Source of the DNA: Deltaproteobacteria bacterium HGW-Deltaproteobacteria-19
GTDB lineage: Bacteria > Desulfobacterota > Syntrophia > Syntrophales > PHBD01
DNA: 45,693 nt
Reading direction: 5' to 3'
Assembly: GCA_002841865.1 (NCBI GenBank)
Contig: PHBD01000033.1
Coordinates: forward strand, 1-45,693
Below the pieces are notes generated by a model. That model was not told the DNA's origin, did not search any database, and saw only the letters and a list, made by a program, of their open reading frames with translations. The first letter of the stretch is position 1. Every line of letters begins with the position of its first letter. A program made the translations under genes and the position numbers. Below are positions 1-45,693 of this stretch, piece after piece.

Positions 1-628
1 CCCCCGCCGCTCCGGCCGCTGCCGCCGCCGTAGTTGCGGTGGTGACTGTCGGCATGGCCGCACCCGCGGCGATCGCCGTCTGGCCCGCTGCGAGCGTCAC
101 GGTCCCTCCGGCCGTAGTAATTGTCACGGAGCCGGAGATGCAGGTGACCGTCGTCGTCGGGATCCCCGAGGGGCCGATGACGACGACGAACTCAACCACG
201 GTGCCGCGCAAGTTGGCCGCGGTGGTCGGGCTCTCCATCACGAAACTGTTCTTGCCGCCGATGAACCGCTTCACGTCGGCGACGATCTTCCCGTAGGCCA
301 GGAAGATCCGGGCCGTGCGGCTGCCATCCTGGAGCGAGAAGTTCCGTATCTCGAAGCGGCTGTTCTGGTCGATCGTAATGACGCTGTCGTCTTCCAGCGT
401 CACCTTGGCCGCAGCGCCCTTTCCGGTGACGATGGCGTCACCCTGGTACACTTCCGACCGCACGAGGGGTTCGATCTTCGAGCCCGCCCGCAGGATGGAC
501 ACGTCGCCGCTGATGAAACTGAATTGCCCCACCTTGCTGGTCGGCGGCGCGGCGAGCGCGGAAACGGGAAGGCCGAACTGGACGGTGAATAGGACGGCCA
601 AAAGGAACCGAATCCACGGACGTTTCAT
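1..628 (-). CDS. FecR-domain secreted protein, 3' end beyond the window
   Basis: The reading frame starts at 628 and stays open to the left edge, giving the first 209 residues. An N-terminal signal peptide (MKRPWIRFLLAVLFTVQFG, then ALA-A) is followed by a FecR-like beta-rich domain at about residues 35-165. Recognisable parts are 'GDVSILRAG', 'GDAIVTGKGAAAKVTLEDDS' and 'ANLRGTVVEF'. The last visible 40 residues become rich in Ala, Thr and Gly. The start is supported by AGGAGGAG about 7 bases upstream. FecR domains of this kind, without a sigma-factor partner, are common in secreted or surface proteins of deltaproteobacteria. The position after the polysaccharide export gene suggests an envelope role, but no specific function can be assigned. 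The C-terminus may hold further domains. Confidence 0.8.
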   Translation of the reverse strand, partial: MKRPWIRFLLAVLFTVQFGLPVSALAAPPTSKVGQFSFISGDVSILRAGSKIEPLVRSEVYQGDAIVTGKGAAAKVTLEDDSVITIDQNSRFEIRNFSLQDGSRTARIFLAYGKIVADVKRFIGGKNSFVMESPTTAANLRGTVVEFVVVIGPSGIPTTTVTCISGSVTITTAGGTVTLAAGQTAIAAGAAMPTVTTATTAAAAAGAAG

Positions 629-686
629 AACCTGCTCCTCCTTTCCATTCCATACCGGACGCTGCTGTGCGTTTTGCCTGGCGTCG

Positions 687-716
687 AATAGAACACATCC
701 ACGAAATTCATGTCAA
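687..716 (-). promoter_or_regulatory. Candidate sigma-70 promoter for the FecR-domain gene
   Basis: On the minus strand a perfect TTGACA (711-716) is followed 18 bases later by TCTATT (687-692, 4 of 6 matches to TATAAT). It sits about 60 bases upstream of the FecR-gene start, in the 148-base gap after the SLBB gene. This would let the FecR gene be expressed apart from the polysaccharide operon. Prediction by eye only. Confidence 0.45.
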
Positions 717-776
717 TTGCAGGATGGAGCAATCTGGCTGATCCTATTGAGCAAAACGGCAGTCGAAAAACCTTAC

Positions 777-3700
777 TCAGAACACCTTGATGATGATCCC
801 CGCCGTGGCGGCGACGTTCATGATGATCTGGGTGATGTCCCGGATCTCCCGGAGCCAGGCGATCCGCTCCAGCCGCTCCGGGACCACCACGACGTCACCC
901 GGCTCCAGGGCGTCGGCGCGCTCTGCGAAGGCGGCCAACTGCCACCGCTCCCTCCCGTCGCTCCAGGCGATGTAGCTGTCCCCCGCCTTCACGGCGCTGC
1001 CGTCGGCCTTGAGGATGAAGATGTTCCCTTCGTCGGCGTAGGAGCTGTAGCCGCCGGAGAGGCGGATGTAGTCCTTGTACCCCAGGCTGTCCATGAAGAT
1101 GTGGCTCGTGGGGCTCATGACGGCGCCGGCCACGTTGACCACACTGGGCCTGGGCGGGATGTGGAGGCTGTCGCCGTTCTCCAGCTCGATGTCAAAGGGG
1201 CTGCCCTTGAGGATGCGCAGGTGCGAGAGATGGATGGTCATGCGTCCCGTGGCCTTCAGCTGCTGGAACAGCTCGACCAGCTTCTTCTTCTGCTCCAACT
1301 CGACCTTCCGGGCGGAGACCTCCTCCGCCGAGAGGGAGGAGCTGACCTGCAGGGCCCCCCCGGCGAGGATCTCCTTCTCCATCCTCCGGGCGATCTCCTC
1401 CAGGGTGGCCTGCTGAAGGGACCGGACACTCTCCCGCCGGAAGACGGCGCCCCGGAGGTAGGCCTTGTCGGTGTAGCCGCCGGCACGCTCGATCAGGGCT
1501 GAGAGCCGCTCGCCCTGCTTGATGGTGTACTTGCCCTCGAAGAGGATCTCGCCGTGGACGGTGGCGAACCGTTCCGTCCTCCAGTTGCTGATCCGGCGAA
1601 CCATGAGACGATCGTAGGGCCGGAGTTCCAGGTTCGCCTCGGCCTTCCCGTCCAGGGCGTCCTTCAGGCTGAACTTCCGGTGGCTCAGGACCCCCGTGGT
1701 CCCCGCCACAACGGTCTGCGACGACAGCTCCGCCTCATCCCGGTAGGCCGACTCCAGGAGCCCTCCGCCCTTGAAGACGAGGTCGCTGACCTTCATGTTC
1801 TTTGTGTATTCATAGATGCCGGGGCGGCTGACCTCCCCGTCGACATAGACGAACTGGCGCGGCACCTTCTCCCAGATGGAGTGGATGACGATCCGGTCCT
1901 TCGGCTGGACCGCGTGGTTCTCCCGCGGGTCGTTGGCCATGGCCTTGCCCAAGTGGAAATAGATCGTCCGGTATTCCCTGTTGTCCTGGAAGCGGACGAT
2001 CTCTGCCTGCTCCCGGTCCGCGTCGATGGTGAGACCGCCTGCGGCAAGGATTGCGTCTCGGATCCGAAGGTTCTGCGTGACGAGGAACCGACAGGAGGCG
2101 CCAAACTCCTTCTCGATGTCGCGGACCCGTTCCAGGACGGCGTCCATGCCCAACTTGCGCATTTCCGCACTTACTTCCCGAAGGTCCTCCCGCGGGTCAT
2201 ACCGGCCGTACTTTTCCAGCTTGTCGGCGACGCGGAGCACGCGCTCCGAGAGGGCGCGGTGGCCGCTGCGGTCCAGATCATCGCCGATCTTCCGGATCTT
2301 CGCGGCCTGGGGCGTCCAGTCCTTCTTCGATTTATCCATTTTGGCCGCTTTATCGGGCTTCAGCGGCGCCTTCGCGTCCACCTCCAGGCGGTCTGCCGGC
2401 AGTTCCACCACCTCCATGCAGTCGCCGCGGACTTCCCCTTCAATTGTGGCGAAGGGCTTGTCCTCGAATATCCAGCGGGAAAAGACGAAGACCCGGTCCT
2501 CGGGTTTCAATGCAACGTTGGCGGCCTCGTCGCCGTCGATGAGGACACGGCGCAAGCTTAAAGCCAGGACTTCCGTCTTCCGCTCCGGCTGGGTGGTGCG
2601 CTTGATCAGCGCATAGTCGAAGTAAGTGTCGTCCAAAAGGTTCTCCACGCCCTGGATCAAGTCCCGCACCCGCATGCCGGCCTTGTATTCGTACTTGCCG
2701 GGCCGGCGGACGTTGCCCTCCAGATGGACGGCGTTCAGGTCGACCTCGACGACAGAGAAGATCCGGACGAGGTCCGCATCCTGAAGCAGAAAGCCCGACG
2801 ACTTCCGGAGCTCCCGGTCATTCAGATCGATGACCACCTGCCGCTCGTTGTTCTGAACGCGGGAGACCTGGATCTGTTGGAGGTAGGCCGAGGGGATGAT
2901 GCCCCCGGCGAGGTCGAAGACGTGCTTCAGGTCGAGGGTTTCCCGGAGCTCGTAGATGGCGGGACGACGAACGTTTCCCGCCACGCCGACGATGGGGCCC
3001 ACGACGGGGACGAAGACCACGTCGTCTCGCTGGACCGTCATATCGCCCGAGCGGTCGCCCTTGAGAAACAGATCGTAGAGGTCGAAGGTCCCGACAGTTT
3101 TGCCCTTCCGGCGGAGCTGCACCTTGCGCATGGAGCCTATGTCCGTGGGTCCGCCTGCAATCAGGAGCGCGTCGGTGATGGTAGCAAAGGAACCGATCGT
3201 GTAGGCCCCAGGGCGCCGGACATCGCCGAGGACGAAGATGGGGATCGTCTTGAGGGACCCCATGGAGATGTCCACGCTGGCGCCGACGATCTGCTGGGCC
3301 TGGGTGATGACCTTCTTGGACATCTCCTCGAAGGTCATGCCGGCCACGAAGATCGGGCCGATTTGCGGGAGGGTGATCTTGCCGTCCCGGTCCACCGCGA
3401 GGTTGTGGGCCGCATTGATGCGGCCCCAGAGCAGGATCTTCACCTCGTCACCGGGTCCCACGATGTAGTTCATGGGGACGGGGATATCCTTTCTGTCGGC
3501 GGTGACACTGACGGCGGCCTCCTGAAAGAACTCGTAGCCAAAGGGTTTCAGGTCTTCCGAGATGTCCTGGAATTTCCTGGCGGGCCGGGAGCGCTCGAAG
3601 AGAGTCTTGCCCTTCGGCTCCTGCGGTTCCCGGAGGACCTGGACTTCCCGGGTCCTCCGGACCTCCATGCCCCCGGGGGCGGCCTTCTCGATGAGTTCTC

Positions 3701-3977
3701 TTCCCCTCCGGACGTCCTCCGGCTTGAGGTCCCTGAACTTCCGGATCTCCTCCGCCTTGATGTTCAGCGCCTCCGCGGCGGGGGCCTTCGCCTCCCCCTG
3801 GGCGTTGATCATGGCAGAGACCTGATCCTTCAAGGCTTGGCACTGCTGAGGTGTGAGGCTCTTCTGACGGCAGACGGCATCGAGGGAGACATTCTGTGCG
3901 AGGGCCGGGGCGGCCATGGCCAGGAACAGGACCAGGATGAGGACGATGGGAATCCGCTTGACAGGCCGCATCTTCAT
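777..3977 (-). CDS. Large SLBB-repeat polysaccharide export protein (Wza-like)
   Basis: This 1066-residue protein is far longer than a typical Wza (about 380 residues). It has a signal peptide (about 1-27), a charged N-terminal segment, and a polysaccharide export domain near 170-245 ('YIVGPGDEVKILLWG'). About seven SLBB domains follow, starting near residues 246, 330, 417, 509, 708, 805 and 960 (repeated 'GNVRRPGxYE'-like motifs). The fourth SLBB is split by a charged, helical insert of roughly 105 residues (about 521-628). A hydrophobic segment closes the C-terminus. The start at 3977 has AGGAG 7 bases upstream and overlaps the stop of the Wzz-like gene by ATGA, so the two are probably translationally coupled. 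It should form or line the outer-membrane exit for the glycan. Longer in-frame starts lie inside the upstream gene and are unlikely. Confidence 0.9.
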   Translation of the reverse strand: MKMRPVKRIPIVLILVLFLAMAAPALAQNVSLDAVCRQKSLTPQQCQALKDQVSAMINAQGEAKAPAAEALNIKAEEIRKFRDLKPEDVRRGRELIEKAAPGGMEVRRTREVQVLREPQEPKGKTLFERSRPARKFQDISEDLKPFGYEFFQEAAVSVTADRKDIPVPMNYIVGPGDEVKILLWGRINAAHNLAVDRDGKITLPQIGPIFVAGMTFEEMSKKVITQAQQIVGASVDISMGSLKTIPIFVLGDVRRPGAYTIGSFATITDALLIAGGPTDIGSMRKVQLRRKGKTVGTFDLYDLFLKGDRSGDMTVQRDDVVFVPVVGPIVGVAGNVRRPAIYELRETLDLKHVFDLAGGIIPSAYLQQIQVSRVQNNERQVVIDLNDRELRKSSGFLLQDADLVRIFSVVEVDLNAVHLEGNVRRPGKYEYKAGMRVRDLIQGVENLLDDTYFDYALIKRTTQPERKTEVLALSLRRVLIDGDEAANVALKPEDRVFVFSRWIFEDKPFATIEGEVRGDCMEVVELPADRLEVDAKAPLKPDKAAKMDKSKKDWTPQAAKIRKIGDDLDRSGHRALSERVLRVADKLEKYGRYDPREDLREVSAEMRKLGMDAVLERVRDIEKEFGASCRFLVTQNLRIRDAILAAGGLTIDADREQAEIVRFQDNREYRTIYFHLGKAMANDPRENHAVQPKDRIVIHSIWEKVPRQFVYVDGEVSRPGIYEYTKNMKVSDLVFKGGGLLESAYRDEAELSSQTVVAGTTGVLSHRKFSLKDALDGKAEANLELRPYDRLMVRRISNWRTERFATVHGEILFEGKYTIKQGERLSALIERAGGYTDKAYLRGAVFRRESVRSLQQATLEEIARRMEKEILAGGALQVSSSLSAEEVSARKVELEQKKKLVELFQQLKATGRMTIHLSHLRILKGSPFDIELENGDSLHIPPRPSVVNVAGAVMSPTSHIFMDSLGYKDYIRLSGGYSSYADEGNIFILKADGSAVKAGDSYIAWSDGRERWQLAAFAERADALEPGDVVVVPERLERIAWLREIRDITQIIMNVAATAGIIIKVF

Positions 3978-4990
3978 TCTCCCGCTCCTTCTGCTCGTCT
4001 TTTCCGCTTTTGCCGGTATTCGAGGAAGAACGTGATCAAAACGGAAAGGAAAATAGCGGCGATCACGGTCTTCACAATCATCTCTCCCCGGCTTGGCGCG
4101 AACTTCCGGTCGGGCACCCTGGGCGAGTCGACCACCCGGAAAGCGAAGTTCTCCTTTGCCTCCGCCGTCATGGAACGCTCGATCTGCTGGGCGATCAGGT
4201 TGTATATGTTCTGGCGGATCAGTGGGTCCGCCGTCGTGATGAGCTGGTCTTCCAGGTACTTCCGGTTTACCAGAGCAACACGACGGGCCTCGCTGCTCAT
4301 GTGGTCGTTGAGGGCTGTAAGGAAATACTCCACGATCTTCGTCGCGGCCTCCGGGTCCGGGTGGTTGACGGCGATCGTGATGGTGTTCCACCTTGGATCG
4401 TTCCGAACCCGCACCATGTCGTCCAGCTTCCGGAGGCCGTCCCACAGGTCGGGCACACCAGACTTGCCGGACCTGGGCTCGGATCGTCCCGGCTGGATCC
4501 AGTCGGCGAGGCGACCGGCGAGGGAGAGGGGATTGAGGTCCAAGCCGGCCCAGAAACCCTCCTTCCAGCGTCTCTTCTCCTTGTCCCAGCGCTCCGGGAA
4601 AATGACAGGGAGGAGGTTGTCCTTCTCGATGACCTTCTCCCGGAGGATTTTTGAGTTCAGGAAGTTGATGATCTCCGTGGCCGTTGTTGGGGTGCCCAGC
4701 AGGGAGCCGACAGGCAAGCCTCCGAGTTGCTGCGCCAGGGAGGAGATGGCGCTGCTGCTCTCCTTGCCGGAGATTGGAGAGATGACCGCCGTCGCCTGGT
4801 AGATGTTTGGTATCATCAGAGTCGCAATAATCGAAACGACCAGGGCGGCGAGGACAAATCGACCGATAAACTGCCGCCTTCTTTTCAGGATTTGCCAGTA
4901 CGACAGGAAGAAGGTCTTGCGGTCACGATCCCAATCGGTCTTGAGACTTTCCGGTCCCGCCGAGTCATTTTCCCTGTCGATGCCCATCAT
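3974..4990 (-). CDS. Wzz-type chain-length determinant / polysaccharide co-polymerase
   Basis: The 338-residue protein has the Wzz topology: a cytoplasmic N-terminus, a TM helix near residues 42-61, a long periplasmic domain, and a second TM helix near 305-325 ending in a basic tail (RQKRKRR). The conserved Pro-rich stretch just before TM2 is present ('RVVDSPRVPDRKFAPSRG'). There is no fused tyrosine-kinase domain and no Walker motif. Proteins of this family set polymer length together with Wzy and link the inner-membrane machinery to the export protein. Two consecutive ATG codons occur at the start. An AGGGG lies 6 bases upstream of the first, so 4990 is chosen. It directly precedes and overlaps the SLBB export gene. 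Confidence 0.9.
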   Translation of the reverse strand: MMGIDRENDSAGPESLKTDWDRDRKTFFLSYWQILKRRRQFIGRFVLAALVVSIIATLMIPNIYQATAVISPISGKESSSAISSLAQQLGGLPVGSLLGTPTTATEIINFLNSKILREKVIEKDNLLPVIFPERWDKEKRRWKEGFWAGLDLNPLSLAGRLADWIQPGRSEPRSGKSGVPDLWDGLRKLDDMVRVRNDPRWNTITIAVNHPDPEAATKIVEYFLTALNDHMSSEARRVALVNRKYLEDQLITTADPLIRQNIYNLIAQQIERSMTAEAKENFAFRVVDSPRVPDRKFAPSRGEMIVKTVIAAIFLSVLITFFLEYRQKRKRRAEGAGE

Positions 4991-5051
4991 CCAATTCCCC
5001 TGCCAATTTCCCTACCTTTTTCCAGCAATCCAACCCTCCTGTCAATGGACC

Positions 5052-5077
5052 ATTCCCTGATGTGTGCCTCAGGGAAT
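5052..5077. other. 9-bp perfect inverted repeat between operon genes
   Basis: ATTCCCTGA (5052-5060) and TCAGGGAAT (5069-5077) flank an 8-base loop, in the short gap between the small secreted protein gene and the Wzz gene. No T-tract follows on the minus strand, so this is not a classical terminator. It may be an mRNA processing or attenuation hairpin. Confidence 0.4.
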
Positions 5078-5085
5078 TCCTGATC

Positions 5086-5625
5086 TCAGTTGTTGGCGGC
5101 GTGGGCCTGGACGAAGCGGTCCAGGAGGATGAGGATGCTCTCCGCCACGTTCTGCAGGTTTCCGACGTTCACGTTACCGGTCATGTTCAAAGACCAGGTA
5201 GAGGCCAGCGTCTTGACGGATGGCTTCGCATCCAGGCGAACGAGCTGCTCCACGCTGATGGTGGTGTTGTACGCGAAGACATACCGCTCCTTTTCGTGGA
5301 GATTGATGTTGACGTACAGGATCGGGCGGCCCGGCGTGTTCATCCAGGCTTGTCCGGAGACAACCCGGATCCCCGCTGCACGGAGGCGCTTCTCCACGGA
5401 CTGCTGAATCTGCGCCTTGGTCAGGCCGGCCTTGCGGATCGCCTGATCGTAGGGTGACAGTTTGGGATGCATGTCCTCCACGACGACCAGGAAGCCTTTC
5501 AGACCCGCCAGTGTCTGCCGTGACAACTCCGAATCGACGGCGTGCGCCGGTCGCGCCTGCATCATCAGGAGACCGAGCCCGACCAGCAGGCACAGGCACC
5601 CTTCCTTCCACCATCTCTCATTCAT
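5086..5625 (-). CDS. Small secreted protein of the polysaccharide cluster, unknown function
   Basis: The 179-residue product starts with a signal peptide (MNERWWKEG, a hydrophobic core, then PAHA-V). The mature part is a compact alpha/beta domain with the patterns 'YVNINLHEKE', 'VFAYNTTISVEQLVRL' and 'STWSLNMTGNV', then an amphipathic C-terminal helix ending in 'LLDRFVQAHAANN'. I recognise no named family, although similar uncharacterised secreted proteins occur in deltaproteobacteria. The start at 5625 has GGGGG 5 bases upstream; an alternative ATG at 5637 would add MGVR. It lies 14 bases after the initiating sugar transferase and 95 bases before the Wzz gene, so it is probably co-transcribed and periplasmic. 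Confidence 0.75.
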   Translation of the reverse strand: MNERWWKEGCLCLLVGLGLLMMQARPAHAVDSELSRQTLAGLKGFLVVVEDMHPKLSPYDQAIRKAGLTKAQIQQSVEKRLRAAGIRVVSGQAWMNTPGRPILYVNINLHEKERYVFAYNTTISVEQLVRLDAKPSVKTLASTWSLNMTGNVNVGNLQNVAESILILLDRFVQAHAANN

Positions 5626-5639
5626 GCGCACCCCCATCT

Positions 5640-7010
5640 TTACCGGGCTCCCGTGCCGGACAGGACAACCCGCGCCGTCCGGAGCAGGATGTAGAGGTCC
5701 AGGATCATCGACATGTTCTTGATGTAGTAAAGGTCGTACTGCAGCTTCTCCATGGCGTCCTTCCGGGAGGCCCCGTATGGGTAGTTGATCTGCGCCCAGC
5801 CGGTGATCCCCGGGCGGACGGCGTGGCGCAGGGAGTAGTAGGGGATCTCCCGCATCAGATCCCGCACGAACTCTGGGCGCTCCGGCCGCGGCCCGACGAA
5901 ACTCATGTCGCCCATGAGGACGTTCCAGAGCTGTGGAATCTCGTCGATACGAAGGCGCCGGATTACATTTCCAACCCACGTGACTCGGCTGTCGTTCACC
6001 TGTGCCCAGACGGCGCCGTTCTCCTCGGCGTTCATGTGCATGGAGCGGAACTTATACAGTTCGAACTCCCGCTCGTCCCATCCCACGCGCTTCTGCTTGT
6101 AGAGAACCGTCCCCGGGGAGCCGAGCTTGATCAGGATCGCCGTGACGAGCATGATGGGCGCAGCCAGGAGCAGGCCCACCAGGGAGAAGAGCTTGTCGAA
6201 GACCTTCTTCAGCCGGTAGTTGTAAATGTTCCGCTTCACGCCGGAAATGTCGGCATAGCCCAGCCACATCTCGCTCGTGTGCAGCACCGGGATCTTCCCG
6301 GCCACCCTCTCGTAAAAGGTTGGCATCTCGAACACGTCCACCCCCAGGAACTTCGCCTGGACGAGGCCGCGAAAGACATCGGCCCGGATCGAGTGTGTCA
6401 TGGCGACAACGACCTGGTCGATCCGCAGGTTCTTGACGAGGCTCCCCAGGCAGCCGCTGCTTTCGATGACGGGGACGCCGCCGATGAAGGTCCCCGACTT
6501 AGCCTCATCGTCGTCCACGTAGCCGACGATCACGTACTCGCCCCTCCCGGCAAGCAGCTCGTGAAGCGTCATCCCCGCCTGCCCCGCACCAAGGACAAGG
6601 ATGCGGGCGGGCTGGGTGCGGACGTGAAAGTAGCCCAGGACGGCGATCCGCCACCCGAGGAGGAGGATGAACGAGACGACGGCGGTGATGGCGATGATCC
6701 CGGAGGCGTAGAGGCGGAGATGGAAGATATAGAAGAGCGAGGAGGCGACGAGGTTGACGGCGAGGACGACGAAGGCAAGGCGCAGGGCATAGTAGATGCT
6801 GTTGGCGGTCTCGCGAAGGTTGTAGAAGTTGAAGATATACAATGCCAAAAGGTACAGGAAGACGGCCATGGCTTCGGATGCGCCGAACACCATCATGGGG
6901 TCGAGAAGGACGCCAAAGCGGATGACCGGGGCAAGGTAGAGCGACGCCATAACCAGGATCACGTCGCCCAGGAAGAAATAGGCTTGTGTTTTCGGGATTC
7001 GAAGCTTCAA
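5640..7010 (-). CDS. Initiating sugar transferase, EpsB/WcaJ-like polyprenyl-phosphate glycosyl-1-phosphate transferase
   Basis: The enzyme (456 aa) transfers a sugar-1-phosphate to undecaprenyl phosphate at the inner membrane to start the repeat unit. Four or five N-terminal TM helices (residues 10-130) precede a nucleotide-binding-like domain ('ILVLGAGQAG', 'GYVDDDEAKSG'). A further TM near residue 275 leads to the catalytic bacterial transferase domain: 'YKFRSM', 'RRLRIDEIPQLWNVL', 'FVGPRPERPEF' and 'RPGITGWAQIN'. The domain order matches the EpsB-like subfamily often linked to exosortase/PEP-CTERM loci, but no exosortase is visible here. The first codon is TTG at 7010. No ATG or GTG is available upstream in frame, and the ribosome site is weak. 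It follows the FkbM gene by 23 bases. Confidence 0.92.
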   Translation of the reverse strand: MKLRIPKTQAYFFLGDVILVMASLYLAPVIRFGVLLDPMMVFGASEAMAVFLYLLALYIFNFYNLRETANSIYYALRLAFVVLAVNLVASSLFYIFHLRLYASGIIAITAVVSFILLLGWRIAVLGYFHVRTQPARILVLGAGQAGMTLHELLAGRGEYVIVGYVDDDEAKSGTFIGGVPVIESSGCLGSLVKNLRIDQVVVAMTHSIRADVFRGLVQAKFLGVDVFEMPTFYERVAGKIPVLHTSEMWLGYADISGVKRNIYNYRLKKVFDKLFSLVGLLLAAPIMLVTAILIKLGSPGTVLYKQKRVGWDEREFELYKFRSMHMNAEENGAVWAQVNDSRVTWVGNVIRRLRIDEIPQLWNVLMGDMSFVGPRPERPEFVRDLMREIPYYSLRHAVRPGITGWAQINYPYGASRKDAMEKLQYDLYYIKNMSMILDLYILLRTARVVLSGTGAR

Positions 7011-7033
7011 GGAGCGGCTCTCTTCACAACCTC

Positions 7034-7831
7034 TTATGCATCTTCCTTCATAACCACGAAATTCGTGGTCCGAAATTGCTCGTCGATCTCACGGTAATCA
7101 CGGATCTCAACAAGCCGGCCGAACGGTGTGAGCCGGAAGATCCGGTTCATGCCGCAGTCGTGGAAAAAATAGTAGAAATCCTGAAAATACGTTTTCGTGT
7201 CGATGTTGGAACCGCCAAACTCAAAGGAGATGATTCCTATGTTCCCGGAACGGATCATGCGAGATCCGCCCCGCAGAACATCGATCTCGTGACCTTCCAC
7301 GTCGATCTTCAAGAGATCGATCGCCTGAACTCCCTTCTGCCCGCAGTACTCGTCCAGCGTTTCAATGCGTACGCTCTCCTTCAACGAGTGGTTGATCCCG
7401 AAGTGGTCAAGCCTCCGCTGGGACAGGGACGCCAGGCCGGAGCCCGGGGCATCCGTGTACAAGTTGAAAATACCCTTCTTACAGCCAAGGCCGAAGGCAT
7501 TGGCAGTGACATTCGGGTTATCCCGAACTGCATCCGCCAGTTGCCGGAAGGCGTGCTCCGACGGTTCGAACGCGTGAACATGATGGGGCAGCCCATCCAG
7601 CCCTCTCTCGATCATTTCAATGAACTGGCCGCGGTTTGCACCTACATCAAAGATGCAAAGCCCCTTTTCAGGTTTCGCACGCCTCAGGACTTCCCTCATA
7701 AGGCAACGCTCCCCGCTCGTCTTCACGTGGCTCGCGGAACCGATGCCCATCAGATACTGGGAAACATTCACATTCAGTTCAAGCAAACGCTGGAGCGCAC
7801 CGTGAAACATGTCGGGCAAGGTTCTCATCAT
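7034..7831 (-). CDS. FkbM-family SAM-dependent methyltransferase
   Basis: The 265-residue protein has the FkbM methyltransferase pattern. Motif I is 'CIFDVGANRGQFIEMIE', the acidic strand end is 'HVHAFEPSE', and the signature is 'IDLLKIDVEGHEIDVLRGG'. FkbM enzymes methylate hydroxyl groups, and copies in glycan clusters are taken to O-methylate sugars; the acceptor here is unknown. The start at 7831 overlaps the stop of the upstream glycosyltransferase (ATGA, 7828-7831), indicating coupled translation. A second ATG follows directly. This is one of two FkbM genes in the cluster. Confidence 0.88.
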   Translation of the reverse strand: MMRTLPDMFHGALQRLLELNVNVSQYLMGIGSASHVKTSGERCLMREVLRRAKPEKGLCIFDVGANRGQFIEMIERGLDGLPHHVHAFEPSEHAFRQLADAVRDNPNVTANAFGLGCKKGIFNLYTDAPGSGLASLSQRRLDHFGINHSLKESVRIETLDEYCGQKGVQAIDLLKIDVEGHEIDVLRGGSRMIRSGNIGIISFEFGGSNIDTKTYFQDFYYFFHDCGMNRIFRLTPFGRLVEIRDYREIDEQFRTTNFVVMKEDA

Positions 7832-8637
7832 CTCCCAATCCGGGGTGCTGTGATATAGCGGTGCTTCCTGAACAGGTAGACGAGCCCCATAAAGTGACTG
7901 ATCGCGTGCCTGCTGATGACGTTCCGATGCGTGATCTGTTGCGTATGGTGCAGGACATGGAAATGGGGATCATAGACAATCCGCTTCCCCTGCTTCCGGA
8001 CCCGGATGCAGTAATCGATATCCTCCGGTGAATAGAAGATCCGTTCGTCCAGATAGCCGACATCGTCCAGCAATTCCTTGCGAAGGAACCAGCAAGCCGA
8101 TATCGCCGTGTCCACATCCCGCTGCTCACGGAAGGGGAAATCGGAATAGGCATCGAGGTCGATCGGTCGCAGCCTGAAGATAATCTGGGGGATCTTCATC
8201 AGCTTCCCCAGGGCGGAGGGATATCTCTTTACGGATCGCTGGATCGTGCCGTCGGGGAGGACGAGGCGGGGGGCAACGATCCCGACCGACCGGTCTTCCA
8301 GCATGGCTGATATGTCCGATAGCCTGCCGCCGATAATCTCGGCATCGGAGTCCATGACGCAGATTGTGGATCCGTGTACATCCTTCAATGCAAGGTTTCG
8401 GGATAACGTCGTCCCCCGGTTCTCGGCGAGCTCGATCAAGCGGAGCGGAGCGTCATGACCGAACGCCCTCTTGATCGCCTCCGGAGTCCCGTCGTGCGAC
8501 CCATTGTCGACGACAATGATCTCACAAGCGATGCCTTCCCGGTCGCACACATTACGGATGGACCGGATGCACGCAAGGATGGTTCCTGACGAATTCCAGG
8601 TCAGCACGACAAAGGACATGAGCGGATTCGGGATCAT
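7828..8637 (-). CDS. Glycosyltransferase family 2
   Basis: The 269-residue GT-A fold enzyme has the family-2 features 'SFVVLTWNSSG' at the N-terminus, 'IIVVDNGSHDGT' for nucleotide binding, and 'CVMDSDAEI' as the DxD-like metal site. A later 'ISACWFLRKELLDDVG' and 'FYSPEDIDYCIRVR' match rhamnosyl- and related transferases with the ED motif. It should add one sugar to the lipid-linked repeat unit at the cytoplasmic face. The start at 8637 lies 4 bases after the stop of the preceding glycosyltransferase. No good Shine-Dalgarno is visible, so coupling is likely. An internal ATG at 8619 is an alternative. Donor and acceptor cannot be read from the sequence. Confidence 0.88.
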   Translation of the reverse strand: MIPNPLMSFVVLTWNSSGTILACIRSIRNVCDREGIACEIIVVDNGSHDGTPEAIKRAFGHDAPLRLIELAENRGTTLSRNLALKDVHGSTICVMDSDAEIIGGRLSDISAMLEDRSVGIVAPRLVLPDGTIQRSVKRYPSALGKLMKIPQIIFRLRPIDLDAYSDFPFREQRDVDTAISACWFLRKELLDDVGYLDERIFYSPEDIDYCIRVRKQGKRIVYDPHFHVLHHTQQITHRNVISRHAISHFMGLVYLFRKHRYITAPRIGR

Positions 8638-8641
8638 GGTT

Positions 8642-9709
8642 TCACAGGTCGTTGTAGATACAGAAATACTGCTTCCGCATGCTGTGCCAGTCATGTTCCC
8701 TGGCATAAGCCAGGCAGTTCTCCGCCATTTCCGTGTATTGAGCAGGGGTCGTCTTTTCCAGGAAAGATGCGATCTCTGAGATATCCCGGTAGACAAACCC
8801 GACACCGTGGGTCTCGACCACTTCACGGAATATGTCGATATCCGAGCAGATCACGGGTTTCCCGAACGACAGGGCGTCCTTGAGGGGCCCCGCTCCACCG
8901 GGGTAATGCTTCGCATAGGGCAGCAGTACGTAGTCGTGGTCGTCTATGAGGGCCTTCAGCTCTTCCTCAGCCAGGAATCGGTCTATTACCTGCAAGCCCT
9001 TCTTCTGGAGAGCACGGAGCCTCGGGTCATGGATCCGCCCCGCCATTGTGATGGAGTAGGCATTGCTTTTCTGATCCTCAAGGAATTCATGGATGCCCTT
9101 GTCTTCTCGCATGTGCCCAAAGATGAGCAGTTTCATGCCCTTCAGGGGACGCGGATTCTCCAGGGCGGGATAGCTGCACGGGTATTCGATGACGTCCACA
9201 CGTACCGCTCCCGCTGTGCGGCACAACTGATGTCCATGCGCCCTGGAGTGGACGACGAATCGATAGCCTCTTCGGCCGGCGTGCCGGATCGCCCGCACGT
9301 AGACCCACCGCTGGAGCCGGCTGGCCAGGTCCTTTGCCGGACTCCGGTAGACCATCCTTCCGATGGAATGCAGTGTGATGAGGATTTTCTTTTTCCGAAA
9401 GGGGGTCAGTAACTCGAAGAGCATGAACGAAAACGGCTCGAACTCGATGAAATGGATCGACTGGGGCTTTCCGGCGCCATCCCGGTTCGTCAGGTGGGAG
9501 ATCGTTTTCAGCGAGTGGAGAAGTCGGGCCAGCAGGAAGCGGAGGATGTCCCGATCGTAGTCGATCGGAAGGGACTTGAGCCATGTGGCGTTGGTGTACC
9601 GCCGATCCTGTTCATCGCAATAGAGATAGGAATAGCGGTCAGACAGCAGGTTTTCAAAGTACCTGCGGAAATGCCCTCTCCAGAAAAGGTATGGCTGAAC
9701 GATTACCAT
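8642..9709 (-). CDS. Glycosyltransferase, GT4-like (GT-B fold)
   Basis: The 355-residue protein begins 'MVIVQPYLFWRGHFRRYFE', as in GT4-type enzymes. Its C-terminal Rossmann domain has 'KLLIFGHMREDKGIHEFL', 'YVLLPYAKHYPGGAGPLKDA' and 'SFGKPVICSDIDIFREVVE', corresponding to the donor-binding E-x7-E-like region (here GGAGPLKDALSFGKP). It probably transfers a hexose during repeat-unit assembly. The start at 9709 lies 4 bases after the upstream stop. A longer in-frame start would run into the preceding gene and adds an uncharacteristic Ser/Gly-rich leader, so it was rejected. The ribosome site is weak, consistent with coupled translation. Confidence 0.85.
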   Translation of the reverse strand: MVIVQPYLFWRGHFRRYFENLLSDRYSYLYCDEQDRRYTNATWLKSLPIDYDRDILRFLLARLLHSLKTISHLTNRDGAGKPQSIHFIEFEPFSFMLFELLTPFRKKKILITLHSIGRMVYRSPAKDLASRLQRWVYVRAIRHAGRRGYRFVVHSRAHGHQLCRTAGAVRVDVIEYPCSYPALENPRPLKGMKLLIFGHMREDKGIHEFLEDQKSNAYSITMAGRIHDPRLRALQKKGLQVIDRFLAEEELKALIDDHDYVLLPYAKHYPGGAGPLKDALSFGKPVICSDIDIFREVVETHGVGFVYRDISEIASFLEKTTPAQYTEMAENCLAYAREHDWHSMRKQYFCIYNDL

Positions 9710-9713
9710 GGCG

Positions 9714-10484
9714 TTACGGTTTCCGGAACCAGAAGAGGCCACAGCCATAGTTGCAGGAATTCAGCTTTTCTGCGGAACAGTTTTCCAGATAGTTGCGATG
9801 GTCGTCGATGCCCGACAGCTCAATCAGCTCGAGTCCATGGAAATAGTCCAGGATCTGCTCAACAGAGTGCACCCTGTGGGCATTGAAGCACACCCGCGGC
9901 CGGCCGATCGGCACCGAAAAGTAAAGGTTGCCACCCCGGGCAAGGATTCTCTGCAGCTCCCGGGTGGCTTTGGCGGTTCCCTCCGGATCCAGCGGGTCTC
10001 CATACCTCCCCAGGCCTATGTGCTCCGCGACGTGCAGGCAGGAAACGGAAACGGCCGAGCTGTCAGCGAATGGCAGGCTTAGAATGCTGCCCGTCTCCAT
10101 ATGGAGCCGTTCGACCGTCACCTCCAGTGGCCTCAGGTCGATGAAAACGACCTCGGTGAATGTCGTCAGGTACGTCACGAAATCGATCTTCGAACCGATG
10201 TCAACGTGTCGAAACGGCCTGTCGGCTGCTATTTTCCTGAAGGACCAGATGTTCTGATAGTAATAGTGCCGATCGAAAGGCGTGCGGCTCGTCCGGTCGT
10301 GCAGACAGGGATGGGTGTCGAGAAGGCCGACCTTTTCCGCCCCGTGGATGCTCCGGTATTGCATCATCTGGATCAGGTAGCCCGGGAAACGGACCAGGCC
10401 GCGGAACAGCCTCAAGGGATCCGCGAAGGTGGACATCCAGTGGTAGGCAAACCGCAGGAACCTGCTGTCTTCAGGCATTCTCAT
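9714..10484 (-). CDS. DUF268-like protein with methyltransferase-type fold
   Basis: The 256-residue protein contains 'RHVDIGSKIDFVTYLTTFTE', 'VVFIDLRPLEV', 'SCLHVAEHIGLGRYGDPLDP' and 'GNLYFSVPIGRPRVCFNAHR'. This is the pattern I associate with DUF268 proteins found in glycan clusters. The arrangement resembles a class I SAM-dependent methyltransferase (motif I near VDIGS, acidic FIDLRP), but activity is not established. The C-terminus has Cys residues near 'NSCNYGCGLFWFRKP'. Start 10484 overlaps the polymerase gene by 14 bases; an ATG at 10478 is an alternative. Confidence 0.75.
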   Translation of the reverse strand: MRMPEDSRFLRFAYHWMSTFADPLRLFRGLVRFPGYLIQMMQYRSIHGAEKVGLLDTHPCLHDRTSRTPFDRHYYYQNIWSFRKIAADRPFRHVDIGSKIDFVTYLTTFTEVVFIDLRPLEVTVERLHMETGSILSLPFADSSAVSVSCLHVAEHIGLGRYGDPLDPEGTAKATRELQRILARGGNLYFSVPIGRPRVCFNAHRVHSVEQILDYFHGLELIELSGIDDHRNYLENCSAEKLNSCNYGCGLFWFRKP

Positions 10485-11862
10485 GGATCACTGCACCGCG
10501 TGGCGCGCTCATGGCCATGTAAAACTCTACGGTTGCGATCACGACCATCATATACAGCCATTTCGCGAAGGTGACCGACAGAGAGCCGTTCAGCATGACG
10601 ATATGGACGATTCCGGTGGCGTAAAGGATCATGATGTAAGGGTTGTTTCGATGATTCAGCATGTATAGGTAAAGAACACCGCACAGCAGGCCGACCAGGT
10701 ACATCCCCGCGGCGATGCCGGCAAGCCCCCCTGCCCAGTACAACTCGCCCAGGATCGTCTGGACCACACCGCCGGCCTTCTCTTCCGGATTGTAATAATT
10801 GGGATTCTCAGCTCGCATGAGGTTGTTGAACTGCACATGCGACGGGTTGGGCTTATCCGGCCACAGGGACCGGGGCACGGACACAAGCAGGATGTCCTGA
10901 AGGATGTACCAGCCATAGTGGTGACTGGCTCCCTCGCTTTTCATCAGGCTCCTCGTATACAGAAGGCTGTCGGTACCGTGAAAATGATTCCAGATGTTGC
11001 TCAGAAACAGATTCATGTAACCCTGGCTCTCCTCGTCAAGGCGGACGACGGACTCCAGTCCTGTTTCCAGGATCCTGGACTCCGCCTCTTCCGTATAGGA
11101 CCGGTATGAGCCGTAGCTGACATTGAAGATGACCAATGCCACGACGATCGTAACCATCAGCGCGGCCGAGATTCTTCTCTGCCAGCAATTCCAGATCACA
11201 AGCAGGTACATGATGGTCTGCATGGCGGCCCAGCGATGCGCCACGATCAGGTTCAGGAAAACCGAAAGCGCTGCCAGTGCGAACAGGAACCAGCCACCCT
11301 TCCGGGTCCTGTAAACCTGGATGCCGGCAAGCAGGACGGCAATGGAGAGCAGGTTGACCAGGAACTTCAGATACCCCACGTCCGTCAGGACAAACAGACG
11401 AACGTAATTGATGTTTTCCAGGTAATAGAAAAAGCCGCCACCCAGATGGAACAGGTAAAGGCTCGCTCCGGCACCCGCGATGAGGAACAGCAAAATGACA
11501 TCACCCGTCCTTCGTTCGCTCCATGGCAGATCCCGGAATTTCGGCAGGAATCCCTCCAGGGCCACGACCACCCGGCCGTAATAACCGAAATAGAAGCAAG
11601 TGAGGCCCAGGATGGACATGTACAGCACTTCCGTCAGTTCGGCCTGCTTCGTCTCGCCGCTCCCAAAGTCATAGAAGGATAGAGGTACTTCGGACCCGTA
11701 GAGGTCCAGTGTCCGGAGCCCGTAGTACAGAAAGAAGAAGGCAACGAAAATATTCCTGGGACTCAGGAAATCCAGCTTGCCTTTCCTCCAGTCATCGAGG
11801 ACCGGCATCAGCACCATCAGGGAAAATATGAACAGCCCTATGTAGAATTCGATGCCGATCAT
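10471..11862 (-). CDS. Wzy-like oligosaccharide repeat-unit polymerase
   Basis: This 463-residue, very hydrophobic protein has about 10-12 predicted TM helices and a larger loop near residues 300-370 ('GYMNLFLSNIWNHFHGTDSLLYTRSLM', written here only as an indication of position, then 'VSVPRSLWPDKPNPS'). Size and topology match O-antigen/oligosaccharide repeat-unit polymerases, which are poorly conserved in sequence. It should join lipid-linked units in the periplasm after Wzx flipping. The start at 11862 (MIGIEFYIGLF) has GGAGG about 12 bases upstream. A longer frame would overlap the upstream methyltransferase. The cluster context (Wzx, Wzz, export protein) supports the call, and no other polymerase is present. 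Confidence 0.78.
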   Translation of the reverse strand: MIGIEFYIGLFIFSLMVLMPVLDDWRKGKLDFLSPRNIFVAFFFLYYGLRTLDLYGSEVPLSFYDFGSGETKQAELTEVLYMSILGLTCFYFGYYGRVVVALEGFLPKFRDLPWSERRTGDVILLFLIAGAGASLYLFHLGGGFFYYLENINYVRLFVLTDVGYLKFLVNLLSIAVLLAGIQVYRTRKGGWFLFALAALSVFLNLIVAHRWAAMQTIMYLLVIWNCWQRRISAALMVTIVVALVIFNVSYGSYRSYTEEAESRILETGLESVVRLDEESQGYMNLFLSNIWNHFHGTDSLLYTRSLMKSEGASHHYGWYILQDILLVSVPRSLWPDKPNPSHVQFNNLMRAENPNYYNPEEKAGGVVQTILGELYWAGGLAGIAAGMYLVGLLCGVLYLYMLNHRNNPYIMILYATGIVHIVMLNGSLSVTFAKWLYMMVVIATVEFYMAMSAPRGAVIHENA

Positions 11863-11884
11863 GAAGAAGTCGTGCCTCCGACGT

Positions 11885-12865
11885 TCAGGTTTTCTGGCAT
11901 ACGAAAACCGCGTCGACACAGCGAATGCGTCCCAGTTCCGTCAGGGCATCCTCCATTCGGAACAAGGACTCCAGCAACTGAACATGGGAAGGGTCTGTTT
12001 CATTGTAGGAGTTCAGAAAACCCGCGCCTGTGAGGCGGGTCATCAGTCCCCCGTTCAGGAGGAAAACATCGCCCCGAGGAAACTCTCTGCGAACTGCGTC
12101 CAGGATCCGGTCAGAGCCCACGCCTTCCGACGGATCGACGAGCTTCCAGTATAGAGGGGGAGGCGGAAAGTAAACGCGGCCAAACGATGTCCTGCGGTTC
12201 AGAATGTTTATGATCCGCTTGATACCATCCTCGACGACCCCCTTCAGGGATCCTTCCTCCTTGATTTTGAACTGGGGACGGAATTCGGGTGGAAGCAGGT
12301 GCATCACGCCATTGAGAACCTCCAACTCCACTCGGGACGGGTAGCTGTAGCGGGGTCCGATCCGCTCGAAGGCAATGAAATAGCCACCTTTCCGGATGCC
12401 CCTTGCGACGGTTCCAATCACCGCGTCTACATTCTGCAGGTGGTGTAGTCCGCCACTCACATAAACAATGTCGTACTCTCCTTCCTCAAGGGTCAGGTGA
12501 TTCACATCCTCGCACCGGTACTGGATGCTGGTGATCCCCTCTTCCCGGGCCATCCGGATCGCTTCGTCCAAGGCCGCCTGGCTGACGTCGATTCCGAGAA
12601 TTTCTGATCCGAAATTTTCCTTCGCCAAGGCGCGCTCGACATGCCCGAAACCGCAGCATAGGCTTAGAACGCGCCCGAACGGGATCTTCTCACGAAACGT
12701 TACGGTGGCCAGAAGGTGCTCAAGCCAGTCCACCCGCCCACCCGCAGGCATCCCGAACACTTTTCGCGCGTAGCGGTCGATGACGGGGCCGAACCGATAA
12801 TAGGTAGGTGCTGCGTAGGAATCCCGATGCGACCAGAAGGTGACTGTTTTATCAATCGACTTCAT
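11885..12865 (-). CDS. Class I SAM-dependent methyltransferase
   Basis: The 326-residue protein has a clear SAM-binding core: motif I 'RVLSLCCGFGHVERALA', then 'GSEILGIDVSQAALDEAIR', 'IQYRCEDVNHLTL', 'YDIVYVSGGLHHLQNVD' and 'IRKGGYFIAFERIGPRYSYP'. A C-terminal extension of about 130 residues may bind the acceptor. It lies inside the glycan cluster between a glycosyltransferase and the polymerase, so modification of a sugar or of the chain end is likely; a nucleotide-sugar substrate is also possible. Start 12865 has an AAAGG about 10 bases upstream. Confidence 0.82.
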   Translation of the reverse strand: MKSIDKTVTFWSHRDSYAAPTYYRFGPVIDRYARKVFGMPAGGRVDWLEHLLATVTFREKIPFGRVLSLCCGFGHVERALAKENFGSEILGIDVSQAALDEAIRMAREEGITSIQYRCEDVNHLTLEEGEYDIVYVSGGLHHLQNVDAVIGTVARGIRKGGYFIAFERIGPRYSYPSRVELEVLNGVMHLLPPEFRPQFKIKEEGSLKGVVEDGIKRIINILNRRTSFGRVYFPPPPLYWKLVDPSEGVGSDRILDAVRREFPRGDVFLLNGGLMTRLTGAGFLNSYNETDPSHVQLLESLFRMEDALTELGRIRCVDAVFVCQKT

Positions 12866-12884
12866 GTTGCGCGGGCCTTTTCGA

Positions 12885-13820
12885 TCATTTTACGATCCAT
12901 TTGCGGATCAAGAGCCGGTTGCTGAATGTGCTGCCCAGCCACAGGAGCGGATAGGAGTAGGGATACATCGGGTACAGGATGTCGTAAGCGATAATCGACA
13001 GGGTGGACAGAATCGAGCCCTTCATCCTCCGAAGCAGGGATTTGCTGAGGATCCCGCTCTCCGTCAGCACGTACCGGGCATCGAGGAAGGAAAACGTGCG
13101 AGGGTACATGCCGCATAAATCATGGTTCCTCCTGATCTCGGGATCATCCTTGAACAGGTGGTACACCCTTCTGGCATCGCCGGCCCCAATGATACTACTG
13201 TGATTCTGGTGGAGCGCCGTGACGACTTGCGTGCCGTCAATGAGCCGTAACCCTTCGATGCTTGCCTTATACAGGAACCAGGCATCGAGGAAGGCGCGGC
13301 CGACAGCGAACGGCTTGACGTCCCGGTAGCTGCCACGGGGAAAAACAAAGTAATCCAATCCTACATGATCGATCGAAGCATTGGACTTCACGGCACACAG
13401 GAATTCTTCCGCCTCGCTCCCGTTGGTGAAGTTGATCTCCTCACGGATATCGACATTCCGTCTCAGGCCTGTCAGCAGGATGCGTCCGTCCGCGAATGTG
13501 TCCAGGAGATGCAGAAACGTCTGCATAAAATCGCCGAGCAGGATGATGTCGGCGTTCAGATAACACACGTGCGGGTTCGAGGCCTGCTCCTGGGCGAGCC
13601 GGAACATGGAATGCACCAGCGGTGTTCCGTATTCATTCCTCTCTACGTCGGCGATGTGTCGCAACCGATATTCCTCGGCCGCCTCCGCGGTCCCCTGTTC
13701 GTTCCCGAACAAGATGATCTCGGGGACGGGTTCGAGGGCCAGCCAGCTCCGGATGGCATTTCTCTGGATGGTTCCGATCGTTCCGTGAAAAGGCTTGGGC
13801 AGGCAGAAGAATGTAATCAT
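12885..13820 (-). CDS. Putative glycosyltransferase (GT-A-like, family not assigned)
   Basis: The 311-residue protein starts 'MITFFCLPKPFHGTIGTIQR' and contains 'EIILFGNEQGTAEAAEEY', 'HVCYLNADIILLGDF' and 'RAFLDAWFLYKASIEGLRLI'. The 'LNADIILL' segment resembles the metal-binding strand of GT-A enzymes with a variant DxD, and the late 'VVTALHQNHSS' provides a conserved-looking His. I read it as a nucleotide-sugar transferase, though the family is uncertain. It overlaps the upstream FkbM gene by ATGA (13817-13820). The C-terminal 60 residues are hydrophobic and basic, and could associate with the membrane. Confidence 0.65.
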   Translation of the reverse strand: MITFFCLPKPFHGTIGTIQRNAIRSWLALEPVPEIILFGNEQGTAEAAEEYRLRHIADVERNEYGTPLVHSMFRLAQEQASNPHVCYLNADIILLGDFMQTFLHLLDTFADGRILLTGLRRNVDIREEINFTNGSEAEEFLCAVKSNASIDHVGLDYFVFPRGSYRDVKPFAVGRAFLDAWFLYKASIEGLRLIDGTQVVTALHQNHSSIIGAGDARRVYHLFKDDPEIRRNHDLCGMYPRTFSFLDARYVLTESGILSKSLLRRMKGSILSTLSIIAYDILYPMYPYSYPLLWLGSTFSNRLLIRKWIVK

Positions 13821-14722
13821 GGCCCTTCTCCCCGTGTTTCACGGGAGGGTGAGATCAGGCCGCTCACAGACGATATCCGTTCCTCCGGCACGGCAACATA
13901 ATTCGAAAACAGGATGTGCTCCTCGGTGGGTTCCTTGATGCGCAGCGTGCCGTCGGTGCCGACCTCGAACCACCGATAACCGTATCCCTCCAGAAATTCG
14001 ATGATGCGGGAAGCCCGGTAGTGCCACTTATTGGTACGCTTGTCCTCAATTTCGCAAAGCACAACGGGACGCCCGTGTTCCCACAGCCGGGAGCCGCCGG
14101 CCAGAACGTCCAACTCGCCCCCTTCCACGTCGATCTTGACCAAGTCAATGCGCCCGATGCGAACCTTTTCCACGTAGTCGTCCAGTGGAATCAACGACAC
14201 CCGGAGGATCTCCTGCTTCACGAGAACATCTTCGGCAGGCTCCCTCAGGCTGCTCAGGGATTCAAAGCCCTCCCTGCAGACATGCATGTCAACGCTTCCT
14301 TCTATCCGGCTGACAGCGAACTGCTCGGCCTTCACATGATGATAGCCGTTGAGGTCGATGTTTCTCCTCAACTTCCGCATGACCGAAGGGACCGGTTCAA
14401 AAGCGACCACCAACCCGCTTTGCCCGACCTGCCGGGCTCCGATCATCGTATAGAAACCCTGGTTCGCACCGATGTCGAAAAACGTCATGCCCGGCTTCAA
14501 AAGCCGCCTGATCAGCTTTTGACACCCGTCCTCATAGGGCCTGCCCAGATACGCCTGAAGGAAAAACCGGCTCCCCATATGATCCCCGTAGGCCAGGATG
14601 AGGCCGCCGCCAGGCAGCCGGCAGAGAATGGGAAAATTCAGCCAGCCAAGCCGGCCGCGGCTCATCCACAAAAAGAACAGCCCTTTTTTCATGCGCTGCT
14701 TCAGAGCATCAATCCTTCGCAT
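13817..14722 (-). CDS. FkbM-family SAM-dependent methyltransferase
   Basis: This second FkbM enzyme of the cluster has 301 residues. Motif I is 'MTFFDIGANQGFYTMIG', followed by 'GLVVAFEPVPSVMRKLRRN' and the FkbM signature 'IDLVKIDVEGGELDVLAGG'. The sequence differs clearly from the copy at 7034-7831, so the two probably act on different positions or sugars. It starts 3 bases after the flippase stop and overlaps the following glycosyltransferase, so it belongs to the same transcript. Confidence 0.88.
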   Translation of the reverse strand: MRRIDALKQRMKKGLFFLWMSRGRLGWLNFPILCRLPGGGLILAYGDHMGSRFFLQAYLGRPYEDGCQKLIRRLLKPGMTFFDIGANQGFYTMIGARQVGQSGLVVAFEPVPSVMRKLRRNIDLNGYHHVKAEQFAVSRIEGSVDMHVCREGFESLSSLREPAEDVLVKQEILRVSLIPLDDYVEKVRIGRIDLVKIDVEGGELDVLAGGSRLWEHGRPVVLCEIEDKRTNKWHYRASRIIEFLEGYGYRWFEVGTDGTLRIKEPTEEHILFSNYVAVPEERISSVSGLISPSRETRGEGP

Positions 14723-14725
14723 CGT

Positions 14726-16261
14726 TCACCGGTCGTACTGCTCCTTCATGGTAGTCACAATACGGCTCCGCTCGGCGGAGTTGAGCAGGTAGTACCATAT
14801 CAAACAAGCATTTGCGGCGACCCACAATGAATACAGGACGCCGGTCACTGCGGCCCGATCTGTCCATGCCTGGCTTGCATACAGGATGACACACGAAAGA
14901 ACATAAACGGCAAACCCGTGTATGATCCGGCGATCTCGGCAGATACTGTTTCCCGGGGAGTTCAGTTTGGAAAAAAGGGTCGTGAACACGACCAGTTCGA
15001 AGGCCGCACGGATGGTCCAGGCAGCGGCCGCCCCCAAAATTCCATACTTGGAGACCATAAACCACAACAACAGGAGAAACGGTGCCGTGTAGAGAAGAAG
15101 TGTTCTGGCTTTCAGGTCGGGCCTGCCGATACTGTCCAGCAGGTTGGCCGGTACCTGTGCGATGGCGTTGAAAAAGAACCCCAGCGTCAGGACTTGGAGC
15201 ACCACGACCGTTTCGTGTGCAAACGCCGCCCCCAGCCAGAGGTCGAGGAAAGGTCTCGCCAGGAAAATGACCGTTACGGTCAGCGTTCCAAGAATGATCG
15301 TCAGCCACCTCAAGATGTTCAGGTACACCTCCATGCTTCTGGCCCGATCCCGGAGGAGGTTGATCGCAAATGCCGGGAAAAGGGCCGCGGACACGCTGAC
15401 AGGGATGATGTTCAGCCTGGAGATGACATCGAAGGGTACCGAGTAATAGCCGACGGCCTCGATGGATACGAGGATACCAATGAAAATCCGGTCCGAATGG
15501 TTCAGGATGGGAACGACAATGTTGCTCAGCAGCACCCAACCCCCGAACAGGAAGAGAGGGCGAAGACGTTGCCTGTCCACGGCCGGCCTGGCATTCCGAA
15601 GACCCGGATACAGGGTCCGGCTGAGGTAGAAATAAGCTGCCAGGGATGCGATCCAGGACAGGATGAACAAGATCATGATGCCCGGCAGCCGGATGCCGAA
15701 AAAAACGGCCACCGCCGGGATGAGAAACAGCAATATGTTGGAGGGTACCTTGACCAGGTTTACCAGGTCGAAACGCTGTGAGGCTTCAATGGCGCCGCGG
15801 ATGCTCATCGTTCCCGTGACAATCGGAATCGAAAAGCCGAGAATTGCAAACATTTCCAAAGCTTCCCCGACGAGTGGGGCGGGCACCTTGAACAGGTATC
15901 GTATCGCCAGATTGGACGACAGGAACAGGATGAGACCACCCGCCGCCCCCAAGACCAACTGCGTGAAAAAAGCCGTGTAAACAATTGGAGGGATCGCTTC
16001 CGTCTCATCCCTCCCCAGGGCATCCGCCACGAACTTCGTGGTCGCTCGGCCCAGACCACAATCGAACAGGCTGAAATACCCCACGATGATCTGGGCCAGC
16101 GATAGCAGGCCAAAGCGATCGACCCCGAGCCCGGTGATAACATAAGGTATCGTTACAATTAAGACGAACAGGGGTATGATCTGCCCTGCAAGATTGATGA
16201 ACGAATTGCGGGCAAGAAGGCTTTCCGTGATGCTGATGTGTCGCTGTGCGCCGCTTTTCAT
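14726..16261 (-). CDS. Wzx-type lipid-linked oligosaccharide flippase
   Basis: The 511-residue protein has about 12-14 TM helices and the N-terminal pattern of polysaccharide flippases ('NSFINLAGQIIPLFVLIVT', 'GVDRFGLLSLAQIIVGYFSL'). It moves the undecaprenyl-linked repeat unit across the inner membrane to Wzy. It is the first gene of the minus-strand polysaccharide run, preceded by 535 bases without genes. No Shine-Dalgarno is visible before the ATG (the leader is A-rich: ATAAAAAAACC), and no better start was found. Confidence 0.88.
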   Translation of the reverse strand: MKSGAQRHISITESLLARNSFINLAGQIIPLFVLIVTIPYVITGLGVDRFGLLSLAQIIVGYFSLFDCGLGRATTKFVADALGRDETEAIPPIVYTAFFTQLVLGAAGGLILFLSSNLAIRYLFKVPAPLVGEALEMFAILGFSIPIVTGTMSIRGAIEASQRFDLVNLVKVPSNILLFLIPAVAVFFGIRLPGIMILFILSWIASLAAYFYLSRTLYPGLRNARPAVDRQRLRPLFLFGGWVLLSNIVVPILNHSDRIFIGILVSIEAVGYYSVPFDVISRLNIIPVSVSAALFPAFAINLLRDRARSMEVYLNILRWLTIILGTLTVTVIFLARPFLDLWLGAAFAHETVVVLQVLTLGFFFNAIAQVPANLLDSIGRPDLKARTLLLYTAPFLLLLWFMVSKYGILGAAAAWTIRAAFELVVFTTLFSKLNSPGNSICRDRRIIHGFAVYVLSCVILYASQAWTDRAAVTGVLYSLWVAANACLIWYYLLNSAERSRIVTTMKEQYDR

Positions 16262-16441
16262 GGTTTTTTTATGGAAAGGTTAGAGTCCGGCTGCCCCAAT
16301 TTGCCTGAAAGGACGCACGGTCTGTAATGATTCGCTTGAGTGGACCGTGATCCGGCATCTCGGAGCGGCTTAATCCATCATCGATGCCTATAGCGGGGGC
16401 TGCAGGAAGACAGCCCTGTGAAACGGACGGAGGAGCAGCAT

Positions 16442-16490
16442 AAAAAAGCCGCCGTGCGGGAGAGATTCATCTCCTCCCCCGCATGGCGGG
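16442..16490 (-). terminator. Strong rho-independent terminator after the multicopper oxidase gene
   Basis: On the minus strand the left arm (CCGCC-A-TGCGGG... GGAGA) pairs with the right arm (TCTC...CCCGCA-C-GGCGG) across a short TGAA loop, and is followed directly by CTTTTTT (A-run at 16442-16447 on the plus strand). The stem is about 15 bp with one mismatch and a small bulge. It lies about 310 bases past the oxidase stop and isolates that transcript from the polysaccharide cluster. Confidence 0.8.
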
Positions 16491-16624
16491 TGGTCCAATG
16501 GGCGATCGGGTATAGAGGAAACACGACCTTGATAGCCGTATCATCCTGTCAGAAACCGGTCACCATGATGGTCGGGCTGCCTGGAGAAATGACCGTCCAG
16601 GTAGTACCAGCCCGTCTTGCCGAC

Positions 16625-16650
16625 CTATATCCTGTATAGACAGCATATAG
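16625..16650. promoter_or_regulatory. 26-bp near-perfect palindrome
   Basis: CTATAT-CCTGT-ATAG-ACAGC-ATATAG has two 11-base arms with one mismatch around a 4-base centre. It could be a dimeric regulator's operator or a hairpin in the 3' untranslated part of the oxidase transcript. It is AT-rich compared with its surroundings. Confidence 0.4.
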
Positions 16651-16796
16651 ATTTGTGACCGACGCCCTAAAGGTAGTTGACACTGACGCGTTCAACCGGC
16701 TCCAAGAGAAAACGCTCTTTCTCCCCAAAGCGATTATGCTGTCTCCTCTGCCAGGCCGTCACGAACGATCTCCCGCTGCAGCTGACGCGATCCTCA

Positions 16797-19700
16797 TTAG
16801 TAACCGGAAACCATCATGAGCGGACTGTCCGAAGAAAGCTGGCTCCATCCGTTGATTTCCCATTTTGCCAGACCGAACCCGGCAAAGTCCGAATACAGGA
16901 TCGATCCCGAGGCAATCATGGTTGCGGGAATGGATGTGTTCAGCTGGCTCCAGGACGTACCGTCCCACTTTGCCAGCCCGAACCCGGCAAAGCTCGCGTA
17001 GAGGTTGTTGTAGGAGGCCACCATGGCCGTCGGCTCCGCCGTGTTCAACTGGCTCCACTGGGTGCCGTCCCACTTCGCCAGCCCGAATCCCGAGAAGGAT
17101 GCGTAGAGGCTGCTGCCCGAGGCCACCATGGCCGTCGGCTCCGCCGTGTTCAGCTGGCTCCACTGGGTGCCGTCCCACTTCGCCAGCCCGAACCCGGAGA
17201 AGCTCGCATAGAGATTGTTGCCCGAGGCCACCATGGCCGTCGGCTCCGCCGTGTTCAACTGGCTCCACTGGGTGCCGTCCCACTTCGCCAGCCCGAACCC
17301 GGAGAAGATGGCATACAGGCTCGTCCCCGAGGCCACCATGCTCGTCGGGATGGCCGTGTTCAGCTGGCTCCACTGGGTGCCATTCCACCTCGCCAGGCCG
17401 AATCCGGTGAAGCTTGCGTAGAGGTTGTCGCCCGAGGCCACCATGGCCGTCGGCTCCGCCGCGTTCAACTGGCTCCAGCCGTTGCCGTCCCATTTGAAGA
17501 CGCCCTGCCCCGTGAACGTCACGTACAGGTTCGTCCCCGAAGCGGCGAGGGCCGACGGAACGGTGTCGTTGATCTTAGACCAGGCACCAAGGTCCCACTG
17601 CCAGAGCCCCGTGCCCGCGTTCGCCACGTAGAGCAGGCTGTCGGCGTTCATAGCGAGGGGCCGCATCATGTCCATCTCCTCGTGGCTCAGGATGTGGCAG
17701 TGCCACACGTACTCGTGGCCGAAATTCTCCATTCGGTTGGTCACCGGCGGGACCACCGGTTGCGCCGTGAGGGGGTTGATGTTGGTGAACCCGACCGTGG
17801 ATCCCAGGGGCTCCGAGGGATTCAGGGGCCGGATGCTGTTGGGGAGCGGGAAGGGGGGCGCGGGTGCGACGGGCCGCAGGGCCACGATGGTGTCCTGCAG
17901 CGGGTTCACCTTCAGAGTCTCCTTCCAGCCCAGTTCGTTGGGATCCGGCATGGTGATAAACCCGTCCCAGCCGACCCGGTTGAGGAGCTGCACCTCGAAG
18001 AGGTGGAAGTGGACGGGGTGGGTGTCCACGCCGTTGTGGGTGATCTTCCAGATCTGGACCTCGCCGTTCTTCACCTTCTCCGTTGCCGGATCCACGAAGT
18101 TCTGCAAGACGAAGGTCTGGTTCAGGGCCGTCGTGAAGGGCAGCTCGAGGCCCAGCTTGGCACTCATCCGCCCGTAGTCGTCGAAGGTCTCCCCCATCTC
18201 GTCCTGGATGGCCTTGGACTTCATGGGCAGGTTGCTCACGTTCGTCCCGTCCACCCGCTGGTAGCTCAGGTAGCTGTCGGAGATCCGCGAGATTCCCCAG
18301 TAAGGCCAGGCGGCGGGGAAGGTCTTGGCATAGGTTGCGTCGTAGGCCGTCTGCCCGGCGATGATCTCGTGCTGCCCCTGGGCGAAGACACTGTTGGCCC
18401 CGGTGAAGGCGGCCTGCAGCTTCGGCAGGTCGAAAGCGGCAGCGGGCGCCACGTCGGCGATCTTGATCTGCATGACCGTCCGCGTGTTGGGGCCGAAGCC
18501 CGGGAGCGGCGTGTTGGCGCCGCCCACGCTCCGGAGGTCCGGGGCGCCCGTGTAGTAGTCGTAGTGCGGGTCGAGGGCCGGCCAGGGGGCGGGGGCGTCG
18601 TTGTAGAGGATCAGGGTCTTGTTGCGGAAGGCGGAGAAGTCGATGATGACGTCGGCCCGCTCCGCCGGACCGATCTGGAGGGTCCCGCCGCCCTCGGCCT
18701 GGGGCATCACGAGCCCCGCGGTGAAGAGGGTCGGGTCAGTGATCCAGTTGATGGGCTGATTGGGCATCACCACGGGGGTAGGCAGGAAGCCCCCCTCGGT
18801 GCCGATCTGGATCCAGGACGGGCCGGAGGTGGCCGGATCGGGAACGCCCCCCGCCCTGCCGTCGGTCGGCCAGGTCGCGGGCCAGCCGGCGGTCGGCGCG
18901 GCCGTGACCATCTTGACCTCCGTGCAGTTCGTCAGGGGCACGCCCTCCGTCCCGTCGCAGAGCACGAGACCGGGGGAGTTGATCGGGTCTGCCGCGTTCG
19001 TCGTTGCCTTGTCGGCGGCGACATAGAGCTGCAGGTTGAAGAACCGGTCATGGGCCGCGTTGAGGATCCGGAACCGGTAAGCCTTGGGCTCCAGGGTCAG
19101 TGTCGGGTAGGCGGTGCCGTTGATTACCGGGGTGTCCAGGAAGGCCTCCGCCCCCCAGGAGGGGTTCGGCGTCCCGGGCATCTCCGGGGACGGCGAGGCG
19201 GGGCCGTAGTAGGGGTTCGGCACCGGCCCGTAGGTAATGTTGGTTGTCGGCGGCCAGAACCAGGGGCCGTACATCCAGCGCCCCATGGGGTTGACGCCGC
19301 TCAGGTCGGGGTTGTAGGGGTTCTGGGCCGGCATGTAGACGTGGGGCCACCAGAGGTCGCCGGTGACGGCCGTACCCAACGGCTGCCCCGGGATCGACCC
19401 CCATGCCCAGGTCGGGTCGGTGTTCATGACATGGTTGGGGTTGCTGCCGGTGGTGCCCGTGGCGTCCACGAATGTTTTGTCCTGGATGACCAGGGCCACC
19501 TCGTCGGCGGGGATCGTCCCGGCCAGAAATTCCCGGCCGTTCACGGTTCCGCCGTTGATCAGCGCGTCCTCCACGGCGTCGCGGATGATATACCCCGCCG
19601 CGAGCCCCGCGTAGACGCCCAGCCGCGTGATGCCCCAGGCGTGCTCATGGTAGAACATGAACCGGGCGCTCTGCTGGTTGGACCAGAAGTAGGTCATCGC

Positions 19701-20597
19701 TCCGGCCCCGGGGTTGTTCGTCGCCCCGGCGACGGAGCAGGTCGTCTGCCCTGCACAGTTGGAGCCGGGGTAGCTCGTGTTGGTGATGTGGGTCCCTGTC
19801 GCGTCGAACCACATGTCAGGGACATTGTGGACGCTCACGCCCTTCCCGTAACTCTGGTCCTCCCCTGCCGGGGTGATCCACTGGTGGGGCGTGCCGTCGC
19901 TGATCCATGGGCTGCGCCCGCCGTGGAGGTGGATGACCGCCCGGTTCTGGGCGAAGCGGCCGGAAAAGGCAGCCTTCGAGAGCTTCGTCTGGGGGTCATA
20001 GTCCACCGTGTAGTTCCCCGCCCCCATGACGGTGAGGTCCACCGGCAAGAAGAGGTTGCCGGGGGCGCCGAAGGGCAGGCTGTTGACCAGCTTGATGCGG
20101 ACCGGCCGGTCCTTCTGGGTGATGATGAGCGGTCCCAGATAGTGGGGCGTTCGGGCGGGATTGCCGGCGTCCACGTTCAACTGCCGGTACCCTCGCAGCT
20201 TGGAGCCCCCTGTCGTGGCCAGCATCTTGTCGGGGTTGTCGAGGGCGGGGAAGGCCGTGTGCATCCGCTCGCGGAACTCCACCACCTCGATTTCGTAGTA
20301 GTCCGTTCCCGAGTAGGTCGCCTGGTCCGGAACGGCGAGGGGAATGCACTGCCCGATGATGTTTGTGCCGGTGGGGGTACCGCAGATCCCCGGCATTCCG
20401 TCCACGAACTTCTGCAGCTGCGGGCTGTTGGCCCAGTTGGAAGCCGCCCCGAAGTAGTCGGGGATCAGATATCCAAACCCCGGACTGTTCGGGTTCGTGT
20501 CCTGAATGAGTGCCGCCTGCACAGGACCTTGCCCGAATCCCAGGAACAGAACCGTCAATGATACGATCAGTCCTGTTATCATGTTCCGCCTGATCAT
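16797..20597 (-). CDS. Large secreted multicopper oxidase (OmpB/MofA-like) with C-terminal propeller-like repeats
   Basis: The 1266-residue protein has a Sec signal peptide (MIRRNMITG, a hydrophobic core, QAA-L, about residues 1-29) and all four copper motifs of multicopper oxidases: HLHG at 223-226, YHEHA at 316-320, HPVHFH at 860-865, and WHCHILSHEEMDMM at 965-978, which carries the type 1 ligands. Residues about 985-1266 are eight 35-residue repeats (W-D-G-T-Q-W-S-Q-L type). The length, the wide spacing between motif pairs and the 'GTPHQWITPAGEDQSYG' region suggest the OmpB/MofA-type extracellular oxidases linked to metal oxidation or reduction. The true substrate is unknown. The start at 20597 is supported by AAGGAGGTG at good spacing. 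Type II secretion genes are divergent from it and copper-handling genes follow them, which suggests secretion and copper loading by those neighbours. Confidence 0.93.
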   Translation of the reverse strand: MIRRNMITGLIVSLTVLFLGFGQGPVQAALIQDTNPNSPGFGYLIPDYFGAASNWANSPQLQKFVDGMPGICGTPTGTNIIGQCIPLAVPDQATYSGTDYYEIEVVEFRERMHTAFPALDNPDKMLATTGGSKLRGYRQLNVDAGNPARTPHYLGPLIITQKDRPVRIKLVNSLPFGAPGNLFLPVDLTVMGAGNYTVDYDPQTKLSKAAFSGRFAQNRAVIHLHGGRSPWISDGTPHQWITPAGEDQSYGKGVSVHNVPDMWFDATGTHITNTSYPGSNCAGQTTCSVAGATNNPGAGAMTYFWSNQQSARFMFYHEHAWGITRLGVYAGLAAGYIIRDAVEDALINGGTVNGREFLAGTIPADEVALVIQDKTFVDATGTTGSNPNHVMNTDPTWAWGSIPGQPLGTAVTGDLWWPHVYMPAQNPYNPDLSGVNPMGRWMYGPWFWPPTTNITYGPVPNPYYGPASPSPEMPGTPNPSWGAEAFLDTPVINGTAYPTLTLEPKAYRFRILNAAHDRFFNLQLYVAADKATTNAADPINSPGLVLCDGTEGVPLTNCTEVKMVTAAPTAGWPATWPTDGRAGGVPDPATSGPSWIQIGTEGGFLPTPVVMPNQPINWITDPTLFTAGLVMPQAEGGGTLQIGPAERADVIIDFSAFRNKTLILYNDAPAPWPALDPHYDYYTGAPDLRSVGGANTPLPGFGPNTRTVMQIKIADVAPAAAFDLPKLQAAFTGANSVFAQGQHEIIAGQTAYDATYAKTFPAAWPYWGISRISDSYLSYQRVDGTNVSNLPMKSKAIQDEMGETFDDYGRMSAKLGLELPFTTALNQTFVLQNFVDPATEKVKNGEVQIWKITHNGVDTHPVHFHLFEVQLLNRVGWDGFITMPDPNELGWKETLKVNPLQDTIVALRPVAPAPPFPLPNSIRPLNPSEPLGSTVGFTNINPLTAQPVVPPVTNRMENFGHEYVWHCHILSHEEMDMMRPLAMNADSLLYVANAGTGLWQWDLGAWSKINDTVPSALAASGTNLYVTFTGQGVFKWDGNGWSQLNAAEPTAMVASGDNLYASFTGFGLARWNGTQWSQLNTAIPTSMVASGTSLYAIFSGFGLAKWDGTQWSQLNTAEPTAMVASGNNLYASFSGFGLAKWDGTQWSQLNTAEPTAMVASGSSLYASFSGFGLAKWDGTQWSQLNTAEPTAMVASYNNLYASFAGFGLAKWDGTSWSQLNTSIPATMIASGSILYSDFAGFGLAKWEINGWSQLSSDSPLMMVSGY
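16801..17640 (-). repeat. Eight tandem 105-bp repeats inside the multicopper oxidase gene
   Basis: The segment CTGGCTCCACTGGGTGCCG or a close variant recurs exactly every 105 bases (for example at 16839, 16944, 17049, 17154, 17259, 17364 and 17469), with a diverged eighth unit beyond. The central units are almost identical. Each encodes 35 residues with four short strand-like segments (LYASF, GLAKWD, WSQLN, TAMVAS), as in a beta-propeller blade. The near-identity implies recent duplication or gene conversion, so copy number may vary between strains. Confidence 0.9.
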
Positions 20598-21292
20598 GGC
20601 ACACCTCCTTCTTTGCTGTCTCTCGTATCTGCTTGTTGCGTCCACTGTTTCAACTTTATATTTCTCCATTTTCGCATAGCTCCGCCCTCTCGTTTCCATC
20701 GGGAAGGGGAACGGGTTAACGACCTGCGACACCATATTTATAGAATAGGGAAACATCCGCCTGGAAACGGCTCCGATTGCAGGCAATCGGTGCCGGTGCC
20801 ATCATCTCCATCTGCCCTGGCATAGCCTTCATGTCACATCCGCCACACACTCAAACGCTTGATTGTCAGGTCTTCCTGCATGGGACTGCACGAATGACAG
20901 CCGTCGAAGACCCTGACAAACCTTGAATGGAAGCAATTGCGTTTCTCCATTGTTGTCGATTTTGGACATCAATTTATTCAAAACGGACCTTCCCTTCAAT
21001 CGGGCATCGCCTTATTTGAACCTGCCAAATCCCCTAAAAATCGACTCTCCCGCGCCCATCCGCGGCTTCATCCCGGCCAAGCTCCGAAATCGGCATCCGG
21101 ACCATCCCCTGATGCCGAATTAAGAGATTTGCTGACGGGGATCGAGGGGTCCCCTGATGGATTCCCGGGGGGAAAAATGAAACAAAACATGCACGAAGGG
21201 TTTGTCGGGGGTTATCGATCCCGGCTTGCCGGATCATCCGGCTGCCGTATTAACCTCCGCCTGGTCCGGACATCGCTTCGCAGGTTCCGTTC
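20598..21292. other. Divergent intergenic region between oxidase and gspE
   Basis: These 695 bases lie between head-to-head genes and must hold the promoters of both the oxidase (minus) and the secretion operon (plus). I could not identify convincing -35/-10 pairs or a sigma-54 site. A long inverted repeat lies at 20863-20919. A short open frame at 20937-21296 (plus) has no ribosome site or recognisable protein character and is not called. Confidence 0.6.
20863..20919. promoter_or_regulatory. Inverted repeat in the divergent promoter region
   Basis: TTGTCAGG-TCTTC (20863-20875) is the reverse complement of GAAGACCCTGACAA (20906-20919) except for one bulged base, with 30 bases between. It may be a bipartite operator shared by the two divergent transcripts or a stable hairpin. 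No T-run follows on either side, so a terminator is unlikely. Confidence 0.4.
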
Positions 21293-22840
21293 ATGACCGC
21301 CGATAACAGCCCAGACACAAGCCGGACCGCTCCGGTCTGCCGGCCCGAGGACCTCCCCAAGGTGCCCCTCGTCCTGGAGGGGCTGTCCAGCCGCTTCATC
21401 CGCGATAGGCGGTTCATCCCCCTGGAGTTGAAGAACAACCGCCTGAAGGTGCTCATGGCGGACCCGGGTGACCGGGAAGCCGTCGAAGCCCTGTCGATCG
21501 CCCTGTCCGCGGATGTGCGGGTCTATTCCGGCGACGGCAGGATGATCGACGACTACATCTCCCGGTACTACGGACAGGAAGCGCAAGACATAAGCGAGAT
21601 TATTGACAAAATCGACGACGTAGGACCCGAATTCGTCGACAGCGGGGGCGAGGACGTCGGCCACCTGAAGGACCTGGCATCGGAGGCGCCCATCATCAAG
21701 CTCGTCAACCTGCTCATCACGAGGGCCCTGGAGAGCCGGGCCAGCGATATCCACATCGAGCCCTTCGAGGACGAGCTGAAAATACGCTACCGCATCGACG
21801 GCGTGCTCCACGAAATCGAAACGATGCCCAAGAAGCTGCAGGCCGCCATTGTCTCGAGGATCAAGATCATGTCCCGCCTCAATATCGCCGAGCGGAGGCT
21901 GCCCCAGGACGGCCGCATCCGGATTCGAGCGGGCGAGAAGGAGATCGACCTCCGCGTTTCCACGGTCCCCGTGCTCCACGGCGAGGGCGTAGTCATGAGG
22001 ATTCTCGACAAGGAAGGCGTTGTCATCGACCTGGACCGACTGGGGTTTTCCGCGGATATCCTCGAACAATTCCGTCAACTGATCAGGAAACCCCACGGCA
22101 TCCTGCTGGTGACGGGACCCACCGGGAGCGGCAAGACGACCACCCTCTACGGTGCTCTGGACAAGATCAATACGCCGGACCGGAAAATCATTACCGTCGA
22201 GGACCCGGTGGAGTACCAGCTCAAGGGCGTCAACCAGATCCAAGTGAAGCCGGCCATCGGCCTCACCTTCGCCACCACGCTCCGCCACATCGTCCGGCAG
22301 GACCCGGATGTCATCATGATCGGCGAGATCCGGGACCTGGAGACGGCGGAGATCGCCGTCCAGTCCGCCCTGACGGGGCACATGGTTTTCGCGACCCTCC
22401 ATACGAACGACGCCCCGAGCGCCGTCACGAGGCTGCTGGACCTGGGCATGGAGAGCTTTCTCCTGTCTTCGACGATCCGGGGTATCCTGGCCCAGAGGCT
22501 CGTTCGCGTCATCTGCCCGAACTGCCGCGAGCGGGACGACTCGGCCTTCACAATCGAGGAGCGGGCCCTTTTCGGTCTCTCCGCGGACACGGTGCTGTAC
22601 CGCGGGCGTGGCTGCGAAACCTGCACGTGGACAGGCTACTACGGTCGGCAGGGTGTTTTCGAACTCATGGCAATGGACGACGAACTGCGCCGGCTGGTCC
22701 TCCGGAACGCCGATGCCAACGAGTTGCGTCAGAGGGCAAGGGAGCTGGGGATGAAGACGCTCCTCGAGGACGGGGCGGACAAGGTCCGGCGAGGGGTGAC
22801 GACCCTGCAGGAAGTCTTCCGGGTGACCCAGGAGGCATGA
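21293..22840 (+). CDS. gspE: Type II secretion ATPase GspE
   Basis: The 515-residue hexameric ATPase that drives pseudopilus assembly has an N-terminal GspE-N domain (about 20-120) and a full catalytic core: Walker A 'GPTGSGKTT' (275-283), Asp box 'TVEDPVEY', Walker B 'IMIGEIRD' (342-349) and His box 'GHMVFATLHTNDA'. A tetracysteine zinc site is formed by CPNC (408-411) and CETC (441-444), as in GspE and PilB. An ATG at 21293 has a weak AGGT upstream. It heads a plus-strand operon with gspF and the pseudopilin, divergent from the multicopper oxidase. PilB of type IV pili is the main alternative, but the GspG/GspD partners favour type II secretion. Confidence 0.93.
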   Translation: MTADNSPDTSRTAPVCRPEDLPKVPLVLEGLSSRFIRDRRFIPLELKNNRLKVLMADPGDREAVEALSIALSADVRVYSGDGRMIDDYISRYYGQEAQDISEIIDKIDDVGPEFVDSGGEDVGHLKDLASEAPIIKLVNLLITRALESRASDIHIEPFEDELKIRYRIDGVLHEIETMPKKLQAAIVSRIKIMSRLNIAERRLPQDGRIRIRAGEKEIDLRVSTVPVLHGEGVVMRILDKEGVVIDLDRLGFSADILEQFRQLIRKPHGILLVTGPTGSGKTTTLYGALDKINTPDRKIITVEDPVEYQLKGVNQIQVKPAIGLTFATTLRHIVRQDPDVIMIGEIRDLETAEIAVQSALTGHMVFATLHTNDAPSAVTRLLDLGMESFLLSSTIRGILAQRLVRVICPNCRERDDSAFTIEERALFGLSADTVLYRGRGCETCTWTGYYGRQGVFELMAMDDELRRLVLRNADANELRQRARELGMKTLLEDGADKVRRGVTTLQEVFRVTQEA

Positions 22841-22841
22841 G

Positions 22842-24038
22842 ATGCCGCTCTTCGCGTACCGCTCCACAACCCTGGAAGGCGCCGTCGCAGAGGGGCTGAT
22901 CGAGGCGATCGACCGGCGGGCGGCTATCGAAAAGCTCAAGAACTCCGGGGTGATCCCGCTGGAGGTCAAGGCACCCGCCCCGGTGCGCCTGCGGGCGCGT
23001 TGGCGGCTCCGTCCTGCTGCGGGGGACCTGACGGCCTTCACGGCCGAGCTCTCCACCCTGCTGGCCGCCGGACTTCCCCTGGACCGGAGCCTGAATATCC
23101 TGGCGGAGATCGAAGAGCACCGGGGCATGCGGGAGACCGTCCGGTCCCTTCTGCGCGCCATCCGGGAAGGGGCCTCGTTCTCCGAGGCCCTCCAGAGGCA
23201 CCCGGAGATGTTTTCCAGGCTCTACGTAAACATGGTCCGTGCCGGCGAGGCGGGGGGCGTCCTCGACGTGATCCTGGAGAAGCTGAACGAGTACCTGGAG
23301 TCGGCGAAGGAGCTGCGGGACCATGTCGTGTCCGCCCTGATTTACCCGGCGATCCTCGTGGTGACGGGGGGCGTATCCATCGTCCTGCTTTTGACCTTCG
23401 TCCTGCCCCGCTTCTCCGCGATCTTCTCCGAGATCGGGACCGCCCTGCCCGTCTCGACCAAAATCCTAATGGCCATCAGCGGGGCACTGCAGTCCTATGG
23501 ATGGTTCTTCCTGGCGATCCTGGTCGCGACTGCCCTCCTGGTCCGGCAGTACCTCGCCACGGAAAAGGGGCGCCTGGGCTGGGATGCGCTCATGCTCCGG
23601 CTCGCGGGTGATGTGGTCCGGAAACTGGAGACGGCCCGTTTCTGCCGGACCCTGGGAACGCTCCTCGCCGGAGGGGTTCCCCTGCTGCAGGCCCTGGGCA
23701 ACGCCCGGGACGTCATCGGGAACCGTGTCGTCGCCGGGAAAATCGATGCCGTAACCCGGGGTGCCAAGGAGGGGCGCGGGATCGCGGACCCGCTGGCCCG
23801 GACGGGTTCATTTCCACAGCTGGCTCTCTCCATGATCGCCGTCGGAGAGGAGAGTGGGCAGTTGGAATCGATGCTGATCCGGATCGCCGTGACCTATGAA
23901 AAGGGCCTGCGGCAGGCGGTGAAGAGGCTGATGGCCGTCCTGGAGCCCCTGCTGATCCTGTTCATGGGGCTCATCATCGGTTTTGTCGTGATTTCGATGC
24001 TGCTGGCCATATTCAGCATTTCCGACATCCCGATCTGA
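22842..24038 (+). CDS. gspF: Type II secretion inner-membrane protein GspF
   Basis: The 398-residue protein has two T2SSF repeats (about 70-195 and 270-395) and three TM helices (about 165-190, 215-240 and the C-terminal 370-395). The N-terminus 'MPLFAYRSTTLEGAVAEGLI' and the pattern 'FTAELSTLLAAGLPLDRSL' are typical. GspF is the membrane platform with which GspE engages. The start lies one base after the gspE stop, with AGGAGG 6 bases upstream. Confidence 0.94.
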   Translation: MPLFAYRSTTLEGAVAEGLIEAIDRRAAIEKLKNSGVIPLEVKAPAPVRLRARWRLRPAAGDLTAFTAELSTLLAAGLPLDRSLNILAEIEEHRGMRETVRSLLRAIREGASFSEALQRHPEMFSRLYVNMVRAGEAGGVLDVILEKLNEYLESAKELRDHVVSALIYPAILVVTGGVSIVLLLTFVLPRFSAIFSEIGTALPVSTKILMAISGALQSYGWFFLAILVATALLVRQYLATEKGRLGWDALMLRLAGDVVRKLETARFCRTLGTLLAGGVPLLQALGNARDVIGNRVVAGKIDAVTRGAKEGRGIADPLARTGSFPQLALSMIAVGEESGQLESMLIRIAVTYEKGLRQAVKRLMAVLEPLLILFMGLIIGFVVISMLLAIFSISDIPI

Positions 24039-24071
24039 GAGGGAATGGGAGCCACCGGAGGAGACGAGACC

Positions 24072-24512
24072 ATGGGAAGCGGACAACGGGGCTTCACCCT
24101 CCTCGAGATGATCCTGGTGCTCATGCTCGCCTCCCTGATCCTGGGAATGTCGTCGGTCTTCTTCGCAGGCTTCCTGCCGACCGCCCGGCTGAACGCTGCG
24201 GGCCGCGAGATCACGGCTTCGATCCGCCACGCCCGCTCCCTCGCCCGAGCGACCATGGAAAGCCGTACGGTCTTCCTCGACCTGGACGGCAGGACCTACG
24301 GCATCGAGGGACTGTCAAGAAAGCCCCTTCCGCCGAATACCCGGATCCGGGTGTTCGACGACCTTGCCGGCGTGATCGACCGGGGCACGTATGCCATCAC
24401 GTTCCGCCGCGGTGCCACCACGAGAGGCGGAAGCATCGTCCTCTCGGCCGGAAGGAAAACGTTGCACATCGAGATGGACCCCATCACAGGGGCCGTCCGG
24501 ATCGCCGACTGA
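24072..24512 (+). CDS. gspH: Type II secretion minor pseudopilin, GspH-like
   Basis: The 146-residue protein has a short leader and the class III cleavage site G-FTLLE (cut after Gly7, with Glu at +5), followed by a hydrophobic helix. The body ('AAGREITASIRHARSLARAT', 'RTVFLDLDGRTYGIEG', C-terminal 'ITGAVRIAD') matches GspH/FimT-type pseudopilins rather than GspG. In most operons GspG comes directly after GspF; here GspH does and GspG lies 6.5 kb downstream. The start at 24072 has GGAGGAG 8 bases upstream; an in-frame ATG at 24045 lacks such a site. Confidence 0.85.
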   Translation: MGSGQRGFTLLEMILVLMLASLILGMSSVFFAGFLPTARLNAAGREITASIRHARSLARATMESRTVFLDLDGRTYGIEGLSRKPLPPNTRIRVFDDLAGVIDRGTYAITFRRGATTRGGSIVLSAGRKTLHIEMDPITGAVRIAD

Positions 24513-24562
24513 ACCTTCGCCTTCCGGAACCGCCGGGAGGTCATGCATGCAGGAGCTGTGAC

Positions 24563-25216
24563 ATGAGCATCCAGATTCTTCTCGCAGACGATCACATGAT
24601 CTTCCGGGACGGCCTGCGCGCTCTGATTGACAGGGAAGAAGGGATGGAGGTCGTCGGAGAGGCGGATAACGGCCGGCAGGCCGTCAAGCTGGCCCAGGAG
24701 CTCGCGCCCGGTGTGATCATCATGGACGTGTCCATGCCGGACATGAACGGCATCGAGGCGACCCGAAAAATCACCACCGCCATGCCGGGGGCCAAACTGA
24801 TCGCCCTCTCCATGCACTCAGACCGGCGCTACGTCCTGGGGATGCTGGAGGCCGGAGCGGCAGGCTATCTGCTGAAGGACTGCGCCTTCGAGGAACTGGC
24901 CAGGGCCATCCGCCATGTTTACGCAGGCAATACCTACCTGAGCCCGAAGATCGCCGACGTGGTCGTAAGGGGTTACCTCAGCAAGGGAGCCCGCTCCTCC
25001 GGGGAGGGTCATCCGCTTCTGACCTCGCGGGAGCGGGAGATCCTCCAGCTCATCGCCGAGGGGCTGTCGACGAGGGAAATCTCCACCCACATCTGCCTGA
25101 GCATCAAGACGGTCGAGACCCACCGGCGGAACATCATGGAGAAACTGAACATGCGCAGCGTCGCCGAACTGACGAAGTACTCCATCCGTGAAGGCCTGGT
25201 TGCCCTGGACAAGTGA
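24563..25216 (+). CDS. NarL/LuxR-type response regulator (copy 1)
   Basis: The 217-residue regulator has an N-terminal receiver domain (acidic pair D9/D10, phosphoacceptor D55 in 'VIIMDVSMPDMNG', K near 'YLLKDC') and a C-terminal LuxR helix-turn-helix ('LTSREREILQLIAEGLSTRE', 'SIKTVETHRRNIMEKL'). It is close in sequence and identical in length to the regulator at 26875-27528, implying a tandem duplication around the kinase. The start has AGGAG 7 bases upstream. The kinase at 25392 is the likely phosphodonor. Confidence 0.93.
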   Translation: MSIQILLADDHMIFRDGLRALIDREEGMEVVGEADNGRQAVKLAQELAPGVIIMDVSMPDMNGIEATRKITTAMPGAKLIALSMHSDRRYVLGMLEAGAAGYLLKDCAFEELARAIRHVYAGNTYLSPKIADVVVRGYLSKGARSSGEGHPLLTSREREILQLIAEGLSTREISTHICLSIKTVETHRRNIMEKLNMRSVAELTKYSIREGLVALDK

Positions 25217-25391
25217 CGACCCGAAACGCATCCCATAACCTCCTCCGTGCCGCCCCCGGCCTCCATCATGCTTCCCGCCGCCCGGGGCTCCGCCCGCCCT
25301 CCGTTCCGGCGACGGCGAGGTATTGCGTTCCAGCGTCAAACACGCTACATTCCCCATCCATTCGGATGCGCCTGCCGACGAGAGGGAACCT

Positions 25392-26852
25392 ATGAGCGGG
25401 GAGTTGAGGATTCTGATCCTCGAGGACGTGGCCACGGACGCGGAGCTGATGGTCGACAAACTGCGCGATTCGGGCCTGGACTTCACAGCGCTCCACGTCT
25501 CCACCCCGAAGGGGTTCCTGGATGCCCTCGCCTCTTTCTCCCCGAACCTGATCCTCTCGGACTATGCTCTGCCCTCCTTCGACGGCCTCTCGGCCCTCCG
25601 GCTCACACGGGAGAAAGGCATCGACGTGCCCTTTCTTTTTGTCTCCGGCGCGGTGGGGGAAGAGCGGGCCGTTGAACTGCTCAGGCAGGGGGCCACGGAC
25701 TATGTCCTGAAGGACCGGCTGTCGCGGCTGGGGCACGCCGTCTCCCGGGCGCTGCAGGAGGCCGAGGAACGGCGCGAGTGCGCGCGCATCGAGCGTGCCC
25801 TTCAGGAGTCGGAGGCCAACTACCGGACGATCTTCGAGAACACGGGCACGGCAACCCTGATCGTCGAGGACTACGGAACCATCCTCCTGGTCAACAGGCA
25901 GTTCGAGCATCTCAGCGGCTACCCGAAGGTTGACATCGAGAACAAGATGACCTGGACGGACATCGTTCATCCGGAAGACCTGGAAAAGGCGCGGGAACGG
26001 CGGCAGGCAGACCGGACGGACACGGAGGGGAGGATTCCGAACTGGGAGTTCCGGGTGATAGACCGCCAGGGGGATATCCGGGACATCATGGCCCGGATGG
26101 CCGCCATTCCCTCCACTCCGAGGGTGGTCATCTCCCTTCTGGACATCACGCACCTCCGGAGGGCGGAGCAGAAAATCCTGGCCACCAACGAGATGCTCCG
26201 CTCCCTGACCTCGGAGCTGGTCATGACGGAGGAGCGGGAGCGGCGGCGCATAGCCGTGGAGCTCCATGACCATATCGCCCAGACGCTGGCCCTGGCAAAA
26301 ATGGAAATGGACGCACTCTCGCACCGGGCCGCCGGCTCCGGCATGGAGGCCTCCTGCGGGCGGATCAGTGACATGCTTCGCCAGTCCATCCAGGAGACCC
26401 GGTCGCTGATCCGGGAAATCAGCCCTTCCGTCCTCTACGAACTGGGTCTGAATGAGGCCGTGCTTTGGCTGGCCGACCAGTTCCAGTCGAAGCACGGCCT
26501 GGATGTGAATGTCGCCGACGGCCTGGGAAACGAAGAGCTCGAGCAGGACCTTCAGGTTCTCCTGTTCCGGACGGTGAGGGAGCTGCTCATGAACGTGGTC
26601 AAACACGCCAGGGCCGGGAAGGCCTGGGTCACCCTGGAGCAGGTTGCGGACAACATCGCCGTCTCGGTACGGGACGACGGATCGGGCTTCCACATGTCGG
26701 GATCCTCCCAGGATGAGCAGGAGATGGGGGGCTTCGGCCTCTTCAGCATCCGGGAACGGGTCCGTCACCTGGGGGGACGGCTCATTATCGAATCCGCAGA
26801 GGGAAAGGGCACCCGCGTTCGTCTCGAGGTGCCGAAGCGGAACAGGACATAG
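25392..26852 (+). CDS. Soluble REC-PAS-histidine kinase of the NarX/DegS type
   Basis: The 486-residue protein has no TM helix or signal. It consists of an N-terminal receiver domain (phosphoacceptor D57 in 'LILSDYALPSFDG'), a PAS domain (about 140-260), a HisKA_3 dimerisation domain with the phospho-His H292 in 'RIAVELHDHIAQTLAL', and a HATPase domain with 'NVVKHA' and 'VRDDGSGF'. HisKA_3 kinases pair with NarL-type regulators, and one lies on each side. The start at 25392 has AGAGGGAA 4-5 bases upstream; a longer TTG-initiated frame at 25323 is less likely. The REC domain may receive signals from another kinase, perhaps that at 28440. The sensed ligand is unknown. Confidence 0.92.
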   Translation: MSGELRILILEDVATDAELMVDKLRDSGLDFTALHVSTPKGFLDALASFSPNLILSDYALPSFDGLSALRLTREKGIDVPFLFVSGAVGEERAVELLRQGATDYVLKDRLSRLGHAVSRALQEAEERRECARIERALQESEANYRTIFENTGTATLIVEDYGTILLVNRQFEHLSGYPKVDIENKMTWTDIVHPEDLEKARERRQADRTDTEGRIPNWEFRVIDRQGDIRDIMARMAAIPSTPRVVISLLDITHLRRAEQKILATNEMLRSLTSELVMTEERERRRIAVELHDHIAQTLALAKMEMDALSHRAAGSGMEASCGRISDMLRQSIQETRSLIREISPSVLYELGLNEAVLWLADQFQSKHGLDVNVADGLGNEELEQDLQVLLFRTVRELLMNVVKHARAGKAWVTLEQVADNIAVSVRDDGSGFHMSGSSQDEQEMGGFGLFSIRERVRHLGGRLIIESAEGKGTRVRLEVPKRNRT

Positions 26853-26874
26853 ATACCGAAAAGGGGGATGCGAC

Positions 26875-27528
26875 ATGAAAATACGGATTTTGCTGGCTGA
26901 CGATCACAAGATTTTCCGGGACGGCCTGCGGTCGCTCATTGAGAGGGAGCCGGAGATGGAGATCGTGGGGGAAGCCGAGAACGGGCGCAAGGCCGCCAGG
27001 CTGGCGGAGAAACTGGCTCCCACCGTGATCATCATGGACGTCTCCATGCCGGACATGAACGGAATCGAGGCGGCGCGGAACATCACCTCGGCCATGCCGG
27101 ACGTCAGGCTGATCGCCCTCTCCATGCACTCGGACCGGAGGTTCGTCCTGGGCATGCTGGAGGCCGGTGCGGCAGGCTACCTGCTGAAGGACTGCGCATA
27201 CGAGGAGCTTGCCGGCGCCATCCGCCACGTCGTCCGCGGGAACACTTATCTGAGCCCGAAGATCACCGACGTGGTCGTGAAAGGATACCTTTCCAAAGGC
27301 ACCCTTTCCCAGCCGGAGGCGACCTCTCCCCTGACCTCCCGGGAGCGGGAGATCCTGCAGCTCATCGCCGAGGGACACTCGACGAAGGAGATCGCTTCTC
27401 ATGTCTGCCTGAGCATCAAGACCGTTGAAACCCACCGTCGCAACATCATGGAAAAGCTCGGCATCCACAGTGTTGCGGAACTGACCAAGTACTCGATCCG
27501 GGAGGGCCTGATCAGCCTCGACAAGTAG
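26875..27528 (+). CDS. NarL/LuxR-type response regulator (copy 2)
   Basis: This 217-residue paralogue of the regulator at 24563 has the same domain layout and nearly the same motifs: acidic pair D9/D10, D55 in 'VIIMDVSMPDMNG', and HTH 'LTSREREILQLIAEGHSTKE'. Differences cluster in the linker (residues about 140-155) and at scattered positions, so DNA recognition may be similar. The start has GGGGG 6-7 bases upstream and lies 22 bases after the kinase stop. The three genes probably form one transcript. Confidence 0.93.
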   Translation: MKIRILLADDHKIFRDGLRSLIEREPEMEIVGEAENGRKAARLAEKLAPTVIIMDVSMPDMNGIEAARNITSAMPDVRLIALSMHSDRRFVLGMLEAGAAGYLLKDCAYEELAGAIRHVVRGNTYLSPKITDVVVKGYLSKGTLSQPEATSPLTSREREILQLIAEGHSTKEIASHVCLSIKTVETHRRNIMEKLGIHSVAELTKYSIREGLISLDK

Positions 27529-27769
27529 CCGTCAATGTACGGGGCCCCCGGACGCCGCGTCAGGACCTTCACCGCCTCTAAGACTTTGCACCGGGAAAAA
27601 TCCGTCTTTCCAGAAAAACAAATCAGGCAATTCTCGATTGAAGAGAATCCGACTTTCCTGTACACATAGCGCGCCGGGTCTTTCTATGCTCCAGGCACCT
27701 GCCCGCCGGTCATGGTCATGGCAGGGAAAGAAGGCCTGCTTTTACGAAAAGAAAGGAACCACACGGGTT

Positions 27770-28213
27770 ATGTACGGCGGCGATATCCTGCTCATCGAGG
27801 ACAACCCCCATGACGCCGAGTTGATCCTGAGCACCCTCCGGGACAAGGGGGAGTGGGGCCGGATCACGACCATCACCAATGGAGCGGAGGCCCTCGATTA
27901 TTTCTTCGGTCCCGAGGGATGCCTTCAGGTGGAGGGTGCCCGCCTGCCGAAATTCGTCCTTCTGGATCTGAATCTCCCCAAGGTGAACGGCCTGGAGATC
28001 CTCAAGCACCTCAAGGCAGACACGCGGACGCGCGAAATGCCCGTTGTCGTCTTCTCCTCCTCCGACGAGGCGCAGGACCGCATCAACTGTTACGCCTGCG
28101 GCGCCAACAGTTACATCGTGAAGCCGGTCGACGCGGACCGCTTCTCCTCCACCGTGGAGGAGATCCTCTCCTACTGGATGTTTCAAAACCGAGTCAGCTA
28201 CAACCAGGCATGA
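27770..28213 (+). CDS. Single-domain response regulator (Rcp1/CheY-like)
   Basis: The 147-residue receiver-only protein has 'ILLIEDNPHDAELIL' at the N-terminus, the phosphoacceptor in 'FVLLDLNLPKVNGLEIL', the conserved 'VVVFSSSDEAQD' and Lys in 'SYIVKPVDADRF'. There is no output domain. Such Rcp1-type receivers are usual partners of PAS or phytochrome-like histidine kinases, and one follows at 28440. The ATG at 27770 has AAAGGAAC about 12 bases upstream. A much longer in-frame extension upstream looks non-coding. Confidence 0.88.
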   Translation: MYGGDILLIEDNPHDAELILSTLRDKGEWGRITTITNGAEALDYFFGPEGCLQVEGARLPKFVLLDLNLPKVNGLEILKHLKADTRTREMPVVVFSSSDEAQDRINCYACGANSYIVKPVDADRFSSTVEEILSYWMFQNRVSYNQA

Positions 28214-28248
28214 CGGAACCCCGCCGGCCAGCCGCCCTTCATTTATCC

Positions 28249-28267
28249 CCGGGCGTCCCGGTTTGTC
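28249..28267 (+). terminator. Weak hairpin after the single-domain regulator
   Basis: CCGGG-CGT-CCCGG (28249-28261) is followed by TTTGTC, 36 bases past the stop. The stem is only 5 bp and the T-run is interrupted, so termination would be partial at best. Confidence 0.3.
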
Positions 28268-28439
28268 TTCATCCACGGCCCTGCCACCCCCCTTCTACTC
28301 CCTGAATGATGGTACACCGCGCGCGTCCCCGTGCATTCCTGTGGATATGAACCACCATCCGTGATAAGAGAAATCCCTGAAAAATCCGGATTATCAACAA
28401 AAACCTCTCTTCTTGTCCAAGGGCGCAGAGGCCTGATCG

Positions 28440-30569
28440 ATGAAGACATCGCCCAAGACCAAGCGACCGTTCGTGATCAGCATTGCCATCTTCGCTCTCC
28501 TGTCCCTCGGAGTCGGCCTATCGGGATATGCCTACTATCTATCCCAGGAGAAGGAACTCCGGATGCTGAAAAGCGAGGAACTGACCACCGTCGTCAACCT
28601 CAAGGTCCACCAGATCATAAACTGGCGGGCCGAACGGATCAGCGACGCCCGGATGATCCAGGCAAGCGGACCCGTGGTTCGCATGATCCGGGAATACATT
28701 CGGAACCCCTCTGCCGGGGCGGTCCGGGACGACATCGTTGACTGGTTCGAATCATTCCATGAAATCAAAGAGTACGAGAGCATCCTGCTTCTCGACCGGG
28801 AACAGAGGGTGCGACTGGCCCTGGGCAACAAAACGGAGGCCATCGGCAGGACTGCTTCTTCTCTGGCTAAAAAGACAATGGAGTCCGGACAGATCGAGTA
28901 TTCCAATCTGCGTCTGGGTGAGGTGCGGAGGGTCATCCGCTGGGACATCTTCATCCCCCTCGCCATCGAGGAAGGAAGGGTCCGGATCCCCATCGGCGTT
29001 GTAATGCTCCGGGTGGATCCGCACCATTTTCTCTACCCCCTGATCCAGTCCTGGTCCACACCGAGCCCGACGGCGGAGACCCTGCTCGTCCGGCGGGATG
29101 GGGATCACGTGCTGTTCCTGAACGAACTGCGACACCGGAAGGGAGCCGCCATCAGCCTCCGTCTTCCGCTTTCGAACAGCCGTCTCCCCGCCGCGGCCGC
29201 CGTACAGAACCGGGAGGGGATCATGGAAGGAACGGACTACCGGGGCGTCCCCGTCCTGGCGGCCATGAGGTCCGTTCCCGACACAGGGATATTCATCATC
29301 TCCAAGATCGACTCCCGTGAGATTTACGCCCCTCTGCGCAGGCACGCGTGGATGATCCTCCTGATCGTCATGGCCATGATCGGAATGGCCGGGGCCATGA
29401 TCCTCGTCGTCTGGCACATCCGGCAGGCCGAGTCTTACCATCAGCTCTACGAATCGGAGAAGGCCGGGCAGGACCTGCTGGAGCGTTACAGGGTCGTCGC
29501 CGACAACACCTACGACTGGGAATTCTGGATCGGCCCCGACGGCCGCTTCATCTTCAACTCCCCCTCCTGCGAGCGCATCACCGGTTATCCGGCCGAAGAA
29601 TTCGACCGGGATCCCCGCCTCATCCTGAACATCATCCACCCCGAAGACCGGACCCTGTACCGGGCCCACGTCCGGGAGGATGTGCCCGTCCATCGGCCCG
29701 GCAACATCACCTTCCGCATCATCCGGCCTGACGGTGAGGTCCGCTGGCTGGAGCATGTCTGCCTGACCATCGTCAACATCGACGGCACCAGCCTGGGCCA
29801 GCGCGGCAGCAACCGGGACGTGACGGACCGGATCATGGCAAAGGAAACGCTCAAGCGACGGACGGAACTGCTCGAGGAGGCCAACCGGGAGCTGGAGAGC
29901 TTCAGCTATTCCGTTTCCCACGACCTGCGGGCACCGCTTCGGGCGATCGACGGCTTCGCCAAGATGCTTCTCCGCGACGGTACAGGTGAACCGGAAGGGG
30001 AGACGCGGCGGAAACTCGGTATCATCCGCGAGAATGCGCAGCGTATGGGGCAGCTCATCGACGACCTCCTCGCCCTGTCGCGGCTGGGCCGCCAGTCCAT
30101 GAGCTGGACCGTGCTGGACATGAAAGACCTGGTGGGGGAAGCTTGGCGGCATCAGGCCATTTCGGACATGACGACCCGGGCGGAGCTCATCCTGGGAAGC
30201 CTCCCCCCCGCCTGTGGCGACCGGGCGCTCGTCCGGGTTGTTCTGGCAAACCTTCTCTCCAACGCGATCAAGTATTCGAGAAACCGGCAGAATCCCGTCA
30301 TCGAGGTCGGTGGCAGGTCTGATGAGAAAGAAACCGTCTATTTCGTGAAGGACAACGGCGTGGGCTTCGACATGCTCTACAGCGAAAAGCTGTACGGCGT
30401 TTTCCAGCGCCTCCACAATGCCGACGACTACGAGGGGACGGGCGTGGGGCTGGCCATCGTCCAGCGCGCAATCCACCGCCACGGTGGGCGTGTCTGGGCG
30501 GAAGGAACTGTGGAGGGAGGCGCAACCTTCTATTTCACACTTCCGGAAACCGGCCCGGGAAGGGTTTGA
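28440..30569 (+). CDS. Membrane-bound PAS-domain sensor histidine kinase
   Basis: The 709-residue kinase has TM helices at about 11-34 and 304-326 enclosing a periplasmic sensor domain of about 270 residues that resembles a Cache-type fold ('SILLLDREQRVRLALGN', 'AMRSVPDTGIFIISKID'). A cytoplasmic PAS domain follows (about 350-465; 'GRFIFNSPSCERITGYP'), then HisKA with H494 ('SYSVSHDLRAPLRAIDGF') and HATPase ('LLSNAIKYS', 'DNGVGFD', 'GTGVGLAIVQR'). The last motif set is of the phytochrome-like/bacteriophytochrome kinase class, matching the preceding Rcp1-like receiver. It is the only protein in the signalling island that can sense the periplasm. Confidence 0.93.
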   Translation: MKTSPKTKRPFVISIAIFALLSLGVGLSGYAYYLSQEKELRMLKSEELTTVVNLKVHQIINWRAERISDARMIQASGPVVRMIREYIRNPSAGAVRDDIVDWFESFHEIKEYESILLLDREQRVRLALGNKTEAIGRTASSLAKKTMESGQIEYSNLRLGEVRRVIRWDIFIPLAIEEGRVRIPIGVVMLRVDPHHFLYPLIQSWSTPSPTAETLLVRRDGDHVLFLNELRHRKGAAISLRLPLSNSRLPAAAAVQNREGIMEGTDYRGVPVLAAMRSVPDTGIFIISKIDSREIYAPLRRHAWMILLIVMAMIGMAGAMILVVWHIRQAESYHQLYESEKAGQDLLERYRVVADNTYDWEFWIGPDGRFIFNSPSCERITGYPAEEFDRDPRLILNIIHPEDRTLYRAHVREDVPVHRPGNITFRIIRPDGEVRWLEHVCLTIVNIDGTSLGQRGSNRDVTDRIMAKETLKRRTELLEEANRELESFSYSVSHDLRAPLRAIDGFAKMLLRDGTGEPEGETRRKLGIIRENAQRMGQLIDDLLALSRLGRQSMSWTVLDMKDLVGEAWRHQAISDMTTRAELILGSLPPACGDRALVRVVLANLLSNAIKYSRNRQNPVIEVGGRSDEKETVYFVKDNGVGFDMLYSEKLYGVFQRLHNADDYEGTGVGLAIVQRAIHRHGGRVWAEGTVEGGATFYFTLPETGPGRV

Positions 30570-30583
30570 GGGCCCGGGCTTTT
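30553..30583 (+). terminator. Rho-independent terminator overlapping the kinase stop
   Basis: GCCCGGG (30553-30559) and CCCGGGC (30573-30579) form a 7-bp GC stem with a 13-base loop, followed by TTTT. The stop codon (30567-30569) lies in the loop. It should end the signalling transcript before gspG. Confidence 0.6.
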
Positions 30584-31088
30584 CCTCCACCGCCCGGTTG
30601 ATCCTGCCGATCTCGTCCGCGTGCCGGCGCTCCGCCTGCTCGATGTTCCGCCACATCTTGGACTCCACCGGTCAGGAGCCGGCGCAGAGGCCGTAGAACA
30701 CGGCGACGACCCGCTCCGGCGTCCGCACCACATCCAGCGTCTTCGCCACCGTTTTCCGTTCGCTCGGATGCTTACCTTCCTCCCCTTCCCGCCATGAGTA
30801 TATTTGGCATGTCCCCGGTTTCCCGCCTCTATCTCCGGGATGGTTTCCGTCTTGCTGAATTTCGGGCAGCCGTGCAGCGCTCTTCCCGACCGCCGGAGCC
30901 ATCCGGACGGGGAGATACGTTAGGTAATTCAATCTCTTAGCCCATCATCCTTTCCCTGAGAGACAAATAAGACATTTGGCCGGTCGGATCGGGTTCTCCC
31001 CTTATAGAAATGAGGGGGTCTCCGTTGTAACAATTTAGCCCAAAAATCAAGCTCCTCCGCGTGGTGGAGCGTCAAGCAGGGGAGTACG
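30570..31088. other. Intergenic region upstream of gspG with a possible minus-strand gene remnant
   Basis: No intact gene is seen in these 519 bases. On the minus strand, about 30572-30760 reads as a protein-like frame interrupted by a TGA at 30672-30674, for example 'VAKTLDVVRTPERVVAVFYG' before the stop and 'MWRNIEQAERRHADEIGRIN' after it. Base composition is coding-like, but both ends are missing. Closer to gspG there is a small hairpin (CCCCT/AGGGG) and a GCTCC/GGAGC stem just before the ribosome site. The gspG promoter was not identified. Confidence 0.5.
30572..30760 (-). pseudogene. Possible remnant of an unidentified gene
   Basis: One reading frame encodes two well-formed stretches separated only by a TGA: upstream 'KTVAKTLDVVRTPERVVAVF', downstream 'NIEQAERRHADEIGRINRAV'. 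Third positions are GC-rich, as in real genes here. There is no start signal, the family is not recognised, and the frame runs into the antisense of the kinase. Chance is a real alternative. Confidence 0.3.
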
Positions 31089-31532
31089 ATGCCGGGAAGC
31101 GTATCCGCACGGCCGATTTACAGAAGAAGGAGTCGCCTTGGCTTCACCCTGGTGGAAATGCTTGTCGTCATGGTGATTCTCGCCCTCCTCGCCGCCCTCG
31201 TGGGGCCCCGCATCTTTCCCAAGCTCGGCAAGGGCAAGCAGTCGGCGGCCAAGGCGCAGATCGAGCTGTTGGGACAGGCACTGGACCATTACCGGCTCGA
31301 TGTAGGGCATCTGCCTACGACCCAGGAAGGTCTCAAGGCCCTGGTGGTCAACTCCGGGGTCGAAAAATGGGACGGCCCGTATCTTAAAAAGGAGCTGCCC
31401 AACGATCCGTGGGGCAAGCCGTACATCTACCAGAGCCCGGGAACCCACGGAGAATACGACCTCTTCAGCTACGGAAGGGACGGATCGCCGGGAGGGGACG
31501 GGGAGGACGAGGACGTCGTCAGCTGGAAGTAG
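31089..31532 (+). CDS. gspG: Type II secretion major pseudopilin GspG
   Basis: The 147-residue pseudopilin has a long basic leader and the cleavage site RLG-FTLVE (after Gly18, Glu at +5). The GspG body includes 'LDHYRLDVGHLPTTQEGL', 'WDGPYLKKELPNDPWGKPY' and 'DLFSYGRDGSPGGDGED'. The final acidic residues correspond to the calcium-binding loop of GspG. The ATG has AGGGGAG 4-5 bases upstream. gspD follows after 18 bases. It is separated from gspEFH by the signalling genes, an unusual order. Confidence 0.94.
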   Translation: MPGSVSARPIYRRRSRLGFTLVEMLVVMVILALLAALVGPRIFPKLGKGKQSAAKAQIELLGQALDHYRLDVGHLPTTQEGLKALVVNSGVEKWDGPYLKKELPNDPWGKPYIYQSPGTHGEYDLFSYGRDGSPGGDGEDEDVVSWK

Positions 31533-31550
31533 CCCATCGGGAGAACCGCC

Positions 31551-33839
31551 TTGAGCCATCGAAGATTCCTGTTCCCACTCTGCGTTGCTGCTTTTCTCCT
31601 CATCACGGCCCCCGGCCCGCTGTCTCCGCTTCCGGGCGCGGGCGGCCCGGGCTGGGCGCAAGACCAGCCGGCAGAGGCCAAGCCTGCTTCGCCTCCGGCT
31701 ACGGCTCCGGACCCGGGGCCGGAGGCGGGAGCGGCTCCCGCACCCGCACCCCTGCCTGCAACGAATGTGACGGCACCCGCACCGCCCGGGACAGCAACGG
31801 TCGCACCAGCGGGATCACCGGCCCCGGCGGCAGCCCCGGAGCCGACCGGGCCTCCCGTGATGCCCGTCCCGCAGCCCCGTCCGGTTACCATGCAGCCCCC
31901 CGGGAGTCCCTCGAGGCCGCCGCCGGGCACCGTCCAGGGACCCCGGTTCGGCATGCCCGCCCGCACCGCGCCGGGCATGCCCGGCGCTCCCGGACCCCCG
32001 TTCCCCGTTCAGGGCAAAACCCCGTTCGCCCCCGTTTCCGGAGCGCCGGCGGCGCCGGGGATGATGCCGGGCGGCCCGGGCGCGATGCAACCGCCGACCG
32101 CAATGGCGGTACCGGCGGGCATGTTCGTCCTCAACTTCGACGACGCCGACGTGTACACGATCATCCAGACCATCTTCGGCGAGGCCCTGCGGGTCAATTA
32201 CGTTGTCGACCCCCGCGTCAAGGGTCGCGTCACGTTTCGTGCCACCGCCCCCGTTGCGAAGGACAAAATACTTCCCCTGATGGAGGTTATCCTCCGACTC
32301 AACGGGATCGGCATCGTGGAGGACAACGGTCTCTACCGCATCGTTCTCATCGGCGACATCCCGAAGGAGCCTTCGCTCGTCAGTTTCGGCAGGGATCCCT
32401 CCAAGATCCCGACAACGGGAAAGGCGCTCCTCCAGGTGGTGCCCATCGAGTACGTCCAGTCATCGGAAGTCCTGAAGCTGATCAACCCCTTCGCGTCCAC
32501 CAACGCCGTCCTCATCGACGTACCGAAGGCGAACCAGCTCATCATCGTGGACACCGATGCCAACGTGAAGCGGATGCTCAGGCTGATCGAGATCTTCGAT
32601 AACGAGAGACTCCGGCAGAGAAAGCCCAAGGTCTTCGTCTACGCGGTACAAAACGGCAAGGCGAAGGACATCGCGAACCTCCTCCAGCAGATCTACATGG
32701 GCGCCAAGGGAGGCGTTCTCGAAGCCATCCCTGCCGCTGCCTCCAGCCGGACGGGAACCGGACATGCGGCCGGTGTTCCGTCATCCCTTGCCGCAACCGC
32801 CGCCCCGACGCCTGCCGCCTCCGTCGTTACCAGCGGCGAGGCGGTGCTGGCTGACTTTACCCGGATCATCCCCGACGAGATCACCAACACCATCACGATC
32901 CTCTCCACTCCGGAGGACTACGCCTCCATCCAGGAGACCATCCGGCAGATCGACATCGTGCCGCGGCAGGTGATGATCGAGGGTATGATCGCCACCGTGT
33001 CCCTAACGGACAATCTCAGCCTCGGCCTCGCGGGACTCTACAAGCAGAGCGTGTTCGGCGTGGACGCCCTGCTTTCGCTCAACCCGAAGGCCCTGAACAT
33101 CAACCCCTACGCCCTCTCCACGACCGGGTTCACGGCCGTGGGCCTCGACTCGGCGGGAGCCGTCCGGGCACTCGTCACGGCCCTGGCCACCCAGTCGAAG
33201 GCTAAAGTGCTGGCGTCTCCCCACGTCCTGGTGTCCGACAACCGGGATGCCAAGATCCAGGTGGGGCAGCAGGTGCCCCTCGTGACCTCCGAGACCTACG
33301 GGACCCCCGGGGTGTCCCCCCAGCGGAACTACCAGTACCGCGATATCGGCATCATCCTGAAGGTCAAGCCCCGGATCAACGAAGGCGGGCTTGTGTCCAT
33401 GGAGATCTACCAGGAGATATCGACCTACGACAAGTTCCCCATCGGAACGGAGGAGCAGATCCTCCTCAACAAGACGGACGCATCGACGAACCTGGTCGTG
33501 CAGGACGGCCAGACCATCGTCATCGGCGGGCTCAACACAAACAAGTCCCGATCGGGCCTTCCGTTCCTGACCAAGATCCCCATCCTGGGCTGGCTCTTCG
33601 GCACCACCGCGGACGACACGACCCGGCAGGAGATCATCATCCTCCTGACGCCACACGTGATCAAGAGCCAGCAGCAGGCAAAAGACGTCTCGAAGGGCTT
33701 TGTCGAGAAGCTTTCCGAGCAGAGTAAGGGTGGCATCCGTAAAGAGGAGCTCTTACGAACGAATCCGGAGCCGCCTGCGGACAGTCCTCCGCCGCAGCCG
33801 GCGGGCGGCGACGTGGAGGAACCGGCGAACAAGAAATGA
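31551..33839 (+). CDS. gspD: Type II secretion outer-membrane secretin GspD with long Pro/Ala/Met linker
   Basis: The 762-residue secretin forms the outer-membrane channel. After an N-terminal signal (to about residue 36), an unusual low-complexity linker of about 155 residues is rich in Pro, Ala and Gly and holds nine Met between residues 104 and 191. N-domains follow from about 191 ('MFVLNFDDADVYTIIQTIFG'), and the C-terminal secretin domain has 'KVLASPHVLVSDNRDAKIQV', 'DIGIILKVKPRINEGG' and 'GLNTNKSRSGLPFLTKIP'. The tail is Pro-rich and charged. Translation appears to start at TTG 31551, with GGGAG 7 bases upstream; no ATG is placed before the signal sequence. Its stop overlaps an ATG at 33836. 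Confidence 0.93.
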   Translation: MSHRRFLFPLCVAAFLLITAPGPLSPLPGAGGPGWAQDQPAEAKPASPPATAPDPGPEAGAAPAPAPLPATNVTAPAPPGTATVAPAGSPAPAAAPEPTGPPVMPVPQPRPVTMQPPGSPSRPPPGTVQGPRFGMPARTAPGMPGAPGPPFPVQGKTPFAPVSGAPAAPGMMPGGPGAMQPPTAMAVPAGMFVLNFDDADVYTIIQTIFGEALRVNYVVDPRVKGRVTFRATAPVAKDKILPLMEVILRLNGIGIVEDNGLYRIVLIGDIPKEPSLVSFGRDPSKIPTTGKALLQVVPIEYVQSSEVLKLINPFASTNAVLIDVPKANQLIIVDTDANVKRMLRLIEIFDNERLRQRKPKVFVYAVQNGKAKDIANLLQQIYMGAKGGVLEAIPAAASSRTGTGHAAGVPSSLAATAAPTPAASVVTSGEAVLADFTRIIPDEITNTITILSTPEDYASIQETIRQIDIVPRQVMIEGMIATVSLTDNLSLGLAGLYKQSVFGVDALLSLNPKALNINPYALSTTGFTAVGLDSAGAVRALVTALATQSKAKVLASPHVLVSDNRDAKIQVGQQVPLVTSETYGTPGVSPQRNYQYRDIGIILKVKPRINEGGLVSMEIYQEISTYDKFPIGTEEQILLNKTDASTNLVVQDGQTIVIGGLNTNKSRSGLPFLTKIPILGWLFGTTADDTTRQEIIILLTPHVIKSQQQAKDVSKGFVEKLSEQSKGGIRKEELLRTNPEPPADSPPPQPAGGDVEEPANKK

Positions 33840-33874
33840 GGCCGCACCGGCACCCGATCCCCACAGGGAATGCC

Positions 33875-34204
33875 ATGCCGTTCAGGAAACTCATACCGGC
33901 CGTGATTGCGCTGCTTCTGCTGTCGGGGGCCCCCCTCCAGTCGCTGCCGGCGTGCGGATCCGCCCCGCGGGGCGGGCTTATCTGCTACTGCTGCAAGGAG
34001 GCAGGGAAACCCTGCACTCTCCTCTGCTGCGCTCCCTGCCGGATGAAAACCGGGTTCGATGCCCCGAGGTCCTCCTTCGAGATGATCCTCCCGGTCCTTT
34101 CCGGCGTAAACCCCGGTCCGGACATCCCGGCCGAAACGGTTTTCCTCCCTCCCCACACATCGGTCTATCTCGAGGTCCCCGTGCGCCCTCCCATCCCCGT
34201 CTGA
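33875..34204 (+). CDS. Small Cys-rich secreted protein, unknown function
   Basis: The 109-residue product has a hydrophobic signal (MPFRKLIPAVIALLLLSG, then SLPAC, a possible but non-ideal lipobox) and eight Cys in 29 residues (27, 37, 39, 40, 47, 51, 52, 55), as in 'CYCCKEAGKPCTLLCCAPC'. The C-terminal half lacks Cys and is Pro-rich. The Cys spacing suggests metal binding or disulfides; I recognise no family. The ATG at 33875 has AGGGA 6 bases upstream. A longer form starting at 33836 would overlap the gspD stop by ATGA and is possible. Its place between the secretin and NosL-family genes hints at copper handling; this is inference. Confidence 0.65.
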   Translation: MPFRKLIPAVIALLLLSGAPLQSLPACGSAPRGGLICYCCKEAGKPCTLLCCAPCRMKTGFDAPRSSFEMILPVLSGVNPGPDIPAETVFLPPHTSVYLEVPVRPPIPV

Positions 34205-34331
34205 CAGCGGCGCGAAAACAGACGGAAAACAATTTATCCCCTGCCGGATCCGGCCGCCGCATCCCGGTTTTTGCACCTGCGGCAGAAGCAGGGTCCCGGC
34301 TTCGCGATTTCTTGAAAGGAGTCAAACGACC

Positions 34332-34853
34332 ATGAAGAAGAACACAATCACAGCTATCGTCGTCGCATTCTGCCTGCTCACGGCAGGAATTCTCTGGGCC
34401 GTCAGCAGCGATATCCAGGAATTCCCGGCCTGCAAGTACTGCGGCATGAACCGGGAGATGTTCGCCCACAGCCGGATGCTCACCGAATTCACCGACGGGT
34501 CGCGGGAGGGCACGTGCAGCCTGCACTGCGCCGCTATCGACCTCGCCCTGAACATGGACAAGGCGCCCAAGAACCTCCTGGTGGGTGATTACGGGACGAA
34601 GGAACTGATCAACGCGGAGACGGCGACCTGGGTCATCGGGGGCAAGAAGCCCGGCGTGATGACCAAGAACGCCAAGTGGGCCTTCGCGAAAAAGGCGGAT
34701 GCGGAAATGTTCATGAAGCAGAACGGGGGGCGGCTCGCCGGATTCGACGAGGCGCTGGAGGCTACCTACAAGGACCTCGCCGCCGACACGAAGATGATCC
34801 GCGAGCGGCGCAAGCAGATGAAGATGAAAAAGATGCAGGGGCATAAATCATGA
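34332..34853 (+). CDS. NosL-family copper-binding protein (first copy)
   Basis: The 173-residue protein has an N-terminal signal or anchor (about 5-24) and then 'FPACKYCGMNREMFAHSRML', the C-x-x-C-G-M motif of NosL-type proteins (C34, C37, M39), followed by 'TDGSREGTCSLHCAAIDLAL', which adds two Cys. The C-terminus is Lys/Met-rich (KQMKMKKMQGHKS). NosL proteins bind Cu(I) and help assemble copper sites of nitrous-oxide reductase, but no nosZ lies here, so another copper enzyme, possibly the multicopper oxidase, may be served. AAAGGAG is 10 bases before the ATG. The stop overlaps the next gene by ATGA. Confidence 0.85.
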   Translation: MKKNTITAIVVAFCLLTAGILWAVSSDIQEFPACKYCGMNREMFAHSRMLTEFTDGSREGTCSLHCAAIDLALNMDKAPKNLLVGDYGTKELINAETATWVIGGKKPGVMTKNAKWAFAKKADAEMFMKQNGGRLAGFDEALEATYKDLAADTKMIRERRKQMKMKKMQGHKS

Positions 34854-35371
34854 TTCCTGTGTCCGGAACCGGCCGAAAAGCCGCCAGGGTGATCGGGACA
34901 ATCGGCCTCCTGTGCATCCTGTGCTTCCCTCTGCTGCGGACTCCCGCGGCCGCCGGGGAGGCCGGGGTGCCGGGGCCGTCGGCCCGGGACAAGTGCCCCG
35001 TCTGCGGCATGTTCGTGTCGAAGTACCCCGACTGGACGGCCGTCGTCCTCTTCCGTGACGGATCCCGCGTTTACTTCGACGGCGCCAAGGACATGTTCAA
35101 GTACCTGTTCGACATGAAGCGATACGATCCGCGGCGGGATCCGGGGTCGATCCGGTCCATCCTGGTGACGGACTACTACCGCATCACCTGGACGGATGCG
35201 CGAAAGGCCTGGTACGTGCTGGGGAGCGACGTCTACGGTCCCATGGGGAGAGAACTCATCCCCCTGGAGAAGGAGACGGATGCTCGGGAATTCCTCAACG
35301 ATCACAAGGGTAAAAGAATTCTGCGATTCCCCGGGATCACCCGGGAGGTGGTCCTTGGACTCGACGAATAA
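34850..35371 (+). CDS. NosL-family copper-binding protein (second copy)
   Basis: The 173-residue protein has a signal peptide (cut near residue 35) and the standard NosL motif 'DKCPVCGMFVSKYPDWTAVV' (C49, C52, M54), then 'FRDGSRVYFDGAKDMFKYLF' and 'VTDYYRITWTDARKAWYVLG'. It is closer to canonical NosL than its upstream neighbour. Two different NosL-like proteins in tandem suggest a relay or a heterodimer. It is translationally coupled to the first copy (34850-34853), and its end overlaps the next gene by 17 bases. Confidence 0.88.
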   Translation: MIPVSGTGRKAARVIGTIGLLCILCFPLLRTPAAAGEAGVPGPSARDKCPVCGMFVSKYPDWTAVVLFRDGSRVYFDGAKDMFKYLFDMKRYDPRRDPGSIRSILVTDYYRITWTDARKAWYVLGSDVYGPMGRELIPLEKETDAREFLNDHKGKRILRFPGITREVVLGLDE

Positions 35372-35720
35372 CCCGCTGTTGGACAGCCCGGCAGGAAGGG
35401 CTCGGTCTCCTCTCCGGAGATCGAGCCTGTGCCTGTCCATGGCAGTCCTCTGCCTTCTCATGATCGCGTTGATGTTCGTCCACGCGGATATGCGGCGGAC
35501 CGCCGACGGTCCTTCCCTGAACCGCCAGGCTGCGCTCGTCCGGGACCTGGGGCTGACGGACCTGGCCCTCTTCACGGAAGCCCGCTATACACGCAACCTG
35601 TCCCAGGCAGACCTGCACTCGGCATTCCAGGACCATCCCGTCGCCCTGGAGCATTTCCCCACGGGCTCCCTGGCAGGCCCGCCGGCGGCCTTACGGAGGC
35701 TCCATGACCCGCTGGATTGA
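35355..35720 (+). CDS. Small single-TM protein of the copper cassette, unknown function
   Basis: The 121-residue protein starts at TTG 35355, preceded by a strong GGGAGGTGG at 4-5 bases, inside the end of the second NosL gene. A basic N-terminus leads to one TM helix (about residues 25-43, 'LSMAVLCLLMIALMFVHA'), then a soluble, probably periplasmic part with 'LVRDLGLTDLALFTEARYTR' and 'LHSAFQDHPVALEHFPTGSL'. I recognise no family. Overlaps on both sides (17 bases each) tie it tightly to NosL and the ABC permease. It may be an accessory subunit of that transporter. Confidence 0.65.
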   Translation: MDSTNNPLLDSPAGRARSPLRRSSLCLSMAVLCLLMIALMFVHADMRRTADGPSLNRQAALVRDLGLTDLALFTEARYTRNLSQADLHSAFQDHPVALEHFPTGSLAGPPAALRRLHDPLD

Positions 35721-36840
35721 ATCGCAGAGGAACATCCTCGATTACACACTCTCCTCGCTCCTGCGTCGCAAGGGGAAGAACGCGAGCCTGCTGTTCGTCT
35801 ACACCCTTGTTGTCTTTATCCTGGCGTCGGCGATGTTCTTCCTGCAGGGGATGAAGAGAGAGGCGGCACTCCTGCTGCGGGAGACCCCCGAAATTGTTGT
35901 CCAGGGCATGCTGCAGGGGCGATACGACCCCATCCCGGACACCCACCTGGAGAAGATCCGGTCCATCCGGGGCGTCTTGTCCGCAGAGACCCGGCTGTGG
36001 GGGTACTACTACGACCCGGTGGCGGGAGCCAACTATACCCTTCTGGTCCCCCGGGACCGGACCATCACCGGCGATGCGATCGTAATCGGCAACGGCCTCT
36101 CGAGGGTTCGCCAGGTCTTCCCGGGGGACATCCTGTCCTTCCGGGGCCGCGACGGAACAAACCGGCCCTTCGTTGTCGAGGGGACCTTCCCGGCTGAATC
36201 GGAACTGGTGTCGGCCGACCTGATCCTGGTTTCCGCCGAGGGCTTCCGCAGCCTCTTCGGGCTCCCCCCCTCGCGGGCCACAGACATCGTCGTGACGGTG
36301 CGCAACCCCCGGGAAGTGCGGACGGTGGCCCGCAAGATCGCAGAAATGCTCCCGGAGGCACGCCCCATCCTCCGCGACGAAATAGCGCGGACGTACGATT
36401 CCGTTTTCGACTGGCGGGGGGGGATCGTCCTGGTTCTCCTGTCCATGTCCTTGCTGGCTTTCGCCATCCTGGCCTGGGACAAGGCATCAGGGCTCAGTGC
36501 GGAGGAGCGCCGGGAGATAGGGATTCTCAAGGCCATCGGCTGGGAGACCTCCGACGTGATTGCGGCGAAGGTATATGAGGGCTGGTTCGTTTCCTTCTTT
36601 GCCTTCACCCTGGGGCTGCTCATCGCCTACTGGCATGTGTTCTTCACTTCAGCGGCCCTGTTCGCCCCCGCCCTGAAGGGCTGGTCCGTCCTCTACCCGG
36701 ACTTCCGGATCACCCCCTTCGTGGATCCCTACCAGGTGGCGGTCCTCTTTTTCCTGACCGTCGTTCCCTACACCGCCGCCACGGTGGTCCCGTCCTGGCG
36801 GGCGGCTATCGTCGACCCCGACGCGGTCATGAGGACATAG
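35704..36840 (+). CDS. ABC transporter permease, FtsX/MacB type
   Basis: The 378-residue permease has one TM near residues 31-49, a periplasmic domain of about 190 residues, and three C-terminal TM helices (about 238-257, 296-318, 348-366). Between TM2 and TM3 is the FtsX coupling segment 'SAEERREIGILKAIGWETSD'. This is the MacB/LolC-like fold, which transmits ATP hydrolysis to the periplasm rather than moving a solute through the membrane. Together with NosL it recalls the NosY/NosF part of nos clusters, though the permease type differs. The ATPase follows after 2 bases. Confidence 0.9.
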   Translation: MTRWIESQRNILDYTLSSLLRRKGKNASLLFVYTLVVFILASAMFFLQGMKREAALLLRETPEIVVQGMLQGRYDPIPDTHLEKIRSIRGVLSAETRLWGYYYDPVAGANYTLLVPRDRTITGDAIVIGNGLSRVRQVFPGDILSFRGRDGTNRPFVVEGTFPAESELVSADLILVSAEGFRSLFGLPPSRATDIVVTVRNPREVRTVARKIAEMLPEARPILRDEIARTYDSVFDWRGGIVLVLLSMSLLAFAILAWDKASGLSAEERREIGILKAIGWETSDVIAAKVYEGWFVSFFAFTLGLLIAYWHVFFTSAALFAPALKGWSVLYPDFRITPFVDPYQVAVLFFLTVVPYTAATVVPSWRAAIVDPDAVMRT

Positions 36841-36842
36841 CA

Positions 36843-37571
36843 ATGATCCGGCTTCTGGACGTGCGCAAGGGATTCAACCTGGGTAAGCCGAACGCGTTCG
36901 TCGCCGTCAGCGGCATCACGCTCACCCTGGAGGCCAACCGGGTCACCGTGCTGAAGGGACCCAGCGGTTCCGGGAAAACGACGCTGCTCAGCCTTGTCGG
37001 CTGCATGGCACGACCCACTTCCGGCCGGATCACCCTCACCGGCAGGTTCCCGGGATTCAACGGGTCGGCGGGGGAACCAGACCTCCGGGAAATCGAGGTC
37101 ACCAGTCTTCCGGAACGGTTCCTCACGAAGGTTCGCCAGCGCACCTTCGGGTTCGTCTTCCAGCAGTTCAACCTCATCGGCGGACTCACCGTCCTGGAAA
37201 ACATCATGCTGCCCGCTATCCCCCTGGGGGAGAGGCACGACGTCACCCGGGAACGGGCACTGGCGCTCCTGGATCTCTTCGGCCTCGGCGGTCGCGCCGA
37301 CGCCCGGGTGGAATGGCTCTCCGGGGGCGAGGCGCAGCGGTCAGCCATCGCCCGGGCCCTCATCAACGACCCGCCCGTGGTCATCGCCGACGAGCCGACG
37401 GCTCACCTGGACAGCAAACTCTCGCTGGAGTTCATGGACATCATCGCCCTCCTGAAGGACCGGGGGAAGACCGCCATCATCGCGAGCCACGACCCCCTCG
37501 TGTCCGAGGCGGGGATGGTCGACCGGGTCGTGGCCATGCGGGACGGCCTGATCGACGGGGAGCCGGCATGA
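36843..37571 (+). CDS. ABC transporter ATP-binding protein, LolD/MacB type
   Basis: The 242-residue ATPase has Walker A 'GPSGSGKTT' (39-47), a Q-loop in 'FGFVFQQFNLIGGLTVLENI', the signature 'LSGGEAQRSAIARAL' (E in place of the usual Q), Walker B 'VVIADEPTAHLD' and the switch His in 'AIIASHDPLVSEA'. A 15-20 residue insertion lies between Walker A and the Q-loop ('LTGRFPGFNGSAGEPD'). It pairs with the FtsX-type permease upstream. Its stop overlaps the start of the next gene (ATGA). Confidence 0.93.
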   Translation: MIRLLDVRKGFNLGKPNAFVAVSGITLTLEANRVTVLKGPSGSGKTTLLSLVGCMARPTSGRITLTGRFPGFNGSAGEPDLREIEVTSLPERFLTKVRQRTFGFVFQQFNLIGGLTVLENIMLPAIPLGERHDVTRERALALLDLFGLGGRADARVEWLSGGEAQRSAIARALINDPPVVIADEPTAHLDSKLSLEFMDIIALLKDRGKTAIIASHDPLVSEAGMVDRVVAMRDGLIDGEPA

Positions 37572-38569
37572 TCCTCCACCCTGCCATCCTGACACTCGTG
37601 TTCGTCTCCCTCCTCACCACCGGGATGATCCTCTACAGCGCCTTCTTCGGCTACCGGATCCTCCGGTGCTGGGACATCCGGAGTGGAAGCGAGGAACAGC
37701 TCGCCCTGGAGAGAAGGACCTATCTCCTCTCCACCCTCGTCTCCCACGTGCTGGTTTTCCAGATCGGATCCCTCTTCCTGTACATTTACACAGCCGACAT
37801 TCTGCACGTCCTCTTCGTCGGTGCCATGTGCGCCGCCGGCACCCTGAACGTCAACGCGTTCGGCTACCCCGCGTTCCTCTTGAAACTGCTGAACTGCATC
37901 GTCGCCGGCCTCTGGCTGATTCTGAACCATGCGGACAACCAGGCTCACGACTACCCCCTGATCCGGAAAAAGTATGCCCTTCTCATCCTCATGGCGCCCC
38001 TGATCGCCGCAGAGGCGTACCTGCAGACCCGATTCTTCCTCGGCCTCGAGGGAGACGTGATCACCTCCTGCTGCGGCAGCCTCTTCAGCGCCGAGAATCC
38101 GGGAATCAGCGGCGACCTGGTTTACGCACCACCCGCTGTGTCCATGGCGGTCCTTGCGGTATTCATGGCCCTGACATTCGGTACGGGCCTGCTCTACCGG
38201 CTCCGGGGACAGGCGGGCCCCTGGTTTTCCCTTTTCAGCGGGCTGACGTTCATTGTGTCCTGCGTTTCCCTCATCTCGTTCATCTCGGTATATTTCTATG
38301 AACTGCCGACACACCACTGCCCATTCTGCATCCTCCAGGCCGAGTACGGATACGTGGGATACCTCCTTTACGCCGCACTCCTCGCGGGGGTCGTCTGCGG
38401 ACTCGGCGTGGGCCTGCTGATGCCCTTCCGGGGGATTCCGAGCCTGGCCCGCCGTCTTCCGGAGATCCAGCAGCAGCTTGCTCTTGCCGGCCTTGTTTCC
38501 TACGGCCTTTTTGCCGGTGTTTCCCTGTACGGAGTCCTGGCCACGGACTTCACCCTCGGACTCCTGTGA
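37568..38569 (+). CDS. Polytopic membrane protein with Cys motifs, unknown function
   Basis: The 333-residue protein has about eight TM helices (near 5-25, 55-75, 80-95, 105-120, 137-152, 190-210, 222-243, 262-284 and possibly 305-323). Two Cys motifs stand out: C168-C169 in 'DVITSCCGSLFSAENPG', and H249-H250-C251-P-F-C254 in 'ELPTHHCPFCILQAEYGYVG'. Both look placed at membrane boundaries on the same side. This would suit metal transfer or thiol-redox exchange. I recognise no family. It is coupled to the ABC ATPase gene by an ATGA overlap and ends the first part of the copper cassette. Confidence 0.72.
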   Translation: MILHPAILTLVFVSLLTTGMILYSAFFGYRILRCWDIRSGSEEQLALERRTYLLSTLVSHVLVFQIGSLFLYIYTADILHVLFVGAMCAAGTLNVNAFGYPAFLLKLLNCIVAGLWLILNHADNQAHDYPLIRKKYALLILMAPLIAAEAYLQTRFFLGLEGDVITSCCGSLFSAENPGISGDLVYAPPAVSMAVLAVFMALTFGTGLLYRLRGQAGPWFSLFSGLTFIVSCVSLISFISVYFYELPTHHCPFCILQAEYGYVGYLLYAALLAGVVCGLGVGLLMPFRGIPSLARRLPEIQQQLALAGLVSYGLFAGVSLYGVLATDFTLGLL

Positions 38570-38793
38570 TGGCCGGACAGGGCTGTTTGAAGGGGAAGCT
38601 GTCCCCAATCATCCATATCCTGAGGGACAATTCAGAGATTCCATGATGCCGATCCGGTATCGACCTTATAGAAAACAGGCCGACAACGTGTCAGGTTTTA
38701 CACTCGAACCCGAGCAACCATCGCACCCCGCGGCGCACCGGTTCCCGTTCCGGGTACCGGCCGCCCCCAGAAACAGGAGAAGATGACAAAGCC

Positions 38794-40806
38794 ATGATGA
38801 AAATCCGTACCGGCATCATCATTCTGGTGGTCATCGCCGTCGCGTCTTTTCTGGCCGGCAAGGGCATCACCCTCCTCGGCGGCAAGCAGGCGCAGGAGCG
38901 GAAGGTCCTGTATTACGTGGACCCGATGAACCCGGCCTTTCGGTCCGAAAAGCCCGGCATCGCCCCGTGCGGGATGCCGCTGGAGCCCGTCTACGCGGAC
39001 AGTGCCGCGCCCGCCGGCGCGGCACCCCCGGGTACCATCCGTATTTCCCCCGAGAAGCAGCAGCTGATGGGCGTCAGGACGGCCACCGTCGAAAAGGCCC
39101 CCTGGACCCATACGATCCGGGTCCTGGGAAGGGTCGCCCCGGACGAAACCAGGATCTACCGGATTAATGCAGCCGTAAGCGGCTGGATCGAGGAAGTCTC
39201 ACAGGTTACTACCGGAAGCCTGGTCAAGAAGAACGATCTCCTGGCCACGTCCTATTCCCTTGAATACCGATCCCTCTTCCAGAACTACATGAGCCTCGCA
39301 GTCCCGGATCATGTCGACCCGGCCCGTGCTGAACCCGGGCAGTCCGCCTCGCGTTACACAGACGCCCAGCTCCGCCAGATGCGCAAGACGGTCCAGACCC
39401 TGAACCGGGGAACCTACGACCCGCAGATGGACTACTACCGGAGGAACCTCGAGAATTACGGCATCAGCGAACAACAGATCAAGGAGATGCAGCGAACCCG
39501 GAGGATCCCGGACATCGCCGAGATTCGGTCGCCCATCTCCGGATTCATCCTCACGCGGAACATATCCCCGGGCCTGCGGTTCGATCGCGGACTCGAGTTC
39601 TTCAGGATCGCCGACCTTTCCCGGGTATGGATCCTGGCGGACGCGTTCGAGAACGAAGCGTCCTACTTCAAGCCCGGTGCGATGGCGAAAATCGACCTCC
39701 CCTACGCCCGGAAGTCCCTCCACGCCAGGATCAGCAAAGTCCTGCCCCAATTCGACCCGGCCACCCGCACCCTGCGGATCCGCCTGGTCGCGGACAACCC
39801 CGGATTTATCATGCGCCCCGACATGTTTGTTTACGTGGAGCTTTCCATAAACGGTCCCCCGGCAATCATCGTACCCGTGGATGCGGTACTCAGCTCGGGT
39901 CTGAAGAAAACTGTGTTCGTCGACCTGGGCAACGGCATTTTCGAGCCGCGGCAGGTGGAAACCGGAAAGTCGCTTGGGGAGCGGGTGGAGATCGTCCGCG
40001 GCCTCATGCCGGGAGAGAAAATTGCCGTGGCGGGCAACTTCCTGATCGATTCGGAGGCGCGGATGCAGCAGACTGCCGCCGGCATCCACGGAAGCGCAAG
40101 CCGTGACCCGGTGTGCGGCATGAACGTGGGCGAGGAACGCGCCCGCGCGGAGAAGCACGTCTTTGAGCACAAGGGAACGACCTACTATTTCTGCTCGATC
40201 GAATGCCGGGATGAGTTTGCCAGGAACCCCGGGAAGTACACCGGGGCGTCACAGGCCCCGACCGTCATGCCCGGGACCACATCCCAAAAGCAGGTGAAGA
40301 ATCACAAGGATCACGCCGACATGCCGATGCCCGGACCTTCAAAAGAGTCGGGAAAGCGTGATCCCCACGGCGACATGTCCATGCCCTCGCGCTACGGAGG
40401 CAGAGGCGAGGTTCAACCGGACGCGGGCAGGGAGGGGATGAGAATGCCGCCGGCAGCGGCCCAGACGGAGATGCCCATGTCTCCCGTCGCTCCCGTCCCG
40501 GGCATAAACCCGATGACGGGGAACACTCCGCAGCCGAAAGGCTCGGGGATCTTCATGCAGCCGGGCTCGCCGGCCATGCCCGGCCCGTCTCCCGGAACGG
40601 CCGTCGCACCGATGCCGGGGAGGCCGGTCATGGGTCCACCCTCGATGAAGGCTCCGGTGCCGGGCGGCGTTGCTATTCCGGGTGCTCCCGCGGCGCCGGC
40701 CATGAAGACTCAAAAGCCCGGCGGGACCGCAGCCGCCATGCCGGGGACCTCCCCGAAAGGCCCGTCACCGCCTGGGGCCGATGAGCGCGAAGACGACCAT
40801 GATTAA
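38794..40806 (+). CDS. cusB: CusB-type RND efflux adaptor with YHS domain and Met-rich tail
   Basis: The 670-residue periplasmic adaptor is much longer than E. coli CusB (about 400). It has an N-terminal anchor (5-25), a heavy-metal-binding motif at 40-67 ('YYVDPMNPAF', 'GIAPCGMPLEPVY'), the membrane-fusion core with hairpin and beta-barrel (about 100-430), a YHS-type metal-binding domain at about 438-483 ('DPVCGMNVGEER', 'YYFCSIEC'), then a disordered tail of about 187 residues rich in Met (17), Pro, Gly and some His. It links CusA to an outer-membrane channel; none is in the window. Two ATGs stand at the start. An AGGAG sits 14 bases upstream, before a four-codon frame (38783-38797) whose stop overlaps this start. 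It overlaps cusA. Confidence 0.92.
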   Translation: MMKIRTGIIILVVIAVASFLAGKGITLLGGKQAQERKVLYYVDPMNPAFRSEKPGIAPCGMPLEPVYADSAAPAGAAPPGTIRISPEKQQLMGVRTATVEKAPWTHTIRVLGRVAPDETRIYRINAAVSGWIEEVSQVTTGSLVKKNDLLATSYSLEYRSLFQNYMSLAVPDHVDPARAEPGQSASRYTDAQLRQMRKTVQTLNRGTYDPQMDYYRRNLENYGISEQQIKEMQRTRRIPDIAEIRSPISGFILTRNISPGLRFDRGLEFFRIADLSRVWILADAFENEASYFKPGAMAKIDLPYARKSLHARISKVLPQFDPATRTLRIRLVADNPGFIMRPDMFVYVELSINGPPAIIVPVDAVLSSGLKKTVFVDLGNGIFEPRQVETGKSLGERVEIVRGLMPGEKIAVAGNFLIDSEARMQQTAAGIHGSASRDPVCGMNVGEERARAEKHVFEHKGTTYYFCSIECRDEFARNPGKYTGASQAPTVMPGTTSQKQVKNHKDHADMPMPGPSKESGKRDPHGDMSMPSRYGGRGEVQPDAGREGMRMPPAAAQTEMPMSPVAPVPGINPMTGNTPQPKGSGIFMQPGSPAMPGPSPGTAVAPMPGRPVMGPPSMKAPVPGGVAIPGAPAAPAMKTQKPGGTAAAMPGTSPKGPSPPGADEREDDHD

Positions 40807-43800
40807 CCGGATCATCGAGTTCTGCGCCGACAACAAGCTCATCGTCTTCCTGGTCGTCGCGGCCGCGGCCGTCATGGGCTGGTGGTCCATGAAAAACCTG
40901 CCGCTGGACGCCATTCCGGATCTTTCGGAGACGCAGGTCATCATTTACTCCCGCTGGGACCGCAGCCCCGACATCATCGAGGACCAGGTCACCTATCCCA
41001 TCGTCACGGCCATGCTGGGGGCGCCGGGCGTCCGGACCGTCCGCGGCTTTTCCGACTTCGGCTACTCCTTCGTCTACGTCATCTTCGAAGAAGGGACCGA
41101 CATCTATTGGGCCCGCTCGCGGACCCAGGAATACCTGGCGACGGCCCTGCAGCGGCTGCCTTCGGGCGTCCAGACCGAACTGGGTCCCGACGCCACGGGA
41201 TTGGGCTGGGTGTTTCAGTACGTGATCGAGGACACGACGGGGCAGAGGACCCTGGCGGAGTTGCGCTCTTATCAGGACTGGTATCTCCGCTATTACCTGA
41301 AGGCCGTTCCCGGGGTTGCGGAGGTTGCCCCCATCGGGGGATTCCGTCAGCAATACCAGGTCAACCTGGACCCGAACAAGCTGCAGTACTACAACATCCC
41401 CATCGGCCGCGTGCTGGAGGCGGTCAGGGGCGGCAACAACGACGTGGGTGGTCGGCTCGTGGAGTTCGGCGGGACCGAATACATGGTCCGCGGCCGGGGG
41501 TACGCCCGGTCCGTCCAGGACTTCGGGAACATTGCCGTCGCCGTCAGCGAGAGCGGTTCGCCGGTCCGCATCCGCGACCTCGGCGAGGTGGTCCTGGGAC
41601 CCGACATCCGGCGGGGGGTGAGCGACTGGAATGGCAAAGGAGAGGCCGTTTCGGGCATCGTCATCATGCGCCAGGGGCAGAACGCTCTGGATGTGATCGA
41701 ACGGGTCAAGAAAAAGCTCCGGGAGATCGAGCCGGGGCTGCCCCCAGGGATGAAAATCGTCCCCGTCTATGACCGGTCGGACCTCATTTACCGGGCCATC
41801 GACAACCTCAAGGTAACCCTTGTCGAGATCATCATCACCGTCTCCGTCGTGGTCCTCCTGTTCCTGTGGCACATACCCAGCGCTCTGATCCCCATCCTCA
41901 CCATCCCGCTGGCCGTGCTGATCTCCTTCATTCCCTTCCGATATATGGGTGTCACGGCCAATATCATGTCCCTCGCAGGGATTGCCATCGCCGTCGGAGC
42001 CATGGTGGACGCAGCCATCGTGGTGGTGGAACAGACCCACAAGAAACTGGAGGTCTGGGACCAGGAAGGACGCCCGGGTAGATATCAGGACGCGGTTCTC
42101 GATGCCATCCGCGAAGTCGGGTCGACGAGCTTCTTCGCCCTCCTGGTCATCGCCGTCTCGTTCCTGCCCGTCCTCGCCCTGGAAGCCCAGGAGGGACGTC
42201 TCTTCAAGCCCCTGGCCTACACGAAGACCCTCTCCATGGTCGTCGCCGCCGTGCTTGCCATCACCCTGGACCCGGCGCTCCGGATCCTCTTTACCCACGT
42301 CCGCAGATTCGACTTCCAGCCGTTATGGCTCTGCCGGACGGTGAACGCCATGGCGGTGGGCACGATCCGCTCGGAACAGCACCACGTCATCAGCCGCTTT
42401 CTGATCCGCATCTACGAGCCCGCCGTTGTCTGGTCCCTCCGGTGGAAGGAATACGTCATCACCGCCGCGGTGATTCTGGTCCTCCTTACGGTGCCTGTCT
42501 TCCAAAAGCTCGGTTCGGAGTTCATGCCGCCCCTGGACGAAGGGTCTCTCTTCTATATGCCCACCACGATGCCGGGCATCTCCATCACCGAGGCGGGAAA
42601 GCTCCTCCAGGTGACGGACCGGATCATCAAGAGCTTCCCGGAGGTCGATCAGGTGCTCGGCAAAGCTGGACGGGCTGAGACATCGACCGACCCGGCCCCG
42701 CTCTCCATGCTGGAAACCCTGGTGATCCTCAAACCGAAGGACCAGTGGAAGAAGGTGGACACCTGGTACTCCTCGTGGGCCCCGGGCTGGCTCTCGTCGC
42801 TCCTGGTACGGATCACTCCGGACACGATCTCCACGGCGGACCTGGTGAGCCGGATGAACGAGTCGCTGCGCTTGCCCGGACTTTCCAATGCGTGGACCAT
42901 GCCGATCAAGGGACGCATCGACATGCTCACGACAGGCATCCGCACGCCCGTGGGCCTGAAGATCTCCGGCGGCAACCTGGTACAGATCGAACAGATCGGG
43001 GCGCAGGTCGAGACGGTGCTCAAGCAGGTCCAGGGGACACGCAGCGTCTTTGCCGAGCGGACGGGGGGCGGCTATTTCCTCGACATCGACTGGAACAGGG
43101 ACGAGTTGGCCCGGTACGGTCTCTCTGTCGACCAGGCCCAGCAGTCCGTACAGAACGCCATCGGCGGCGACAACGTGGCCGTTGCCATCCAGGGCCGCGA
43201 GCGCTATTCCGTGAACGTCCGGTATCTCCGCGATTTCCGCAGCAGCCCGGAAGCGATCGGCCGGGTCCTGGTCCCCGCGGTCGACGGGAGGCAGCAGCTC
43301 CCCCTGTCCCAGCTGGCGGATGTGAGTATCTCCACCGGACCGGCGATGATCCGCGACGAAGACGGCATGCTTACCGGCTATGTCTACGTGGACATTGCCG
43401 GCCAGGATCCTGGAAGCTACATCGCCCAGGCGGACCGGCTCATGAAGGAGAAGCTGGAACTCCCGGCCGGCTATGCCGTCACCTGGAGCGGCCAGTACGA
43501 GGCCATGCAGCGGATCCGTGAGCGCCTCGGCATCGTGGTGCCGCTGACGATCTTCCTGATCGTCCTGCTCCTCTATCTCAACACCCGGTCCCTGGCGAAG
43601 ACGGCCATCGTGCTCCTGGCGGTCCCCTTCTCCGCCGTGGGAGCCGTCTGGATGATCCACCTGCTGGGCTACAACATGAGCATCGGTGTCTGGGTAGGCT
43701 TCATCGCCCTGCTCGGGGTGGATGCGGAAATGGGGGTTTTCATGCTCCTGTACCTGGACCTGGCGTACGAGCGGGCAAAAAGCGAGGGGCGGATGCAGAC

Positions 43801-44068
43801 CCGTGACGACCTCCATACCGCCATCGTGCAGGGGGCAGCGAAACGGATTCGACCCAAGTTCATGACGGTGGCCACGATGCTCTTCGGACTCATTCCGATC
43901 ATGTGGTCCACCGGAACCGGCGCGGACGTCATGAAGCATATCGCCGCGCCTCTGGTGGGGGGAGTCTTCACCTCTTTCCTGATGGAACTGCTGGTCTACC
44001 CACCGGTTTACGAGATCTGGAAGTGGAACACCGAGTTGCGCAACAGGACGTCCCCGGAGGGCTCATGA
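40781..44068 (+). CDS. cusA: CusA-type heavy-metal efflux RND transporter, Cu(I)/Ag(I) class
   Basis: The 1095-residue inner-membrane pump has 12 TM helices and the HME-RND signatures 'LPLDAIPDLSETQVIIYSRW', 'GIAIAVGAMVDAAIVVVE' and 'LLGVDAEMGVFMLLYLDLA'. The three periplasmic Met ligands of E. coli CusA (M573, M623, M672) align with M593 ('FYMPTTMPG'), M643 ('APLSMLET') and M715 ('RIDMLTTGI'), so Cu(I)/Ag(I) is the likely substrate rather than Co/Zn/Cd. About 23 extra residues lie between the second and third Met. An alternative start at 40799 (MINRIIEF) fits the family better at the N-terminus and still overlaps cusB; neither has a strong ribosome site. Confidence 0.95.
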   Translation: MSAKTTMINRIIEFCADNKLIVFLVVAAAAVMGWWSMKNLPLDAIPDLSETQVIIYSRWDRSPDIIEDQVTYPIVTAMLGAPGVRTVRGFSDFGYSFVYVIFEEGTDIYWARSRTQEYLATALQRLPSGVQTELGPDATGLGWVFQYVIEDTTGQRTLAELRSYQDWYLRYYLKAVPGVAEVAPIGGFRQQYQVNLDPNKLQYYNIPIGRVLEAVRGGNNDVGGRLVEFGGTEYMVRGRGYARSVQDFGNIAVAVSESGSPVRIRDLGEVVLGPDIRRGVSDWNGKGEAVSGIVIMRQGQNALDVIERVKKKLREIEPGLPPGMKIVPVYDRSDLIYRAIDNLKVTLVEIIITVSVVVLLFLWHIPSALIPILTIPLAVLISFIPFRYMGVTANIMSLAGIAIAVGAMVDAAIVVVEQTHKKLEVWDQEGRPGRYQDAVLDAIREVGSTSFFALLVIAVSFLPVLALEAQEGRLFKPLAYTKTLSMVVAAVLAITLDPALRILFTHVRRFDFQPLWLCRTVNAMAVGTIRSEQHHVISRFLIRIYEPAVVWSLRWKEYVITAAVILVLLTVPVFQKLGSEFMPPLDEGSLFYMPTTMPGISITEAGKLLQVTDRIIKSFPEVDQVLGKAGRAETSTDPAPLSMLETLVILKPKDQWKKVDTWYSSWAPGWLSSLLVRITPDTISTADLVSRMNESLRLPGLSNAWTMPIKGRIDMLTTGIRTPVGLKISGGNLVQIEQIGAQVETVLKQVQGTRSVFAERTGGGYFLDIDWNRDELARYGLSVDQAQQSVQNAIGGDNVAVAIQGRERYSVNVRYLRDFRSSPEAIGRVLVPAVDGRQQLPLSQLADVSISTGPAMIRDEDGMLTGYVYVDIAGQDPGSYIAQADRLMKEKLELPAGYAVTWSGQYEAMQRIRERLGIVVPLTIFLIVLLLYLNTRSLAKTAIVLLAVPFSAVGAVWMIHLLGYNMSIGVWVGFIALLGVDAEMGVFMLLYLDLAYERAKSEGRMQTRDDLHTAIVQGAAKRIRPKFMTVATMLFGLIPIMWSTGTGADVMKHIAAPLVGGVFTSFLMELLVYPPVYEIWKWNTELRNRTSPEGS

Positions 44069-44637
44069 TGAATCGGCGAGACGGGATGGCGCGGAGGGAA
44101 CGGATCCGGGCGGACCTTGGGCTAAACGCAAAGGCCCTTGTTGCATTCCTGACTGCGCTCCTGATTGCGCTCTTGATTGCGTGCCCATTCGCAATGGCCG
44201 GCCCCGCCCCGGGGACTCCGCGCATCGGGAGCCTTCTGCCGTCGGTCATGCTGAGTCGGGCGACCGGCGCACCCGTTCGGATTCCCGATCACTTTCGGGG
44301 GAAGGTCCTGGTGCTCCATTTCTGGCAGATCGGCTGCAGTTCCTGCCGGGCCGACATGCCGGCCATGGACGGCCTCTACCGCCGGTACCGGGGACGGGGA
44401 CTCGAGATTGTCGCTGTCAACGTGGGGCAGGAGGCCGGGGCCGTGAAGGCTTATGCCGTCGGGCTGGGTGTATCGTACCCGATCGTCATGGACCCGTCGG
44501 GGAAAAGCGCCTCCGCTTACGGCGTTGTCGACGTTCCCCGGACCTACATCGTCGATCGCAGCGGTGTCGTCAGGTATCGGATCCTCGGCGGCGCGACACA
44601 GGAAACGCTGACACGGCTCATCACGAGCCTGTTTTAA
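44065..44637 (+). CDS. TlpA/ResA-like thioredoxin, CSSC active site
   Basis: The 190-residue protein is anchored by an N-terminal hydrophobic helix (about 24-45) and carries a periplasmic TlpA-like redoxin domain. The active site is 'FWQIGCSSCRADMP' (C91, C94), with 'IVAVNVGQEAGAVKAY' and a cis-Pro loop 'VDVPRTYIVDRSG'. CSSC is unusual for TlpA/ResA, which normally have CxPC. Family members reduce disulfides in apo-proteins, including copper-site Cys. It overlaps the cusA stop by ATGA. GGAGG lies 4 and 7 bases before the two tandem ATGs. Confidence 0.9.
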   Translation: MMNRRDGMARRERIRADLGLNAKALVAFLTALLIALLIACPFAMAGPAPGTPRIGSLLPSVMLSRATGAPVRIPDHFRGKVLVLHFWQIGCSSCRADMPAMDGLYRRYRGRGLEIVAVNVGQEAGAVKAYAVGLGVSYPIVMDPSGKSASAYGVVDVPRTYIVDRSGVVRYRILGGATQETLTRLITSLF

Positions 44638-44654
44638 GGAAAGCGGAGCGGGCG

Positions 44655-45233
44655 ATGGACGGGATGAAGGGTCTCATGACCAGTCCGGAAGACAGGCATC
44701 CCTGCGGGATCGCCCGGAGGGACATCCTCCGCCTCGCCGCAGCGGCATGCCTGGCGATCATCGCCCCCGGCTGGGTCTCCTGCTCATCCGAGCCCGTCTC
44801 CAAAGTGGGCGACGCCCCACCCAGCCGAATCCTGGAGGACCTGGAAGGGAACCCGTTCGACGTGCCTGTCGACTTCCGGGGCCGGGTCGTACTGATCCAC
44901 TTCTGGGCTGCCTGGTGCCCCTTCTGCCGGCCGGAGATGAAGACCCTGGAGGCTTTCTACCAGAAATACGGGAAGCAGACGCTCATCCCCTGCTCCATCA
45001 ACCTCGGGGAAAGCCGGGAGGCCGCACTGTCGTACATAAGAAACCTGAACCTCACCTACCCCATCCTCCGGGACCCGAAATCGACTCTGGTCAGACCCTA
45101 TGGCGTCTCCGGCGTTCCGACCACGTTTGTCCTCGACCGGGGTGGCATCATCCGTTTCCGGATCGTAGGCGAGATTGACAGGGACGCACTGGAGGGACTG
45201 GTCCGGACGCTCCTGGAAACAGGCAGAAGTTAG
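44655..45233 (+). CDS. TlpA-like thioredoxin, CPFC active site, possible Tat signal or lipoprotein
   Basis: The 192-residue protein starts with a twin-arginine-like signal ('ARRDILRLAAAACLAIIAPG') ending near 'WVSCSSEP', where C43 may be lipidated although the box is not ideal. The TlpA-like domain follows with 'IHFWAAWCPFCRPEM' (C88, C91), 'IPCSINLGESREAALSYIRN' and the cis-Pro loop 'GVSGVPTTFVLDRGG'. It differs clearly from the thioredoxin upstream, so the pair probably has distinct partners. The ATG has GGAG 7 bases upstream and lies 17 bases after the previous stop. It is the last gene of the plus-strand run. Confidence 0.9.
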   Translation: MDGMKGLMTSPEDRHPCGIARRDILRLAAAACLAIIAPGWVSCSSEPVSKVGDAPPSRILEDLEGNPFDVPVDFRGRVVLIHFWAAWCPFCRPEMKTLEAFYQKYGKQTLIPCSINLGESREAALSYIRNLNLTYPILRDPKSTLVRPYGVSGVPTTFVLDRGGIIRFRIVGEIDRDALEGLVRTLLETGRS

Positions 45234-45256
45234 CAAGCGAGAAAAAATGCGAAGGG

Positions 45257-45298
45257 GGAAGGGGGAAGGGATTTCAAGTCAACTCCTCTTCCTTTTTT
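45257..45298 (+). terminator. Rho-independent terminator after the copper/redox cassette
   Basis: GGAAGGGGG (45257-45265) can pair with TCCTCTTCC (45284-45292) in a 9-bp stem with two G-U pairs and an 18-base loop, followed directly by TTTTTT. It lies 24 bases past the last stop codon, which is where the long plus-strand transcript should end. Confidence 0.55.
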
Positions 45299-45404
45299 GT
45301 CTTTTCCTTCCCTGCCAAGACGAATATCCTTTTCTTGTGTACTCAACGCATCGGCGCGGGGGCTGCCACGGGGGCATGCCGCCGTCGCGGCCACTTTTCC
45401 GCAC

Positions 45405-45528
45405 GGGCTGTTGAAAAATACCCGTCTGCTGCGTTTCCCTCATCCTTCGCCATTCGACGTACCGAAAAGGGTACGACTCATGGCTCAGGATTTCGGGGGC
45501 CTTGTATCCGGGCATTTTTGAACAGCCC
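45405..45528. repeat. 124-bp near-palindromic intergenic element (MITE-like)
   Basis: The termini GGGCTGTTGAAAAATACCCG (45405-45424) and CGGGCATTTTTGAACAGCCC (45509-45528) are reverse complements at 18 of 20 positions. The interior continues the symmetry, for example ATCCTTCGCCATTCGACGTACC-like left arm against its right partner, closing on CGTACC-GAAAAG-GGTACG (45458-45475). The element carries no gene. The full-length dyad and sharp ends suggest a mobile miniature element or a dispersed intergenic repeat. Confidence 0.65.
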
Positions 45529-45693
45529 GCCACATACTCTCGCAGGGGCGTCCCAATTGCTCCTCTGGAAACCCCCGGTCGCGCCCCCGCGAATGTCGGC
45601 CGGGGAGGGGGGCTTCCCGGAGCGCGAATAGCGGCTTTTTCGGGGTACCCTGCCGTCGCAGCGCAGCGCCCGCAAAGTCATCTGTCTGAGCAC

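Follow-up and report, generated by a model that had tools for sequence, protein, structure and literature searches.

The multicopper oxidase gene at positions 16797 to 20597 (minus strand) of the window, that is, the whole 45,693-nucleotide stretch of DNA analyzed here, seems on balance to encode a secreted OmpB/MofA-type oxidase whose C-terminal tail, a predicted closed eight-bladed beta-propeller, would serve as an exchangeable tether to a surface or substrate after export by a type II secretion system. Solid metal oxides are the materials whose reduction or oxidation OmpB-type oxidases are linked to, which raises the question of what keeps such an enzyme at a solid surface. Natural homologues that differ mainly in the attachment module make this question testable by domain swaps in a laboratory strain. 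No description of this oxidase-propeller fusion was found in the literature searched.

Oxidase core and start codon

The reading frame spans 16797 to 20786 on the minus strand and encodes 1,329 amino acids when counted from an upstream TTG at 20786. The likely start codon is the ATG at 20597, which gives a protein of 1,266 amino acids; it has an AGGAGG ribosome site close upstream (AAGAAGGAGGTGTGCC-ATG), and a second ATG follows five residues later. An apparent signal peptide, MIRRNMITGLIVSLTVLFLGFGQGPVQAA (20511 to 20597, minus strand), was assigned by reading of the sequence and not by a predictor score. The protein matches CotA-type oxidases in the PDB and exceeds the Pfam cut-off for Cu-oxidase_2. 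All four copper-binding motifs by which OmpB/MofA oxidases are recognized are present (17664 to 19931, minus strand), in regions that align across relatives: HLHGG from 19931, YHEHAW at 19652, THPVHFH at 18023, and HCHILSHEEMDMM at 17702 to 17664. The label OmpB/MofA-type refers to these described features and not to a measured identity to OmpB or MofA. Nine residues, RPLAMNADS (17637 to 17663, minus strand), form a joint between the last copper motif and the first blade, and this joint is the putative exchange point.

Anatomy of the repeats

The oxidase ends in eight in-frame units (16797 to 17636, minus strand), seven of 35 residues and a last one of 34 residues plus the stop codon, with no insertions or deletions; Tandem Repeats Finder likewise reported a period of 105 and 0% indels. 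Counted from the ATG at 20597, the units occupy residues 988 to 1266 (279 residues). The initial annotation had placed eight exact-length 35-residue repeats at residues 985 to 1266, and both the count and the position agree closely with these measurements. On the minus strand, blade 1 (17532 to 17636) is divergent and resembles blade 1 of relatives; it is followed by blade 2 (17427 to 17531), blade 3 (17322 to 17426), a near-identical group consisting of blades 4 (17217 to 17321), 5 (17112 to 17216), and 6 (17007 to 17111), blade 7 (16902 to 17006), and blade 8 with the stop codon (16797 to 16901), which ends in its last strand, MMVSGY. This is the only intact array of 35-residue blades in the window genome.

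Units 4 to 6 share 88 to 93% DNA identity, while units 2, 3, and 7 are intermediate and units 1 and 8 share just 35 to 60% with the other units. At the protein level, blades 3 to 7 are 71 to 94% identical, with blades 1 and 8 below 60%. Among units 4 to 6, dS ranges from 0.19 to 0.38 and dN/dS from 0.16 to 0.21, indicating that they were homogenized fairly recently but are under purifying selection and not fresh copies. The earlier view that the central DNA units are almost identical, and the domain young or kept uniform, therefore holds for units 4 to 6 but not for the remaining units, the outer ones being old.

Sequence searches gave the repeat no convincing home. No curated family in Pfam, NCBIfam, or the PDB sequences convincingly covers the 35 residues, PDB sequence searches with the tail and with a tail profile returned no credible match, a PHROGs search gave a single, insignificant match, and close relatives of the tail were absent from the phage records and plasmids searched. 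Neither FG-GAP nor fibronectin III was detected in the window protein by Pfam at E values up to 10. DUF6087 and DUF2510 scored above their Pfam cut-offs on the isolated tail, but these matches were dismissed as spurious because each spans only about 14 to 18 residues, repeated along the array.

Predicted fold of the tail

AlphaFold2 returned a closed eight-bladed propeller with 32 strands, four to each blade (mean pLDDT, 93.6; pTM, 0.88), using an alignment of nine sequences and a program that tends to close repeats. A structural aligner matched the model to NirF (Z of 19.8 over 283 of 283 residues) and to AztD, cytochrome cd1, and the designed Bagel8 (281 to 283 residues), all of which we take to be eight-bladed propellers. 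Eight-bladed structures are among the best full-length structural matches of the model, and the top Foldseek match was the designed eight-bladed Ika8. The fold, as modeled, is well supported. The eight-bladed propeller and the four strand-like segments per repeat proposed in the initial annotation are thus borne out by prediction. A second model, of residues 130 to 1329, had a pLDDT of 42 and gave no domain orientation.

The array starts with the strand LLYVAN and ends with the strand MMVSGY. Judged by the repeat phase, the blade that opens with the first three strands of blade 1 would be completed by this C-terminal strand, closing the ring; a closure of this sort would account for the usual end of such arrays exactly at a stop codon. 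Members with one, two, or four blades also exist, and such arrays could not close alone.

The PLL and PHL lectins of Photorhabdus also share the propeller fold and were matched to the tail model with a Z of about 17 over 231 to 240 residues. A narrower form of the tether, in which the propeller is a lectin for a cell-surface or matrix glycan, would fit this match, the 17 tryptophans in the tail, and the polysaccharide-type flippase and methyltransferase genes downstream of the oxidase. However, PLL and PHL are free-standing and seven-bladed, other functional classes score higher, and solved PLL/PHL or tectonin lectins gave no sequence match to the tail; the similarity is structural only, and likeness of fold does not show function. 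We regard a lectin as unlikely.

The fusion in relatives

A closely similar oxidase was found in 8 of 155 genomes of the order, the window genome included, and five of the eight oxidases carry 35-residue blades (the window genome, G512, G448, G059, and G471). The arrays of G512 and G448 are complete, with seven blades each, whereas the contigs of G059 and G471 end within the array. That four more genomes of the order carry the fusion contradicts the initial annotation, in which no such appendage was known on OmpB/MofA-like oxidases; other relatives moreover have FG-GAP propellers, and OmpB itself reportedly has a fibronectin III domain (PMC5566968).

Blade 1 of each fusion protein is closest to blade 1 of the others, whereas middle blades are closest to their own neighbors, so that blade number changed locally on an older fusion, and the fusion itself is not recent. 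In an alignment with the seven-blade relatives, the difference in length is one whole blade. The last unit of the window array matches the last blade of one relative (L040), and a truncated blade 8 was rejected as a reading because its end, KWExxGWSQ...PLxMxxG, is shared with that blade. The family offers a clear case of a propeller with inherited ends and remade middle blades, in which related proteins differ by the gain or loss of one blade.

The same comparisons bear on whether the repeat count, or the fusion, could be an artefact of assembly. In two relatives the contig breaks off at the repeats, and in others the repeats left runs of N. In the window, however, the longest exact direct repeat inside the array is 74 bases, all units can be told apart, and the contig runs through; a relative agrees in frame, in stop, and in its last blade, and independent genomes share the fusion. 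An artefact, which the initial annotation had named as a risk, is thus very unlikely.

Past the oxidase stop codon lies a stretch of decayed blades (16489 to 16725, minus strand; E value of 1e-8) ending in LYAVYTGYRSARRAGTTWTVISPGSPTIMVTGF and a stop. Its HMM score was 14.5, compared with a best score of 6.4 in 500 shuffles, and it is in a different frame from the oxidase, closing with IMVTGF and a stop as intact arrays do. The match between blade 8 and the terminal blade of L040 marks the present stop as the normal end, so that the remnant is an extra, derived perhaps from a duplication.

Highly repetitive beta-propellers that arose by amplification of single blades have been described, including disrupted blades near the gene or past the stop codon (Pereira and Lupas 2022, PMC9218822). 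The window tail resembles them in its near-identical inner blades, C-terminal position, broken blades after the stop, and blade number that varies between close relatives, and blades 3 to 7 exceed the 60% blade identity used in that work; it differs in its 35-residue blade, for which Pfam, NCBIfam, and the PDB sequences offer no convincing family. Oxidases are not mentioned in the text of that work. As such propellers amplify continually, often near the C terminus and with broken blades past stops (PMC9218822), and as the window too has decayed blades past the stop, the blades might be an amplification-prone element, spread by recombination and largely neutral, that has no specific ligand. This is rather improbable given the dN/dS of the homogenized blades and the retention of the fusion, with similar first blades, in several genera.

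Different tails at one joint

Tails were compared in 25 further oxidase relatives across the phylum, none of which (0 of 25) has 35-residue blades. All of the tails begin at one joint, after HCHxxxHExxDMMRP. Many look like fibronectin III; this domain scored above the Pfam cut-off in one relative of the same order (L025) and just below it in two phylum relatives. Four relatives (L112 to L115), with cores 65 to 67% identical to that of the window oxidase, have FG-GAP propellers at the joint, called by Pfam in L112 and by eye in L113 to L115. These propellers begin at the same joint as the window tail, but their blades are of the FG-GAP/VCBS type, about 50 residues long, and do not match the 35-residue profile. 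In L125 and L127 the tail consists of repeats of about 50 residues, GVFDNGTWYLDLNGNGAWDG (GVFNGxWYLDxNGNG), with no Pfam matches. Four other oxidase relatives extend merely 21 to 35 residues beyond the motif (counted from the motif); as some relatives are tail-less, the tail is not essential.

In a quick core tree, built without bootstraps, the five blade-bearing oxidases fell into two separated groups, and forcing them into one clade was rejected (p-AU of 1e-12). Their first blades nevertheless share LNxDQLLY...QWDxG, which is lacking in nonoxidase arrays and in a second class of blade-bearing oxidase. As the cores do not form one clade although the first blades are alike, the tail was probably exchanged between oxidases. 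This pattern is better explained by a single fusion, after which either the tail or the core beneath it was transferred, than by two fusions; the split may alternatively reflect several losses of the tail. A sliding comparison for a recombination breakpoint within the oxidase core revealed none that was clear. The modular history of these proteins is well supported.

Blades on other secreted proteins

A scan of genome contigs revealed that the same blades terminate many unrelated secreted proteins, among them a papain-like peptidase region, a thaumatin-like protein, M23-like and subtilase-like peptidases, DUF1566-like proteins, and others, all named by sequence reading and not from profile results. 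Arrays of 7 and 8 blades are the commonest within a range of 1 to 10, and most arrays terminate exactly at the stop codon; one exception, L145, continues for 215 residues beyond the array. G512 also has a second copper oxidase, from a different class (Cu-oxidase_2 by Pfam), that ends in seven blades. On one contig of this genome (L026; G512:C131, 563 to 9229), two copper oxidases of different classes, each with seven terminal blades, are separated by two FKBP peptidyl-prolyl isomerase genes. Isomerase genes beside an oxidase resemble mofAB of Leptothrix and are reminiscent of mofB.

At least six loci with blades and differing N-terminal parts occur in Umea1_bin-2529. Three adjacent genes with seven terminal blades each (L143, L151, and L154; G451:C22) apparently belong to Smithella sp. 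D17, and 705-residue proteins are identical between G451 and that strain. The propeller could conceivably act as a tag for sorting or retention, recognized by the secretion machinery or an outer-surface receptor, instead of binding a substrate, so that many secreted proteins of one cell share it and reach the same place. The loci in Umea1_bin-2529, the apparent row of three genes, and arrays that usually abut the stop codon all speak for such a tag. A single tag would seem unneeded, however, when oxidase relatives have fibronectin III, FG-GAP, or no tail, the window genome holds just one intact array, and some proteins carry 1, 2, 4, or 10 blades; a tag is accordingly not the reading to be expected. 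A tentative possibility, somewhat short of even, is that the core end after HCHxxxHExxDMMRP is a recombination port at which attachment modules (fibronectin III, FG-GAP, the 35-residue propeller, and GVFNGxWYLD) have been swapped, the propeller being a surface address shared by many secreted proteins.

Proteins on three viral contigs (IMG/VR; L103, L104, and L105) and on L046 have some of these blades in mid-protein. L104 and the bacterial contig L046 encode identical 608-residue proteins, which suggests a prophage. In L094 and L149, a single blade forms the very end of a 121-residue protein whose start is YD-like.

A proposed tethering role and export route

Tethering is the role that we favor for the propeller. 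The oxidase would leave the cell through the neighboring type II secretion system, and the propeller, as an exchangeable module, would hold the exported enzyme on a surface polymer, a mineral, or a partner. No ligand site was identified in the propeller. This role is modeled on Geobacter OmpB, whose fibronectin III domain has been proposed as an anchor to Fe(III) oxides (PMC5566968) and whose secretion requires a type II system (PMC3543383), and it draws also on the pattern of tail exchange. Like OmpB of Geobacter sulfurreducens, the window protein would be a large oxidase that is secreted by a type II system (here by adjacency of genes only) and has an attachment domain at its C terminus, but its domain is a predicted eight-bladed propeller where fibronectin III was reported for OmpB. 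Deinococcus also has a secreted copper enzyme fused to a propeller; there the enzyme is a Cu/Zn superoxide dismutase and the propeller, in contrast, is of the six-bladed calcium lactonase kind (PMC12362111).

Divergent from the oxidase, on the plus strand, lie genes for a GspE-like type II secretion ATPase (21293 to 22840; T2SSE, 1e-144), a GspF-like protein (22842 to 24038), and a pseudopilin-like protein with an N-methylation motif (24045 to 24512), followed by response regulators, a histidine kinase, a GspD-like secretin (31551 to 33839), the NosL pair, an ABC system, and the efflux pair. The E, F, and pseudopilin genes adjoin the oxidase also in L027 and L029, as do F and the pseudopilin in L026. 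Such neighbors are as expected for OmpB-like enzymes, and their adjacency points to a putative type II export route. The secretion genes are in turn adjoined by a copper/heavy-metal set (34332 to 44068, plus strand) made up of two NosL copper-handling proteins (34332 to 35371, at 34332 to 34853 and 34850 to 35371), the ABC system, and the CusB-like and RND heavy-metal efflux genes (38794 to 44068).
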